Positions 1-64,000 of a stretch of 64,000 nucleotides of DNA are shown here, in pieces (position 1 is the first letter of the stretch; each line of letters starts with the position of its first letter). The notes beneath the pieces were generated by a model that was not told the origin of the DNA, did not search any database, and was given only the letters and a program-made list of their open reading frames with translations. The stretch comes from Aurantiochytrium sp. KH105. Its lineage: Eukaryota > Sar > Bigyra > Thraustochytrida > Thraustochytriidae. Location: positions 86,001 through 150,000 of the forward strand of contig BGKB01000048.1 in NCBI GenBank assembly GCA_003116975.1, in the 5' to 3' direction. Made by a program: the position numbers and the translations under genes.

Positions 1-3000
1 CAGGAGCAAGCGGATGAACTCGGCGCCATGGTCCCACTCCCGCCGCAAAATCTCTCAATCGTGACACTTACCTCAAATACGATCGAGCTGCGCTGGGAAC
101 CGCCCATCTTTTCCGGCGGGTACAACGTCAATATTTACGACTACGTGATTGAATATGCGGTGCAAAAGACCATCTTCAAAGACAAGCGCTCCATCGTGCA
201 GGAGACAGAACAGACACCTGTCTCGACCTCGCGATTTTGCGCACTGGTTCCCGTGAACTCGGGGCACTATATATTAAAGGGTCTTCGAGCTTCTACGACG
301 TACGCTCGAATCCGCGTTCGAGCAAAGAACAAGGTCGGCTTGAGCGCGCCCTCTAACGAGGTTGGCCCCGTCGCCACCGACTATGCTGTGCAGCCATCGC
401 CGCCATTGCATTTTATGGTTGCTAGAGTAACGGCAGAAGCCCTCACGTTCGTTTGGAGTGAACCTGAGAGCGACGGAGGTGCCCCCGGTGGGATTCTGCG
501 CTACGAGGTCGAATATGAAATGCGAGCAAAATCATCGGGCAAAGCCGATGCAGAGCTCACCCGGATGAAGAGTGTCGTCAACTATCCCTGTCTCTGTTTC
601 GTGCTCGATGGTCTCAGCGGGCTCACAAAGGTTTGGGGCGTCAAGGTACACGCAGTAGCCGAGGCTGTGAACCACAGTGGCGAGCTTGTTCAATTGCGAA
701 GCAAGCCATCAAACGTACTTCAAGAGGTCACGACGCTCGAGCCAGAACGCGACGAGGCGCTGCGCACGGAAATTCGTCGCGTCACACTCGCCCAATCCCG
801 TCAAGTGGATTCGGCGGCTTATTCTGGTGTTATGCAGCGCTATGAGCGCGAAGATTTGATCGCAAAGCTCAACGCGGATTTACTGACCATGCAAACTGCC
901 CAAGCCCGCCGTGCGAGACCATCGCGTAAAATTTGGACAGCGTTCCCCACGGACCTCTTGTACAAAGGTTTCAACCTTAACTTACGGCGCGAGTCTGTGC
1001 GAACAGCCGTGCGCAGAAACAAGCTGCATCGTGATGGCGCACGTCGCTCCATCAAAGAGGCCAAAGAGGTCTTGGGCATGCCCGAGGCGCTACGGCGAAG
1101 ACGGCAGTTCCTCTTTCGCATTCAAAAGCACGAGGACGAACTCAAGTCTCTTGAGCACGAACGCAGCGAATGCATTCTTCGAAGATCTGTGCTCTCGCGG
1201 GCGCTTGACGTGGAGGAACGCAGGGTGTCTCTTCTTCATGCCGAGCTGGACCGTGCCACAGCGCACAAAGGCAAGTTCATTGACAGCTCTGCCATGCACG
1301 GGCGCATGCAGCGCTTTCACACTGTGTCTTTTCGAGAAGCCCTCGAGGAAGAGATTCGCAGCAACAATGTGCACCTTTCCGAGGGTAAACGCGAACAGAT
1401 TGGCATCGAACGCAAGCTTCAGGAATTGCGAACCCGAATGGATGTCGTCACTGACGCTCTCAAGGATCGCAGAGCCCGCATGGCTCTCTTTGAAAGAGAA
1501 ATGGCCAAACGCGAGAAGGCCCTTGAGCGAGTCCGCAGCTGGCGCGACCGCATTCTTTACGATCTATTCCAACACTGGTCCAGGGTCGCGCGCGCGGCGC
1601 GACAGCAGCGTGGACGGTCTTCTCGCTTTTTGATGCGCATGCAACACCGAGATCTATATCGTGCGTGGTTCACTTGGGCAGCTTTTGTCCAACACGAGGC
1701 GCTGAAAGAGGCCAGGCTGCGCGAGGTCTCTGGAACCGGATCAGCATTGCTTGAGCAGGCTCGCGTTGACCGCGCAGACCTTCAAGGAGGAGCCGCCGAG
1801 GTTCTGCTCAAACTTCGCGGCACGGCCGAGGACCTTGCAGATGTGAAACGAACAGAGGCGCAGCGGAAAGATCAAGCAAAAAGCGCCTTCTTTAACGCAA
1901 AGGAATCCGAGTTCCGGAAGCACATTCATGATCATCCCGAGGAATATGCGCAACACCTCGTCGCGCTCAAGCAAGGTCAAGCGCATCTTGATATGGGACA
2001 TCATCACGAGGCGCTTGCGTGTTTCACGCGTTTTGTTCACGAACAAAGTGCGCGCATTTCTTCTGTTCGAACGGCATGGGATGACTACAAGGAGACGCGC
2101 CAAGAGGTCGAACAGCGTCTCGAAAAGCGAAGGGGCGACCTCCTCGCGCACTGTGAGTGCTACTATGGAATCGCACAATGCATGCAAGCGCTCCACAAGG
2201 TGGACCGAGCGATGGTCAATTTCGATCGGATGCGCTCGCTGGCCTGCGAAGCGAAATCGCATCGACTCGAAGGTCTTGCGCTCCTTGGCATTTCGCAGTG
2301 CAACATGGTTCGGTCTGCGCACAAGGCCGCAATCGACTATGCAGATCGCGCACTTTTCATCTTTGAAGATCTCAATGATCGCCCGCATCAGGCGCTCGCC
2401 TGCCGACAGCTGCAGCGTGCCTACACTGACATGTACGATGAGGAGAACAGCAAGGCCTTTGAGGAGCGTGCAGACACCTTGGAGCTTGAGCTCGAGTCCA
2501 AAGTGACCAACACCTTTGCTAAAATCGCAGAGGCCGAACGAAAACTTGTGTCTGTGACAGCGGAGCGCAGTCAAGTCATTGAGCTCGAAGTTGTATCCGC
2601 CATGGTACCTGACTTGCGCCTCAAGATTGAAGAGAATCGCAACAAGGTAGAGACCATTCTCGCGGAAGCCAAGAAAATTTCGCGGCTCTACAACAGTGAT
2701 ATGAAGAGACTCAAGGATATTCGTGCGCAGCTACAAGTCGTGGACGAGTGCAAGGAAGAAGAACTCGACTCTGACCTCGTGCACGGTATCCTCCAGCGAT
2801 TCAAGGTGCAGCAACTCAAGAACAATCTAGAAAATGAGGCTGATCGGCTCGAGAGAGAAATGGAGCGATGCCAAGAGGCGAGCCGCCGCGCCGAGACGCG
2901 AGCGAGCAACGCTCAAGACGATATGCAGGGCCTCGAACAAGATCTCGCGATTGAGCTCGGCACCCTGATGCGCAAGACGATGCGTGAACGACAGCAATTT

Positions 3001-4215
3001 CGCTATGTTGCGCTGAACACCGCAAATGTGCGCAGTCGCAACGTCTCGGGCATGGCGACGGGGGGCGTGGAGCGCCTCGCTGCTTGTATCCGCAATTCCA
3101 TTTACATTTTTGATTTGCGAGACGGTGCGCTTCTCGGTGTCCATTACGGGTCCAAGGTTCCGTTGCCGCTGCGATTTGAAGCAAAGCGAAAGAAGGATCC
3201 CTCACTGGAGATTCCAGGCCATCACGGCTCAATCACGGCTCTCGCGTATGCAGAACGTCGAATCATTAGTGGTGGAGTCGATCGCATGATTCGAGTGTGG
3301 CAAGACCGCCGCCCGTTCAAGTGCGAGCTCTTGCTCAGCGGTCACGAGGCCACGGTTTGGAGTCTGTGGGCCGATGCTGTCAAACTTGTTTCTGGCGATG
3401 CAGCGCACTGTGTTCGTGTGTGGTCCCTCAAGCAAAATGGAATTTGCGTGCGCATCATTCCAGCGCTGCACAACCGCGCCGTGACATGCATTGCGGTCGA
3501 CCACTACGCGATGGCGACGGCTGGCCCCGATCTTGAAGTTCGCGTCTGGCCTCATGCCTTGGACCCCGGCGCGGGATCTGACCCCAAGGCGAACGGAAAG
3601 AGATTCATTGGGCATGATTGCCCCATCAGCTGCGTTATTCTGTCTGCAACTGAACTCATTAGCGGAGGCGAGGACGGTCGCATCTTTATCTGGGATGTTG
3701 CAAGCGTGACTCGATTGCACATTTGTGTGGGTCACAATGCTCCTATTCGCAGCTTACAAGCTGATGCCACCAAGCTTGTGAGCGCCTCTCTTGATGCCAC
3801 GATCTGCGTCTTTGATGTTTCGTCCGGGAATCGATTGCTGACGCTGCGCGGGCATGAAGACAAGATCTTGGCAATGCAATTCGACTCATGGCGAATTCTC
3901 TCTGCGAGTACAGACGGCACCATGCGTTATTGGTTCTGGTCGGGTGACAAAAACGAGGTCTTGCCGACGCAGGACAAGCTTCATGTTTTGCAAAAGGGCG
4001 AAACGCTCGCGAGTCTAGAAAAGATATACGGCGTCCCGACGAAGAAGCTCATGCTATGGAACAATCTCAAGGATGTTGGGCGCACGCTCTATGTGGGCAT
4101 GCGTCTTATTGTGCAAAAGGCGGGCGCTACGTCGACAGGAAGCTTTGCACAAGCTCCTCGCGAGGAGGCAACGTTGCGAAGAAAGCCTCTGGCAGAATCT
4201 TCCTCCTCCAAATAA
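1..4215 (+). CDS. FN3-coiled coil-TPR-WD40-LysM scaffold protein, 5' partial
   Basis: The reading frame is open from base 1 with no stop before the first visible ATG at base 28, so the gene probably starts upstream of the window; 1395 residues follow that ATG. Two fibronectin type III domains (about residues 5-118 and 124-225) are followed by a long charged coiled coil. Near residues 510-560 there are W-rich segments (HWSRVARAARQQ, AWFTWAAF) that recall Sfi1-type repeats. A TPR-like helical region (about 650-800) precedes a second coiled coil, about seven WD40 repeats (about 1060-1310) and a LysM domain near the C-terminus (about 1319-1366, ending YVGMRLIVQ). There is no signal peptide in the visible part, so an intracellular scaffold, perhaps cytoskeletal or basal-body associated, is plausible. 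The function is inferred. The domain order is unusual because LysM normally binds glycans or peptidoglycan outside cells. Confidence 0.9.
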   Translation, partial: QEQADELGAMVPLPPQNLSIVTLTSNTIELRWEPPIFSGGYNVNIYDYVIEYAVQKTIFKDKRSIVQETEQTPVSTSRFCALVPVNSGHYILKGLRASTTYARIRVRAKNKVGLSAPSNEVGPVATDYAVQPSPPLHFMVARVTAEALTFVWSEPESDGGAPGGILRYEVEYEMRAKSSGKADAELTRMKSVVNYPCLCFVLDGLSGLTKVWGVKVHAVAEAVNHSGELVQLRSKPSNVLQEVTTLEPERDEALRTEIRRVTLAQSRQVDSAAYSGVMQRYEREDLIAKLNADLLTMQTAQARRARPSRKIWTAFPTDLLYKGFNLNLRRESVRTAVRRNKLHRDGARRSIKEAKEVLGMPEALRRRRQFLFRIQKHEDELKSLEHERSECILRRSVLSRALDVEERRVSLLHAELDRATAHKGKFIDSSAMHGRMQRFHTVSFREALEEEIRSNNVHLSEGKREQIGIERKLQELRTRMDVVTDALKDRRARMALFEREMAKREKALERVRSWRDRILYDLFQHWSRVARAARQQRGRSSRFLMRMQHRDLYRAWFTWAAFVQHEALKEARLREVSGTGSALLEQARVDRADLQGGAAEVLLKLRGTAEDLADVKRTEAQRKDQAKSAFFNAKESEFRKHIHDHPEEYAQHLVALKQGQAHLDMGHHHEALACFTRFVHEQSARISSVRTAWDDYKETRQEVEQRLEKRRGDLLAHCECYYGIAQCMQALHKVDRAMVNFDRMRSLACEAKSHRLEGLALLGISQCNMVRSAHKAAIDYADRALFIFEDLNDRPHQALACRQLQRAYTDMYDEENSKAFEERADTLELELESKVTNTFAKIAEAERKLVSVTAERSQVIELEVVSAMVPDLRLKIEENRNKVETILAEAKKISRLYNSDMKRLKDIRAQLQVVDECKEEELDSDLVHGILQRFKVQQLKNNLENEADRLEREMERCQEASRRAETRASNAQDDMQGLEQDLAIELGTLMRKTMRERQQFRYVALNTANVRSRNVSGMATGGVERLAACIRNSIYIFDLRDGALLGVHYGSKVPLPLRFEAKRKKDPSLEIPGHHGSITALAYAERRIISGGVDRMIRVWQDRRPFKCELLLSGHEATVWSLWADAVKLVSGDAAHCVRVWSLKQNGICVRIIPALHNRAVTCIAVDHYAMATAGPDLEVRVWPHALDPGAGSDPKANGKRFIGHDCPISCVILSATELISGGEDGRIFIWDVASVTRLHICVGHNAPIRSLQADATKLVSASLDATICVFDVSSGNRLLTLRGHEDKILAMQFDSWRILSASTDGTMRYWFWSGDKNEVLPTQDKLHVLQKGETLASLEKIYGVPTKKLMLWNNLKDVGRTLYVGMRLIVQKAGATSTGSFAQAPREEATLRRKPLAESSSSK

Positions 4216-4638
4216 TTACTAGACATCGGCCACTTGATCAATGGACATGGACCAAGCTATTTCATGAAAAGTAAAATTGGTCACCAACGCCAGATTTTGC
4301 ATACGAATACATGATCGGCGAGCACGAAATTGCGGCTTGCCATTGTACTCAAGAGGTCCAGAGAGCAAAAAGCTGATCTCTCGTAGGGGTGGTTCATGTT
4401 GAGGGTCCTTGCGCGGGACAAGCATTACAGTGACTTCAATTTTTTTTTTCAAAGCCAATACACTGTTGCATGTGACCACCCGAATGAATATGATCTCTAC
4501 CTTTCCATGTTGTTTTGAAGAGGATATCTGAAAACTATATTGAACTTTCTTCTTGCCTAAAATCGCACGTAAAACAAGCGATGATTGTGGGGATCGTTTT
4601 TACGTCTTGCCATCCTCTTGCAAGAGCGTCATTTCTAA
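4216..4638. other. Convergent 3' spacer
   Basis: This spacer separates the 3' end of the scaffold gene from the 3' end of the minus-strand secreted-protein gene. It is AT-richer than the coding DNA around it and contains a T9-T10 run near 4441. An 86-codon minus-strand frame (4219-4479) is open but matches nothing I recognise. I see no convincing gene here. Confidence 0.5.
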
Positions 4639-5130
4639 TTACGGTAGCGGTTGTGGCTTGGGAGGGCTCTTGATGTTTTTGAAAATAGAAAATACAGGTT
4701 GCGGCAAAGGCTTCGGTTGCGGGATCTTGACCTTTCCATTTGTAGGGGTACCTGGTTGCTGCGGGTCCTTGGGCTTGGAAGGTTGAGGCCTCTTGACCTT
4801 GTCAAAGATAGGACCCGGAGGTAGAGGTTCCGGTTGAGGCGTTCCAAATTCAGCTTCGCAGCCTTTTTTGCATTTGCGCCGGTTCTTCTTTGCATTCTTG
4901 ATGAACTGTTCGCTGTTTGTTTCCTCGAAAGGAAAGTTGCGGTTGCAGCGACGTTTGCAGCGTCGCAGAGCCTTGTTCACTTCGCTCAAGGTATTCAAAA
5001 GCTCTTCTTGAATGTCGAGCATCGAGGCCGAGCCGCTCAGGGCTGCGTGAGAGACCGCCTCGGCCTGCCTTCCCATCACGAGCACAACCAAGGCTAGCAC
5101 CACTGCGCGAGAAAACCATGTCTTCGTCAT
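4639..5130 (-). CDS. Small secreted Cys- and Pro-rich protein
   Basis: This encodes 163 residues from an ATG at 5130. The N-terminus is a typical signal peptide: a short basic start (MTKTWFSR), a hydrophobic core (AVVLALVVLVM) and a likely cleavage after AEA. The mature N-terminal half has an LRRCKRRCNRNF motif and a second KKNRRKCKKGC motif, giving two CxxxC pairs in a basic helical region. The C-terminal half (about 95-163) is low-complexity and rich in P, K and Q. I do not recognise a family. The paired CxxxC helices could form a disulfide-linked hairpin, and the P-rich tail suggests a wall- or matrix-associated protein. These roles are inferred. Codon use and the clean signal peptide make it a believable gene. 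Confidence 0.7.
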   Translation of the reverse strand: MTKTWFSRAVVLALVVLVMGRQAEAVSHAALSGSASMLDIQEELLNTLSEVNKALRRCKRRCNRNFPFEETNSEQFIKNAKKNRRKCKKGCEAEFGTPQPEPLPPGPIFDKVKRPQPSKPKDPQQPGTPTNGKVKIPQPKPLPQPVFSIFKNIKSPPKPQPLP

Positions 5131-5699
5131 CTCGACCTCGCTGATTTATTTCTTCTCGCACTCGAAAGTTCGCGCAAAGAAGTCCGTCTCTCACGGGCGG
5201 ATCGTAGAGCAAGCCTCCGTTTCTGGTTTTGTCGCCAGGCGGAGCGCAGCGCGCACGGGCGGCCAGCGGATGGCGTACGCGGCGCACCACGATACGGTCC
5301 CTCTGAAGTTCGCGCCGATGTGGAAATGCACCGTCTCCGATCTGGATACTCCCGCCTTCTCTTTCAGAGTCTGCCAAAGATTGATCGGCCCATGCACATG
5401 GTAGTACGTATGTATTTACTGTTACTACTAGCGCAATCGAAAATGGCAGTTGTTCGTGTCTTGCCGCTGGAGTTCAACGTAGGAAGGGCAAGGTTGTGTG
5501 ACCGCTGCCTTGGCCTAGACCAAGCTTCACTTCAATAATAACGAGCACAGAAAGGATACAAGAAGTATCGATTGGTTGAACAATCAATTTTAATGTGGCA
5601 ATCAAAACAAATCAAATCAACGCGATGGGTCCCATAACTCTTTACTACATATGTATTTGTCGGTCCGTGCATGGTTTGCGCCCCCGTGCGCATGCATGC
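5131..5699. other. Spacer between secreted protein gene and beta-tubulin
   Basis: This is the presumed promoter and 5' UTR of the secreted-protein gene (minus strand) joined to the 3' UTR of beta-tubulin (minus strand). Short open frames on both strands look like chance. I see no further gene. Confidence 0.5.
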
Positions 5700-9142
<3,443 letters not shown>

Positions 9143-11230
9143 TCAGGAAGCATCTTGACACCTGGCGCTCTTCTGAGCTGCGTTCGCGTTCCACGAGCAG
9201 TCAGCGCGTCCCTTGCAAATACCCTTCTTGTAGGAAAGCTCGGCGCATGTCTTGAGCGAGCACGAGCCCGAGTTGTACTCGCACACTTTGTTCCGCTTAC
9301 AAGCGCGCGCAGAGGCACGCTCGTCGGAGCAGCCATATTCATAGTTGGCCTCTGTGCTTCCCTGATCTTCGATGCAGCGATCGGAGTTGAGTCGTTGCCA
9401 AGGTTGCCAATAACAGTCGCTTCGGCTCTTGCAGTCCGAGTGACGCCGCGAAAGGTCGGTGCAGTTTGCCGTGAGGCATTCTTTGTTGCTCCAAGTGCAG
9501 TTGGCATCTTGCTGGCACGTTTTCTTTTTGTCGTTGATCATGCAAGGGTCTGGGTAGCAATCAGTATCATAATCCGATTCCACATCGCAATAGGGTGTCC
9601 GAATAGAGTTGCGCTCTGCAAGCAGCGTTGTGACTTTGTTGGTCTTGCTCGACGCGAGGTCCTTGGTCTCGAAGGGATCGTCAAGAATATCGTAAAGCTC
9701 AAGGTCTTGAAGGGGCTCGTTCTGCACCAGCTTGTAGACCTTGTTGGGCCATTGGGAAAGATCAAAGTACGCGAATGCGCAGCCGATATCGCTCACCCAA
9801 AAGACGGGGCACACCTTGTTCTTCTTTGTTGTTCCTGAACGCATAAAGCAAATTTCGCTGTAAGCCCAGGATCGGGTCGATTTGCTGACAGCATTGCTGT
9901 CTTTGCTGGCCCACAGCAGATCAGAGAGGTCCACTCCTCCTGCGCCGTCCGACTTGAGCAGGTCGAGAGTCGGGCTGCTGCTCGGGATGCCCACGGCGCC
10001 AGCGATGGTGAGCGCCCAGTCGTAGTGCATGATCGGATAGTGCGACGTGGTGCCTGCGGGAACCTTGTTTGGGTACCACACAATGGTAGGACTACGAATA
10101 CCGCCTTCGCGCATGCGACGCTTGATGCCGACAAGTCCACCCGCGCCGTTGAAGTCGCGGTTAACATCGATGTCCGGGTCCATGAAGGCGCCATTGCCAG
10201 GTCCATTATCCGTCGCGAAGATGATCATGGTGTTCTCGTCCGCGCCCACGTCTTCAAGCGTCGCGAGAAGCTGGCGGAGATCCTCATCCAAGAGGTACTC
10301 TGTGGTGGCCATGAGACCGCGAATCGTGCTAGTTGCCCGACCAGTCTCGGCGACAGCGCTTTTCGTAAACCTTCCGTACGAGGTTACTGGGTAGGTCTTG
10401 TCCTCGCAGTTTTCGAACTTATTCTCCGAGCTGTACAGCGCAGAGTGTCCCGCATATGTCGCCCAGTACAGGAAAAAAGGGGTCGAGTCGTTCTCATACT
10501 CGCGCACAAAGGACAGCGCGGCTTCACGCGTAAGCACGTCGAAGTGCGAGCACGAAGAGGGCGTTTCGGTCTCGTTATCAACGACGCACAGACTTGCTGA
10601 GGAGTCCTCATTCTCCGGAAACTCGTGCGTCGTGACGTTGTCCGGGTCGTCAGAGGAGCACGAGAGCATGGTGGTAGGAAAGGCGGCGCCCATGGACTTG
10701 TGCGTGAACTTGCCGTAGAAGCTGTCGAAGCCGCGCTTGCACGGGGACCCGGAAGAGGTCTCGTTGGTGGCGACGCCCCACTTGCCCACGGCGCCAGTGC
10801 GGAAGCCTGCCGCAGAGAGTACTTCGCCGATTGTTGTGCGGTTTGGGTCGAGGTCGGCGTCGGTGTTTCCATCGGGTCCAAAGCCGTTGCCTCGGATCTC
10901 TGCGACACCGGTCTGCACGCCGGTAATGAGCGAGTGCCGTGATGGCGCGCATACTGAGCTGGACACGTACGAATGAAGCATGCGTTTGCCTTCGCGCGCC
11001 AATTTTTCGAGTGTTGGCGTCCGAATTCTGCGGGATTCTGCGTAATTCTCAAAGGACGTCGTGTTTTCGAAGACAGTCCAGTCCGGTGCGTGCTGGTTAA
11101 TCATGCCCACGCCGAGGTCGTCGGTGAGGTAGAATACGACATTCTTAGGCTTGTTCGCCTCCGCGCCTCGAGGTCCGCTCGCCACAATTGCGAGCACGCA
11201 TCCCAGCGCGGCCGCAAGGTTTTTTCTCAT
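9143..11230 (-). CDS. Secreted sulfatase with Cys-rich C-terminus
   Basis: This 695-residue type I sulfatase hydrolyses sulfate esters. A signal peptide (residues 1-25, cleavage near GAEA) is followed by the metal-binding start NVVFYLTDDLG with Asp37-Asp38. The sulfatase signature SVCAPSRHSLITG has Cys94 as the predicted formylglycine. The C-terminal region carries several spaced cysteines (motifs such as CMIND, CTWSNKEC and CEYNSGSC) in repeated short modules. It is a divergent paralogue of the two plus-strand sulfatases at 13464 and 16688 and points away from them. It lacks their PT-rich stalk. The natural substrate cannot be read from sequence; sulfated polysaccharides are a reasonable guess for a marine organism. 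The ATG at 11230 directly precedes the signal peptide. Confidence 0.95.
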   Translation of the reverse strand: MRKNLAAALGCVLAIVASGPRGAEANKPKNVVFYLTDDLGVGMINQHAPDWTVFENTTSFENYAESRRIRTPTLEKLAREGKRMLHSYVSSSVCAPSRHSLITGVQTGVAEIRGNGFGPDGNTDADLDPNRTTIGEVLSAAGFRTGAVGKWGVATNETSSGSPCKRGFDSFYGKFTHKSMGAAFPTTMLSCSSDDPDNVTTHEFPENEDSSASLCVVDNETETPSSCSHFDVLTREAALSFVREYENDSTPFFLYWATYAGHSALYSSENKFENCEDKTYPVTSYGRFTKSAVAETGRATSTIRGLMATTEYLLDEDLRQLLATLEDVGADENTMIIFATDNGPGNGAFMDPDIDVNRDFNGAGGLVGIKRRMREGGIRSPTIVWYPNKVPAGTTSHYPIMHYDWALTIAGAVGIPSSSPTLDLLKSDGAGGVDLSDLLWASKDSNAVSKSTRSWAYSEICFMRSGTTKKNKVCPVFWVSDIGCAFAYFDLSQWPNKVYKLVQNEPLQDLELYDILDDPFETKDLASSKTNKVTTLLAERNSIRTPYCDVESDYDTDCYPDPCMINDKKKTCQQDANCTWSNKECLTANCTDLSRRHSDCKSRSDCYWQPWQRLNSDRCIEDQGSTEANYEYGCSDERASARACKRNKVCEYNSGSCSLKTCAELSYKKGICKGRADCSWNANAAQKSARCQDAS

Positions 11231-13463
11231 TGCGCAAGGCGCGAGACGCGAGGCGCGCGCTCGCTCCGGAATTTATATCTCGCAAGCGCGCGACAGAATC
11301 ACCACCGTTTCGCCGCTCTCGCCTTGACTTGACTTGTCTTCCGGTCTGACCTAGCCTAGCCTGGCCTGTTCTTGACCCTCGCGCCTGCGAGCGGCGCAAG
11401 ATCGATCGACCGGTCGATCGGGTTTTGCCTGCCTGCCTGGCCGGCCGGCGGTCTCCACCTCGGTGCCGTCGCGCAAGAGGAGAGGAGTGGAGTGGAGTGC
11501 GCCTCACCGCCTTTCTTTCTTTCTTTCTTTCTTTCCTCTCCTTGCTTTCTCCCCCTTCCTCCTTGCTTTCTGTTGTTGTTTGTTTCTCTCCCTCCACCAA
11601 ACCCAATCCGCGCCAAGCCGTCACCGGTCAAACGTGAATCCGCTCTAGAATCTGACGCAGGCGTCCACCGCGCGCCACTCCACGACCGCGACCGCGATCA
11701 CGGCGCCACGCGGCTCGCAGCGACTTGGCTGCAGCCAGGTTGGCTTGTAGCAAGCAGCTTGATAGACTGGTTGATCGATCGATCGACTGATTGATCGATT
11801 GATTGATGGAGTAGGCGCGGTGGACCGACTTTATGCGCCTGAACCGCACACATCCTCTGGCCTTTCCTTCATTCGTGCTTGCTCCTTCATCAATCAATCA
11901 ATCAATCAATCAGCAGCAGGCAATCAATCGTTCATTCATGCCGCTCATCGAGGTCCCAGAGCCTCTCGAGGACCTGCATCGCTGATACCTGCGCGCCATC
12001 TTGGCCGGCTGCCCTGACTAGCAGCAATAGGAGGGGGCGCCGCGGCGTGCAGGTAGGCAGGCCATGCCGCCGCGCCGCCGATGATGATACGTTTAGCCCG
12101 TGACCATCTCTGAAAACAGCGAGGAGGCGCGCCTCTCCGACCGGAGGGGCGACTCGGAGGCTGACCGGCGAGCCGCCTCGCCGCCTCGCTGCGACGGGCG
12201 GGTCGAGTAGGTCGTGGCGAGGTCGTGGCAAGGTCGAGGTGGGTCGACGCGAGGGCACCTCCGAATCGAGAAACGACTCGCAATGACGGCCAACTCGGAG
12301 GGAATAGGAAACTCCACGATGGCGGCGAGTGCATTTGCTTGTTTTTTTTCGGCGTGGCGCACGCAATGGTAAGAACGAAGCACGTCCACACTTGCCCGAA
12401 TGCAAGAAATGCCCATCGGCCACCAACCAGGTTGCAAGCTTTCTGTGCATTTAAAATCTACTCACACACGCATGATAATGATCACGACAATGGCAATGGT
12501 CATGGTGACGCCACACAATGACGATGACCTTGATAAACGCGAGCTAACTTACAATCGCCCGTCGTCCAGCTTGATGACCTTGATAGACACGAGCTAGCTT
12601 ACAATCACCCAGCGTCCAGCTTATTTATTTGTGGTGCTTGTGACCGGCCGAGGCCGACTCCCTTTTTCTCACCTGGTTATACTCTCTCCCTCCTTCCATC
12701 CTTCCCTGTTATGGTGTCGCAGTCAGCGCCCGCGACAATGATGCGCTAGAGCGCGTGCGCGCCCGGGACGTCCAGAAGGTGCCGCAGAACCGGTCCCAGT
12801 GCTGACTGACCTCTCTCGTAGCAACGGATGAACCCTGCAGGCAACAGCAGCAGCGAGCAGCGTAGCAGGCCTTGCGCAGTGCCGGCCTCGAGCTGCCGTT
12901 CCTCTCCGGCTCTTCGCCACCCTCGCAAGCTCACCTCGCGTCGCGTCGCGTCGCGTTGCGTCGCACTTGCACCGGGATGCCACCTTGCATCGCGCGCGAG
13001 TCCATTCTCAGGAACACGACGAGAAACGTATAGCAATGTGGCGGCCTCGCCAGCCAATGCTGTGTTTTCCGAGTCCTGTATCCTAGCACATCATATAAAA
13101 CAGCTGGAATACTTGTACCGGACGCAGCGCAGAGCCGCGGCGTGCACGGCCTGAGAGTCCGGACATTGTTGGGAAAGTGAAGACGACAGAGACAAGCCAG
13201 CGCGACCCGCTCTGCTCCCCAAAGACAGCACGCACAACGCGCGCCCGCAAGGGGCGGAGCGCTCTCGACCGCGCCAAACTCTCAAAAGACGCAAAGAACC
13301 GCAGACCTTGAAACTGAGCGAGCGAGCGAGCGAGAAAGAGGCCACTGATCACCAAGACGGCGAGCGAGTGAGCTGAGGCGTACACAAAACGCCACGCACG
13401 CTGCGAGGACAAGGGCGCCTGACGTCAAACTAGACAGGGCGGGACGGGGCGAAGTCGAAGACG
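11231..13463. other. Divergent intergenic region between sulfatase genes
   Basis: The two flanking sulfatase genes are transcribed away from this 2.2-kb stretch, so it should hold both promoters. It contains several simple repeats: CTTT runs near 11514-11536, GATC/GATT runs near 11771-11806, ATCA runs near 11889-11912 and a 50-bp tandem duplication at 12523-12622. Open frames here are repeat-derived and I support none as a gene. Confidence 0.5.
12523..12622. repeat. Two-copy 50-bp tandem duplication
   Basis: A 50-base unit beginning GATGACCTTGATA and ending GTCCAGCTT occurs twice head to tail, at 12523-12572 and 12573-12622, with only a few substitutions between copies. It lies about 0.85 kb upstream of the second sulfatase gene. 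Confidence 0.85.
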
Positions 13464-15683
13464 ATGCTCCTCGACCAAACGGGCCTTTGCAGGCTTCTCA
13501 TAGTTGCTCTTCTTGCAGTATTTACAACACCAGAAAAAAGCACAGCCGCAGCAGCTGCAACTCGTCCCAATATTGTCCTCTATTTGGCGGACGATGTTGG
13601 CAGCGGCTCCGTGCTCCAACACGCGCCCGAGTGGTCCTTTGCCGACGACACATCGGCATTAGAAGCAATCCCAGAGGCAAGACGTATCCAGACACCCACA
13701 CTCGAGCGCATGGCCCGCGAGGGCAAGCGCTTTCTACGCGCCTTTTCAAGCTCACCCATTTGCTCGCCTGCCCGCCATTCGCTCCTTACGGGTGTCTCCG
13801 CTGGCAACCAGTATGTTCGTGGCAATGGGTACGGACCGGAATCAGCCGACGTAGATATTGAGACCGATCGGACGACCATGGCCGAAATTCTTTCAAGTCA
13901 GGGATATGCGACGTATGCTGTGGGCAAGTGGGGTGTTGCCACGAGCGAGACCTCATCGGGAAGTCCGTGCAAGCAAGGGTTTGACAAGTTCTTTGGCAAG
14001 TTCACGCACAAGTCGCTTGGGCAGGCTTTCCCGCAAACGATCGAGTCGTGCACAGCAAGCGCCGCGGACACGCCCGTGTCAACCACATACAGCGAGAATG
14101 CAGATGCAAGTGAAGCTCAATGCTTTGAAACAAATGCGTGCACGTACTTTGACTTTGCCATCCGCGACCAGGCGCTCACTTTCATAGACGAAGCAGCCAC
14201 CAACACCGCGCCCTTTTTTCTGTACTGGGCCACGACCTCGGGACACTCTACAAACTGGGAGTACGTGACGAACCGTCTCGGAAAGAAGAACTGTGAACTA
14301 AAAACCCACCCCGTTCCCTCGTACGGACGGTATACAGAGAGCAATCTTGAAGGCACAGGTCGCGTGACACCCGAGATTCGCGGGCTCATGAGCATGATCG
14401 AAAATACGGTCGACGAAGACATGCGACTTTTGCTCGCAAAGCTCGAAGAGCACGAGCTCGGAAACTCGACTCTCGTAGTCTTTACGAGCGATCATGGTGC
14501 TCATCAAGAGGCGTATGCGGACGCCGATTACAATCCGCACACCGACTTTTACGGAACTGGTGGACTTCGTGGCATCAAGCGGCGGCTGCACGAGGGCGGC
14601 GTTCGTGTGCCGCTGTTGATGTGGTGGCCCGACGCGATCCCGGCCGGAACCACGACATCGTATCCGGTCGCTCTGTATGATTTGCCCCTGACCTTTGCAG
14701 CAGTGGCAGGTGTCGACCCTGACGACGCCTCGCTGGATGCACTGAATGTTGCAGGTGGCGGTATGAGCCTCGAAGCGCTCCTGCGCAGCGAGGATGATGA
14801 CGCATCTGGCCTTGACGCCAGCTCGCGTGACTACGTGTACACGGAAATGTGCTTTGTGGAGGATGGCAAGGAACGTTCTGAGGATCAGGTGTGCCCCGTG
14901 ACATGGAACACGTACGCCGGATGCGGCTTTGGTCTTTACGACTTGTCCCAGTGGCCGAAAAAGGTGCTCAAGCTCGTTCAAGACAGACCTCGTGAAGGCT
15001 TGCTTGAACTGTACGATATTCTCTCGGACCCTTTTGAGGAAAACGATCTTGCCGAAGACAATCCGGACGAGGTTGAAAGACTCCTGGCCATGGTGGCAGA
15101 GGCCCGCACGCCCTCGTGTCTCGCTGAGTCCTCGTATGAGCCTAGGTGTCTTGACGACCCGTGCAATTTTTACACAAACGAGACGGCGTGCGCTTCGCAA
15201 ACGGGATTCTTGTGTGCTTGGACAGAGGACTCTTGCCAAGGATACACACTGGCTCCTTCACATTCCCCGACAGCGGCTCCAACTTCATTTCCGACGCCTT
15301 TCCCGACAGCGGCGCCCACTCCGCTTCCCACGCCCTTCCCAACATCGCGTGAGCCAACCATGGGTTCTTCTTCTTCGCCTTCACTTGCTCGCACGTCCTA
15401 TCCTACATCACGTGAGACAACAACGGCTACTTCTTCTCCTTCACTTGCTCCTACGTCTTATCCCACACGAGTCGTGACGCCGAGCCCTACTCTTGAACGG
15501 AAATCAACCTTTGCACCGACCATGTCGACGCCTTCCCCAACAGAGAGTGAGGCCATTGACGACTATAGCGATGCAGCCAGTGAAGACCAGGCAGGTGCTG
15601 GATCTGCGCCATCTTCAGCGTCGAGTTTCTCGCCGACAGGTGTCAGCCTTTTGACGCTTTTTCTTCATTGGGCTTTGGCCTGA
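13464..15683 (+). CDS. Sulfatase with PT-rich stalk and probable GPI signal
   Basis: This encodes 739 residues. A signal peptide (LLIVALLAVF core) leads into NIVLYLADDVGSGS with the paired metal-binding Asp, then the signature SPICSPARHSLLTG, where Cys100 is the predicted formylglycine. The catalytic region ends near residue 600. A low-complexity stalk of PT-containing repeats follows (about 605-700), and a final hydrophobic segment (VSLLTLFLHWALA) with no basic tail looks like a GPI-attachment signal. The enzyme would therefore sit on the cell surface. It is a tandem duplicate of the gene at 16688, with long near-identical stretches in the first 250 residues. The stalk and tail differ most between the two copies. 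Substrate unknown. Confidence 0.95.
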   Translation: MLLDQTGLCRLLIVALLAVFTTPEKSTAAAAATRPNIVLYLADDVGSGSVLQHAPEWSFADDTSALEAIPEARRIQTPTLERMAREGKRFLRAFSSSPICSPARHSLLTGVSAGNQYVRGNGYGPESADVDIETDRTTMAEILSSQGYATYAVGKWGVATSETSSGSPCKQGFDKFFGKFTHKSLGQAFPQTIESCTASAADTPVSTTYSENADASEAQCFETNACTYFDFAIRDQALTFIDEAATNTAPFFLYWATTSGHSTNWEYVTNRLGKKNCELKTHPVPSYGRYTESNLEGTGRVTPEIRGLMSMIENTVDEDMRLLLAKLEEHELGNSTLVVFTSDHGAHQEAYADADYNPHTDFYGTGGLRGIKRRLHEGGVRVPLLMWWPDAIPAGTTTSYPVALYDLPLTFAAVAGVDPDDASLDALNVAGGGMSLEALLRSEDDDASGLDASSRDYVYTEMCFVEDGKERSEDQVCPVTWNTYAGCGFGLYDLSQWPKKVLKLVQDRPREGLLELYDILSDPFEENDLAEDNPDEVERLLAMVAEARTPSCLAESSYEPRCLDDPCNFYTNETACASQTGFLCAWTEDSCQGYTLAPSHSPTAAPTSFPTPFPTAAPTPLPTPFPTSREPTMGSSSSPSLARTSYPTSRETTTATSSPSLAPTSYPTRVVTPSPTLERKSTFAPTMSTPSPTESEAIDDYSDAASEDQAGAGSAPSSASSFSPTGVSLLTLFLHWALA

Positions 15684-16687
15684 TAACATGTATAATTTAT
15701 TGAACATTGGAAAAGTGAGTTCTCACTGGCGAGCTGCTCAATCCTTGGTGGCGAGTCTCTCGCCAGCAGCTGGCAGCGTTTTAGTGCCTTTTCCCCATTT
15801 GGCCCTTGCCTCAGTATATCAAACCACAAGAAGGCGACTATGTGACAAATCATTTAACCCAAACCTATCATGTTGTTGTGCAGCCTTTGCAAGCGGGCTC
15901 CCACTGACCATTCGGCTCCCTTGCACACCAGGAAACATCAATGAAGTCTTTTAGTAGCTGCGCGAGATAGCAATTTTCTATTCCTCCATCGCGCTACGCG
16001 CGGAGGGGAATTGCTTGTACGTTTACAAGAGTCATCTTCTTTATTCTAGCTCTCAAACAGACGTCATAAAAATGTATTGAACTGTGTCATTGGCAAAACT
16101 GCTCACTGTAGAATTTCCCCTCTGCTCCCCTGCGCAGACTCCCTTCGCACTTTGTGCTCCTCTTAGCCTGCAAAATGGTCAATGGGATTGGAAAACACAG
16201 CAACGTATGAAACACGTCTGAATCATGTATGCAAACTGTCCTCGCTCAAGCTTGACGACTGAACTCGAAATGCGAGCGAGCATCGCCATGCGATACGCCT
16301 AGCTGACGCAAGGCTCGGGGTCCATCATGCGCGCACACCAAAAAGTGCAGGTTGTCTCAACTTAGTCACGGATCTGGCTGTCTCCCGATGAAAGAGAGCC
16401 GGTCATCCGTTGACCGCCTATCGTTGCTCGGTTGAGCAGGGCGTCAATCGGGGCGTGCACGCCGCGGCCAGAAGTGAATTGCTGCTTGGCAGCGAGGAGG
16501 GAGGACGCGCGGCGCGGCGGCAGGGATACTGACTGCCAGCGCGTGGGTCCGCATTGGAGCTCGCGCCACGTGTGTGGCCTTCGCGACGCGCGGCGAGCGG
16601 GCGGACGTTCGAACCATTGCGTCACCTTCAATCGTGAAGACGGCGCGCGCTTCTTCTCCAACGACAGAGCCTGAGCGAGGGCTGGAA
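15684..16687. other. Spacer between tandem sulfatases
   Basis: This region holds the 3' UTR of the first tandem sulfatase and the promoter and 5' UTR of the second. It is AT-richer in its first half. A strong imperfect hairpin is present at 15971-16013. I see no other gene. Confidence 0.5.
15971..16013. other. Imperfect inverted repeat (hairpin)
   Basis: Outer arms CAATT and AATTG enclose a TTCCTCC...GGAGGGGAA stem and a CGCG-CTA-CGCG core. The structure lies about 290 bp past the stop of the upstream sulfatase. It could be an RNA hairpin in the 3' UTR or a chance palindrome. Confidence 0.55.
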
Positions 16688-18757
16688 ATGATACTGCGAA
16701 CGAGAGCACGCAGACATGCCGCGACCAAGGTCATCATCTTGCTCACACTTGCCTTGACATCACAGTCCTGTTCGGGAACAAAGCCGAACATTGTGCTGTA
16801 CTTGGCTGACGATGTTGGCAGCGGCTCCGTGCTCCAACATGCGCCTGAGTGGTCCTTTGTTGACGACATATCAGCACTAGAAGCAATTCCGGAGGCAAGA
16901 CGTATCCAGACACCCACACTCGAGCGCATGGCTCGCGAGGGCAAGCGCTTTTTGCGCGCCTTTTCAAGCTCACCCATTTGCTCGCCTGCCCGCCATTCGC
17001 TCCTTACGGGTGTCTCCGCTGGCAACCAGTATGTTCGTGGCAATGGATACGGACCAGAATCGGCCGACGTAGATATCGAGACGGACCGAACGACCATGGC
17101 CAAGATTCTTTCAAATCAGGGATATGCGACGTATGCTGTGGGCAAGTGGGGTGTTGCTACGAGCGAGACCTCATCGGGAAGTCCGTGCAAGCAGGGATTC
17201 GACAAGTTCTTTGGCAAGTTTACGCACAAGTCGCTTGGGCAGGCTTTTCCACGGACGATCGAGTCATGCACAGCAAGTGCTGCTAATTCTCCCGTATCAA
17301 CCACGTACAGCGAGAATTCTGACGCGAGTGAATCGAAGTGCTCGGAGACGGACGCATGCACGTACTTTGACTTTGCCATCCGCGACACGGCACTCTCTTT
17401 CATCGACGAAGCAGCGGCTGGCGCAACGCCCTTTTTTCTTTACTGGGCCACCACAAGCGGTCATGCTACGAGCTGGGAGTACGTGGAAGATCGTCTTTCC
17501 TCGGGCACATGCGAGACAAAGACCAATCCCGTCCCTTCATATGGGCGATACACAGAGAGCAATCTCGAAGGCACGGGTCGCGTCTCAGCTGCGATCCGTG
17601 GACTGATGAGCATGATGGAGTACACCATTGACGAGGACATGCGACTCTTGCTTGCCAAGCTCAAAGAGCATGAGATGGAGAACTCGACACTCGTCATTTT
17701 CACGAGCGATAATGGCGCTCACAAGGCGGCCTATGCAGATCCGGACTACGATCCACGCACGGACTTTTACGGAACCGGAGGTCTTCGTGGTATCAAGCGC
17801 CGCCTCTACGAGGGTGGTGTCCGTGTCCCCTTTTTGGCGTGGTGGCCGGAGGCCATTCCAGCAGGGACCACGTCAATGTATCCGATTGCCCTGTATGATT
17901 TACCGCTGACATTTGCAGCAGTAGCAGGTATCGCCCCGGACGATGCCTCCCTTGATGCACTTAAAGTTGCAGGCGGAGGTATGAGCCTCGAAGCGCTCTT
18001 GCGCAGCGAAAGTGACACCGCTTCTGCGCTCAATGCCAGCTCGCGCGACTTTGTCTATACGGAGATGTGCTTTGTGGAAGACGGCAAGGAACAGGACGAT
18101 GGTCAGGTATGCCCAGTGATGTGGAACACGTACGCAGGATGTGGCTTCGGTCTCTATGATCTGTCACAGTGGCCAGAAAAGGTGCTCAAGCTGGTCCAGA
18201 ACAAGCCGCGTGAAGGGTCATTAGAGCTCTTTGATATCGTTTCGGATCCTTTCGAGGAGACAGACCTTGCCACGAGCGAGACGGAGGCGTATGAACGGCT
18301 GCAATCGATGTTGTGGAACGTTCGCACGCCGTCGTGCACGGCTGAGGCCTCGTATGAGCCCCGGTGTTTGGATGATCCATGTAATTTTTACACGAGCAGC
18401 TCAGAATGCTTGTCGCAAGAGCACTTTCTATGCGCATGGTCTGGAGACACGTGCGAGGGGTACACGCTGGCGCCTACCTCGTTTCCGACGGGGGTGCCAT
18501 CGACATCGCCAACACCATTTCCCTCAATGTCGCCAACAGGATCGCCAACGCCATTTCCTTCGCAATCGCCAACACCGCCCACGCCCTTTCCAACGGGAGG
18601 ACCGACGGAATCACCTGAGGCGTCGGAATCAAACGGGGGTGATCAGACACTGGCGCCATCATTAGCAGTTCGAGCACGCGCAGGAGAGTTTGCAATGACG
18701 CAAGTTGTGGCTCTTTTGATGATTGGACTTGGCATCGGCATTGATTTCGGGGGCTGA
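16688..18757 (+). CDS. Sulfatase with PT-rich stalk, tandem duplicate
   Basis: This encodes 689 residues from the first in-frame ATG at 16688. The frame is open further upstream but has no ATG, and the 16688 start places a good signal peptide (VIILLTLALT core) at the N-terminus. The sulfatase motifs are NIVLYLADDVGSGS and SPICSPARHSLLTG, with Cys98 as predicted formylglycine. A PT-rich stalk (about 590-640) and a C-terminal hydrophobic stretch (VVALLMIGLGIGI) suggest a membrane or GPI anchor. It shares very high nucleotide identity with the copy at 13464, especially over the first 700 bases of the mature coding region, which indicates recent duplication or gene conversion. It converges on NFU1 with a 187-bp spacer. 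Confidence 0.94.
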   Translation: MILRTRARRHAATKVIILLTLALTSQSCSGTKPNIVLYLADDVGSGSVLQHAPEWSFVDDISALEAIPEARRIQTPTLERMAREGKRFLRAFSSSPICSPARHSLLTGVSAGNQYVRGNGYGPESADVDIETDRTTMAKILSNQGYATYAVGKWGVATSETSSGSPCKQGFDKFFGKFTHKSLGQAFPRTIESCTASAANSPVSTTYSENSDASESKCSETDACTYFDFAIRDTALSFIDEAAAGATPFFLYWATTSGHATSWEYVEDRLSSGTCETKTNPVPSYGRYTESNLEGTGRVSAAIRGLMSMMEYTIDEDMRLLLAKLKEHEMENSTLVIFTSDNGAHKAAYADPDYDPRTDFYGTGGLRGIKRRLYEGGVRVPFLAWWPEAIPAGTTSMYPIALYDLPLTFAAVAGIAPDDASLDALKVAGGGMSLEALLRSESDTASALNASSRDFVYTEMCFVEDGKEQDDGQVCPVMWNTYAGCGFGLYDLSQWPEKVLKLVQNKPREGSLELFDIVSDPFEETDLATSETEAYERLQSMLWNVRTPSCTAEASYEPRCLDDPCNFYTSSSECLSQEHFLCAWSGDTCEGYTLAPTSFPTGVPSTSPTPFPSMSPTGSPTPFPSQSPTPPTPFPTGGPTESPEASESNGGDQTLAPSLAVRARAGEFAMTQVVALLMIGLGIGIDFGG

Positions 18758-18944
18758 GATTTTGCATGCGCATCAGCATGTATGCATGCACGCAAGGAAG
18801 AAACTCGAAGACGACGTGACAGAATGTTAGGAATAGAATCGTATCATAGTATAGTAAGCCTATTGCATTGTGTGATGGGGCATTTCTTTTCTTTTCTCAC
18901 TCTCGTTTTTTTTTTTTGTTCCTTTCTCTCTCTCTCTCTCTCTC

Positions 18945-19769
18945 TTAGATAATGTCGTCCTGCCTGTACTGAAGAACACGAACGTCGGGGCTCTCGTCAA
19001 GCTCGCCAATGGAGTGCACACCGGTGACCTCGGGAATGTAGTGCATGAGCATGTTCTCGACGCCATTCTTGAGAGTGACAGTCGAGCTGGGGCAGCCTGC
19101 GCAGGAGCCGGCGAGCTGAACGCTAACGATTCCAGTCTCCTCATCAAAGCCCTTGAAGAAGATGTCACCGCCGTCCTCCTGGACCATGGGGCGAATGCGC
19201 TGCTCGAGGAGCTCCTTGATGAGCTCGACAATTTCGCTTTCCTCCTCGGGGTATTCATCTCCCTGAGCGCCCTCGAGAGGACCGGTGACGGCAGGTTTGT
19301 CGGCCGCGTAAAAGTCCATAATCGTGGCAAAGACTTCCGGCTTGAGCTGAGCCCACTCGACCTGGTCAGACTTGCTGATGGTGACAAAGTCATTGCTGAG
19401 AAAGACGCCCGAGACGCCGTTCACGCGCATAAGCAGGCGCGCAAGCGGCGAGTTGTTGGTGGGCGTGTCTCCGCGGAACTCCATTGCGCTTCCATACTCC
19501 TCGGGGAGGACCTCCTTGCCGGGGAGGAACTTGAGCGACGCCGGGTTCGGGGTCTCCTCGGTCTGGATAAAGAGCGAGCGGACGCCGCCCAGCCTCCACT
19601 GCGCGCCGGTCGCGCGCACCATCGACTGCGGCTTGAGCAGTTCACGTCCGCGCGTTCCGGCCGTGCTTGCCACGCCCCTGCTGGTCTGCGCCGCGCGCAG
19701 GCTGCCGGCGCGAGCGGCGCCTCCGAGGGCCACTGCCGCCGCCGACCTTGCCATCATCAGCTTCAACAT
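18945..19769 (-). CDS. NFU1: Mitochondrial iron-sulfur scaffold NFU1
   Basis: This encodes 274 residues from the ATG at 19769. NFU1 transfers Fe-S clusters to mitochondrial client enzymes such as lipoate synthase. The N-terminal 60 residues are rich in A, R and S and acid-poor, as in a mitochondrial targeting sequence. The Nfu N-terminal domain begins at LFIQTEETPNPASLKFLPG (about 66-84). The NifU-like C-terminal domain (about 178-255) has the cluster-binding pair in CAGC (Cys223 and Cys226). An upstream in-frame ATG at 20039 exists, but its extra 90 residues are the translation of simple GCGT/GCCT repeats and are unlikely to be real. Starts at 19757 or 19754 are also possible. Confidence 0.95.
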   Translation of the reverse strand: MLKLMMARSAAAVALGGAARAGSLRAAQTSRGVASTAGTRGRELLKPQSMVRATGAQWRLGGVRSLFIQTEETPNPASLKFLPGKEVLPEEYGSAMEFRGDTPTNNSPLARLLMRVNGVSGVFLSNDFVTISKSDQVEWAQLKPEVFATIMDFYAADKPAVTGPLEGAQGDEYPEEESEIVELIKELLEQRIRPMVQEDGGDIFFKGFDEETGIVSVQLAGSCAGCPSSTVTLKNGVENMLMHYIPEVTGVHSIGELDESPDVRVLQYRQDDII

Positions 19770-20657
19770 CCTCGCGTACGTGCGTACGTGCGTGCGTGCG
19801 TGCGAGCGAGCGTGCGTGCGTGCGTGTCTGCCTGCCTGCCTGCCTGCCTGCGAGCCTACGTGCGCAAGCGTGTACGCGAGCGCGAGCGCGAGCGGACGGC
19901 TGTGTCTGAGCGTGCGTAAGTCTGCGTTCGGGTCGGCAGCTTTTCTGCGTTCTGGATTTGTTGTAAAGTAAAGTGTCTCGATCGAGTCGAGCAAGGGCAA
20001 GGAATGGATGCATGCGTGCCGGAGGGATGAGGAAGGCATGCATGACGATCGTGTCGTGTCAGTGATGAAGCAAGCGTGATGCTCGCGGAAACTAGCCTCC
20101 GAGCGAGGCTGACGTCTCGTTCGTCGTGACCGTCACTTCTCTGTCTTCTTTCAGATGAAACGAGAACCACGTGATGAACCCTGCGATGCAGCTAGGCCTA
20201 GCTGCACTGCTGCTCGCAGTCGGCTGCGGTTCTTCGGCTCACCGTCAAGCTTGAGTTAGGCCTAGTACAAGACGCGCTGCGATCATCTTCATTACATCAC
20301 GGTGATCCGCAAGAACCGCATGAGACTGGCAATGGCCGGCCGGTCAGAAGCGGGAGGAGCATGACTTCATTCATTTTCTCCCAGCCATCACGATGCCAAG
20401 CTTGTGGCTTTTGTCTCTGGTCGGCGGGCGGGCGACGACGTCCTCGGTATTTCCGAGAGATCTGCAAACGACGCTGCTGCGAGAAGGTGGTGACGACTCG
20501 TACTTCAGTCGAGCAAAGCTAGCCAACGTTTTCGCCAGGCGCGAGAGCGCTGAGCCACCAGGGTCGAGCGCGACGGCCTTGGCGCGACGCGTTAGGATCA
20601 CGAGGGTCGTCCTCGTCGTTTGCGCGTCTCGAAGCGAAGAAGTAGAAGAAGAAGAAC
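19770..20657. other. Divergent promoter region, NFU1 / LDAH-like gene
   Basis: This 888-bp stretch separates two divergent genes. Next to NFU1 it has degenerate tandem repeats of GCGT and GCCT tetramers (about 19780-19860), probably in the NFU1 leader. I see no gene inside it. Confidence 0.5.
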
Positions 20658-21791
20658 ATGGGCATCGCGGACGATGCCTTGCGCCTGACGCAGACCTTTG
20701 CGGCGACGGTCGTCGCGACGCTGGCGGCTTTGCTGGCTGCAGCGCGCCAGCGTCTGCGTCTCGGGGGCGTGCCGCAAGCCAAGTCGGCGACGCGGTTTGC
20801 TGACACGGAGCAGCGCGCAATCGAGGATGAAGCGGCTGTGCGACGCGGCGTGCCGGCCAAGGTTGACGGCCGCGTGCTCGAGGCCGACATGGTGCACCTG
20901 GACGCGGGCGTGGCGTCGCGCAAAGTCTTTCTTTTCTTCCCAGGCAACCCTGGTCTGGTCGATTTTTACCTGACAATGCTGCGCGAAATCTTTCGACGCA
21001 ACAAAGGATCTGTGCATGTGGTGGCAATTGGGCACGCCGGCCACAGCGCCTGGACGCCTGGAGACCACCAGCCCATCGGGTACCAGGCGCAGATCCAGCA
21101 CAAAGTGCAGGTGCTGCGACAAGAGATTTCGTGGTTCGAAGATGCAGATGCTCAGGTAATGATTGCGGGGCACTCGGTTGGAGCACGCGTTGGACTTGAA
21201 GTGATGCACGCGTTACCAGCAGTCAAGTGGGTTCGATACATTGGCATTTGCCCCACGGTCATGTACATTGGGCAGTCTCCCAACGGGACGAAGCTGTCAC
21301 CGCTGCTGGCGAACTCGTGGCTGCGCACACTTGCCTACCTCGTATTGCACCCTGTGTCGGCTCTCGTGATGCTCTTGCCATTTGGCGTCAAGCACGCGGT
21401 TGTCAAGTCGATCATGCGCAAGGACTGCCCAGGGGTAGACGACCATTTTGTGGGTCACGGCCTGAAACTCGTGCATCCTACGGTGGTGCAGAATGTCTTG
21501 CATATGGCGAACGATGAGATGCAGGAGATTTTGGACGTGACACATTTTCAGGATACAATCTTGAACCCGCACATGTCCAAGATGACCTTTGTGTTGTCGC
21601 CGATCGATCGTTGGTGCCACCATGAGATTGTGGAACGCATGCGCAAGGCATTTGTGGGCGCGCACTTTCACGTGTTGCCGGACTCGGTGACGCATGCTTT
21701 TTGCCTTTCGCACGAGAACATTAATTTAGTTGTTGATGCTGTGCAGACGGCGCTTGGCAGGGACGATGACGCGTCTCTATCGAGTTCGTAA
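20658..21791 (+). CDS. Lipid droplet-associated hydrolase-like protein
   Basis: This 377-residue alpha/beta hydrolase is of the LDAH (UPF0554, C2orf43) type. The family hallmark FFPGNPGLVDFY (about 93-104) contains the oxyanion region. The nucleophile elbow is GHSVG with Ser173. A C-terminal catalytic His is likely in SVTHAFCLSH. A hydrophobic segment near the N-terminus (FAATVVATLAALLAA, about 14-28) and another at LAYLVLHPVSALVMLLPFG could mediate membrane or droplet association. The animal protein acts on lipid droplets in sterol and triacylglycerol turnover; an equivalent role in an oil-storing organism is inferred. The ATG is preceded by AAGAAC, and the upstream in-frame sequence is AAG-rich leader. 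Confidence 0.9.
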   Translation: MGIADDALRLTQTFAATVVATLAALLAAARQRLRLGGVPQAKSATRFADTEQRAIEDEAAVRRGVPAKVDGRVLEADMVHLDAGVASRKVFLFFPGNPGLVDFYLTMLREIFRRNKGSVHVVAIGHAGHSAWTPGDHQPIGYQAQIQHKVQVLRQEISWFEDADAQVMIAGHSVGARVGLEVMHALPAVKWVRYIGICPTVMYIGQSPNGTKLSPLLANSWLRTLAYLVLHPVSALVMLLPFGVKHAVVKSIMRKDCPGVDDHFVGHGLKLVHPTVVQNVLHMANDEMQEILDVTHFQDTILNPHMSKMTFVLSPIDRWCHHEIVERMRKAFVGAHFHVLPDSVTHAFCLSHENINLVVDAVQTALGRDDDASLSSS

Positions 21792-22074
21792 CAAAGGAAG
21801 AAGAAGAATAAAAGAAGAAGAAGAAGAAGAAGAAAATCAAGAAGAATCCAAAGAAAGAGAAATTTCTTGACATAGAGTGCAATTTACGTATGTTCTCTCT
21901 CTTTTCTTTTTGTTTCTCTTCAGCGAAGCGGCAACAAGGGAGTTCTCAGCTGTGCAGATGACGCAGTAAAGGAAAGATGATGCACGATGTTCTCTGAGGT
22001 CATCGAAATAAAATAAAAATGCAAGGTTTGTTTTTCAGTTTTTTTGTACTTGTTTCTTGTTTCTTGTTTTTTTT
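21792..22074. other. Convergent 3' spacer with AAG and T runs
   Basis: AAG-rich repeats (21796-21835) and T-runs (about 22040-22075) lie between two convergent stops. I see no gene. Confidence 0.5.
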
Positions 22075-23790
22075 TTATACGAAGGCCTCTGAGGCCTCGC
22101 TGTCACTTTGCATGCTGAGATGCGTGCTGGCGATGAGCTGTTGCATAATCATGGCGCGAGTGCTGAGGCGACGCGAATGGTCCTTGTGGCGGCGAACCTG
22201 GCCGCGCCAATGCAGCTTGGACAGCAGAGGAGGCCGCGCAAGGCTAGCCAAGGGCCTCGAAGGAGTATGCTTGACAGGTGAGGCCACCTTTTCGGAAGTG
22301 GGACCGCACGAAGGTACATTAGTCTTGAGAGAAGCCAAGACCGAGGCTGCGAGCGAGGACTCTTGTGCCGAAGCCCACGCGTCAGTGCTTGTAGACATGG
22401 AACTCGTTTCAGAGTTGGGAGAGTGATCGCCTTGGGAATCCTCTGCGATTTTCAAGTCGCCGTGATGCGGCGACGACCGAACGGTGGCAAGAGGGAATCT
22501 TTCGAGGGCTGCGCGTAATCCAGAGGCGGAAAGGGCGCGGCAGCGCTCGAGACCGAGGTACGAGAGCGGGCGAGCGCGCTGCGGGCCCAAGGACAAAAAG
22601 CAAATGTCGGCGATGTTTGTTCCGGCGACCTCGAGGTGCTCAAGTGTCTTGCAGAGCTGAAGTACAAGGGCGATGCCCACGGAGCCGACACCTGAGCAGT
22701 CGCAAGCTTCGAGGCGACGGAGGCGCGGGCAATTCTTGGCAAGAGCCGCAAATGCTCTGTCCGAGATCGATTTGATGCCCGAGAGCGTGAGGATCTCGAG
22801 CTCCGGGCAGGCGAGCGCGATCGAGCGCAGGGCGTTATCATCGAGGGCAGTGCAGCCCTCGAGGTTGAGTTCGCGCAGGCCGAGACGCATGGATGTTTTC
22901 TGGAGATCAGCGACGGCGTCAGAGCTTACATCCTGGCAGTGGCGGATAACGAGTTTCTCGAGGTTGCATTGCTGCACAAGGACCCGAATGCACGAGGGGT
23001 CAAGGTTGGGGCAGTGAGAAACGTGGAGACTGCGCAGGTCTGGGCACTTTTCCGCAAGGCGGGCAAGCGTGGGTGCGTCGAGGTGTGTGCAATGCTCGAG
23101 GTGGACGGATTCCAGTTTGCGCGAGAGGCCAAAGAACATTTTAAGTCCGTGTGCGGACACCTTGGTGCAGCGGAGAGCGGTAAAGCTGCGAAGTTGGGGG
23201 CACTTGCTGGCGATACGGCAAAGGTCGGCATCGGAGACCTCGGTGTCTTGATCAATTACAATGTGGTCGAGTGTCTTGGCCCAGCGTTCGATTTGTTTGC
23301 TGTTGTTCTTGTTGTTATTTTTCTCCGAGACGTTTGGTGTCTTTGCGCGGAGCAGAGAGCGCTTGACAAGGAACTGGGTGCAGGCTTCCTTGTCTGCGCG
23401 GTCTGCGGCGCGAAGGGAGAGGATCTGGGCATCGCCAATATAGTCCCCAAGGATGGTGCTGAGTACGGAGGACGGGAGGCGGCCGGAGATGCTCTGAGGC
23501 CTGTCTTGGTCGCGCGCGCGCTCTGCGCCAGCGGACTCGAGTCTCTGCCTCTTGCGATGGGGGGCGGGTGCGGCCGCCGTTCTGTCGGCGGCCCTTTTCG
23601 CGCCGGTCTCCATGGCGTTTTCTTGTCCTCCGCGCTGGCGCTGCGCCCCGGGCTCTTTGGGCCCGTTCGAGCTCCTCTGTTGGCGTCTCCTTCTCAGTCG
23701 CTGCTGCTGCTGCTGCTGCTGCTCCTCCTCGCGAATCTTGTCGGAGCGCATCTTCGCCTTGACCTTCATCTTGATGAGGACTTGGGTCAT
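22075..23790 (-). CDS. F-box/leucine-rich repeat protein
   Basis: This encodes 571 residues from the first in-frame ATG at 23790. A basic, Q-rich N-terminus (seven Gln from a CTG/CAG run) with likely nuclear-localisation clusters precedes an F-box-like helix (SGRLPSSVLSTILGDYI, about 100-116). About ten cysteine-type leucine-rich repeats follow (about 170-440), with the pattern CPxLRSL..HC. This resembles FBXL and AMN1 proteins, which select substrates for SCF ubiquitin ligases. The C-terminal 130 residues are Ser-rich and probably disordered. The substrate is unknown. The F-box match is modest, so a plain LRR protein remains possible. Confidence 0.85.
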   Translation of the reverse strand: MTQVLIKMKVKAKMRSDKIREEEQQQQQQQRLRRRRQQRSSNGPKEPGAQRQRGGQENAMETGAKRAADRTAAAPAPHRKRQRLESAGAERARDQDRPQSISGRLPSSVLSTILGDYIGDAQILSLRAADRADKEACTQFLVKRSLLRAKTPNVSEKNNNKNNSKQIERWAKTLDHIVIDQDTEVSDADLCRIASKCPQLRSFTALRCTKVSAHGLKMFFGLSRKLESVHLEHCTHLDAPTLARLAEKCPDLRSLHVSHCPNLDPSCIRVLVQQCNLEKLVIRHCQDVSSDAVADLQKTSMRLGLRELNLEGCTALDDNALRSIALACPELEILTLSGIKSISDRAFAALAKNCPRLRRLEACDCSGVGSVGIALVLQLCKTLEHLEVAGTNIADICFLSLGPQRARPLSYLGLERCRALSASGLRAALERFPLATVRSSPHHGDLKIAEDSQGDHSPNSETSSMSTSTDAWASAQESSLAASVLASLKTNVPSCGPTSEKVASPVKHTPSRPLASLARPPLLSKLHWRGQVRRHKDHSRRLSTRAMIMQQLIASTHLSMQSDSEASEAFV

Positions 23791-24691
23791 TGGACAAACT
23801 GTTTGTAGTCTGCTTGCTTTGCTTGCTTTCTTGCTTGCAGTTGGTCGCTGGCTGGGACGGATCGTCGCGAGCGGATCGAATCTGATCCGAGTCTGCCGGT
23901 CGCCCGGCCTCCTTCCCCCCTCTCTCTGCGAGGCGAGCTGCTCACGTCTGCGCCCGCCTTCCTGCTGCGCCGGGGGACGGAGCCGCCCTGCCTGCCTGCC
24001 TGCTTGCCGCACCGTTCCTCACGGGTCCACGCCTCGCTCGCTCTCGCGCTTTGGAGCTCTGCTCTGCTCTGCTCTGCTCCGCTCCGCTCGGCGTCTCGCT
24101 CGCTCGCCCGCTCGCTCGATCGGCCTGCGAGCCTGCGCGCGGACGGACGCCGCGTAGTACGTACGCGCGCCGCTGCTCCGCTCGCTCTGCCGCGCTGCGC
24201 TGCGCGCGCCCGCGAGCGTCGCCTCGGCCTCCTCCTGCTGCCGCGTAGTCGTCGCTGTCACTCGCTTCTTTTTTTCTTTTCTTTTCTTTTCTTTTTCTTT
24301 TTCTTTATGGCCTTCTTTTTTGGCTTTGAACCTCCGCCTCCACCGGGCGGGGGCTCCGCTTCCTCGCGCGCGGCGTTGACGTTGACGTTGACGGCGACCC
24401 GACCCGCGAGGCCAGGCGAGGCGACGCGGGAAAGCGGGATGGAGGGCGGCTTGGGCTCCTTCGACGGGCCGATCGATCGATCGATCGATCCGGTCTGGTC
24501 TCCCAGGCAGAGAGAGAAAGAAGGTTTAACTGCTCGGCGAAGCGGAGCCAAGCGACCTCCTCCTCTACTTGGCTGCGGCCCCGCCGGCTTCCCGCTCCGC
24601 TACACTTGCGCGCACTCCCGCCGCTCGCGCTCACCGGGATCAACCCGCCGCGCGCGCGCTCGCTCGCTCGCTCGTTCACCCGCGCCAAGTC

Positions 24692-24729
24692 CAGGTCGAG
24701 GTCGAGGTCGAGGTCGAGGTCGAGGTCGC
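24692..24729. repeat. (AGGTCG)n hexanucleotide repeat
   Basis: About six tandem AGGTCG units lie in the gene-poor stretch. The repeat is read directly. Confidence 0.85.
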
Positions 24730-24801
24730 GTCGTGGGGAAGACAGACGCCTTGCGCGCAGTTGCTGGTCTCGCTCTCTGCTTTCGCTGCCTGCCGCGGGT
24801 T

Positions 24802-24873
24802 TGAATTCAAATCTGAGTTCGAATTGAATTTGAATTTGAATTTGAATTTGAATTCGAATTCGAATTCGAATTC
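24802..24873. repeat. (GAATTT/GAATTC)n hexanucleotide repeat
   Basis: A 72-bp run of GAATTT units passes into GAATTC units and forms an AT-rich, largely self-complementary island inside very GC-rich DNA. It is followed closely by an AAATC pentamer run (24908-24936). Confidence 0.85.
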
Positions 24874-27839
24874 TAAACCCTCGTGCCGCGCCGCGGGTCT
24901 TCAAATCCAATAAATCAAATCAAATCAAATCAAATCCGCCGCCTCGCTGGTTTCGGCCGCAAAGCAGCAGCCAGGTGAGGCGCGCGCGGCGGCACGGCGG
25001 GAGGGTGGGCCCAGAATTTCGCGCGCGTCCTTCCTCCTAGCGCGCCCGGGAGGCTCCGGAGCGCGTCGCGCTAGGGCGCGGCGGAGGAAGCGCCTCCTTT
25101 TCCCCCCCCTTTTCTTTCCTGGATTCCTCCCTCCTTTCCTTCCTTGATGCCACGCCCGCCGGTCTTTCTTTCCTTGCGCCTCTCTCTCCTCGTCCCTCGC
25201 ACCGCCGCCGCTGCTGCCGCTCTCGGGCGGCCACGTCACGTCGCCCCTTCTCCCCCTCCGCGCGGTGGTCGGTGCCAGACGAACGAGCGATTGATCGATT
25301 GACCGACCACCGGCCGCGGACTCGATGATGCCAACGACGAGAAACTGATCGATCGTCCAGGTCCAATCGACGGTACGGCCGGCTTGGCTACGTGGGTTGC
25401 GCGGGGCGTGCAGCGAGCGCGCCCGTCACAGCAGCTGGCAGCAGTGGTGGGTGGCAGACCGGCGATGGCGTGCGAGACACCTGACCGTCGCTCGGGCGAA
25501 CGGATGTACTTTTATTTCGTTTTGTTTTCTTTCGCACGCGCACTACGCACGCACGCATACACACACCCTCTCACCCTCGCCCGCGGGCCCGCTGCCGCTC
25601 GCCTCGCCGCTGCCTCTGGCTCAAGACGACTCGACTCGCCTCGCCTCGCTGCTTTCTTTCCTCGCCGACGGCGCTCGCGCTCCCGTCGCCGTTTCTTGGC
25701 CGCGAACTCCTCTTCGCGCACGCGCTCCGTTTCGCTCTGCCTCGCTTCGCCAAGCACGCCACTGCACCGTGCGCGCGAGTTCCTTCGCTCCTCGGCGCCT
25801 GTGCCGCCTCGCTGGCGCTCCTGGACTGCCGCCGTTCTGCAGCTGCCTGCCTGCTCCGTCGCGGTCGCGCGCGCGTGCGTGCACAACGAGGTCCGCGGGG
25901 CCGGCCCTGCTCGCCTGCGCGTGCGTGGCGTACGCCTGCAGCGGGCCGCTCCGCGGACAGCAGGCGTCGCCGGGTTCGACGCCGTTCACCCTTGTTCGCG
26001 CACGCGGGTCCGGGCTGAGCTCACTTGGACTCCAAGGACTCGCTGTCGCTCGCTGGACTCTGGAGGCACGCCACCGGCTGCTCGCACGCTCGCTCGATCG
26101 CTCAAGCGAACGAAGTCTTCGGCCTCGCGAACGTCCGAGCGTGCTGGTTGTTGGTTGGTCTGGCAGATGAGATGACTCGCACCTGCTTTCGGGCGTCGGC
26201 CAGTGGCCAGGGCAGGAGAAGCAAGCCAAGGACCAGGTCCGCTTTGTTGGAAATTCAGGTTTTGCACGATGATTGGCGCTTTGCCGCCTGGCTGCAGCTG
26301 CAGCCCCAGCCACCTGCCGGGCTCTTCATTGTGCAAGCAACCAACAGATCAAATAGACAAGAGAAGCCAAGCAGAACAGAGGGCAGAGTGCGTGCGATGC
26401 TGGACTTTTGTTGGGAGGCGACGCAGCGTGTCGGTCGATGCGGACGATGCGAACGATGCGCCAAGGCTGAATAAAGAAAAGGATTCCGTGGGCTCCTGGC
26501 GAGAGCGAGATGATGTACTCACTCACCGCTCCTTGCCTGCTTGCCAGCCCGCACCGCAATGCATATAAAGTCTCGGGTCACCTCCAAAAGCTCTGGAATT
26601 CCCGAAAAGAAGGTAGAAACTGCAAAAAAAAAATGCTTTCCCTCTGCCTCTGCCTCTGCCTGCTACCAGCTTCCGAGAAAAAGCTGGCCACGGAGTTGCC
26701 TCGATTCCTTGCCGGAAGGAAACGAGACGAATCGATGGGAAAAGTCAGAAGCATAGTGGCCGGCCGGCCAGCGATGTCACTTCGAGCATCTGTCTGTCGG
26801 CCGGTCTGTTAGTCCTTTAGAAGCCCTTTTTTCGCCATCGCTTTTTCTATTTCTTTTCATTTTCAATCCTCGAGGCGATGCACCAAGCCAGCTGGCTGGC
26901 TGGCTGGCTGACTTTGATGGCTCGCAGTCAGACAAGGTGATGGGACAACGCCGCAATGGCGTCCTCAAGCAACGCAGCCAGTGGATCATCAAGAAAACTT
27001 GGTCGGTCGGTGGGTCGGCCGGCCGACCGGTTGGTAAGTTGCTTGGTTGGTTGGGTGGGTGGTCGGTCAAACAAGGCCCCAGACCAAGGGACGCGCGGTG
27101 GGGGCTTCCACCCTCACCTCCCTCTGCCTGTTCTGCCGCCACCGCTCTGCGGAAATTTAAAACTCTCCTCCCGCGACCAAACAAGCGAGCAAGCGAGCAA
27201 GGCTCTGGAAAAGCAAGCCACAGCCAGCAATCGCAGTGAGGCTTTCTCACGAGCAAGAGAAAGAGGGGAAATCGCCGCTTTTGCCAGGCCGATACGCCAG
27301 CGTTCGCAGCGCCGCGCAGATTCGGCTGGCCGCAGCGCGAGCTTTTCGGCGGCCACGCTCGCTTGCCATGGGCGAGGCGATGGGCCGCTGTCGCTGTCGC
27401 GTCAAGTCCACGATTCGAATCTCGGTGGTAGCACGGCGCGCCCAGTCAGCACGGGCGTCTCCCGCTACGGAGCGAGCTGTGCGCTCGCAGGACGTTTCGC
27501 CAGCTGCGGGAACGAGGGCCCCACCGCTGTGGAGACGCTACGAAACCCTCCACCCCACACCGCGCGCCACTCGCCATAGTCAGGAGACGCCCGCCACTGC
27601 GCGGAGCGCGTCGAATGGTGCAACGTTGGCGCATAGCAAGCTATAGCTAGCTGCCAGCTGCCAGTGCCCGCTGCCCTGCGCTGCAGACGACTACGACTGC
27701 CAATACCTTTTCTCTCTCTCTCTCTCTCTCTCTTTGTCAAAGGGGCGAGAGAAAGTGAGAATCTGATCCGAGCAAAGGAGCAAGCCTGGAAGTATGCACG
27801 GGTGATGGCGAGAGCGAGAGCCGGCTGCGGCTGCGGAAG

Positions 27840-27910
27840 ACAGACAAACAGACAAACCCAACAGACAGACAGACGGACAGACAGACAGACAGCCAGACAG
27901 ACAGACAAGG
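27840..27910. repeat. Degenerate (GACA)n repeat
   Basis: About 70 bp of GACA tetramers with occasional substitutions. It is read directly and no coding is supported. Confidence 0.8.
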
Positions 27911-30900
27911 CCGCGGCCGACGAGCGAATTGCGCCGAGCTCGAAAGGGCCACCCTCGCTAGGATGCATTACGACGCGGGTCATCATTCAGGCACGGCCCA
28001 TGGCGACTCTTTTTCTTCCTTGGTATATCACTTGGCAAGGAAGTAAAGTAAAGCAGCCAAGTAAAAAAAAACAAAGAAAAGCAAACAGATCAAGCAGCAT
28101 CGCTGGCTGTGTGCTACCTCCTCCTCCTTCTCCTCCTTCTTCTATACATGCTACCGCGCACGAGCAAGAATGGCTTCCGGGCGGATTTTTCCTTGTAAGA
28201 CAAGCGGCGTTGAAGCGGTTGCAAATGCTTCTTTTCTCTTTCCGCGAAGCGAGCAGCCAGCTTGATCTACCCCGTACACTTGAAGGAGACTGCTGTCAAT
28301 GTGGCACCATCCTGCCAACTAGCTCGCTCGCTCGCTCGCTCGCTGCAGGCCGCCTGATGCAGCACATCTGGCTTCGCCGGCCGGCAGCGGCGAGCGAGCC
28401 CTGCGGCGCCCGACTCCTTCGCCATCTCGGCGTGTTCACTCAAGGCGCTTATACCTCACCTTGCGTCGCAACCTGCGAACAGGCGGCCCTGCGCGAGCCT
28501 ACAGACGTGGTGTGGTGCACGCGCCGGAGCATAGCGGCGGCCAGACACTGGCAGGCAAGCTCTATCCAGCCAACCTGGACGGACCAGCGACCAAGCAACC
28601 AACCGATCGAGGGACGAAAGATTCATGCCATACCTTGGCGTGAGCTGGCTGGGTTGAGGCAAGTGTGCGTCCACTGGCCGCTGGTTGACTCCGCTTCCCC
28701 TGGCCGGACGTTCTGCGGGTGCAGCGCAGTCAGAAAGGGCGACACCAGGCACCGACCCTGCGCTCGTGCTCATCATCCGTTTCTCCGCTACTGCGCCGGA
28801 AGTATTGCTGCATGATGGCTCGCTCGTATCCGTTCTCTGCGCGCCGCGGCCATTGCGGACGGCATCACGGCTTGCAACCGACCATACTTGACCATCATCA
28901 CGATGTCGCTCGTTATCGTTTGCTCGGGCCGATTCTGAGCCCGTCAGCGTCAGCATCAGCGTCAGCGTCAGCGTCGCACGGTTGCCTACTGCGCTGCACT
29001 GCTCTTCGTCGGCTGGCCACCAGTGGCGCCGCAGAATGTGACCGCGATCTTGATGTGGGCGGCGGCCGTGCCCGCGGTTTCTTCGTTGCAAAGAGAGCGA
29101 GCAAGGAAGCGAGCGTGAAAGCGAGCACGGCAAGCGCATCAGTGCAGACGCGCATGCAGCCTCGAACGGGGACCGGGTGTGGCTGCAACCGCGGCCACTT
29201 TCTTTTCGCCGCGCGTCGCTTGGACAGCGGCCGCAGGGCGTCGGCAGCGGGCCAGATTTTTGGCTTCTCGAGGCCCCGATCACGCGGAGAGGAAGAGGCC
29301 TAGAGTGACTCCGATTCACGCACGCAGACGCATGCACGCACGCACGGACGCACGCACGCACGCACGCCAGGGAGTACTTTCCCTCGACAAAAAGAAAGCA
29401 AGCGAAGCAAGCATGACCAGGGAATCTTGCTCCATGGATAAGGGCGGCAGCCAGCCAGCCAGCCAGCAAGCCAGCCAGCCACGATGGCCAGCCAGGTGGC
29501 ATTGTTGGGTGGCGTGCCAATTGTTGGGTGGCGAGAGTGGGTGGGGTGGCTGGGTGGGTGGGTGGGTGCCTGTTTGGGTCAGGGTCAGCCTGCAGAAAAG
29601 GGCTCGGTCCAGTCACCGCAATTCGTGTCGCTCGCAATCGCGCCTCTGCCGCGCTGCGCCGCGCCGCGCACATGACAGCGAGGCGAACGCGAAGGCAAAT
29701 ACCAGACAAGCTTCCTCGCCCGTTTGTCCGTCCGTCCGTCCGCCCACCCGGCTCCGCTCCGCTCCGCTCCGCTCCGCCTTGACCGACCCACTCTGCAGAA
29801 AAGTCAAGTTTCCTCACTTGCCCGAAAAAAAAAAAACGGAAAAGCAAGGCAAAATCGGCCACAGATCTCTTGCCTATCCGAGAGATTTGGTACGCGAGGG
29901 ACGCGACCTGGCAGCCAGCCAGCCGCCACCGGCCAGCCAGCCGACCAGCCAGCCCAACAGGACGCGCGCAGACTGTCCGAGGAAGAAGGAGGAGACGAAA
30001 CAGCGGGGACAAACAAACGGACACGTGCCAGGCCCTACCGCACTTGCGACGCCGCCTTTGGTTGACATTTCTCGCTTTTACACAGCCAATTAGAGGTCCT
30101 TTCTCTCTCTCTCTCTCCAAGCAATGACTTTTGCCGATTCCAAGTTTGGGTTTGAGGCAAGTCGCTTTGGCACGATCCGAACTGCAAGACGTCAAAATCT
30201 TCTTGATTGTCGATCGTTTCGATGCGATGCAATTCCAGTGCCAGCTGTGGCTAGAGGCCACGCCAGGCTTCGCGATCTTTAGCCCGTGCAACCTTTATGA
30301 AAGGCGGCGGGTCCAGTCGCCAGCAACAGAGGAAGGCTGCAACTGCTGCGTGTGTTCTTCGGCCACTCGTTCAATATCAAGACCAACGGCGAGTCGGCCT
30401 CGGATCTTGTCCAGCGGCCAGAGCAGTCATGAAGCCACGCTGCGATGCGATGCCGTGCGGCATGCGACGCCATGGTAACACGCAACAATACTTCTGCGAC
30501 GCGATAATAAATTTGATCAGGAAATTCTTTTCTTGTCCCTCCTACAGTTGCAAAGAGCGACGGCCGCGCAATCAGGCTTTTTGCGACGCCAGCCAGAGTG
30601 AAAAGCAAAAAGTGCAAGCCAGCTCCGATAGTCCAGCCTTTTGCAGCCTACGCCTGGATGTGGTACTTCGTTAGCGCGCAACCTGCAAGCTCTTGCCTGC
30701 CTCTGGTAGCACACCAGGGCGTTGATAATGCTACTTTTGAGCAACTTGCTTGAGTTGCATGGCTTTTTTGGAATGAGACTTGCCTAGTGGCCAAGTCTTT
30801 TTTCACTTCTCAGAGTTGTCATCACCAAAGTAGCCTGGCCTGGCTCGACGAGGCAACGTCGCTGTCGCTGGCACCGAAAGTGAACAATGTGCTGGCGTCG

Positions 30901-32056
30901 TGGGCAGGGCTCGAGCACGCACCAAATCAGCACGGGGCCAGCCAATCCAACCCTGGCGGGATGGTGACGAGCACCTGCTAGACGACTGGCTGGCAACTCT
31001 GGCGGCTCTAGGCGACTCCAGCCACCAGGGCCATTCGAGCCGCCCAGACTTTGGAATGAAACCCACACCTGAGGTCCGGGCCTCGCCAGACCCCACTGTG
31101 GGTTCGGGAATACCGGTTTTAGTGGAGCCTACAGCATGGCTACAAAACCGACGCTCTCCCACACCGCCTCATCGTAAATTTATGGCGGCTTCCTGAAATG
31201 GCCTCGTACCACAGCTACCGAGCATGAAAATGTGGTCCGCGGCGAGGCCGAGGCGACCTCCTCCTGGGTGCGGGCCGCGGGGCGCTGTCGACTCCGCTTC
31301 TCCGGGGGGCTTCCATTGCCGAGTCTCGGAAGTGGTCTCCTGCACCGCGCTGCCGCACCGCTGAGCTCCGCATGCTCAACGCGCGAGAGCGAGAACGACA
31401 GCGCACAACGAGCGGATGCATGAACGCAGACCAGCCAAGTGGAAGCGCGAGCATAGCCTCGCGCTAGAGCGTTCGCCCGTCACTGCCGCAAGCGCCAATC
31501 GTCGCCATCCGTTCGTCCTTTCATTCGCACTTCACCGCGGCCTTCCACGCCGGCGCGGGTGCAGAAGTAATCGCGTCGCGACTCGCTCCACCCCCAATTC
31601 CGATTCATCCACCTACCTTTCATTTCTCCCGTTTACATGATTTTTGACGTCCGTCCTCTGCAGCCAACAACTAGCCAGACTCCCCTGACCAGAGCTAATC
31701 CCCGACTGCGACCAGCACTCTTCGGCATTCTGCACCAAACCTCGCCATCAGCGAAAAGGTTCGGTGCGAGCCCAAAGTCGGGCTTTGCCTGCCTCATCTC
31801 CGCACTGCTCTAGCTCAAACACTTTACCGTCAGGCCTGGGTGAATGAGGAAGAAGCCTGGCGTGGTGCTGGGCGGCACGCTGACGTGCTTCCAGTGGCTG
31901 TGGCGTGCAAACCCTGTCTCCCTCTCTCTTTTTTCCCGTGACCGGCCATAGCTGCCGCTGCAGTTTCAACATTCTTTGACAGCTTCCTTCCTGGACAAAG
32001 TAGAAGTGCTGGCGACCACTGCCGCGGCCCGGACCCATCAGCCTGGCGAATTATTG

Positions 32057-32065
32057 TTATTCTTT

Positions 32066-32148
<83 letters not shown>

Positions 32149-32149
32149 G

Positions 32150-32209
<60 letters not shown>

Positions 32210-32210
32210 T
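32057..32210. repeat. (TTTC)n microsatellite, about 150 bp
   Basis: Nearly perfect TTTC tetramers with a single C-to-G change near 32149. This is the longest perfect simple repeat in the window. It lies about 160 bp from the 3' end of the helicase gene. Confidence 0.95.
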
Positions 32211-32372
32211 TACAATGCTGCTACATATACGGTACTCCGTTGTGTGCGCGGGTGTGCGTGAGCGCACGTGAGCTATTTTCTCCTTTGCAATTGTCCAAGG
32301 TTGAGCAGAGGAATTTGTTTTCACACGCCGTACGCGCATGCACAACGGAACGTGTCCAATTTTCCCTGTAAG

Positions 32373-34172
32373 CTATCGTCGACGCTGCTTGCGACGCGCT
32401 CGAATCTCCTCATCGACGCCCGAGTCCGCGATTTGCAATCGAGCCTGCTTAGCAGCATTCGTGACGCGCGTCAAAAGGACCAGAACATCCTTTTCCTCGT
32501 CCACGTCCGGGAGCTCTCGCATTTTTACACCCGTGCGCTCCTCGACCGCCAGCACCAACTTTACTTCATACTGCGTGACTAGCGTCACCGAGAGACCCGC
32601 GCGGCCGGCACGGGCTGTGCGACCCACACGGTGAATGTAGTCCTCCGCCGTACGCGGCACATCATAGTTGATTACAAGGTCCACCTGCGGAATGTCCAAG
32701 CCACGCGAAGCAACGTCTGTGGCCACCAGCACAGTGCTCACTCGCTGTCGAAACTTGTTGAGGGCGCCCATGCGCTGATTCTGAGAGAGACCCGAATGCA
32801 AAATCGAGCAAGACAGCCCCAGCTCCTCCAGCGTTTGCCCCACGGACTGACATGACTGGCACGACGATACAAAGATGATCAGCAACTTGGCCCGGGAACG
32901 CTCAAACCCTGGCTCCGAACGAGACGTTACGAGATCCAGGCTCGCGATTGCAGCCTTGTCCTCTTCCGAGATCGCCCCCTCCACATCCCCGCCTTCGTGC
33001 CGACGTTTCCTACTGCTTGCACCCCCCGGCCGAGATCGGCCCTTGATACGCTTTCGCGCTAGCTCTGCGCTCGGTCGCAGCGGGCCTTCGAGCTGCACCG
33101 GCCCAAGGCGCCGCACGAGGTATGCCAAATATGCCAATTTGATCTGCTGCGGAACAAGCAAGTATCGTTCGTCGAGGCCTTCGGGTGTCATTTCCGGCCG
33201 GCCCATGGCAAATTCAAAGAGCCCGCGCTTGCCCTTTGTGGCCCGTTTCGCTTGCTTGAGCTCCTCGGTAATTGTGGCAGAGTATAGCAAGGTTTGTCGC
33301 TCCTCGGGCAACGCACGAAATAATGATGCTAAATCGCGGGCAAAGCCTGGGTCGATCAAGCGATCCGCCTCATCCAAGACGAGAAAGGCCACATGGTTTA
33401 GCTTTGGCGGATCCGCTCCGCGCAAATGCGAGCCCAGTCGCCCCGGAGTCGCCACGATGATATGCGGACGTCGGGCAAGCTTCGTCGCCTCCTCGACCTG
33501 GCTCGTGCCACCGACGACCACGGCACACCGCAGACGAATTGCAGCCCCCAGCGCATTGAATTGGTCGCCAATCTGAAACGCGAGCTCTCGGGTTGGAGTC
33601 ACCACCACCGCAAACACGCCATACATGTCTCGCGCCAGCCGGTCCAAAATAGGCAGCGCAAATGCTGCCGTCTTACCACTGCCCGTGGGGGCGCTGCCGA
33701 TGATGTTCTTGCCAGCCAGCGTCGCGGGAATGCAAGCTCTCTGCACAGCTGTAGGAACGAGCATGCCAAGGCTTTGGCAAGCGTCACATGTCCACTTGCT
33801 CAGACCCAGCTTCTCAAAGCTCCACGCTTCAATCCCGTCCTCACCTTCCTTTTCGAGGTCTTCCAGTCGGACCACGGTCGATTCGGCCTCGCCGTCGCTC
33901 TCGCTTTCTGCTTGTTTTGCATGGGATCGCGTTTCCTTTTGGCCCTTCGTTTTGCTGCCATCGTTCTTCTTCTTCTTCTTCTTCTTCTTCTTGCTGAAGA
34001 GCGACACCGAGGCTGACATCACCTCCTCGGCCTCGTCCTCGCTATCCGAAGAAGATGACGACGACGAGGAGGCCAACGAAGACGTCTCGTCCTTGACCTT
34101 GGCAGCGTCGCCTTCCCCTTGGTCCTGCTGCGTGGCCAGACGCTCCGCGTTCTTCGTCTTGGTCTTGGCCAT
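32373..34172 (-). CDS. DBP8: DEAD-box RNA helicase, Dbp8/DDX49 type
   Basis: This encodes 599 residues from the first in-frame ATG at 34172. It is an ATP-dependent RNA helicase, probably nucleolar and acting in 18S rRNA maturation as Dbp8/DDX49 do. The N-terminus (1-115) is charged and low-complexity, with a Ser run and nine Lys (61-69). Motifs in order: FEKLGL (119-124) of the Q-motif region, APTGSGKT (161-168), PTRELA (193-198), TPGR (242-245), DEAD (267-270), SAT (298-300), ATDVASRGLD (484-493) and HRVGRTARAGR (514-524). A basic insertion (about 363-427) between the two RecA lobes is longer than usual. It is divergent from the DIX-ELMO gene with 474 bp between start codons. The orthology to Dbp8 is judged by eye. 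Confidence 0.92.
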   Translation of the reverse strand: MAKTKTKNAERLATQQDQGEGDAAKVKDETSSLASSSSSSSSDSEDEAEEVMSASVSLFSKKKKKKKKKNDGSKTKGQKETRSHAKQAESESDGEAESTVVRLEDLEKEGEDGIEAWSFEKLGLSKWTCDACQSLGMLVPTAVQRACIPATLAGKNIIGSAPTGSGKTAAFALPILDRLARDMYGVFAVVVTPTRELAFQIGDQFNALGAAIRLRCAVVVGGTSQVEEATKLARRPHIIVATPGRLGSHLRGADPPKLNHVAFLVLDEADRLIDPGFARDLASLFRALPEERQTLLYSATITEELKQAKRATKGKRGLFEFAMGRPEMTPEGLDERYLLVPQQIKLAYLAYLVRRLGPVQLEGPLRPSAELARKRIKGRSRPGGASSRKRRHEGGDVEGAISEEDKAAIASLDLVTSRSEPGFERSRAKLLIIFVSSCQSCQSVGQTLEELGLSCSILHSGLSQNQRMGALNKFRQRVSTVLVATDVASRGLDIPQVDLVINYDVPRTAEDYIHRVGRTARAGRAGLSVTLVTQYEVKLVLAVEERTGVKMRELPDVDEEKDVLVLLTRVTNAAKQARLQIADSGVDEEIRARRKQRRR

Positions 34173-34646
34173 CTTGTCGAGCGAGGACGTGAATATGCTC
34201 CCTCTCCTCCGACTGCTCCACGTGGGTTCTCTCCTTCCGGAGAGCAAGTGCAGACTCCGCAAAGAGCGAGCCCGGCGCCCTGCTCCGCGCCCTCGTCCCC
34301 TGCGCCACCAGCCAGCCGGACGGTCTTTGCGCGCGCCGCGAACCGGGACCTCGCGAGTGCGCCACAGCCAGTGCCGCCAGCCAGCCCGTCAGCGAGCGCT
34401 ATGGCACGTGAGCGAACCTTGACACGCCACCGCCTCTTTTTTGGCTTCTTCTTCTTTTTCCATCATCATGCCTTCGGCCGATTGCCCTGGCCTTCTGGAG
34501 AAGACAGACTCGAAAGACTCGGCACCGACGCTCGGGCGTGGACAGCGCCAGCGCGACCGTGGGCCCGCGCTTCCTCGATAGCTATTTCTCGCTGATAGGG
34601 GGTCTCGGACGCCTTGCTCGAGCCGAAAAGGGAAAGAGTAAACGCC
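34173..34646. other. Shared divergent promoter region
   Basis: This lies between the start codons of the helicase (minus) and the DIX-ELMO gene (plus). Both frames stay open into it but contain no ATG. It probably works as a bidirectional promoter. Confidence 0.5.
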
Positions 34647-36242
34647 ATGATCGTGCTGTACGAGGTTAACTCGGCGCTTGACCCCGTGGAGGGCGAGCTT
34701 GCCCAGGGCCGGCGCGAGGTCGCCGCCTTTAGATACGAAGGCACCGATCTGACGCTCAGGGCGCTTCGAAAGAGCTTCCCCGAGCGCGGCGAGTTTCATT
34801 TTCGCGCCAAGGTCAGGATCCCAGGCGCCGCAAGCACCGCGTTTGCGTGGCAAGATCTTGTTCGTGATGACCAGGAGATACCGCGAAGCCCGGACGGTGG
34901 GCCGCCCCACATCCGCGCGCTGCCCATCAATTACGCTGATGATGACCAGGAACCTGAGCTCTTTCAAGGTCAAGACGTCGTCGAAGCTAGAGATACCTTT
35001 GACTTTTATGAAACAGCCAACGCCAGCGCCTTGGAAACAGGCGCTGGCCACGCGGGCGACGACTACGACTTCCTTGACAGTGGCAGTCGACAAGAGGCGC
35101 TAGAATCATCCGCTCCGCCGCCAAAGCCACAAGAACCATCACAAGCAGCACCGCCACCGGTATCGATGCGTGTAACCTCATCTTTTGACGGCGGAAGCAA
35201 TGCTGACGCTTCCGCGCCTGCCGCAGATGACGAATTTGACGCTTTCTTTGCTGGGACAAGCTCTTCTGCACAGCCATCCGGGGCAGATCCCTTTAGCGCG
35301 TCCTCAGGAGGGGAATCTTCCGAAGGCGATGACAGTTCATCGTCATCTGAAGACTCGTCAGAATCCTCCTCCGATGAGGACAACGATAATACGCGGCGCA
35401 GGCAGAACTCCAGCAGCCAAGCAAGTCGCCATCACGGCCATAGACACCAACGTCATCAAGCGCGCCAACATGAACAACATCAAGACCAAGGCGCCCATTC
35501 GCAGACGCATGCAAGAGCTGGGTCGGGCGATCGCGGCTATTTTGGTGGTTTTGCCAGCAGCAGCAGTGCCGCTGCCCTCGGTAGCAGTACGTTTAGCTTT
35601 TTGAAAAAGTCTGCCCAGGCAGCCGCCATGTCGTGGTCGAGCGGCAAGGAGGGCACGCCAACGACGCAGCAAAAGGGCGCTCTCGAAAACCTCGCGCGCA
35701 AACTCCGAGAAACTTTTGACAGCGAGAACCGTGAGCATATTGATTTGCTCCAGACGAGCTGGAAATCATGTTTCCCTAAGCAGCGCTTTCAACGAGCCGG
35801 CCCGCAATGGCGCCTTTTGGGCTTTGCCAAGGAAGATCCTTCACGCGACCGTGCATTTCTCTCCCGAAACGGCATGCTCGGCCTCTACTGTCTCGCGTAT
35901 CACCTCGAGCACAATCGGGGCGTCATCGATAACGCGCGATTGCCCGTGGCTCCCTCAGTCGGTCAGATCAACACTCACTTTGCTGACCAGTTTGGTTTGC
36001 GTAGCGGTGCTTTTCTCGGCGCGGAGCGACCTTACTGGCCGCTCTTTGATATGGGCGCTGGGGCCTACTATGAGCTCGTGTCTGTGACGCTGCGTCTCGC
36101 TGAGGCTGCGCGTCCAAGCGTGGATGACGACGGAGCGGCGTTAGGCCGCGGCTTGGAGCAGGTCTTTGCGATTCTGTCGCAGGGACCGCCCAACATTGGC
36201 GCCTTTTATGAGATCGCGAGGCGGAACAATGTCCCATTGTAG
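34647..36242 (+). CDS. DIX-ELMO domain fusion protein
   Basis: This encodes 531 residues from the ATG at 34647 (context AACGCCATGA). Residues 1-95 resemble a DIX domain: a short opening strand (MIVLYEV), then TLRALRKSF, then GEFHFRAKV followed by FAWQDLVRDDQEIP, matching the Dishevelled/Axin pattern that forms head-to-tail polymers. A disordered region rich in S, D, E, H and Q spans about 100-335. The C-terminal part (about 345-520) resembles an ELMO/CED-12 domain, with WRLLGFAKEDPSRDR and then NGMLGLYCLAYHLEHN. ELMO proteins regulate Rac or Arf GTPases. The pairing suggests a polymerising scaffold that localises GTPase regulation. Both assignments are by motif reading. The last 160 bp of the gene is repeated downstream. 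Confidence 0.8.
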   Translation: MIVLYEVNSALDPVEGELAQGRREVAAFRYEGTDLTLRALRKSFPERGEFHFRAKVRIPGAASTAFAWQDLVRDDQEIPRSPDGGPPHIRALPINYADDDQEPELFQGQDVVEARDTFDFYETANASALETGAGHAGDDYDFLDSGSRQEALESSAPPPKPQEPSQAAPPPVSMRVTSSFDGGSNADASAPAADDEFDAFFAGTSSSAQPSGADPFSASSGGESSEGDDSSSSSEDSSESSSDEDNDNTRRRQNSSSQASRHHGHRHQRHQARQHEQHQDQGAHSQTHARAGSGDRGYFGGFASSSSAAALGSSTFSFLKKSAQAAAMSWSSGKEGTPTTQQKGALENLARKLRETFDSENREHIDLLQTSWKSCFPKQRFQRAGPQWRLLGFAKEDPSRDRAFLSRNGMLGLYCLAYHLEHNRGVIDNARLPVAPSVGQINTHFADQFGLRSGAFLGAERPYWPLFDMGAGAYYELVSVTLRLAEAARPSVDDDGAALGRGLEQVFAILSQGPPNIGAFYEIARRNNVPL

Positions 36243-37018
36243 TTCCTTTCTGAAGTGCAGATGTAGTTCGTGCTCGTGACGCTGCGTCTCGCTGACGCTG
36301 CGCGTCCTAGCGTGGACGACGACGGCGCTGCTTTGGGCCGCGCGGTCTGGAGCAGGTCTTTGCGATTCTGTTGCAGGGACCGCCCAACATTGGCGCCTTT
36401 TATGAGATCGCGAGACGGAACAATGTCTCCTATTGTAGTTCCTTTCTGAAGCCCAGATGTAGTTCGTGCTCGTGACGCTGCGTCTCGCTGAGGCTGCGCG
36501 TTCTAGCGTGGACGACGACGGCGCTGCTTTGGGACGCGACTGTGGAACAGGTTTTTGCGATTCCATCGTCGGGACCGCCCAACATTGACGCCTTTTATGA
36601 ATTTGCAAGGCGTAACACTGTCCCATTGTAGTACTGAAGTGCAGATGTAGTCGATTTCGTGACGCTGCGTCTCGCTGACGCTGCGCGTCCTAGCGTGGAC
36701 GGCGACGGCGCTGCTTTGGGCCGCGCGATCTGGAGCAGGTCTTTGCGATTCCGTCGTCGGGACCGCCCAACATTAACGCCTTTTATGAGATCGCAAGGCG
36801 TAACACTGTCCCATTGTAGTACTGAAGTGCAGATGTAGTTCGTGCTCGTGACGCTGCGTCTCGCTGAGGCTGCGCGTTCTAGCGTGGACGACGACGGCGC
36901 TGCTTTGGGCCGCAACCGTGGAACAGGTCTTTGCGATTCCGTCGCAGGGACCGCCCAACATTGACGCCTTTTATGAGATCGCAAGGCGTAACACTGTCCC
37001 ATTGTGATTTCGAAGCGT
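36084..37018. repeat. Tandem array of the DIX-ELMO 3' end, about five copies
   Basis: A unit of about 187-196 bp starts at GTGACGCTGCGTCTCGCTGA and runs through the gene's stop codon and about 30 bp of 3' flank. Copy 1 is the true 3' coding end. Copies 2-5 begin at 36276, 36472, 36659 and 36848. Each ends near CCCATTGTAG or CCCATTGTGA. The extra copies carry substitutions and small indels that break the ELMO frame, so they are non-coding echoes. Copies 3-5 share variants (GCAAGGCGTAACACTGTCC) absent from copies 1 and 2, so they were probably amplified together. Antisense frames of 161 and 235 codons across the array are artefacts. Confidence 0.95.
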
Positions 37019-37392
37019 AGTTGTGCTACTCTTTGTTCTTTTCTTTTACGATTCGTAATCATCCTCCCTTCCGGCAAACGCAGACGATGAAAACTACTGT
37101 CTACACCGCCGGACGCATAAAATGTGAACTGTCGACGCGTTGATTCCATTCTCTCTTTCATCTCTTGCAAAATAGCAAAGACACAGAGATTTAACCTGCA
37201 CAAAAGGAGGTCGAGATGGAGAAAGGAAGACAATTGGGAATGACTTGGAGCATTCTGCCGACCTGTGAGAACAAGATAATTGCCATCAGGAAAGTCTTTC
37301 AATCAATTGTTCAATTGTTCAATCGTTCAATTGTTAGCACGTTTGTTTGTTCAATCGCTCTTTCGACCGATCGACCGACCGTTCGCGCATGC
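37019..37392. other. Spacer after the repeat array
   Basis: This AT-richer spacer lies between the repeat array and the RNase T2 stop codon. It contains a short CAATTGTT-type direct repeat near 37303-37335. I see no gene. Confidence 0.5.
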
Positions 37393-38462
37393 TCAGAGCT
37401 CGCACTGGCCCACCTTGGGGATGCGGATTCGACCGTGGCACTTGCCAGAGTCGCAGTTGTTGCGAAAACCGCGCATAATGTAGTCAGGGCAGTCAATCTG
37501 CTGGCCAACCTTTTCCACGCCATGGCGCTTCTCAGACTTGTCCCAGCACGAAGTGATCTCCTCGAGCACACACTTGTCCGAGACCTTGATGCCCACTTCG
37601 CGCACATAGGCTCGGCGAAGGTCTGTCGAGGTAACCTCTCCGCCAATATTCTGTGAAATTACTTCTGGCGTTCCCTGCTGGGTCTTGGGCATCGCGAGCA
37701 TCGTGCGCAGTGCCTCTTCGAAATATAGTTTGGGTGGCATGCCGCTGCACGTGCCGTGCTTTCTCCATTCGTGGCGGCCCAGGCCTCCATGGTAATTGGG
37801 CGCCATCTTGAGCGCGAGCGGCGGGATCACAGCCTTGTCGTACTTCATGGCCACTTCGCAGTCGGCTGGGTACCGGCCATCGGCCCGCTTCTTAAAGTAC
37901 GCTGGCCACAGGCCGTGCAGCATCAGCTTTGACCCGGACCATGCCTCCTCCACGGTGGCACATCGTTCCCTGTCATGTTGACGACGATGATTGCCCCCAA
38001 AGGATATGCGATGCAAAATGTGTGCAAGGCGCAATGTGATGCAGGATGCGGCGGTCGCAACGCGTTCGTTCGTTAGTCAGCGCACGAATCTTCCCCGACG
38101 GTCGGTTGATCCTTCTCGGCAAATGGTTGGTCTCGCCCGAGCAGCGATGGTCCCGCGAGCGTGTCTCTTTTTGTGTCGAAGAAGGAGAAGAAAAGAGGTG
38201 AACCGGCCATCGAATGAGAATCTTTCGCGCGCAGGTAGGTATATGTAATAACGCGCGTGTACCAGCGCTCTCCGGCCGGCCCATACGCCCTCAAGCCTCC
38301 TCCCTCCTCGTTCTTAGCCCGCTTGCCCGCCCGCTCTCCCACGCGCCCGCTTGCCCGCGCCCTGACTTACGGCTTGAGGCAGCAAAAGTGGGCCGCCCAC
38401 GACTGCGCCAAGAGGTAAAAGTCGAAGTCCCCCGGCACGCTCGGCGCCTCGCCGCCGCCCAT
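37393..38462 (-). CDS. RNase T2 family ribonuclease, two exons
   Basis: This protein of about 222 residues is encoded by exon 1 (38462-38371) and exon 2 (37969-37393). RNase T2 enzymes cleave single-stranded RNA through 2',3'-cyclic phosphates. Exon 1 carries the N-terminal family motif FYLLAQSWAAHFC. Exon 2 carries LMLHGLWP (CAS I, His49) and HEWRKHGTC (CAS II, His97, Glu98, His102). Joining the exons restores the correct frame across codon 31 (Pro). The ATG at 38462 has an in-frame stop 12 bases upstream. There is no signal peptide at this start, which is odd for a family that is usually secreted or lysosomal. A further upstream exon is possible. Without the intron, the N-terminal SWxxxFC strand would be missing. 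Confidence 0.9.
37970..38370 (-). other. Spliceosomal intron of the RNase T2 gene
   Basis: The donor is GTAAGT at 38370-38365 and the acceptor is GACAG ending at 37970. A canonical branch site CTGACTAAC is at 38080-38072. No AG occurs between branch site and acceptor, as expected. The 401-bp intron contains in-frame stops, and the phase matches on both sides. This is the only well-supported intron in the window. Confidence 0.88.
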
Positions 38463-38936
38463 CTTGCGCGCCTAGCCCGCGCGCCCGCGCGCCCGCTCTC
38501 GTGCTCGTGCTCGTGCCGGTCGACGCCCTGCGCCTGCGAGCGATGCCGGTCTGCGCCGGAGCGACGGGTGGTCCTGGCCGCACATTGTGTCATTCAATCA
38601 TTCATACATTCCTCTTCACAGATCTTCCGCCTGCGCTGGGGTTCTGGGGCTCTGTTCAGGGCGGCGAGCTACACTGCGTCGTCGTCGTCGTCACCGTCGT
38701 CGTCGTCGTCGCTGCAGCTGGCGGGTGGGAGCGCCGTGCGCCCGGGATCGATCACATCGATGGACGGCTTCGCGGCTTCGCGGCTTCGCGGCGCAGCGCA
38801 AGGTCCGCGGCGTGAAAAGCGAGCCACTGTGAATAAAGTGCGTGTCGGTGCGTGCGAAAGGACGCGCGCGCGTCGAAGGTATGACTAAATCTCATGTACA
38901 GCCGTCCGTTCGTCCGCGCGGCCAACGGCCGTCCCG

Positions 38937-38968
<32 letters not shown>

Positions 38969-40118
38969 CGCAGCTGCAGGTCGAGCGAGGCCCGCGTCCC
39001 AGCCAATGGAGAGGCCCGCGCCATCAACCTCATCATTTGTTTTGGCAAAAGCAAAAAAAGAGAGAGACCCGAGAGAAGAAAGAGAAAGAACCAAAAAAAA
39101 GGCCCAACGGATAGGCCTGATCATCACTTAAGGCGGCCGCCGGTCTTACCTGCTTTCCCATCATAACCCTAACCACCCTTTTTAAGCACGCAACTTCCTT
39201 GGGCACCTTAACCGAGCATCGAAAGGGGCTGGCCCCGGACCGCCGGTTCTTGCGCGATCCGCACGGAGGTGTGCAACCATCGCATGGTGCAGCGGAGCGC
39301 AGGGGCGCTCGTACAGGACCGCGCGCGGCGCAGACAAGTCGAGCGCGAAGCTGCTACCAAACACAGCGCAACATAACAAACAAACATACGACCGCACCGG
39401 CATAACACCATAAGCAGGCACGAGAAGGCGCCCGAGTGGCCCCGCCTGCCCCGCGCCCACGCGCCCGCCTGCCCGCCCGCTCGCCCGCGCCTCGAGCCCG
39501 GGCCGGCGCGCGGCGGCGGCCGCCTCCCCGCACGCGCGCGGCGAGCTCTGCGCGCGCGGCGTAGTGCGCGCGCGCGAGCTCTGCGCGCGAGGGCGCGTGC
39601 GTGTCTTGGTGTGCGGTTTTGAATCGAGCTCGCTCGCTCATCCATCCATCCATCCATCCATCCATCCGCGCCTTCGTTCCCCGCCGCGCTCGCTCATCCC
39701 CGCGCCCCGCCCGCGCGCCTCGCGCCGCCCGCGCGCCTCGCGCCGCGCGCGGCCGCCCGCGCGCCCCGCCGCCCGCGCCTGCGCGGCCCCGGCCGCGGCC
39801 GAACGGTCGGAGGAGGCGGCGACCGGCGCGAGGCTGAAAGCAAAGGGCCGAAGAGGGGGAGAAGAAGAAGCAGCAGCAGCAGGGCAGCAACGAGGCCGAG
39901 CAGGGCGCCGCGGGCGTGCCCTGCGCGACGCCTCCGACCCCGGCGCGGAGCCCTAGCCCGCGAGGCGCGCTCCGAGCGGGCGGCTGCCCGGGACCAGCAC
40001 AGCGAGAGGGCGCGAGGATCTCGAAAGGCGCTTGCCAGGGCTGCAGGGGCGCGCTCCTCGGCACTTGCGTCGGCACGGAGGAGTGGGAGCTGGAGCGGAG
40101 GCAGATTCTGTGCGCGAA
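38463..40118. other. GC-rich divergent intergenic region
   Basis: This 1.66-kb stretch separates the RNase T2 start (minus) and the receptor-kinase start (plus). It has a GCCT tetramer run near 38937-38970, a CATC run near 39639-39668 and very GC-rich DNA around 39430-39800. Frames on both strands are compositional artefacts. A short CCCTAACC stretch near 39167 is too short to be a telomeric repeat. Confidence 0.5.
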
Positions 40119-43100
40119 ATGTGTCAGCAGCAGCAGCAGCAGCGGTGGCGGCGACGACGACGACCCAGGTCTAAACGAGCAGGATCGCGCCGTGAAATAT
40201 CGGTGTTCACAACAATCCTGGCGCTGGCATGTCTCGGCGCATTCACAATCTGTTGGGGATCTCTAGGCACCGCGCAAGCCCAAACGACGGCGCCGACGCT
40301 GGCGCCGACGCTGGAGACGACGCTCTCGCCCTCGCTTGCTACGACAGAATCTCCTAGCTTCACATTTGCCCCATCGGCCGCGCCAACGCGCGAGCCCACA
40401 GCCGCCCCGGAGGCAGATTGTACCGCCCTCAGTATCGACTCGGGAAATTCGCGCTACGATACCTATTTGGCTTTCTATGAGGTCAACAATTTTGATCTCA
40501 CAGACTATTATCCGGGAAACTGGACGAGAGCCTCTGGAATTTGTGACACTTCAATCGACCCGACTGCCTATGGCCTCCAAAAAAAGCGAGATCGATGTTT
40601 TTCTTCACCCATTCCGAGCTTTACAGGAAGCTTGAACATCACTGGCATGAATCGAACTATCAGCGGCTTCTTTAACTTTTCAGACTTTGAATACGGGTTT
40701 TGCATTGTGAAACCAAGCAGCGATATGATCAACTCAACAGAGGTGCCCGTGGGCCGCTGTGTTTGCAGGCCAATTCCCATTACCCTTCCCACGGATGCCC
40801 CGACATCGAAACCGACCAGCGCGGCGCCCACGCCCGAACCCACAATAAGCATGGCACCGACCACGCGCCCAACACCATTCCCCTCGATGGCGCCCACACC
40901 AGAGCCCACTCGCCAAAGATTCCCCGGCGTCATTCTTCGTAACGTTAAGGTGGATTTCATGACAATGGTAGAGTTTCTGGCGGATTTCGAAACACCCACT
41001 TCGAACCCCACTTTTTCTCCTACACCAAACCCGACGCCCGAACCGACACTTAATCCCACCGCGAAACCCACCGCACGGCCAACAACAGCTACGCCCACGT
41101 TAATGCCCACGAGCCAACCCACAGTTCAACCTACATCGTTACCCACCTCGTCATCAGACACACTGGGCCCGACCACCGCTTCATCGCTGCAACCAACAAC
41201 CTCACCATCTGAAGTCGCCACAGAAGTCTCGCGCGCACCCTCTGTCGACAGCGCACGTAAGTCAACGGCATTTCTTCGATCCGGGAGATCGCTCGCCGTC
41301 GCCCGGAAATTTCCGGGCGCAAGTGTCCAAGGTCGTGTTGGTAGCGCCTTCCCCCTACAGGTAGGATCAAGGTTACGAAGGAGCTTGCAGCGGGAGACGG
41401 ATCTGGAAAAGGCTGCAATCATCGACATGATTCCCTTTGAAATTTACATTCGTTGCTTTTTCGCTCGAATCCTTGGAACTCGTGTCGAAAATGGAGAGAC
41501 CTTTGACGTAGGCATCTCACTCAGCAATGACACCCTGCTTCTCGACTTTATGCCAATGTTAGAGTATGACTTCACCTGTATGACAGAGTTGGATGCCTCG
41601 GGCACGCGCGAGTGTTCAGTGGATGTGGGCATGCGCGACTTTAGTAAAGAGGCCTTCACTTCCGAGCCCACAGTCTTTCCAACTTTTACTCCGACTGTTG
41701 CTCCGACTTTGGCGCCGACGAATGCGTCCCTTGCCCCGACCTTGGGACCCGGAGTCACAGGGGCCCCTTCTGACACGGAGCGCAGTCCAACTTATGCGCC
41801 TACTCTTCAGCCGACGCCTTCTCCTACACTCGCGCCGACGCTCGCACCGACTGCAATCCCGACAGCCTCGCCGCTATCAACCAACTCTACGACAAACTTT
41901 ACCTTGGCGCCCTCTTCAGCACCCACATCAAACGAGACAATCGTTCCAACGGTGGCTCCGTCAGGGACGTCGAGCGGGCCCGCCCCGGCTCCCACGCCAA
42001 CTTCGCCCCCCAGTAACAACGACTACTCGTTGCAGCTCGTGCTCGAGGATTTATTTGCAGCTCAGTCGTCCGTTGAGGGCTACGGTCTTGACATTTTCTA
42101 TTCACTCTTTTACACGGGCCATTGGAACATGTCTTCGTCGAATATCGTAAACGAGCCAAGCTACATCTTGGTGGATGATGCAGACGATGTTACTGTTGTT
42201 TATTCTGCAGACCCGGAAGATGACGAGCGCCTCTCATGGACAATCGGCGAGTGCCCCATGCTAACCACTGAAGCCTATCGTGCTGCATTGGCCGCTGCCA
42301 GAGACAATGACGAAACCTCTGCAGGGGAGCGAGCCGGTATCGCCATCGGGAGTATAGTTGGCGGTTTAGCCATCTTCATTTTGATCGTTTTTGCCCTGCT
42401 TCGGCGGAGGCGAAAACGTGCATACAAGCAGCGAAGTCGCGGACCGCATGGTGGCTTATCCCGTGCGACCTCAAGTCGCGGAGGATACGAAAGCTCCATG
42501 CCAAAGGTTCGCGACATGTTCAAGGACCTGGAGATCGACGGCACACAGCTCACTCTCGGTACAATTATTGGCCATGGCGCGAACGGCCGCATCTTTCGGG
42601 GTACCTACTGTGGCTCTGAGGTCGCTGTAAAGGAACTTTTCCCCGAGTACACGGCCGGGGGCCCCGAGTTGGACTTGGAGGCTCCGGATGGAGATGCTGC
42701 ATGGGATCCTCGCAACCAAATTTGGCGCGAGGTGCGCAATCTGCGACTCTTACGTCATCCCAACGTAATTCAGCTCTATGGCTGCTCGCAGACCAAAAGC
42801 GACGACTCATCCGAGTGGCGCTTCCTTGTCATCATGGAGCTGGGGGCTTGCAGTCTTCGCGACCTCCTTAACGACGAGGTCGCCCCGGGGTATCTGCCCT
42901 TTACTTTGTCGGACTTTGATTATACGCGCAAGCTCGTCTTCATGAGGGAGGTCTGCGCGGGCCTCGCCTACATTCACGCCTGTCAACTGATTCACTTTGA
43001 CATCAAGCCAGAGAACATTCTCATCAACAGAGTTGGCCAGGCCAAAATTTGCGACCTTGGCATCGCCAAGCTTTACGCGGGCCCCAATAAGACCATCAAC

Positions 43101-46100
43101 ATGACTCTGTCCACCATGGGCGGCACACCGCCGTACATGGCTCCCGAGCTCCTGCGTGGTGTGATGGACGAGGTCGGCGTTGCCGTCGATGTTTATGCCT
43201 TTGGCATGGTGCTTTGGCAAGTCTTCCACCCAGAAGAGACACCGCACCCACAGCTTTGGAGTGTGGCCAAACTCTTTCACGAGGTAATGATATGCGGCTA
43301 CCGTCCAGACATTGACGAACATGTCCCAGAAGGCGTTGTCGATATCATCACGCGATGCTGGGACGCCGACTCGCGCAACAGGCCTGCCCTCTCTTCACTG
43401 CTCGCCGAATTTGAGAGACTTATTGGCCCCATTGCCCAAAGCACCTCGTCGCCTCGACGATCGCGCTACATGTCGAACGAGGACATTGGGGTTCTTCAGG
43501 TTGGGGAGAAGGCGCTCATTTGGGAGCACGCCCAACGTCGCTTTGTGCCTTGCATCGTTGAGGCGCTCGCCACGGACCAAGACCTCGAAGCTCTTCGCTA
43601 CACGGTGCTCATGGACGAAAAGGAGTACATGCGCGGCGAAGAGGCGCGTGAGCAAGTCGTCGTTGAGTACATTGGACCCGACGAGGGGGACGATGATGAC
43701 GAGGAAAACTCTTTGGACGCAGGCGCTCGCAGGGACCAGTCCGGCGACTTTGAAGATGAAGGGGGTGATCAGGCGCCCCAATCTGGCGTGCCGAGCCACG
43801 GCGATGGCGAGACTGATCCTTTTCCCCTTTGGGTTCTTCGCCGAGAGGACGTTCCACAGTCGTTTTGTCGTGCGATCGATCCGGATACTCCTTATGACTG
43901 GGTGTCGAGATTTCAAAGTCTCTCGAGACTCGCAGCGATGCACTTTCGTCAGGTGCTGCAGTATAACGATGCTGTCTTTCGAACGACAGCCAACACGATG
44001 GCGCAAGCAGCCGCAAATCCGCGACTCGCAGGGCCCGATCTTTCCTTGGATTTCGAGGACGAACTCAAAGTTTCGGCTGAACAGAAGAACTGGCTGGAAA
44101 CCTCGTTTGTTGCGTACAAGGATGGAAGCGACCGCAAAGGCAGCAGCGTCGCGGTGGCCCCGGCATCCACCTCTTCGACTCCCAAAAGCACTTCCGAGGC
44201 CGGGGAGGTGGACATGTTTGAGAATGACAGAATGACGGTTGTCAAATTTGCCGATCTCATCAAGCTTGGGCCGTTTATCCGCTACCATCGCTGCTCGGCG
44301 GCGCTGCATCTGCCGACCTTTGTCCTCGTGGCCGTCAAGGAGGTACCCGTTGGGAACCTGGACACAGCACAGATTGCCGTGGAACAGATCCTGTCGCAGT
44401 GGAGATCATTGTGTGGATTGTGTCAGCCCGAATTCGCTCCCGGGGCTCTTTCGTATGGCGAGGCGCGCATCGCGGCTCGCGAGTTTAGTGCCTGCCCGGA
44501 GCTGGCTAATCTGTACGGATGCTATTTCGACACTTCCGAGCAGACAGTCTCTCTCCTCGTCGAGTACATGGACGGCGGGAGCCTGCAGGACGTGCTGCTG
44601 TCGGAGCACACGCCGCCTTACGATGATGACGCCGACGGCGGAGATGGTCTTGCGCCGTTGCGCGATTCTTTCCGGAGCGCGCAAGACTTGAACGAACACG
44701 GTACACTGAGCTCGGGAGTCGACGCGACTGCTGAAACGAGCGAGCCTGTGGAGTCTCCGTTGGACGGGGGGGCTCACGCGCGGCACAAGCGGGAGGCATC
44801 GCAACAATTTGAGGAGGTCGATGAGCTCGTGGCGCACTTTGGAGGCCAGCCCGATATGATGGTGGGCCCGTGCGCTCTGTGCGACGAGCGTCTACTCTTG
44901 ACCATTGCTCGCCGTGTCATGCGCGCGCTCGAGTTTTTGCATGAACAAGGATGCATCCACGGCGAAGTCAAGCCTTCCAATGTGCTCTTGAGCATGCGTG
45001 GCGGCATCAAGTTGGGCGGTTATGCAATGAATGGTGCTTGGAGGGATCACGAGGATGTGGAAGGTGTCACCTCTGTGACGTTGGCATATGCCTCGCCGGA
45101 GCAACTGCAGGGAATTCCAACGACGTCCGCGACAGACGTATGGGGTCTGATGATGACTTTGCTGACCGCCGCCCTCGGGCGCCACCCGTTCTGGTACATG
45201 GTTCGCAACGGACGCAGCCGCGATGCGATTGTCCCGGACCTGCTCAAAGCCTTTTCCAAGTATTCCCCTCTACATCTCCCTGAAGAGACCCCGTTCCCTG
45301 CACCTTCAATGTTTCCTTATCCGTACGAGGCGTCCTGCCAGTTTTCTGCCGAGTTTTCTGACTTCATCTCGCAAGGGCTGCGTTTTGAGCCAGAGGACCG
45401 GCCAACGATTGACGAACTTTTGCGCCACCCTTGGATGCGCCGAGACATTCCTGTCCCGCCTTCTCTTGCAGAGACGGAGAGGACCCTGCTCGATTCAGAG
45501 GAGCGCTTTGTTGACGAGATTCTTGAGGAGGTCATTCGCAGACTTTTGCAGCGCGTCTCTGTTAATCTGGAGTCGCGCCAATTTCTTCAACGTCACCCGA
45601 AGGCGAGCGAGACTCGTCTAGTTCTGCGCTCAGCAAGTATTGCGCGCCTCGCCTCGCAAATGGGAAAGGCCGACGAGGATGTGAAAAACTCCTTCATCTA
45701 CGTCGCCTCTGAGGCCGAGATTCGAACCCGACGTGCTGTAGACACGTCCGGCGGCACCGAATTGGAAATGTGGTTGCAAAATCAGGCACGTGAAGTGGCC
45801 GCAAGTCCTCCACAAGAACTGCCACCGCGGCCCATCAGTTTGACCCAGGACTCTGGACAGCAGCCGCCGCTTCACGACGTCCCGCAGGACCAGCTCCCCC
45901 CAAAGGAACTCCCTCCAAAGTCGTGGAAGGTCCGAAAGTACGAGGCATCGTTCACCTTTCGAAGTACTGACGGCGAGGATGAGAATGACGCGAACAGCGA
46001 CTTTAAAGCTAGTCTGGCTGAAGCGCAGTCAGAGGCCCGAGAAGTTTCTGAAGACGCCATCTTTGATCAGGAGAAAGCCGACGAAAGTGAAGAAGATACA

Positions 46101-46358
46101 GCTGGCGTGGAGGCGGAGGCAGAGGCGAGCGACGTGGGTGCCCACGGATCCTTGTCTCGCGATTCGTCCATTCTGGGTCTGCCACTGCCGCCGCCGCTGC
46201 CGCCACCGCCTTCTTCGAATCCGAGGGCTGCCTCAGCCAGTCTGGAAGACGTGAGTCCACCATCGTTACCTCCCAAACCCGAATTTCTCAAGAGTCCGAG
46301 CTCGCGCAGCAGTGGTTCTGCGTCTCCTTCTTTCCAGCCTGGTCGCGACCAAGAGTAG
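40119..46358 (+). CDS. Giant receptor with tandem kinase and pseudokinase domains
   Basis: This encodes 2079 residues from the first in-frame ATG at 40119. A basic N-terminus and hydrophobic segment (FTTILALACLGAFTICWG) act as signal peptide or anchor. The ectodomain (about 50-738) alternates PT-rich stalks (about 50-97, 222-266, 294-344, 514-631) with Cys-containing modules bearing N-glycosylation sites. A single membrane span (about 739-763) ends in RRRRKR. Kinase 1 (about 805-1105) has VAVK Lys838, HFD Asp961 and DLG Asp979, so it looks active but is a non-RD kinase, probably TKL-like. A linker module (about 1128-1185) follows. Kinase 2 (about 1371-1780) keeps Lys1407 but has HGE (1614-1616) for HRD and GGY from Gly1633 for DFG, so it is probably a pseudokinase. 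The tail is acidic and Pro-rich (PPPLPPPPSS). Confidence 0.9.
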   Translation: MCQQQQQQRWRRRRRPRSKRAGSRREISVFTTILALACLGAFTICWGSLGTAQAQTTAPTLAPTLETTLSPSLATTESPSFTFAPSAAPTREPTAAPEADCTALSIDSGNSRYDTYLAFYEVNNFDLTDYYPGNWTRASGICDTSIDPTAYGLQKKRDRCFSSPIPSFTGSLNITGMNRTISGFFNFSDFEYGFCIVKPSSDMINSTEVPVGRCVCRPIPITLPTDAPTSKPTSAAPTPEPTISMAPTTRPTPFPSMAPTPEPTRQRFPGVILRNVKVDFMTMVEFLADFETPTSNPTFSPTPNPTPEPTLNPTAKPTARPTTATPTLMPTSQPTVQPTSLPTSSSDTLGPTTASSLQPTTSPSEVATEVSRAPSVDSARKSTAFLRSGRSLAVARKFPGASVQGRVGSAFPLQVGSRLRRSLQRETDLEKAAIIDMIPFEIYIRCFFARILGTRVENGETFDVGISLSNDTLLLDFMPMLEYDFTCMTELDASGTRECSVDVGMRDFSKEAFTSEPTVFPTFTPTVAPTLAPTNASLAPTLGPGVTGAPSDTERSPTYAPTLQPTPSPTLAPTLAPTAIPTASPLSTNSTTNFTLAPSSAPTSNETIVPTVAPSGTSSGPAPAPTPTSPPSNNDYSLQLVLEDLFAAQSSVEGYGLDIFYSLFYTGHWNMSSSNIVNEPSYILVDDADDVTVVYSADPEDDERLSWTIGECPMLTTEAYRAALAAARDNDETSAGERAGIAIGSIVGGLAIFILIVFALLRRRRKRAYKQRSRGPHGGLSRATSSRGGYESSMPKVRDMFKDLEIDGTQLTLGTIIGHGANGRIFRGTYCGSEVAVKELFPEYTAGGPELDLEAPDGDAAWDPRNQIWREVRNLRLLRHPNVIQLYGCSQTKSDDSSEWRFLVIMELGACSLRDLLNDEVAPGYLPFTLSDFDYTRKLVFMREVCAGLAYIHACQLIHFDIKPENILINRVGQAKICDLGIAKLYAGPNKTINMTLSTMGGTPPYMAPELLRGVMDEVGVAVDVYAFGMVLWQVFHPEETPHPQLWSVAKLFHEVMICGYRPDIDEHVPEGVVDIITRCWDADSRNRPALSSLLAEFERLIGPIAQSTSSPRRSRYMSNEDIGVLQVGEKALIWEHAQRRFVPCIVEALATDQDLEALRYTVLMDEKEYMRGEEAREQVVVEYIGPDEGDDDDEENSLDAGARRDQSGDFEDEGGDQAPQSGVPSHGDGETDPFPLWVLRREDVPQSFCRAIDPDTPYDWVSRFQSLSRLAAMHFRQVLQYNDAVFRTTANTMAQAAANPRLAGPDLSLDFEDELKVSAEQKNWLETSFVAYKDGSDRKGSSVAVAPASTSSTPKSTSEAGEVDMFENDRMTVVKFADLIKLGPFIRYHRCSAALHLPTFVLVAVKEVPVGNLDTAQIAVEQILSQWRSLCGLCQPEFAPGALSYGEARIAAREFSACPELANLYGCYFDTSEQTVSLLVEYMDGGSLQDVLLSEHTPPYDDDADGGDGLAPLRDSFRSAQDLNEHGTLSSGVDATAETSEPVESPLDGGAHARHKREASQQFEEVDELVAHFGGQPDMMVGPCALCDERLLLTIARRVMRALEFLHEQGCIHGEVKPSNVLLSMRGGIKLGGYAMNGAWRDHEDVEGVTSVTLAYASPEQLQGIPTTSATDVWGLMMTLLTAALGRHPFWYMVRNGRSRDAIVPDLLKAFSKYSPLHLPEETPFPAPSMFPYPYEASCQFSAEFSDFISQGLRFEPEDRPTIDELLRHPWMRRDIPVPPSLAETERTLLDSEERFVDEILEEVIRRLLQRVSVNLESRQFLQRHPKASETRLVLRSASIARLASQMGKADEDVKNSFIYVASEAEIRTRRAVDTSGGTELEMWLQNQAREVAASPPQELPPRPISLTQDSGQQPPLHDVPQDQLPPKELPPKSWKVRKYEASFTFRSTDGEDENDANSDFKASLAEAQSEAREVSEDAIFDQEKADESEEDTAGVEAEAEASDVGAHGSLSRDSSILGLPLPPPLPPPPSSNPRAASASLEDVSPPSLPPKPEFLKSPSSRSSGSASPSFQPGRDQE

Positions 46359-47604
46359 GCACGCATGTTAATCTTGCGTTTTGTAATTTGTGAGCATTTT
46401 GATTGATTGTTGTCATGCCAACGTTTCCAAGATCCTTGATGCGAGCTTTCTTATACTATCCATACCATGACTGCCTCGACAACGTTTGGCGCCATCAACA
46501 CCAGTAGGCAGGCCTCTACTGGTCATGCGCGTTGCGACGCTACCCAATTCGAGCTACTCTCGCGCACGTCGAGGTCAATATCTGCGCAAGATAAATGACC
46601 TTGAACAATCGCGCCGCAAATAGTCTCCACTGCAAGCACAATAGCTAATTATACTTGCAGAACATGTGCAAAGAGGACCTTGATCTGGCATTCTCTCACT
46701 TATGAAATCTATAGAATCAAGTGGATTGCTAGTATGCCTGAAAGTACGCTAGGAATGCCTGGGGAGTTTTCGCTTCTATTGAGACGAATTTGTCTGGTGG
46801 TGAAGATCGATGTTTCTTTTCCCCCTTAAATGTCGTCTCGAGGATGTGGCGAAGAGCTTGATGATCACAAATCTTTGACCGTGCTAGTTCGTGCTCTGAG
46901 CGATGTTATACTTTCCTTAATTTCGCGCGAACCAGTGGCTGCTGAGATTGAATGACTGTTGGCACAGCAAGTCTACAGTAGAATTCCCGTGGGTGCCAAG
47001 TTGACTTTGCCACTTCTGTGGCGCTGCTGTCTGCTCACGTCATTTTCATGAACCAAAACAAACCTTCTTCTTCGATCAAGAAGCGTGAGCAAAGTTGAAG
47101 GAAGCTTTAGGATTTCAGCGAGTGGCTCACCAAGAGTCGAAAAGGGAGAGAAAGCTGGGTTGGTGGGTGGGTGGGTGGTCCTCGTGGTGACCTTGCGAGA
47201 CAATAGATCCAACAATAGCACTGCTACAGAGCAGCATAATAATCTCTCGCTCTCCTGTGGGTAAACTCTTGTCCCTCCCAGTTTTACACAGCTGGAAGTT
47301 AAGGCAAGAGTTGAACATCGGTGTCTTTATTGCTAGAAACGGCTCAAATTTAGGTTTCAATGCCCATGGGAGGGAAAAAGCGTTCTTTTCAGACTCATGT
47401 CTCCCACCCTTGTTTACTTTGCCATCTTACTTGGTGCGTCATGAACGATGAGGTTACGTTTCTTGCGCATTACCAACAAGCGGGTGGAAAGGGTACCCAT
47501 TCTCAAAAAATGCAATCCGCGACCAATGCGGGTGTTCTCAATAAAAGAGTCAAAGGGCACCTTCGATCCTACCATTGGCTCCGCAATTCATTTTCGCAAG
47601 CACC
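46359..47604. other. AT-richer intergenic spacer
   Basis: This 1.25-kb spacer lies between the receptor-kinase stop and the 7TM pseudogene. A GTGGGTGG run is near 47162-47177. Short frames show no recognisable protein. I see nothing else. Confidence 0.5.
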
Positions 47605-48475
47605 ATGGGTCTCGTCGCGAGTTGAACAGAGGCAAGTACGCGACTCTTTCCGAACTTTAGCGCGGCATCGAACGTGCGCTCGCTCCGTGTCCTTGCATTC
47701 GCACTGAGCATAACATCGACCATTGTTTTCATTGTATGCATTGCAATCGTATTGCGAGCGACGCGAAAAGCGAAAGCCAAAGCGGGAGAAGCACTACGTG
47801 AGATGCTGGGGCAAGTCGTCGCGAGTCTCGCTACGGGGGCATGGGGCTTGGTATTCCTCAGTTTCGATGGAGATTGGCAGGGGTTGTGCCATTGTCGGTT
47901 CTTGTGGAGCTGCTTTGTACGTTGTGCAGCATTTTTCCTGCTGCAGAGCGCTCGTTGTTCGCGCCATGGCTGTTCAAAACATCATGCCAAACTGGTATGT
48001 GACTCTACTCAATCAATCTCGTGTGGTACGATTGCTCTTCTTACGATCGTTGCCTTTTCTGGAAAACTCATGTACGTATGCCGAGGAGTTCTGCATTGTT
48101 CGTCTGCACAATCTACTACCCATTTTGGGAGCATTCGCCGACTGTGCTCTCTCGTTGACTTTGCTTTTTCTCTTTGTGCGGCCCGTCATGAGAGGCCACG
48201 TAGAGAGCGACTATCGGCCAGAGCAGTCGAACGAACACCTTGCGCAAGCTTGCGCGTGAAAAACTCGTGCTCTCGGCCAACCCCATTCCTATCGACCATG
48301 ATGTTTATGTCGCTGCTCTCGGTGACCACGCGAGCAATATCGTACAATGAGGGCAACACGGAGTTTATCCCCCGTAGTACATGGATCTTGTAGGCGGATT
48401 GAGCGATGAGCTCATCAATACGTTTAGCAGCTTTAATGATGTTTCGCAAACTTCTCTTTCCGTCGCCACGGTGTA
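47605..48475 (+). pseudogene. Broken member of the 7TM GPCR-like family
   Basis: The sequence aligns with the four intact genes downstream, from the ATG at 47605 to MFRKLLF-equivalent codons near 48470. A TGA at 47623-47625 replaces the CGA Arg codon of the intact copies. A one-base insertion near 47885 shifts the frame after the DGDWQG-equivalent codons. Further indels occur near 48010-48060 and near 48240. The recognisable segments are spread over two or three frames. The counterpart of the CAACGGC upstream element is degraded to CAAAGGGC at 47551-47558. It lies upstream of the TIR gene on the same strand as the intact copies. Confidence 0.9.
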
Positions 48476-48966
48476 TGGCACTTTCAAGGTCAAGCCCACG
48501 AATAGCGCGAACAAGCGCTGAAGAAGAAAGCCTATTTCTTTTTATTTGGCGTGCGCGTGCACCGTCCGCGCGTGCCAGCGCGTGCACACGCTCGGCCTTC
48601 GCCCAAACACCTAACACCTCTCCCCTTCGATCTCGCCCTCGCGCGCCCGGCAGGCAGGCGCGGCAGGCACGCAAGGCGCAAGCCAGCGACCCCCTCCCTC
48701 TCTCCCCCCCCTCCCATCTCCGCGCGGGCGCCGCCGCGGCACGCTCCGCGCCTCCGCGGAGAACGCGCCAAGGCCGCACATCGCATCAGCAGCCAGCCCA
48801 ACCAGGCTCTTTCTCCCAGCGCGCCCTTCTTTCCCTCCCCTCGCCCGAGTCTCTCTCTCTCTGCTTTCTTGCCCCATCTGCGCCACAGCCGCTCGCCCGC
48901 GCCGCTTCTTCACGTCGCTTGCCCATCCGCGCGCCCGCCCTCGCTCCCCTCGCCGCCATTGCCGCC
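48476..48966. other. Promoter/leader of the WD40-ROC-COR-TIR gene
   Basis: A GC-rich region with pyrimidine-rich stretches (CTCTCTCTCTCTCTG near 48851-48865) precedes a perfect GCCGCCATGG start context. The frame is open upstream of 48967, but the translation is low-complexity and has only one early ATG-like start in poor context, so I treat it as leader. Confidence 0.5.
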
Positions 48967-51900
48967 ATGGGCCGCATCGAAGGCTGGGTGCGCGGCGTCG
49001 CGCAGTCCGCCGACCTCGTGCTGGCTGCCAGCGACGACGACTGCGCCTTACGAACATGGAGCAAGAAGGACGGCGCCCTCGTTTTGGAGATGAAGACGCC
49101 CAACAACGAAGGGGCCAGGACAGTGGCCGTGCAGGGCAACCTCGCCGCCGTGGGGACTGACGACGGCGGCCTCTTCCTGATCGACCTGGCCACCGCCTCC
49201 GTCCTGCACGCCCTCCAGGGCCACACCAGCAATGTCTGGAGCGTCATCTTCGACGGCAACGAGATCATCTCCGGCGGCGGGAGAGACGACAAGACAATCC
49301 GCGTCTGGGACAAGATCAGCGGCCGAGAGACCTTGAGGATCGACGCCGGGTCGTGGGTCTGGAGCGTTGCCGCCCACGAGAACCTGCTCGTGGCCGGGTT
49401 GGGCGACAACACCGTGCGCGTCTTCGACCGGGCCAGCGGCGGCCCACGCCACGTCCTCACGGAGGCGACACGCGAGGTCAGAGCGGTCGCGATCGACGCG
49501 CAGCGCATGGTGAGCGGGTCCGGCGACCACATGGTGAGGGTCTACGCCGTGCCTTCCTTCCAGCTCGTCCGCGTCCTCGAAGGACACATCAACTTGGTGA
49601 ACTCTGTCGCGCTCGAGGGAGACCGCATCGTGAGCGGGTCCGGCGACAACACGGTCAGCCTCTGGGACGCGCGCAGCGGAGACGCGCTGCACGTCTTGCA
49701 AGGACACTCGAGCTATGTGCTGTCGGTCTCTCTCTTGGGGTCGGAGATCGTGAGCGGATCTGCCGACAACAGCGTGCGCATCTGGGACGCGGAGACGGGC
49801 GCCTCGACGCGCGTGCTGGACGGCACGGAGGCCGTGCGGCCCATCGAGGACGTGCTCGGCGGCCCCGCGACGACTGCGGCGGCGAAGGAGGCGCTCCAGG
49901 CGGCGCTGGCGAACGGGGACCCCGCGGAGCTGGGCCGCTGCAAGCTCATGGTCGTCGGCCAGGGCGCCGCCGGCAAGACGTCCACGGTGCGCTCGCTGCT
50001 GGGCATGGAGCCCGAGCCAACGCACAAGTCAACGGTGGGCGTCGAGCTCACGCGCACCGATGCAGAGTCTTGGGAAAAGAGCAAGGACTTCGACAGCGGG
50101 TTCGAACGCCAGGCGTACCGCGTGGCGGCGCTGCGCATGGCCGCGCAGGAGCAAGCGGCGAGCAAGAAGCGGCAATCGCTGCCCAAGCGCGTCTCCCAAG
50201 GCATTTCAAATGTCGTGTTTGGGCGCCGACGTTCTTCTGCCGCGGCGCGACCCTTCGCGGCAGAGGAGCAGGTGGAGCTGGTGCCCGAGGCCGAGATGGC
50301 GCAGCGGTTCGAATTCGCGGAGATCGAGGAAATGGCCGGCCAGACGCAGTCGGGCGAGAAGATCTTCTTTACGATCTGGGACTATGCGGGCCAGGAGGTT
50401 TTTTACGCGCTGCACCACATTTTCCTCACGCGCGAGGGCGGCGTCTTCATGGTCGTCTTCGACATGCAGGAACTCCTCATCAAGCAAGACCAAGCCGTGG
50501 CGTACCTTTCCTTTTGGCTCAACTCGATCAAGCTGCACGCACCAACTGGACCCATCATTCTCGTGGGCACGCACTACGACCAAGCGTCAGTTGACGTCAA
50601 CGACGTGGAGGAGATCCTCGTCGGACATCTGTCTGTTGATGAGAATGCCAACATTGTCACGAACTCTGAGGAGAACCTGAGCTTCTTCCCCATCGACAAC
50701 ATGAGCCCTGAGCCAAATCGTGCGTCGGAATTGCGCGATGCTGTCGAAGCAAGCGCGTCGTCGCTCGAGACCGTCTCGCGAAAGATCTCTCTGCGCTGGC
50801 TCAAGGTGTTGGACGATCTACTGAAGCTTGACTGCGATTATGTGCCTTTTGATACGGCGCAAGAACTCGCGACCAAGTACCACGCCGGTGATCAGACCGA
50901 TGAGCTCTTGAGCTTTTTCCACGAGCTTGGCATGCTCGTCCATCTCCGCGCAACAGACACCTTGCATGACAAGGTCATCCTGAACCCGCAGTGGCTTCTG
51001 GACAAGCTTTCGCGCGTGATTGCGGACGAGATCCATGTCAAGCAGATGCGATACAATCGCGAGCTTCAAAAGGCTGGTCTCAAAGTAGACTTTGCGGTGC
51101 TGCGCAAACGCGGCATTGCCACGCTCAGTCTGCTGAGGTTCCTCTGGGACGATGAAGAAGTCGAATATCTTGTGGAGTTCATGCGCGGCGTCATGCTACT
51201 GTCAAACTGGAATTTTTCCGTAAAGACTCTCCCCAAAGGCCGCCAAGGCGAGCCGCTCTATCTTGTGAGCAGTCTGCTCAAGAACTCGACCGACGCTGAT
51301 CTCGACGCAGAGATTGCGGACATGGACCTCGGTCTGACATGCGTCCTGGACTTTTCCGAGTTTTTTCTTCCGGACGGCGTCTTTGCGCGCCTGCTCTCGC
51401 TTTGCGCTCAGTATAGTGGGAACTTTGGGGCCATCTCGCGTGCACCTCAGCTGGCGGGAAACGAGGCCATCATTCACTTCGGCCTTTCCGTATTTGCGCT
51501 CGAGCAGATCAAGGACAAGATCTGGATCCGCGTAGAGCGCGACTCCAGAGAGCCAGCAAGCACGCTAAAGACGTTGGTGAGTATGTTTCGAGACGCCCGT
51601 GACGCCGTCTTTCAAGATTTGCCATGGGAGCTCCTTCTTCAGTCGCCGAAAAGTGCATCCGTGCTGGTTTCTTACGATGAAGCTGCGCGTGGGTTTGCAT
51701 CATCTGGCATAGAATTTGTCAAGTCAGTGGGCACCAAAGTTGTCAACGTTGCAGATTTTGAGCCATTCTTCAGAGACGGTTCGCTGAAAGAAGACGAGAA
51801 AGACACCGGGACCATTGAGCAGGCTTCACTTCGAGATTTGCCTGCAGGTCTCACATACCATGTCTTTTTGAGCCACCGACAAGTGGACGCCGGTGACACA

Positions 51901-52284
51901 TGCAATCTCATCGCTGAAAAGTTGCAAAATCGAGGTCTCATGGTCTGGTTTGATCAGGAGAGTCAGGGCAATTTGGCAGAGGACGCCATGCGCCGTGGGA
52001 TTCGCGCGTCAAAGTGCTACCTTCTTTTTCTCTCCAAGACAGTCTTCGAGGGCGCGGTGTGCATGGAGCTCGAGACGGCGCTACAAGAGGAGAAACCGAT
52101 CTTGCTCGTGCACGAGAGCGATCCCAATCGAGTCGGCTTCGACACCTTTTCCAGTTACATCAAGTCGGCTCCAGATGCTGCCAAGCACCTCTTTCGCGAG
52201 ACGGAGTCCATGCCATTTCAACGTCGCTTATACTTGGCCGAGGCCTTTTACGAGGAGCTCATCGCACGGATCAATGCCGTTTGA
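48967..52284 (+). CDS. WD40-ROC-COR-TIR protein, candidate immune-type sensor
   Basis: This encodes 1105 residues starting in a perfect Kozak context. About seven WD40 repeats (about 10-305; repeated IVSGSGDNTV-type blades) form a propeller. A ROC GTPase domain follows, with P-loop GQGAAGKTS (Lys337), DYAGQE (Asp472) and GTHYD (Asp538). A COR domain (about 560-900) includes SLRWLKVLDDLL and NPQWLLDKLSRVI. The C-terminus (about 962-1100) is a TIR domain: YHVFLSHRQ, then LQNRGLMVWFDQES, then CYLLFLSK, then CMELETAL. Glu1034 sits where TIR NADases have their catalytic Glu. ROCO and STAND proteins act as nucleotide switches, and TIR domains signal or cleave NAD. A sensor-switch-effector role in self/non-self recognition or cell death is inferred. 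There are no introns and no signal peptide. Confidence 0.93.
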   Translation: MGRIEGWVRGVAQSADLVLAASDDDCALRTWSKKDGALVLEMKTPNNEGARTVAVQGNLAAVGTDDGGLFLIDLATASVLHALQGHTSNVWSVIFDGNEIISGGGRDDKTIRVWDKISGRETLRIDAGSWVWSVAAHENLLVAGLGDNTVRVFDRASGGPRHVLTEATREVRAVAIDAQRMVSGSGDHMVRVYAVPSFQLVRVLEGHINLVNSVALEGDRIVSGSGDNTVSLWDARSGDALHVLQGHSSYVLSVSLLGSEIVSGSADNSVRIWDAETGASTRVLDGTEAVRPIEDVLGGPATTAAAKEALQAALANGDPAELGRCKLMVVGQGAAGKTSTVRSLLGMEPEPTHKSTVGVELTRTDAESWEKSKDFDSGFERQAYRVAALRMAAQEQAASKKRQSLPKRVSQGISNVVFGRRRSSAAARPFAAEEQVELVPEAEMAQRFEFAEIEEMAGQTQSGEKIFFTIWDYAGQEVFYALHHIFLTREGGVFMVVFDMQELLIKQDQAVAYLSFWLNSIKLHAPTGPIILVGTHYDQASVDVNDVEEILVGHLSVDENANIVTNSEENLSFFPIDNMSPEPNRASELRDAVEASASSLETVSRKISLRWLKVLDDLLKLDCDYVPFDTAQELATKYHAGDQTDELLSFFHELGMLVHLRATDTLHDKVILNPQWLLDKLSRVIADEIHVKQMRYNRELQKAGLKVDFAVLRKRGIATLSLLRFLWDDEEVEYLVEFMRGVMLLSNWNFSVKTLPKGRQGEPLYLVSSLLKNSTDADLDAEIADMDLGLTCVLDFSEFFLPDGVFARLLSLCAQYSGNFGAISRAPQLAGNEAIIHFGLSVFALEQIKDKIWIRVERDSREPASTLKTLVSMFRDARDAVFQDLPWELLLQSPKSASVLVSYDEAARGFASSGIEFVKSVGTKVVNVADFEPFFRDGSLKEDEKDTGTIEQASLRDLPAGLTYHVFLSHRQVDAGDTCNLIAEKLQNRGLMVWFDQESQGNLAEDAMRRGIRASKCYLLFLSKTVFEGAVCMELETALQEEKPILLVHESDPNRVGFDTFSSYIKSAPDAAKHLFRETESMPFQRRLYLAEAFYEELIARINAV

Positions 52285-53482
52285 TCGACCTCGTGAGATG
52301 AACATAAACTGATTTTTGACTGTTATGCATGGTAGGCCAGTGCTCGCCTGTGATTTATCATTAGCGAGCGAGCGTGGTGAAGTGAAGTAAAGTCAAAAGA
52401 TAGCGTCGTGAGAGAGTAATGGACCCTGATCAGGGCTTTCATTCACTGCGGCTTGGCAATGAGTAATGACATAAAAGAGGGAAACTCAAAGGCTGCCGCG
52501 TCTGACTTTTTCAGCTGCAATTGCCCTTGTCTTTTTTTCAAGGAACGGTATCGTACTGAATCCGTAGCTTTGAGGCAAGCAATGGGTGCAAAAGTTTGGT
52601 TGCTGGACAGCGATCGAATGGCAGACGACAAGTACATGTTTGCTGCTGGAGAAATGCTCAGGTCATCTTCACTACGTACGATATCATGCTGGGCCTATCA
52701 CTAAAATTCCCCCGCGTCATTCACAAATCTCTTGTGCAAAGAACTGCCATACGGTGGCTTTGATTTTTCAAGAAGCGCTTCAAAAGCTCTTTTTAGTTTG
52801 ATGCGTGCGAAGACAAAGAAGGCTCTTGCCTGTTTGCCATCTTGATTTTAAAAACAATGACCAGATCAATTCTATAAAGTCAAGCCGCGGCGCGATAGAC
52901 GTAAGCAACAGGTTTTATCGACCTTCAACTTGCTAGCTGCTGCGGTAGAGTCTTACGAAAGAGGTGGTTCGTTTCATAGATGCGGTCGCTGTGGTGCTCA
53001 AAGGCAACCCTAATATAGCAACCCAGTCCAGGCCCGGCCGCGGCCCGGCCGTCGGCGAAAATTAGGGCCAACGGACGATCGGCAACGCCCAAGGGCTTAT
53101 GTCTCGACCGCCCGCGAAGGACGCTCGCATGCCAAGACGCGCTACTATCTCCGAGCTGGACCGCACTTCGCAAGGTCAGCAATCTCCCCGGAATAAGCCC
53201 CCAAAGGTCTCCTCGCTAGCCTGAGGAGTGCAGCTCGCGCGAGAGTGCGATAGGTGGAAGGAAGCGGGTGATGAGCCAGCCGCAGCCGCCCCCTCGCCCA
53301 GCCTTACCCATCTTCGTAGCTGCATCACTTCGCCTGACACAGTCACCCACTCGCTCCCTTTTCTCACTTGGCCCATTAGCTTACTCGATTCACACAGACT
53401 CAATTTGCAGTCGCCACAACGGCCAAAAAGGTCGCTTGGTTGCGAAGAAAGCCAATGGCACTCCGACATTCCTAAAAACGCA
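52285..53482. other. Spacer upstream of 7TM gene 1
   Basis: This 1.2-kb spacer has an 83-codon plus-strand frame (52453-52704) with no recognisable domain. The last 70 bp contains the CAACGGC element. The frame of 7TM gene 1 is open upstream to 53228, but paralogue comparison puts the true start at 53483. Confidence 0.5.
53417..53423 (+). promoter_or_regulatory. Conserved CAACGGC element, 7TM gene 1
   Basis: CAACGGC lies 66 bp upstream of the ATG. The same heptamer occurs 55-66 bp upstream of the other three intact paralogues. It also fits the Myb recognition core YAACKG. It may be a core promoter or leader element. Confidence 0.5.
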
Positions 53483-54412
53483 ATGGACTTCGTGGCGGAT
53501 CGATCAGAGGCGGGGACGCGCCTCTTTTCGAGCTTGAGCGCGCCACAAACCGTGCGCGCGCTCCGGAACTTCGCCATCACGCTGAGCGCGGCCCTGACTC
53601 TCTTATTTGCAATATGTCTTGCTTTTGTATTGCGAGCAGTGCGGCGAGCAAAGGCCAAAGCAAGGCGAACGCTGCGCGAGATATTTGGCCAGGTTCTATT
53701 AAGTCTCGCTACATGCGCATGGGCTTCGGCGTTGCTTAGTCTCGATGGAAATTGGCAAGGTTGCGCCATTGTCGGGTCGTTTGGCGCCGCTCTGTACGTC
53801 TTGCAGCATTTCTTTTGCTATCGAGTGCTAGCTGTTCGCGCCATGGCTGTGAGGGATATCATGCCAGACTGGTATGTGACTCTGCTCAATATCGTGTGGT
53901 ACGCTGTCTACTCATGCTTTGGGGCGTTTGTCCTCGCAGTTATCGCCTTTTCTGGTAAACTCATGTATGAGGAGGAGTTCTGCATTGTACGTCTACACTA
54001 TCTGCTTCCCATTTTTATGGCGGTCGCTGATGGGATTCTGTCTTTGAGCCTGCTTTTTCTCTTTGTGTGGCCCGTTTTACGCCAGTCGAGCGAAGTCAGT
54101 CATGGTCAGAGCGACAATGCCTTCGATCAGGCGAGAACGCTGCGCAAGCTCGCGCGAGAGAACCTTGTGCTCTCCGCGATCCCGATTGTTTCCACAATGA
54201 TGCTCATGGTTCTCCTCGCGGCGACCACGCAGGCAAGATCATACAGTGAGGGCAGCACAGAGTTCATTCCTTACATGGACTTATTAGGAGGACTGGGCGA
54301 CGAATTTATCAATACGATTGGCAGTTTCGTCATGTTCCGCAAGCTACTTTTTTCGTCTCAAAAACCCAGGAAGAAAATGGTGAGACCCATCAAAGGCCCA
54401 ATGAAACGTTGA
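53483..54412 (+). CDS. Seven-transmembrane GPCR-like receptor, family copy 1
   Basis: This encodes 309 residues. The start MDFVADRSEAGT is conserved with copies 3 and 4. Seven hydrophobic segments lie near 29-50, 68-87, 94-116, 131-157, 172-199, 228-248 and 262-288. Basic loops after TM1 (RAVRRAKAKARR), TM3 and TM7 put the N-terminus outside and C-terminus inside. Cys94 at the outer start of TM3 and Cys167 in the TM4-TM5 loop (EEFCIV) are in the positions of the classical GPCR disulfide. Arg119 is 25 residues after Cys94, the spacing of the GPCR 3.25 and 3.50 positions, though the DRY triplet itself is absent. I do not recognise a named family or ligand. The C-tail is strongly basic. Confidence 0.88.
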   Translation: MDFVADRSEAGTRLFSSLSAPQTVRALRNFAITLSAALTLLFAICLAFVLRAVRRAKAKARRTLREIFGQVLLSLATCAWASALLSLDGNWQGCAIVGSFGAALYVLQHFFCYRVLAVRAMAVRDIMPDWYVTLLNIVWYAVYSCFGAFVLAVIAFSGKLMYEEEFCIVRLHYLLPIFMAVADGILSLSLLFLFVWPVLRQSSEVSHGQSDNAFDQARTLRKLARENLVLSAIPIVSTMMLMVLLAATTQARSYSEGSTEFIPYMDLLGGLGDEFINTIGSFVMFRKLLFSSQKPRKKMVRPIKGPMKR

Positions 54413-55573
54413 TCTCGGAAGCACTGCAGAGTCACAGAGACAACTGACTGAATAGTATGGATTTGTGTGAATTATTATAAATTGAAAGCCAGTCAGCAAT
54501 TCGAGCTTTGCTCGGATATAGAGTTCTTTTGCATGGATCTAGGAAGAAGAAAAAGTACGCTTGCTATCGTTTTTGGAGAATGTAAAATCGCAAAATTGTG
54601 CGACCACATTTCAAGGCAGAAGAGGAAGAAGAGGGAAATGCCTCAAGTTTGCGAGATCCGAGGGCTAATTTTCTCCGATGTTTCAGCAGTAGTTGGAGAA
54701 TGCTGTTGGGAAAAGTAGAATGGAAGATTAATTTGGGTCTGCGCGACGCATTAGCACAACGACGATATTCTAGCACGGATGAGAAAACGCGGCAACGTGT
54801 ACAATCGAATGAGGGCCGGACAAACAAATAGCTGCTCGATTCTCGTCCTATTTGTGCTCGTTTGCGCCAAAAGAACCAAGCAAAACAAAACCGAAGTAAT
54901 TCGGACCTCATCATCAGCGACTACCTGGCAACCAGTTTGCAACTCATAAGAATTACAATAGCGCTCACACGTGATCTTCTCCTTTTCTCTTGAGAGTTCA
55001 AAAGAAAATTGTCTTTGAGAAAAGTGCTGCCTCATTGCACCTTTGCCTTTTCTAGGTCTCCAAGTAATACCAAGCACCCATCGGCCGGCCTACACAGCGA
55101 GTCGCCCAATGAGGTAAACTCAAAAAATGGCTAAAGATTTCGTTCTGACCGTGACTCAAACACACACAAAAAAAGGACGCACAGTTGCGACGCTGAAAAC
55201 CGGACCGCCCGTGTACCACTGCGCCGCTTTCTCTATAATCAGCTATCGCGCTTTCTTAACGCTTCGTGGTTACACGGCAAGCCCCGTGCTGGAGGAAAGA
55301 CAAGAACAGTGCACTGCGAACGACTTGGAAGGTTGTTCGTCCTTGCCTGATCCGAGTCCGCGTGACGCAGGTCACATCTCCTCAACCAAAACATTTGTAC
55401 GGTGCTTTCGACGCATCTTAGCCACTAGCTGTGCTGTTAGTACGGGCGACTGACAGTCTTCTAGCCTTGTTACAGAGAGTCACTTCTTCAAGTCAAGTCA
55501 TGTTTCAAGTTGAAGTCACAACGGCCAAATTTTGTATTACACTTCACTTTATTTTGTTCCCCCCAATTACAGA
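54413..55573. other. Spacer between 7TM genes 1 and 2
   Basis: This 1.16-kb AT-richer spacer has short open frames that match nothing. Its last 60 bp contains the CAACGGC element. I see no gene. Confidence 0.5.
55519..55525 (+). promoter_or_regulatory. Conserved CAACGGC element, 7TM gene 2
   Basis: CAACGGC lies 55 bp upstream of the ATG at 55574, in the local context TCACAACGGCCAAA shared closely with gene 1. Confidence 0.5.
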
Positions 55574-56557
55574 ATGTCTGTCTTGGCGGATCGATCAGAG
55601 GCGGGGTCACGCTTCTTCACGGGCGTGCACGCGCCATCAGACGTGCTCGCGCTCCGCAGACTCGCCATCACGCTGAGCGCGGTCTTAACTGTTCTATTTG
55701 CAGTATGTCTTGCAGTTGTGTGGCGAGCGGTGCGACAAGCGAAAGCCAACGCAAAATCAAGGCGAACACTACGCGAGTTGCTAGGCCAGGTCATAGTGAG
55801 TCTCGTTACTTGTGCGTACGCTTTGACGCTGCTTAGTCTCGACGGGAGGTGGCAAGGCTGCGCCATTGTTGGTTCCTTTGGCGGCACTCTGTACGTTTTG
55901 CAGCACTTTTTTTGCTACAGAGTGCTCGCAATACGCGCCTTATCCGTGCAAAATGCCATGCCAGAATGGTATGCGACGCTGCTGAATATCGTGTGGTACG
56001 TCATTTACTCGTTTTGGGGACTTGCTGTTCTTGCGCTCTTAAACTTTTCGGGCAAACTCATGTATGTCGAGGAGTTCTGTATCGTGCATCTAAACAGATT
56101 GCTTCCTATTATGGCGGTGATTGGCGATAGTATTCTTTCCTCCACTCTACTCTTTCTCTTTGTGTGGCCTGTGTTGCGCCATTCGAGCGAGGTTAGGAAT
56201 GGAAGGAACGATCAGAACTCCGAGGAGGCGAGAGTTCTGCACAAACTCGTTCGAGAGAACCTTCTTCTCTCCTCGATCCCCATTATTACCACAATGATGC
56301 TTATGGTAGTCCTTGCGGGGACGACGCGGGCAGAATCATACAGTGAGAGCAGCACAGACTTCATTCCCTACATGGAATTGATGGGAGGCTTGTCTGACGA
56401 ATTCGTCAATACGTGCAGCACCTTCGTCATGTTTCGGAAACTTCTTTTCTCGGCACAGAAAAATGGTAGAAGATTAGTAAAGCCCATCATCTCGCTTTCC
56501 CCACTAAGCACTGGCAGAAAACCGGCAAAGCCCAGCGAAATCTCTTCAGCGCATTGA
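55574..56557 (+). CDS. Seven-transmembrane GPCR-like receptor, family copy 2
   Basis: This encodes 327 residues starting MSVLADRSEAGS. The frame is open 14 codons further up, but alignment with the paralogues supports the ATG at 55574. It has the same seven-span layout, the WQGCAIVGSFGGTLYVLQH start of TM3 and the EEFCIVHLNR loop with the second Cys. After the FVMFRKLLFSAQ end of TM7 it has a longer C-tail than copy 1 (about 38 residues after MFRKLL). A two-residue insertion (KSRR) lies in the first intracellular loop. It is the most divergent of the first three copies in TM4. The ligand is unknown. Confidence 0.88.
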   Translation: MSVLADRSEAGSRFFTGVHAPSDVLALRRLAITLSAVLTVLFAVCLAVVWRAVRQAKANAKSRRTLRELLGQVIVSLVTCAYALTLLSLDGRWQGCAIVGSFGGTLYVLQHFFCYRVLAIRALSVQNAMPEWYATLLNIVWYVIYSFWGLAVLALLNFSGKLMYVEEFCIVHLNRLLPIMAVIGDSILSSTLLFLFVWPVLRHSSEVRNGRNDQNSEEARVLHKLVRENLLLSSIPIITTMMLMVVLAGTTRAESYSESSTDFIPYMELMGGLSDEFVNTCSTFVMFRKLLFSAQKNGRRLVKPIISLSPLSTGRKPAKPSEISSAH

Positions 56558-57015
56558 TCTTTGAAAGCATTTCAAAACATGACTTTACATTGTGCATCAA
56601 GATTCTCTTTTCCCCCAAAATGCTGCGCCTGCAAACAAATAAATGCTTGCAAGCGCTTCAGTATCCTTTCCCCTTTTTTTCTTCCGTCCCTCTCGCTCTG
56701 CCCTCCCTGGCATGCATCCTTTGATTACCAAGAAGAGAACTGTACACTTTCGACATCAGGATTGCGAAACCAATCAAACAGTCATGACCGGCACCACAGT
56801 GATGATACAGTGGCATCGACAGCGATCAAAAGAGTGGGAACTCGGATCACATCCTACCATTGAGCCTCTGCCTAGGTCTACTGTCAGACCGGGGCCACCG
56901 GATCGTCCGGCTATGCACCCGCCCCGGGCCAGTGCAGTGTAGTGCAAACTTCAACGGCTAAAAAAAATGGGGCGGAATGCCTGCTTTGCACTTTTTGCGA
57001 CATTTCTGATTCGCG
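56558..57015. other. Spacer between 7TM genes 2 and 3
   Basis: This 458-bp spacer has pyrimidine-rich sequence near 56670-56700 and the CAACGGC element at its end. I see no gene. Confidence 0.5.
56952..56958 (+). promoter_or_regulatory. Conserved CAACGGC element, 7TM gene 3
   Basis: CAACGGC lies 64 bp upstream of the ATG at 57016, in the context CTTCAACGGCTAAA. A second shared block, GACATTTCTGATTCGCG, directly precedes the start and resembles the leaders of copies 1 and 4. Confidence 0.5.
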
Positions 57016-57945
57016 ATGGATTTTGTGGCGAATCGAACGGAGGCGGGGACCTACCTCTTTTCGAGCTCGAGCGCCCCATCGAACGTGCGCGCGCTTCGCA
57101 GACTCGCGATCACGCTGAGCGTAGTCTTGACCGTTATATTTACAGTATATCTTGCAGTTGTATGGCGGGCGGTGCGACAAGCAAAGACCGCAGCAAGAAA
57201 ATCACTGCGCGAGATTTTGGGCCAGGTTCTATTGAGTCTCGCCACGTGCGCATGGGCTTCGGCGTTGCTTAGTCTGGACGAAGACTGGCAAGGGTGTGCC
57301 GTTGTCGGGTCCTTTGGCGCAGCTTTGTACGTTTTGCAGCACTTCTTTTGCTATCGAGTGCTAGCTGTGCGCGCAATGGCTGTGAAAAATATTATGCCAG
57401 GCTGGTATGTGATTCTCCTCAACCTCGTGTGGTACCTCATTTACTCGTTCATTGGAATTTCTATCCTGACAGTCGTTGCCTTTTCGGGAAAACTCATGTA
57501 TGCCGAAGAGTTCTGCATTGTGCGTCTGCACAACACTCTACCAATCGTGGGGGCGATTGCTGATTGTCTTCTCTCCTCGACCTTGCTTTTCCTTTTTATT
57601 TGGCCCGTCCTACGTCAGTCGGGTGAAGTCGGCAATGGCCATGGAGAAAAGATCTCTGAACAGGCATGTGCTTTGCGCAAGCTCGCGCGCGAGAACCTTG
57701 TGCTCTCCGCGATCCCAATCATTTCAACAATGATGCTTATGGTTCTTCTCGCGGTGACCACGCGAGCAGACTCCTATAATGAGGGCAGTACAGAGTTTAT
57801 ACCTTATATGGACCTCTTAGGAGGATTGGGCGACGAAACCATTAACTCATTCAGCAGCTTCATCATGTTTCGGAAGCTTCTTCTCCCCTCACAGAGCCAC
57901 AGCAGAAAGTCAGTGAGGACCACCGAGGGATCGATAAAGCCTTAA
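57016..57945 (+). CDS. Seven-transmembrane GPCR-like receptor, family copy 3
   Basis: This encodes 309 residues starting MDFVANRTEAGT, collinear with copy 1 and very similar to it in TM2, TM3 and TM6 (LATCAWASALLSL, YVLQHFFCYRVLAVRAMAV, LVLSAIPI). The paired Cys residues (WQGCAVVGS and EEFCIV) and basic intracellular loops are conserved. The differences cluster in TM4-TM5 and the C-tail. This pattern is consistent with a recently duplicated receptor that has diversified in some spans. The function is unknown. Confidence 0.88.
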   Translation: MDFVANRTEAGTYLFSSSSAPSNVRALRRLAITLSVVLTVIFTVYLAVVWRAVRQAKTAARKSLREILGQVLLSLATCAWASALLSLDEDWQGCAVVGSFGAALYVLQHFFCYRVLAVRAMAVKNIMPGWYVILLNLVWYLIYSFIGISILTVVAFSGKLMYAEEFCIVRLHNTLPIVGAIADCLLSSTLLFLFIWPVLRQSGEVGNGHGEKISEQACALRKLARENLVLSAIPIISTMMLMVLLAVTTRADSYNEGSTEFIPYMDLLGGLGDETINSFSSFIMFRKLLLPSQSHSRKSVRTTEGSIKP

Positions 57946-58427
57946 ATTTGGTTGATTGACATCATGATTTGTTGTTTGCTCGTGCTCACCGAGGTGAGGT
58001 TCTTCTTTTCGGCATGTTCCACACAATTTTTGACGCTTGTCTTAATTCTGCAAGTTCCAGACAACATTCTGCGCCTGCACAAGAGCAAACGTCCTTTCCA
58101 TCCTGCCCGCCGCCCGCCCCGGATCAGCGTCGCATGTCCCTCAAGTACCAATAATAAAACTACACCTCGCAATCGATGCACCTCAGCATCGCGAAGTCAC
58201 TCACTCAGCCTTTGTCAACGTGCCCTGACGGGCACGAGTCCCTTGTAAAGGCACTGTGCATGTCAACAGAGTCACCCGGATTACTGTCGGCGAGAGTTCG
58301 TCATGTCGAACTCCGAGCGACAGACGGTGGTCCTATGGGCCTAGCCTACAAAGAATCCAAAAATCTAGACTCAACGGCTCTGTGACCCAGAACTGGGCTT
58401 TGCTTTGCGAGACATTCCCAAAGCACA
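57946..58427. other. Spacer between 7TM genes 3 and 4
   Basis: This 482-bp spacer has no recognisable gene. The CAACGGC element is at its 3' end. Confidence 0.5.
58372..58378 (+). promoter_or_regulatory. Conserved CAACGGC element, 7TM gene 4
   Basis: CAACGGC lies 56 bp upstream of the ATG at 58428, followed by a GACATTCCCAAAG block close to the start as in copies 1 and 3. Confidence 0.5.
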
Positions 58428-59381
58428 ATGGATTTTGTGGCAAACAGAACAGAGGCAGGGACGCGTCTCTTTCCGGGGCTCCGCGCGCCACCGAGCGTGC
58501 ACACGCTCCACAGAGTCGCCGTTGTGGTGAGCGTGATACTCTCCGTTGTCTTTCCGATATGCCTGGTGATTGTTTGGGATAGACTGCGAAAAGCAAAAGC
58601 CGGGGCAAGGCAAGCACTTCGTGAAATTTCCGGCCAGATTCTTTCCAGCATTGCACAGTGCGCATGGAATCTTGCATTGCTCGGCCTCGATGGGAACTGG
58701 CAAGGCTGCGCCGTGGTCGGATCGATTGGCGCCACAATCTACGTTTGCCAGCACTTTTTCTGCTACAGGGTGCTTGCTGTACGCGCAATGGCTGTGTCAA
58801 ACATAATGCCGGACTGGTATTCAGTATTGCTCAACCTTATATGGTACTCGATCTACTCATTCATAGGAATTGCTATTCTTCCGATGATTGCCTTTTCAGG
58901 AAAACTGATTTACGCTGAGGAGTTTTGCATTGTGCGTCCACACAATCTCCTGCCGATTGTGATGGCCATCGCTGATGGTATACTCTCCCTGACCTTAATT
59001 TTCCTCTTTGTATGGCCTGTTTTGCAGGAATCGTCAAGAATGAATCGGGACAACAGCGAGCGAAGCTCGGAGCAGGCGAATTCATTCCGTAAGCTTGTGC
59101 GAGAGAACCTTGTGCTTTCTTCGATCCCGATCATTTCAACGATGACGCTCATGGCGCTTATATCGGTCACCACGGAGACAGCATCATACAACGAAGGCAG
59201 CACGAAGTTTGTACCCTACCTGGAACTTTTTGGTGGATCGGCGGATGAGCTCATCAATACGATTTGTAGCTTTATCATGTTTCGAAAGCTCCTTTTCCCA
59301 TCACAGAGGAAGCGCACCAAGGTGGCGTCTGGCGGACTTTTAAAAAAGTGTCAAGAAGGCAAGGAACTAATTGTAAAATAA
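58428..59381 (+). CDS. Seven-transmembrane GPCR-like receptor, family copy 4
   Basis: This encodes 317 residues starting MDFVANRTEAGTRLF. The seven spans, WQGCAVVGS Cys, EEFCIV Cys and MFRKLLFPSQ end are retained. TM1 and the first intracellular loop are the most divergent of the four copies (VVVSVILSVVFPICLVIV; DRLRKAKAGARQ). It is the last gene of the array. The function is unknown. Confidence 0.88.
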   Translation: MDFVANRTEAGTRLFPGLRAPPSVHTLHRVAVVVSVILSVVFPICLVIVWDRLRKAKAGARQALREISGQILSSIAQCAWNLALLGLDGNWQGCAVVGSIGATIYVCQHFFCYRVLAVRAMAVSNIMPDWYSVLLNLIWYSIYSFIGIAILPMIAFSGKLIYAEEFCIVRPHNLLPIVMAIADGILSLTLIFLFVWPVLQESSRMNRDNSERSSEQANSFRKLVRENLVLSSIPIISTMTLMALISVTTETASYNEGSTKFVPYLELFGGSADELINTICSFIMFRKLLFPSQRKRTKVASGGLLKKCQEGKELIVK

Positions 59382-59818
59382 TGTGCACCTACCTGGCAAG
59401 ATGTGAATCACACGTGCAGGAACATTGTCCTGGATCGAAAGCATGTTAACCCTTTTGTGATGATGGTGATGGTTGTGATCAAAGAGCGGAGGACTGAGTT
59501 GCGAATTTGGGATGACTCGAAGTTTTGAGACATCGGAGAGAAGATCTATCCTCTCTTCGAAGTCTCAATACGAATGCGCAACTTCCTTATGTGTCGATCT
59601 TTTTACAAAAAGTACGCGTGAAGATCACGACCTACGCGCGCTACAGAGGGCACATCTCGTGCCAATCTATAGGCCTACAGCAGTCTGAATAAGCGATAAA
59701 ATGAATGATTCGACTTTAGAGTTCGTTTCAAGTCTTGCAGAATTGCGGCTGGCTCGCGTTACGCTGCCACGAGCCGCTGCCGCCTTTTTTCGGTTTTTAC
59801 TGCCGCAGTAAAAGTACC
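59382..59818. other. Convergent 3' spacer
   Basis: This 437-bp AT-richer spacer lies between the last 7TM gene and the small membrane protein gene on the minus strand. I see no gene. Confidence 0.5.
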
Positions 59819-60223
59819 TTAGTCCATCTTGGACTTGTACGAGGACGTGGCCAAGATGCCGAGAGAGGTGAGAAAGACGATCGGGTACAGCTTGGATCCA
59901 TCATGCTTGGGGCTTCCGGAGACAATGGGGCCAAGGGCAAAGGCCATCTCGAGCGCGTACGAGATGATGGCAAGCTGGCGCGCGAGCTTGGTCTCGACGT
60001 TGAGCCCGGCGAGAATGCGCACTGCGCCGTGCAGGAAGAGCAGGTGTCCCGTGGACCGCATGCACTCGTCGACGGCGTCCGTGCTCGTGCCCAGCGTGGC
60101 CTGGAGCGGCGCCAGGCTCTCGCGAAAGCCCGCCGCTACTCCGGGCGCGAAGAGCGCGAGGCAGTCCAGCGCGCCATTGCCAATGAGGATCTTCCCCAGG
60201 TGGTTCGTCACGAAGCCCGACAT
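59819..60223 (-). CDS. Small multi-span membrane protein
   Basis: This encodes 134 residues from an ATG at 60223. The longer frame upstream is low-complexity, encoding Ser runs and repeats, so this ATG (MSGFVTNHLGK) is preferred. Three or four hydrophobic segments are visible: ILIGNGALDCLALFAPGVAA, the GHLLFLHGAVRILAG region, QLAIISYALEMAFALGPIV and YPIVFLTSLGILATS. It ends in YKSKMD, a lysine-bearing tail that could act in ER retention. The layout GHxxxxxGAVRIxAG followed by a SYAxxxxxE segment loosely recalls Erg28-type sterol-complex tethers, but the match is weak. I treat it as an unknown membrane protein. Confidence 0.7.
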   Translation of the reverse strand: MSGFVTNHLGKILIGNGALDCLALFAPGVAAGFRESLAPLQATLGTSTDAVDECMRSTGHLLFLHGAVRILAGLNVETKLARQLAIISYALEMAFALGPIVSGSPKHDGSKLYPIVFLTSLGILATSSYKSKMD

Positions 60224-60634
60224 TCTCTCTCCTCTCCTGCTGCTGCTCCTGCTGCTGCTCCTGCTGCTGCTCCTGCCGCTGCTGCTGCTGCTCCTGCTTA
60301 TGTTCGGCGTTGCGGGTATGTTGGCGTCGCGTCGCGCTTCGCGTTTGTCGCTATCCTCCCCAGGCAGGCAGGCACTATCCCCCTCCATGCGCATGCAGGT
60401 CGTAGCGCCGCGGCAGCACCACCTCAGCTCCGCGCGAGCTCGCCCGCGCCGCCGCCCGCGGCCGCGGCAGGCCAGGCGGCCCCGCGGTGTCGGACTCCGC
60501 GCGCCGCGCGCGCTGTCTGAGGCCGGCGGCGCAGATCGCGACGCGGATCGCGGCGCGGATCGTGGCGGGGTAGGACTGCTGCAGGAAGGCAGAGCGCAAC
60601 TCGAAGAGACCAGAAGGGAAGAGAGCTGGGTCCA

Positions 60635-60676
<42 letters not shown>

Positions 60677-61079
60677 GGCGCGGGTTCGAGATGGAGAACG
60701 GATGCAGGTAGCGCAGCTTGCGGGTGGCGGAGGTGCAGCAGAACGGCGAGGAAGCGCAGGAGGAGCGTGCAGGGCAACGTGGGGTCGAGAAGCGGTGTGG
60801 GCAGAAAGGGGTGGCGAGGGGGAAAGAGGATACCGGCTGAGATTGGATGCGCTGGAGAGGTTATGGGGGAAAGGGGCCGCAGCAGCAACTGGAGAAGACC
60901 TGAAGCGGACTAGCTTGGCGACTGGTGCGATCAAAAGTTTGACACCTTTCCAAAAGTGCGCAAATGATTAAGGAAGCTTGACTCCTGAGGGGTCTCTAAA
61001 CAGGCTCGATGATGACCACCGATGACGACGACAATAGATATAAAGATTACGTTCCGGGGCTCGCAGTATCAACTGCTCC
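60224..61079. other. GC-rich spacer with CTG and GAGGAC runs
   Basis: This is the likely leader and promoter of the small membrane protein gene. CTGCTCCTG repeats lie near 60238-60299 and an ACGAGG hexamer run is near 60638-60676. Long frames on both strands come from these repeats. I see no other gene. Confidence 0.5.
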
Positions 61080-61349
61080 CTAGTCACCACCGCGCTGATG
61101 CAGAGTCTTGCGCGTAGCAGCAGCAACAGCCTGTAGCGACTCGAATATAAATGAAACGAGCTCGTCCTTTACGCCAAAGTGCAAACCCGAAATATCACTC
61201 GCGCTGCTCAGATCACATGCGCTACGATCGTCCGACGCAAAGACTTCAAGAAGCAAGCACTTCAGATCCTCCACCTCGCCGAAGAGAAAAAAAGGTGGCC
61301 ATTCTAGATGACAAGAATCCTCGCCGATCGTGCCCGGAACCCAGAGCAT
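61080..61349 (-). CDS. Possible short gene, 89 codons
   Basis: A minus-strand frame from an ATG at 61349 encodes 89 residues. The last 65 look protein-like and are not compositional junk: motifs VEDLKCLLLEVFA, ISGLHFGVKDEL and FIFESLQAVAAATRKTL suggest amphipathic helices. I do not recognise a family. An alternative is a spliced form in which an ATG at 61407 is followed by a GTGCGT donor and joined to an acceptor after a T-rich tract at 61275, giving about 65 residues. The acceptor (CGAG) is weak. It would be divergent from the ABTB1-like gene with a shared promoter. Confidence 0.35.
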   Translation of the reverse strand: MLWVPGTIGEDSCHLEWPPFFLFGEVEDLKCLLLEVFASDDRSACDLSSASDISGLHFGVKDELVSFIFESLQAVAAATRKTLHQRGGD

Positions 61350-61567
61350 ACATAAGTATAGTATCGTATAGCACCAGGCAATGTGAATTGGCTTGCCTAC
61401 GCACCATGCAAAATCACAACACGTTGGGGCGACGGCGGGCGCCGGCAAGGAAGCAAGGAAGCAAGCGTGGCAAGCAAGCGGATCCAGCGGGGAGCTCGCG
61501 AGCGCAGTGGCAGACAGACCGACAGACTGACTGACTGACTGACTGACTGACTGACGCGCACGCGAGC
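61350..61567. other. Leader of the ABTB1-like gene with (GACT)n
   Basis: A GACT tetramer run (about 61524-61554) lies just upstream of the ATG at 61568. I see no other feature. Confidence 0.5.
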
Positions 61568-63097
61568 ATGGAGGGCTACAACTTTGCCGACGACTCCGAG
61601 GAGGACGACTGGCGCGAACACGAACGGGTGCAACAGCAGTACCTCGAGATGCGCCAGCGCGAGCAGGTGTGGATGGAAACGACCGACGATATATTCGTGG
61701 CTTGCAAAGCAGGTCTCTACCCGCGCGTCGTCTCCATCGTAGAAAAGAACCCCGAGAGCGTCAACCTGCGCTTCTTCGATGCCACGCCGCTTTATTATGC
61801 GTGCATGGCCGGCCACTACGAGGTGTGCGAGTTCCTGCTCGAGCGCGGCGCCAACTGCGCAGAGGATAGCTACGACGGCGATAGATGTCTGTACGGTGCC
61901 CTCAATGACAGCATCCGGAATCTTTTACGACAATATTCACAGCGTAGAACCGTTGTGCTGTCACCGCTGGGCACGGATATTGCCAAGCTTGAAAAGGACC
62001 TGTCATCTGCCGACATCACAATCGACGTGGGCGACGAGTCCTTTCCGTGTCACCGATTCATGCTCGCTGCGCGTGTCCCACGGCTGGCTCGCTTGCTTCG
62101 CCCCGGTGGACCCTGGGCCGGGTCGGCGCGCGTGTGTCTAGAAAAGCCAACAACAGCGCCGGCATTCGAGGCACTTCGCCACTACATTTACACTGATGTC
62201 CTCGAGTGCCCCGCCGAGGATGCCAACGCGCTGACGGAATTATGCAAGCATTTGCGCCTTCGCAAACTTTTACTTGCCATTGATGTCGAACGGCTGCTCC
62301 TGCGCTCTGTTCCCCAAACGGAAGCACATAGGCAGCGCTCACATACGTCGTCCAGCGGTAAGGTCATTTTCAAAATGTACCCTGCTGGACGAAAGCTGCC
62401 CGAGGATCTCGGCCGAGGTTTTGTCCTACATTCCTTTCTGGCAGATCACACGCTGCGCTGCCAAGGAAAACAGTTTCCAGTCCACGGAGCCATTGTCGCA
62501 GCCCGCAGCTCGTACTTGGGCAATCTGCTCAAAGATAGCACAGTGCAGAACTTTCGCGATACCAAGACCATTCACACATACGGAGCGAACATCCTGCACT
62601 GCGCGCTCATGTTTCTGTACACAGGCGGCCCAGGTTGTGATGAGGTACTTTTAGATTCCTGGGCCGACGACCAAAAGGCGCGCGAGGAGCTTTTAGCCCT
62701 CCTTGACCTCGCAACTGCCTACCTCATTCCAGGACTTGCCCAGTGGATTGCCGACTGCCTCGTCTCTCATGGTCTGCTCGATCGCTCGAATGTGTGGGAC
62801 TGGCTTTCACTCAACTACTCGTACGAGTCGGCTTCGCTACGCAAGGTCTGCTTTGACACGCTGGGTCAAGCCATGGCTCACGACGAGCTTTCTGGCGTCT
62901 CGATTGAGCCTCTTGTCGAGGCGCTCGACCAGTTTCTCGAGGCATACTGTGGAGACGATGCTGTCGAGAGAGAGTTCATTGTCGCTGAAGTGCGTGAGGC
63001 CTTTGTCGAGGCGCTGCCTCTCGAGGTCTCGATTGAGCGTCGTGATGCCATTACAGATAACTTCGAGGCAGCGCTTGGCATTGATACCAATCCGTAA
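61568..63097 (+). CDS. ABTB1: ABTB1-like ankyrin and double BTB protein
   Basis: This encodes 509 residues with the order of ABTB1 (BPOZ). An acidic N-terminus is followed by ankyrin repeats (about 42-115; DATPLYYACMAGHYEVCEFL, then DGDRCLYGALNDSIR, a highly characteristic ABTB1 segment). A first BTB/POZ domain spans about 145-255 (ADITIDVGDESFPCHRFML). A second spans about 295-410 (ADHTLRCQGKQFPVHGAIV). The C-terminal part is helical. ABTB1 proteins are substrate adaptors for Cullin-3 ubiquitin ligases and bind eEF1A in animals; the same role here is inferred from family. The gene is intronless. Confidence 0.93.
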   Translation: MEGYNFADDSEEDDWREHERVQQQYLEMRQREQVWMETTDDIFVACKAGLYPRVVSIVEKNPESVNLRFFDATPLYYACMAGHYEVCEFLLERGANCAEDSYDGDRCLYGALNDSIRNLLRQYSQRRTVVLSPLGTDIAKLEKDLSSADITIDVGDESFPCHRFMLAARVPRLARLLRPGGPWAGSARVCLEKPTTAPAFEALRHYIYTDVLECPAEDANALTELCKHLRLRKLLLAIDVERLLLRSVPQTEAHRQRSHTSSSGKVIFKMYPAGRKLPEDLGRGFVLHSFLADHTLRCQGKQFPVHGAIVAARSSYLGNLLKDSTVQNFRDTKTIHTYGANILHCALMFLYTGGPGCDEVLLDSWADDQKAREELLALLDLATAYLIPGLAQWIADCLVSHGLLDRSNVWDWLSLNYSYESASLRKVCFDTLGQAMAHDELSGVSIEPLVEALDQFLEAYCGDDAVEREFIVAEVREAFVEALPLEVSIERRDAITDNFEAALGIDTNP

Positions 63098-63495
63098 CAT
63101 GCTGCAACCCACATGATCAAACGCTCCTGCGCAACGTTGGAAGAGACATGGCGCAGCAGCTCGAGAACAGGCACTTGTGCAAAAGTAAGCTTGTGAATTT
63201 AGATGGTCGTTAATCAAAAAGAGCAAGCTTGCACGTGTTTGTTGCAGCTTTGCTTGGCGCAGGCTTCGAAGCCTAGTTTTGAGCGTTCTCGTTTAGGATA
63301 TCTCACAGAGCTTTTCTCATGTCTCGAGTGCGCCAGGACAGCCAACGCCAGCGTCGAGTCTTTGCAAAAGAAGATTCGGTTTATATACGTAAGAAAGAAA
63401 AAGGAAAAGCACGCATCGATTCGAAGCACAGGCACGTCAGCTTTGGCCAGGGGCGCATTGAGACAGCCAAGAAGCCAAAAAGTTATCATCCACAT
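63098..63495. other. Convergent 3' spacer
   Basis: This 398-bp spacer lies between the ABTB1-like stop and the Myb-protein stop. I see no gene. Confidence 0.5.
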
Positions 63496-64000
63496 TTAAG
63501 AAGGCGCCGAAGTTGCGCGCTTTTTTGTGTTCATCGGCGGTGTGACAACGGCCGGTGTCGCCGAAGGAGGAAGTGACTTGAGGTACTTGAATCGACTTCG
63601 GACAATGAGTTTAGATCGCTGCAACGCGTTGCCAATAGCCGTCCAATCCTGATTGTACTGCGTGGCGAGCTGACGAAGCTTTGCATCCTGATCCGGTGAC
63701 CATTGCCGCGCACGTGCGCGCATGAGCGACTTGAATCGAGTCTTCACAGCGTTCTCAGTACGACGCTCAAACTGGCATTTAATCTCGGCCCACTTGCTTC
63801 CCATTTGCTCATGCAGGCGCATGAGAAGGTCGTCTTCCTCGGGTGTAAATTTGGAGTGGTTGATGTTTGGATCGAGGTTGAGGCCCCAGCGTTCACGGCA
63901 TTGTTTGGCCGTGCGACCTTTGATTTTTGCAGCAATATTGCCCCAATGCATCGTCGGATCTTCCTTGATGAGCTCCAAGAGATGACTGTCTTCCTCTGGT
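63496..64000 (-). CDS. Myb/SANT-repeat DNA-binding protein, 5' partial
   Basis: The frame is open to the end of the window, so the N-terminus lies beyond 64000. The visible part of about 167 residues begins inside a Myb repeat (PEEDSHLLELIKE). Its recognition helix is GRTAKQCRERW. A second repeat follows (FTPEEDDLLMRLHEQMGSKW, then RRTENAVKTRFKSLM), and a third, more degenerate one (WSPDQDAKLRQLATQYNQDW, then RSRFKYL). The protein ends in a short P/T/K-rich tail. It resembles R1R2R3-type Myb transcription factors. Such proteins bind YAACKG-type sites; a link with the CAACGGC elements upstream of the 7TM genes is only a suggestion. Confidence 0.9.
   Translation of the reverse strand, partial: PEEDSHLLELIKEDPTMHWGNIAAKIKGRTAKQCRERWGLNLDPNINHSKFTPEEDDLLMRLHEQMGSKWAEIKCQFERRTENAVKTRFKSLMRARARQWSPDQDAKLRQLATQYNQDWTAIGNALQRSKLIVRSRFKYLKSLPPSATPAVVTPPMNTKKRATSAPS

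Follow-up and report, generated by a model that had tools for sequence, protein, structure and literature searches.

A WD40-ROC-COR-TIR gene family with hypervariable propeller positions in a probable labyrinthulomycete

Domain architecture of the gene

The window, the whole stretch of 64,000 nucleotides that we analyzed, contains an intronless gene in which a WD40 propeller precedes a Roc-COR module and a TIR domain. The features are as follows.

44001-46300, +: kinase-gene flank for locating the allelic contig (one other genome copy, on C242, 97%)
48967-52284, +: intronless WD40-ROC-COR-TIR gene, 1105 residues (translation, Pfam)
48967-49836, +: WD40 propeller, residues 1-290, constant framework with hypervariable codons (Pfam; PDB matches Tako8 and FBXW7)
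49471-49773, +: codons 169-269, variable pairs 170/172, 186/188, 210/212, 226/228, 250/252 and 266/268 with conserved framework between them
49957-49980, +: Roc P-loop GQGAAGKT, residues 331-338 (motif search)
50380-50394, +: Roc DxxG motif DYAGQ, residues 472-476 (motif search)
50569-50580, +: Roc THxD motif THYD, residues 535-538 (motif search)
50794-51048, +: COR-A match, residues 610-694 (Pfam PF16095)
51856-52281, +: TIR domain, residues 964-1105, with the Pfam TIR_2 match at 966-1048 (Pfam, motif, PDB profile)
52066-52068, +: Glu1034 codon, aligned to the E of AbTIR NYELDG (profile alignment)

Translation of the plus strand gives a reading frame that is stop-free across all 1105 residues. 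The open frame continues upstream of 48967 as far as an ATG at 48406; the start at 48967 is supported by the paralog L022, in which MGRIEG is not preceded by any in-frame ATG. The four domains exceed their Pfam cut-offs: WD40 with 90.7 bits against 27, Roc with 73.1 against 27, COR-A with 47.9 against 35.3, and TIR_2 (PF13676), which places the C-terminus in the TIR family, with 46.7 against a curated 28. This profile search, a check that the first-pass annotation had proposed, confirmed the order of WD40, ROC-COR and C-terminal TIR that the annotation had read from the letters alone. The propeller has seven blades by eye, with an atypical blade 2. At E ≤ 0.01, the Roc-COR-TIR part returned only Roc, COR-A, TIR_2 and Ras; SEFIR, COR-B, NACHT and NB-ARC were absent from the Pfam families returned for this part at that threshold.

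The protein has the features of a ROCO protein, Roc followed by COR with intact nucleotide-binding motifs. The P-loop, DxxG and THxD motifs, previously described as intact, were found so at residues 331, 472 and 535, and the family carries GQGAAGKT in 10/10 and [TS]HYD in 10/10 sequences. DYAGQ is present in the family alignment (the motif-script match in L032 is an upstream DMAGQ) and lies 141 residues from the start of the P-loop, with a basic, Ser-rich stretch in between. Against the PDB, the Roc-COR profile matched 4wnr (E 8.8e-16), the Roc domain of LRRK2 (2.9e-13) and 3dpu (5.6e-10). The earlier term “NLR-like” holds as an analogy of sensor, switch and effector but not as membership, as ROC-COR occupies the place that NACHT or NB-ARC has in NLRs. 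Thus, the protein may work in an NLR-like manner, yet it is not a member of the NLR/STAND class.

A profile built from 11 family TIRs had its best PDB match, weak by sequence, in AbTIR (7uwg, E 4.8e-5). In this alignment Glu1034, which sits within MELETAL, falls on the E of NYELDG, which we take to be the catalytic residue of AbTIR. The Glu1034 column is invariant in 11/11 family TIRs, and the assignment of this residue to the NADase position, as first suggested, is upheld by this alignment. The family TIR is a putative NADase. A TIR domain that acts as a scaffold or adaptor and signals through assembly alone would accord with the weakness of the match to NADase TIRs, with the missing counterpart of the Trp that precedes the Glu in AbTIR, and with Toll-receptor-related 2, a Toll-related TIR likewise among the weak PDB matches (E 0.054). 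We consider this reading unlikely; it is opposed by the invariance of Glu1034 and by the two top PDB matches, both presumably AbTIR chains and one named NAD(+) hydrolase.

A repertoire with hypervariable propeller positions

The genome comprises 76 Mb in two haplotypes. A genome-wide count of ROC-COR-TIR proteins, proposed at the outset, gave 124 COR-A matches (116 above the cut-off); of the 124, 91 are followed by a scored TIR at a distance of 0.55-1.39 kb. For TIR_2, 150 of 258 candidates were scored and 150/150 exceeded the cut-off, while profile matches for other switches numbered 17 for NACHT and 2, both weak, for NB-ARC. ROCO frames without WD40 (10 of 20 loci run through Pfam) carried Roc, COR-A and TIR_2 in 10/10 cases, with TIR_2 above its cut-off in 9/10. 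A search of the window protein against its own genome yielded 42 scored matches of 619 candidates. Thirty-eight are near full length, including the window gene, and the other 37 are 71-93% identical to the window protein; 37 of the 38 are stop-free. Two peptide patterns each, searched in prokaryotic contigs (172 pattern matches) and viral contigs (30), gave no relative confirmed by tblastn. The genome also holds two long-frame PfaD-family genes (PUFA synthase type), with two copies of each; they favor, but do not prove, the thraustochytrid origin that the first-pass annotation considered probable.

CDR-like variable propeller sites occur at about 40 paralogous places. We measured variability in 30 paralog propellers, excluding L027, whose frame is broken in the propeller. 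Among these, 31 of 299 alignment columns exceed 2 bits and 210 lie below 0.5 bits, and most of the 31 hypervariable codons form pairs on either side of a conserved V or D. The propeller framework of the 30 paralogs is near-constant even at four-fold sites, which differ by 5%; by window, four-fold divergence is 3-13% in six 50-residue windows of residues 1-300 and 32-56% in eight windows of residues 701-1100.

Since the variable columns were picked on the sequences that they describe, we performed rule-based and split-half tests. The rule came from the fungal HNWD proteins, including HET-D and HET-E of Podospora anserina, where, as described in these reports, selected codon pairs flank a conserved residue atop the propeller and the framework is otherwise uniform (PMC1805685, PMC2873952, PMC12222747). 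The 22 positions given by this rule in six blades, a rule chosen once the alignment had been seen, average 2.78 bits against 0.37 (0/20000 permutations equally high), and 17 of them rank among the 22 most variable positions. Their pN/pS is 2.24 against 0.68, and ten split halves gave 1.9-2.5. Between the variable residues, V shows 0 bits in 6/6 blades and D shows 0, 0.21, 0.22, 0.42 and 1.05 bits. The rule fails for blade 2 and for the second half of blade 1. In the aligned part of FBXW7, which leaves out residues such as R689, 7/7 named degron-contact residues align with positions at or above roughly 1.8 bits; this threshold and the stretch 120-280 were set after looking, and L139 and L140 were missed by the frame filter of the comparison.

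These data bear on whether this is an ordinary ROCO signaling family that has merely expanded, with propeller variation due to relaxed constraint. WD40 domains are known in ROCO proteins outside immunity, according to the account in PMC11378527. However, the low-bit columns, the invariant V, the pN/pS of 2.24 at the flanking codons and the 37/38 stop-free frames indicate that constraint is not relaxed, and we regard this explanation as highly implausible.

Allele pairs and the origin of the diversity

We compared 18 allele pairs and retained 13, including those with L119 (1 stop) and L124 (2 stops). Four had broken frames and were left out (L041/L138, 17/32 variable codons different; L128/L135, 16/31; L047/L126, 25/33; L120/L129, 27/31), and L056/L059 (1/35) was set aside as paired by similarity. 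Nine of the 13 differ at most variable codons (22-30 of 33-35) and four are nearly identical there (0-4 differences), with similarly low silent framework divergence in both classes. Thus, not all members diversify.

A second protein form has this propeller too and ends in a CaaX-like tail. A possible excess of conservation in these propellers over the TIR-type ones (Fisher p 0.06) was dropped, as L056/L059 and L057b/L143 had been paired by their own similarity; among three conserved CaaX pairs, only L141/L142 has flank support.

Several sources of the diversity were considered. Copying of whole propellers between loci was rejected, with a minimum of 16 of ~34 variable codons differing among 1467 pairs not listed as allelic. 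Loop shuffling from a shared pool does not account for most of the variety, as there are 13-28 distinct loop states in 30 copies. Neighboring loops are nevertheless shared together at about double the chance rate (0.081 observed, 0.039 expected), so that some short-tract exchange is likely. Where the residue allows, third bases are kept in 1112 cases and depart in 204, a count that covered 45 of 55 copies (L119, L124 and L121, which has 4 stops, were among those dropped). Random rewriting of whole codons therefore does not fit, and selection on the amino acids is sufficient. Silent change affects 12.2% of same-residue pairs at variable codons against 4.8% in the framework; pS is 0.26 against 0.07, in part a counting artefact.

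Beyond selection on ordinary mutations, a dedicated mutational process might rewrite the variable codons as a set, with an outcome like that of prokaryotic diversity-generating retroelements. The split of allele pairs into two classes at similar framework divergence argues for it, as do the lack of any pair below 16 differences among the 1467 others and a framework stretch of 39 nt, flanked by two variable pairs, that is letter-perfect in 37/60 places (the best conserved of ten candidates). The retained third bases and the two broken-frame pairs with intermediate values, 16/31 and 17/32, argue against it, and we find such a process quite improbable. The fuller version is an equally long shot: a unicellular eukaryote in which this process would replace WD40 recognition codons set by set, locus by locus, on a constant framework, with TIR-armed receptors paired with membrane-anchored CaaX propellers of like variable face.

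Relation to known receptors and proposed function

A close parallel to the sensor is HNWD, which shares a WD40 domain with variable codon pairs around two conserved residues per repeat. The pairs are spaced by 16 here (18 in one blade) and by 18 in HNWD. HNWD proteins have a NACHT switch and a HET effector, whereas here the sensor comes first and is joined to Roc-COR and TIR. HNWD repeat units are reported to be exchanged within and between genes (PMC1805685, PMC2873952, PMC12222747); in contrast, the framework and the third-base signature here are specific to each blade.

Among stramenopiles, the brown-algal LRR-ROCO candidate immune receptors also join ROC-COR to a repeat sensor that diversifies, and they show sites under positive selection, in the account of PMC11378527. 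Those receptors are from multicellular species with 9-47 genes and have LRR-ROC-COR as sole architecture, with LRRs in shuffled 72-bp exons, unlike the WD40-ROC-COR-TIR form. The same source gives four or fewer ROCOs for unicellular SAR relatives, counting Schizochytrium aggregatum among the SAR species that do not exceed this number, and names a TPR-ROCO-TIR protein in Chondrus crispus, a species with five ROCOs. The latter joins ROCO and TIR as here but has TPR in place of WD40. STAND receptors (plant TIR-NB-LRR, animal NLR, APAF-1) share the logic of sensor, nucleotide switch and effector, and APAF-1 is described as sensing through WD40 (PMC7159879); they switch by a STAND ATPase, in contrast to the Roc GTPase and COR. 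SARM1 and AbTIR have in common with the family a TIR by profile and an aligned Glu, but sequence similarity is weak and the partner domains differ. ROCO-TIR is already known, and we found no WD40-ROCO-TIR with a hypervariable sensor at such scale in the literature.

The family has the anatomy, and in this sense only, of an NLR-type system: variable sensor, switch and effector in a single chain, in a large diversified repertoire. We propose, with a probability of about 0.65, that the gene encodes one of many intracellular receptors, analogous to NLRs, that form a large and diversifying repertoire, each with a variable sensor, a GTPase switch and a TIR effector. Each propeller would bind a different protein ligand, a pathogen molecule or non-self variant, through its variable face. 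Binding would shift Roc-COR to another nucleotide and oligomeric state, and the C-terminal TIR domains would assemble and act on NAD+, leading to a defense or cell-death response. The propeller-only CaaX-like proteins could serve this system as partner, decoy or ligand, anchored in the membrane. The ligand and the immune role are inferred.

Under allorecognition in place of pathogen sensing, the propellers would tell self from non-self variants of conspecific proteins, in the manner of HET-D/E and HET-C, for instance when cells touch or fuse. The variable geometry is that of the fungal allorecognition receptors, and 9/13 retained allele pairs differ strongly. The family is, however, bigger than the fungal one (10 members by the count of the 2007 paper among PMC1805685, PMC2873952 and PMC12222747), and we saw no sign of cell fusion here and found no ligand gene; a further argument, drawn from the conserved CaaX pairs, was dropped because two of the three had been paired by propeller similarity. 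We judge allorecognition unlikely.

If the receptor-repertoire reading is right, diversity focused on the ligand positions of a ring protein arose independently in fungi, with NACHT, and in a probable labyrinthulomycete, with ROC-COR, TIR replacing HET. It would conflict with the published figure of at most four ROCOs for the unicellular relatives of brown algae, and would offer a single-celled system for testing receptor diversification, ROCO switching and TIR signaling together. Our analysis suggests that an elaborate recognition system exists in a lineage that is neither animal, plant nor fungus.

Domain architecture and family size

The window gene encodes 1105 residues on translation of its frame. 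WD40, Roc, COR-A and TIR_2 all scored above the Pfam cut-offs, which bears out the domain order proposed in the first-pass annotation, and its reading of intact Roc motifs held on motif inspection of the gene. A profile built from 11 family TIRs matched AbTIR in the PDB (E 4.8e-5). Profile alignment placed Glu1034 on the E of AbTIR NYELDG, the NADase position that had been claimed for it, and this column is unchanged in 11/11 family TIRs. The Roc-COR profile matched 4wnr, LRRK2 Roc and the Roco protein 3dpu. The gene and other features of the window are:

48967-52284 (+), WD40-ROC-COR-TIR receptor
47674-48393, 7TM-like membrane protein, upstream copy, apparently broken
53228-54412, 7TM-like membrane protein
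55532-56557, 7TM-like membrane protein
40032-46358, 2108-aa frame adjoining the receptor, PT-rich repeats and kinase domains
28-4212, 1395-aa frame matching fn3, WD40 and LysM
9143-11230, sulfatase
13464-15683, sulfatase
16574-18757, sulfatase

The 7TM-like genes are repeated on both sides of the receptor, and flanks of family copies on contigs C44, C74, C122 and C242 resemble this element. The three sulfatase genes lie near one another.

The genome-wide count of ROC-COR-TIR proteins called for by the first-pass annotation revealed a large family. Profile searches of the 76 Mb assembly gave 124 COR-A matches (116 above cut-off) and 150 scored TIR_2 matches among 258 candidates (150/150 above cut-off). 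In 91 of the 124 COR-A cases a scored TIR follows on the same strand at a distance of 0.55-1.39 kb. Its lack at the other 33 does not prove absence. Ten ROCO frames without WD40, chosen from 20 loci, all contained Roc, COR-A and TIR_2 by Pfam, with the TIR above cut-off in nine, and four of the ten (L010, L011, L017 and L024) belong to the 33. The window protein itself returned 42 scored matches of 619 candidates; 38 of these, counted by hand from the match rows and including the window gene, are near full-length, the other 37 at 71-93% identity, and 37/38 have no stop. NACHT gave 17 matches (15 above cut-off) and NB-ARC two weak ones. TIR architectures other than ROC-COR-TIR may exist in this genome; 58 of the 150 scored TIRs lack a scored COR immediately before them, and many of the 58 lie in frames longer than 1200 aa. 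At C36:345743-352187 and C17:612122-618743, a COR gene, a COR-less WD40 copy and a WD40-ROC-COR-TIR gene cluster on one strand.

The assembly appears to hold two haplotypes, because the kinase flank of the window gene (44001-46300) has a second copy, PfaD comes as two pairs and contigs C6 and C15 are collinear. The flank has a single other copy, at 97%. In thraustochytrids, PUFA synthase of the PfaD type is encoded by long frames free of introns. Here the PfaD family gave 10 matches, and the four above cut-off form two equal-scoring pairs, in frames of 1845-2152 aa; this favors the thraustochytrid guess of the first-pass annotation, short of proof. Three receptor loci are found on both C6 and C15 with their order inverted, at spacings of 256989/256725 and 320067/296851. 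All family counts include both haplotypes, and thus the number of loci is roughly half.

Hypervariable sites of the propeller

Among 30 aligned propellers, entropy is above 2 bits in 31 of 299 columns and below 0.5 bits in 210, and four-fold sites of the framework differ in 5.1% of pairs. In the 435 pairwise comparisons, the variable codons (30.7 on average) show a mean of 25.3 amino acid and 0.66 silent differences, compared with 9.1 replacement and 9.6 silent differences in the 208 framework codons. In a set of 45 of the 55 copies, pairs differ at 81% of variable codons vs 5.9% in the framework, and 44/45 copies have distinct variable-site signatures. Columns picked on half of the sequences gave pN/pS of 1.9-2.5 in the other half (ten splits).

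The WD40 part can be aligned with FBXW7 (2ovp, E 4e-52). Seven FBXW7 contact residues were placed with a chain offset that we assume to be correct, the letters agreeing at each. These residues, R441, S462, T463, R465, R479, R505 and Y519, bind the cyclin E degron according to a figure legend (PMC10486803), and by homology alignment correspond to window residues 148, 169, 170, 172, 186, 212 and 226. All 7 reach about 1.8 bits or more vs 19/161 positions in the stretch 120-280 (P 1e-7, at a threshold set post hoc).

Most variable residues are pairs flanking a V (0 bits, 6/6 blades) and a D (0-1.05 bits, five blades). The propellers thus resemble fungal HET-D/E, with variable pairs around a conserved residue. 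In the work of Paoletti et al., HET-D/E codons 7/9 and 25/27, flanking conserved 8 and 26, are positively selected and modeled at the top of the propeller (PMC1805685, PMC2873952). At the 22 positions given by this rule, entropy is 2.78 vs 0.37 bits (equally high in 0/20000 permutations) and pN/pS 2.24 vs 0.68; the comparison is not blind, as the pattern was seen in the alignment before the published rule was read.

Allele pairs and exchange

We retained 13 allele pairs on flank similarity (75-97%, some stretches short) and collinearity, with the kinase flank used for the window gene; L056/L059, matched by its own similarity, was excluded from the count, as were four frame-broken pairs, two of them intermediate (16/31 and 17/32). 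Four pairs differ at 0-4 variable codons and nine at 22-30 of 33-35, while silent framework differences are similar in both groups (means 5.3 and 4.8 of ~135 codons). The pattern is consistent with some loci being under diversifying or balancing selection and others being conserved; event-like rewriting of variable codons is a less likely possibility. The window gene and its C242 copy (L029) belong to the strongly different group (25/35). Against this pairing, the nearer flank of the window gene sits within the repeated 7TM-like element, and there the C242 flank matches C122 better (100%, 195 bases) than C48, the window contig (97%, 98 bases); among the other copies, the propeller on C122 (L125) also comes nearest to that of C242, with 16 differences. 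We still favor C48 and C242 as alleles, because the kinase flank is found on these two only. The reading frame of L029 is kept only from codon 3 or so onward, and this allele may be defective or have a different start.

Among ten genes, four-fold sites diverge by 3-13% in the windows that cover residues 1-300 and by 32-56% in those that cover 701-1100, so that the history of the propeller is more recent or homogenized. The window gene's TIR is 98% identical to that of L029, 95% to that of L032 and 69% to that of L030, yet the Roc-COR of L030 is close to that of the window. Judged from such comparisons, COR and TIR blocks are mosaic among family members. One framework stretch of 39 bases, chosen as the best conserved among ten and bounded on each side by a variable pair, occurs 60 times at <=3 mismatches (37 letter-perfect), and the reversed pattern 0 times in the same search. 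Where the residue allows, third bases were kept in 1112 cases and departed in 204, vs 7912 and 402 in the framework; this retention points to selection on amino acids.

Propellers with CaaX-like ends and proposed mechanism

Of the 60 copies with the framework stretch, 49 have a downstream COR and 11 do not. Seven of the 11, plus L059, are open propeller-only proteins ending in a CaaX-like box; in L141 and L142 a stop precedes it. The frame filter did not recognize L139 and L140.

CaaX-like ends of propellers
CSIL: L056, L057b, L058, L143, L144
CSIQ: L057a
CLIL: L059
CLVL: L145

Some of these loci are probably alleles of one another. Their variable sites (L056, L057, L058, L059, L143, L144, L145) are the same as those of the receptors, and tail-like matches precede a few receptor genes by ~1 kb, e.g. 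on C148, C26 and C137. How many CaaX propellers stand in tandem seems to vary between the two haplotypes (L057 on C259, L143 on C235); L143 fits the second L057 copy in sequence and the first in its upstream flank. Allorecognition instead of pathogen sensing is a less likely role for the family, and slightly less so since the argument from higher conservation of the CaaX forms proved circular and was withdrawn.

ROCO-TIR is already known from Chondrus and diversifying LRR-ROCO from brown algae (PMC11378527), and hypervariable WD40 receptors from fungi (PMC1805685). We found no report combining hypervariable WD40, ROCO and TIR in the literature covered, which excludes bioRxiv and the bulk of subscription journals. 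Sensor, switch and effector domains are joined in one protein. The variable propeller face would bind a ligand, Roc-COR would change in a GTP-dependent manner, and the TIR domains would cluster and cleave NAD+, upon which defence or cell death would follow.
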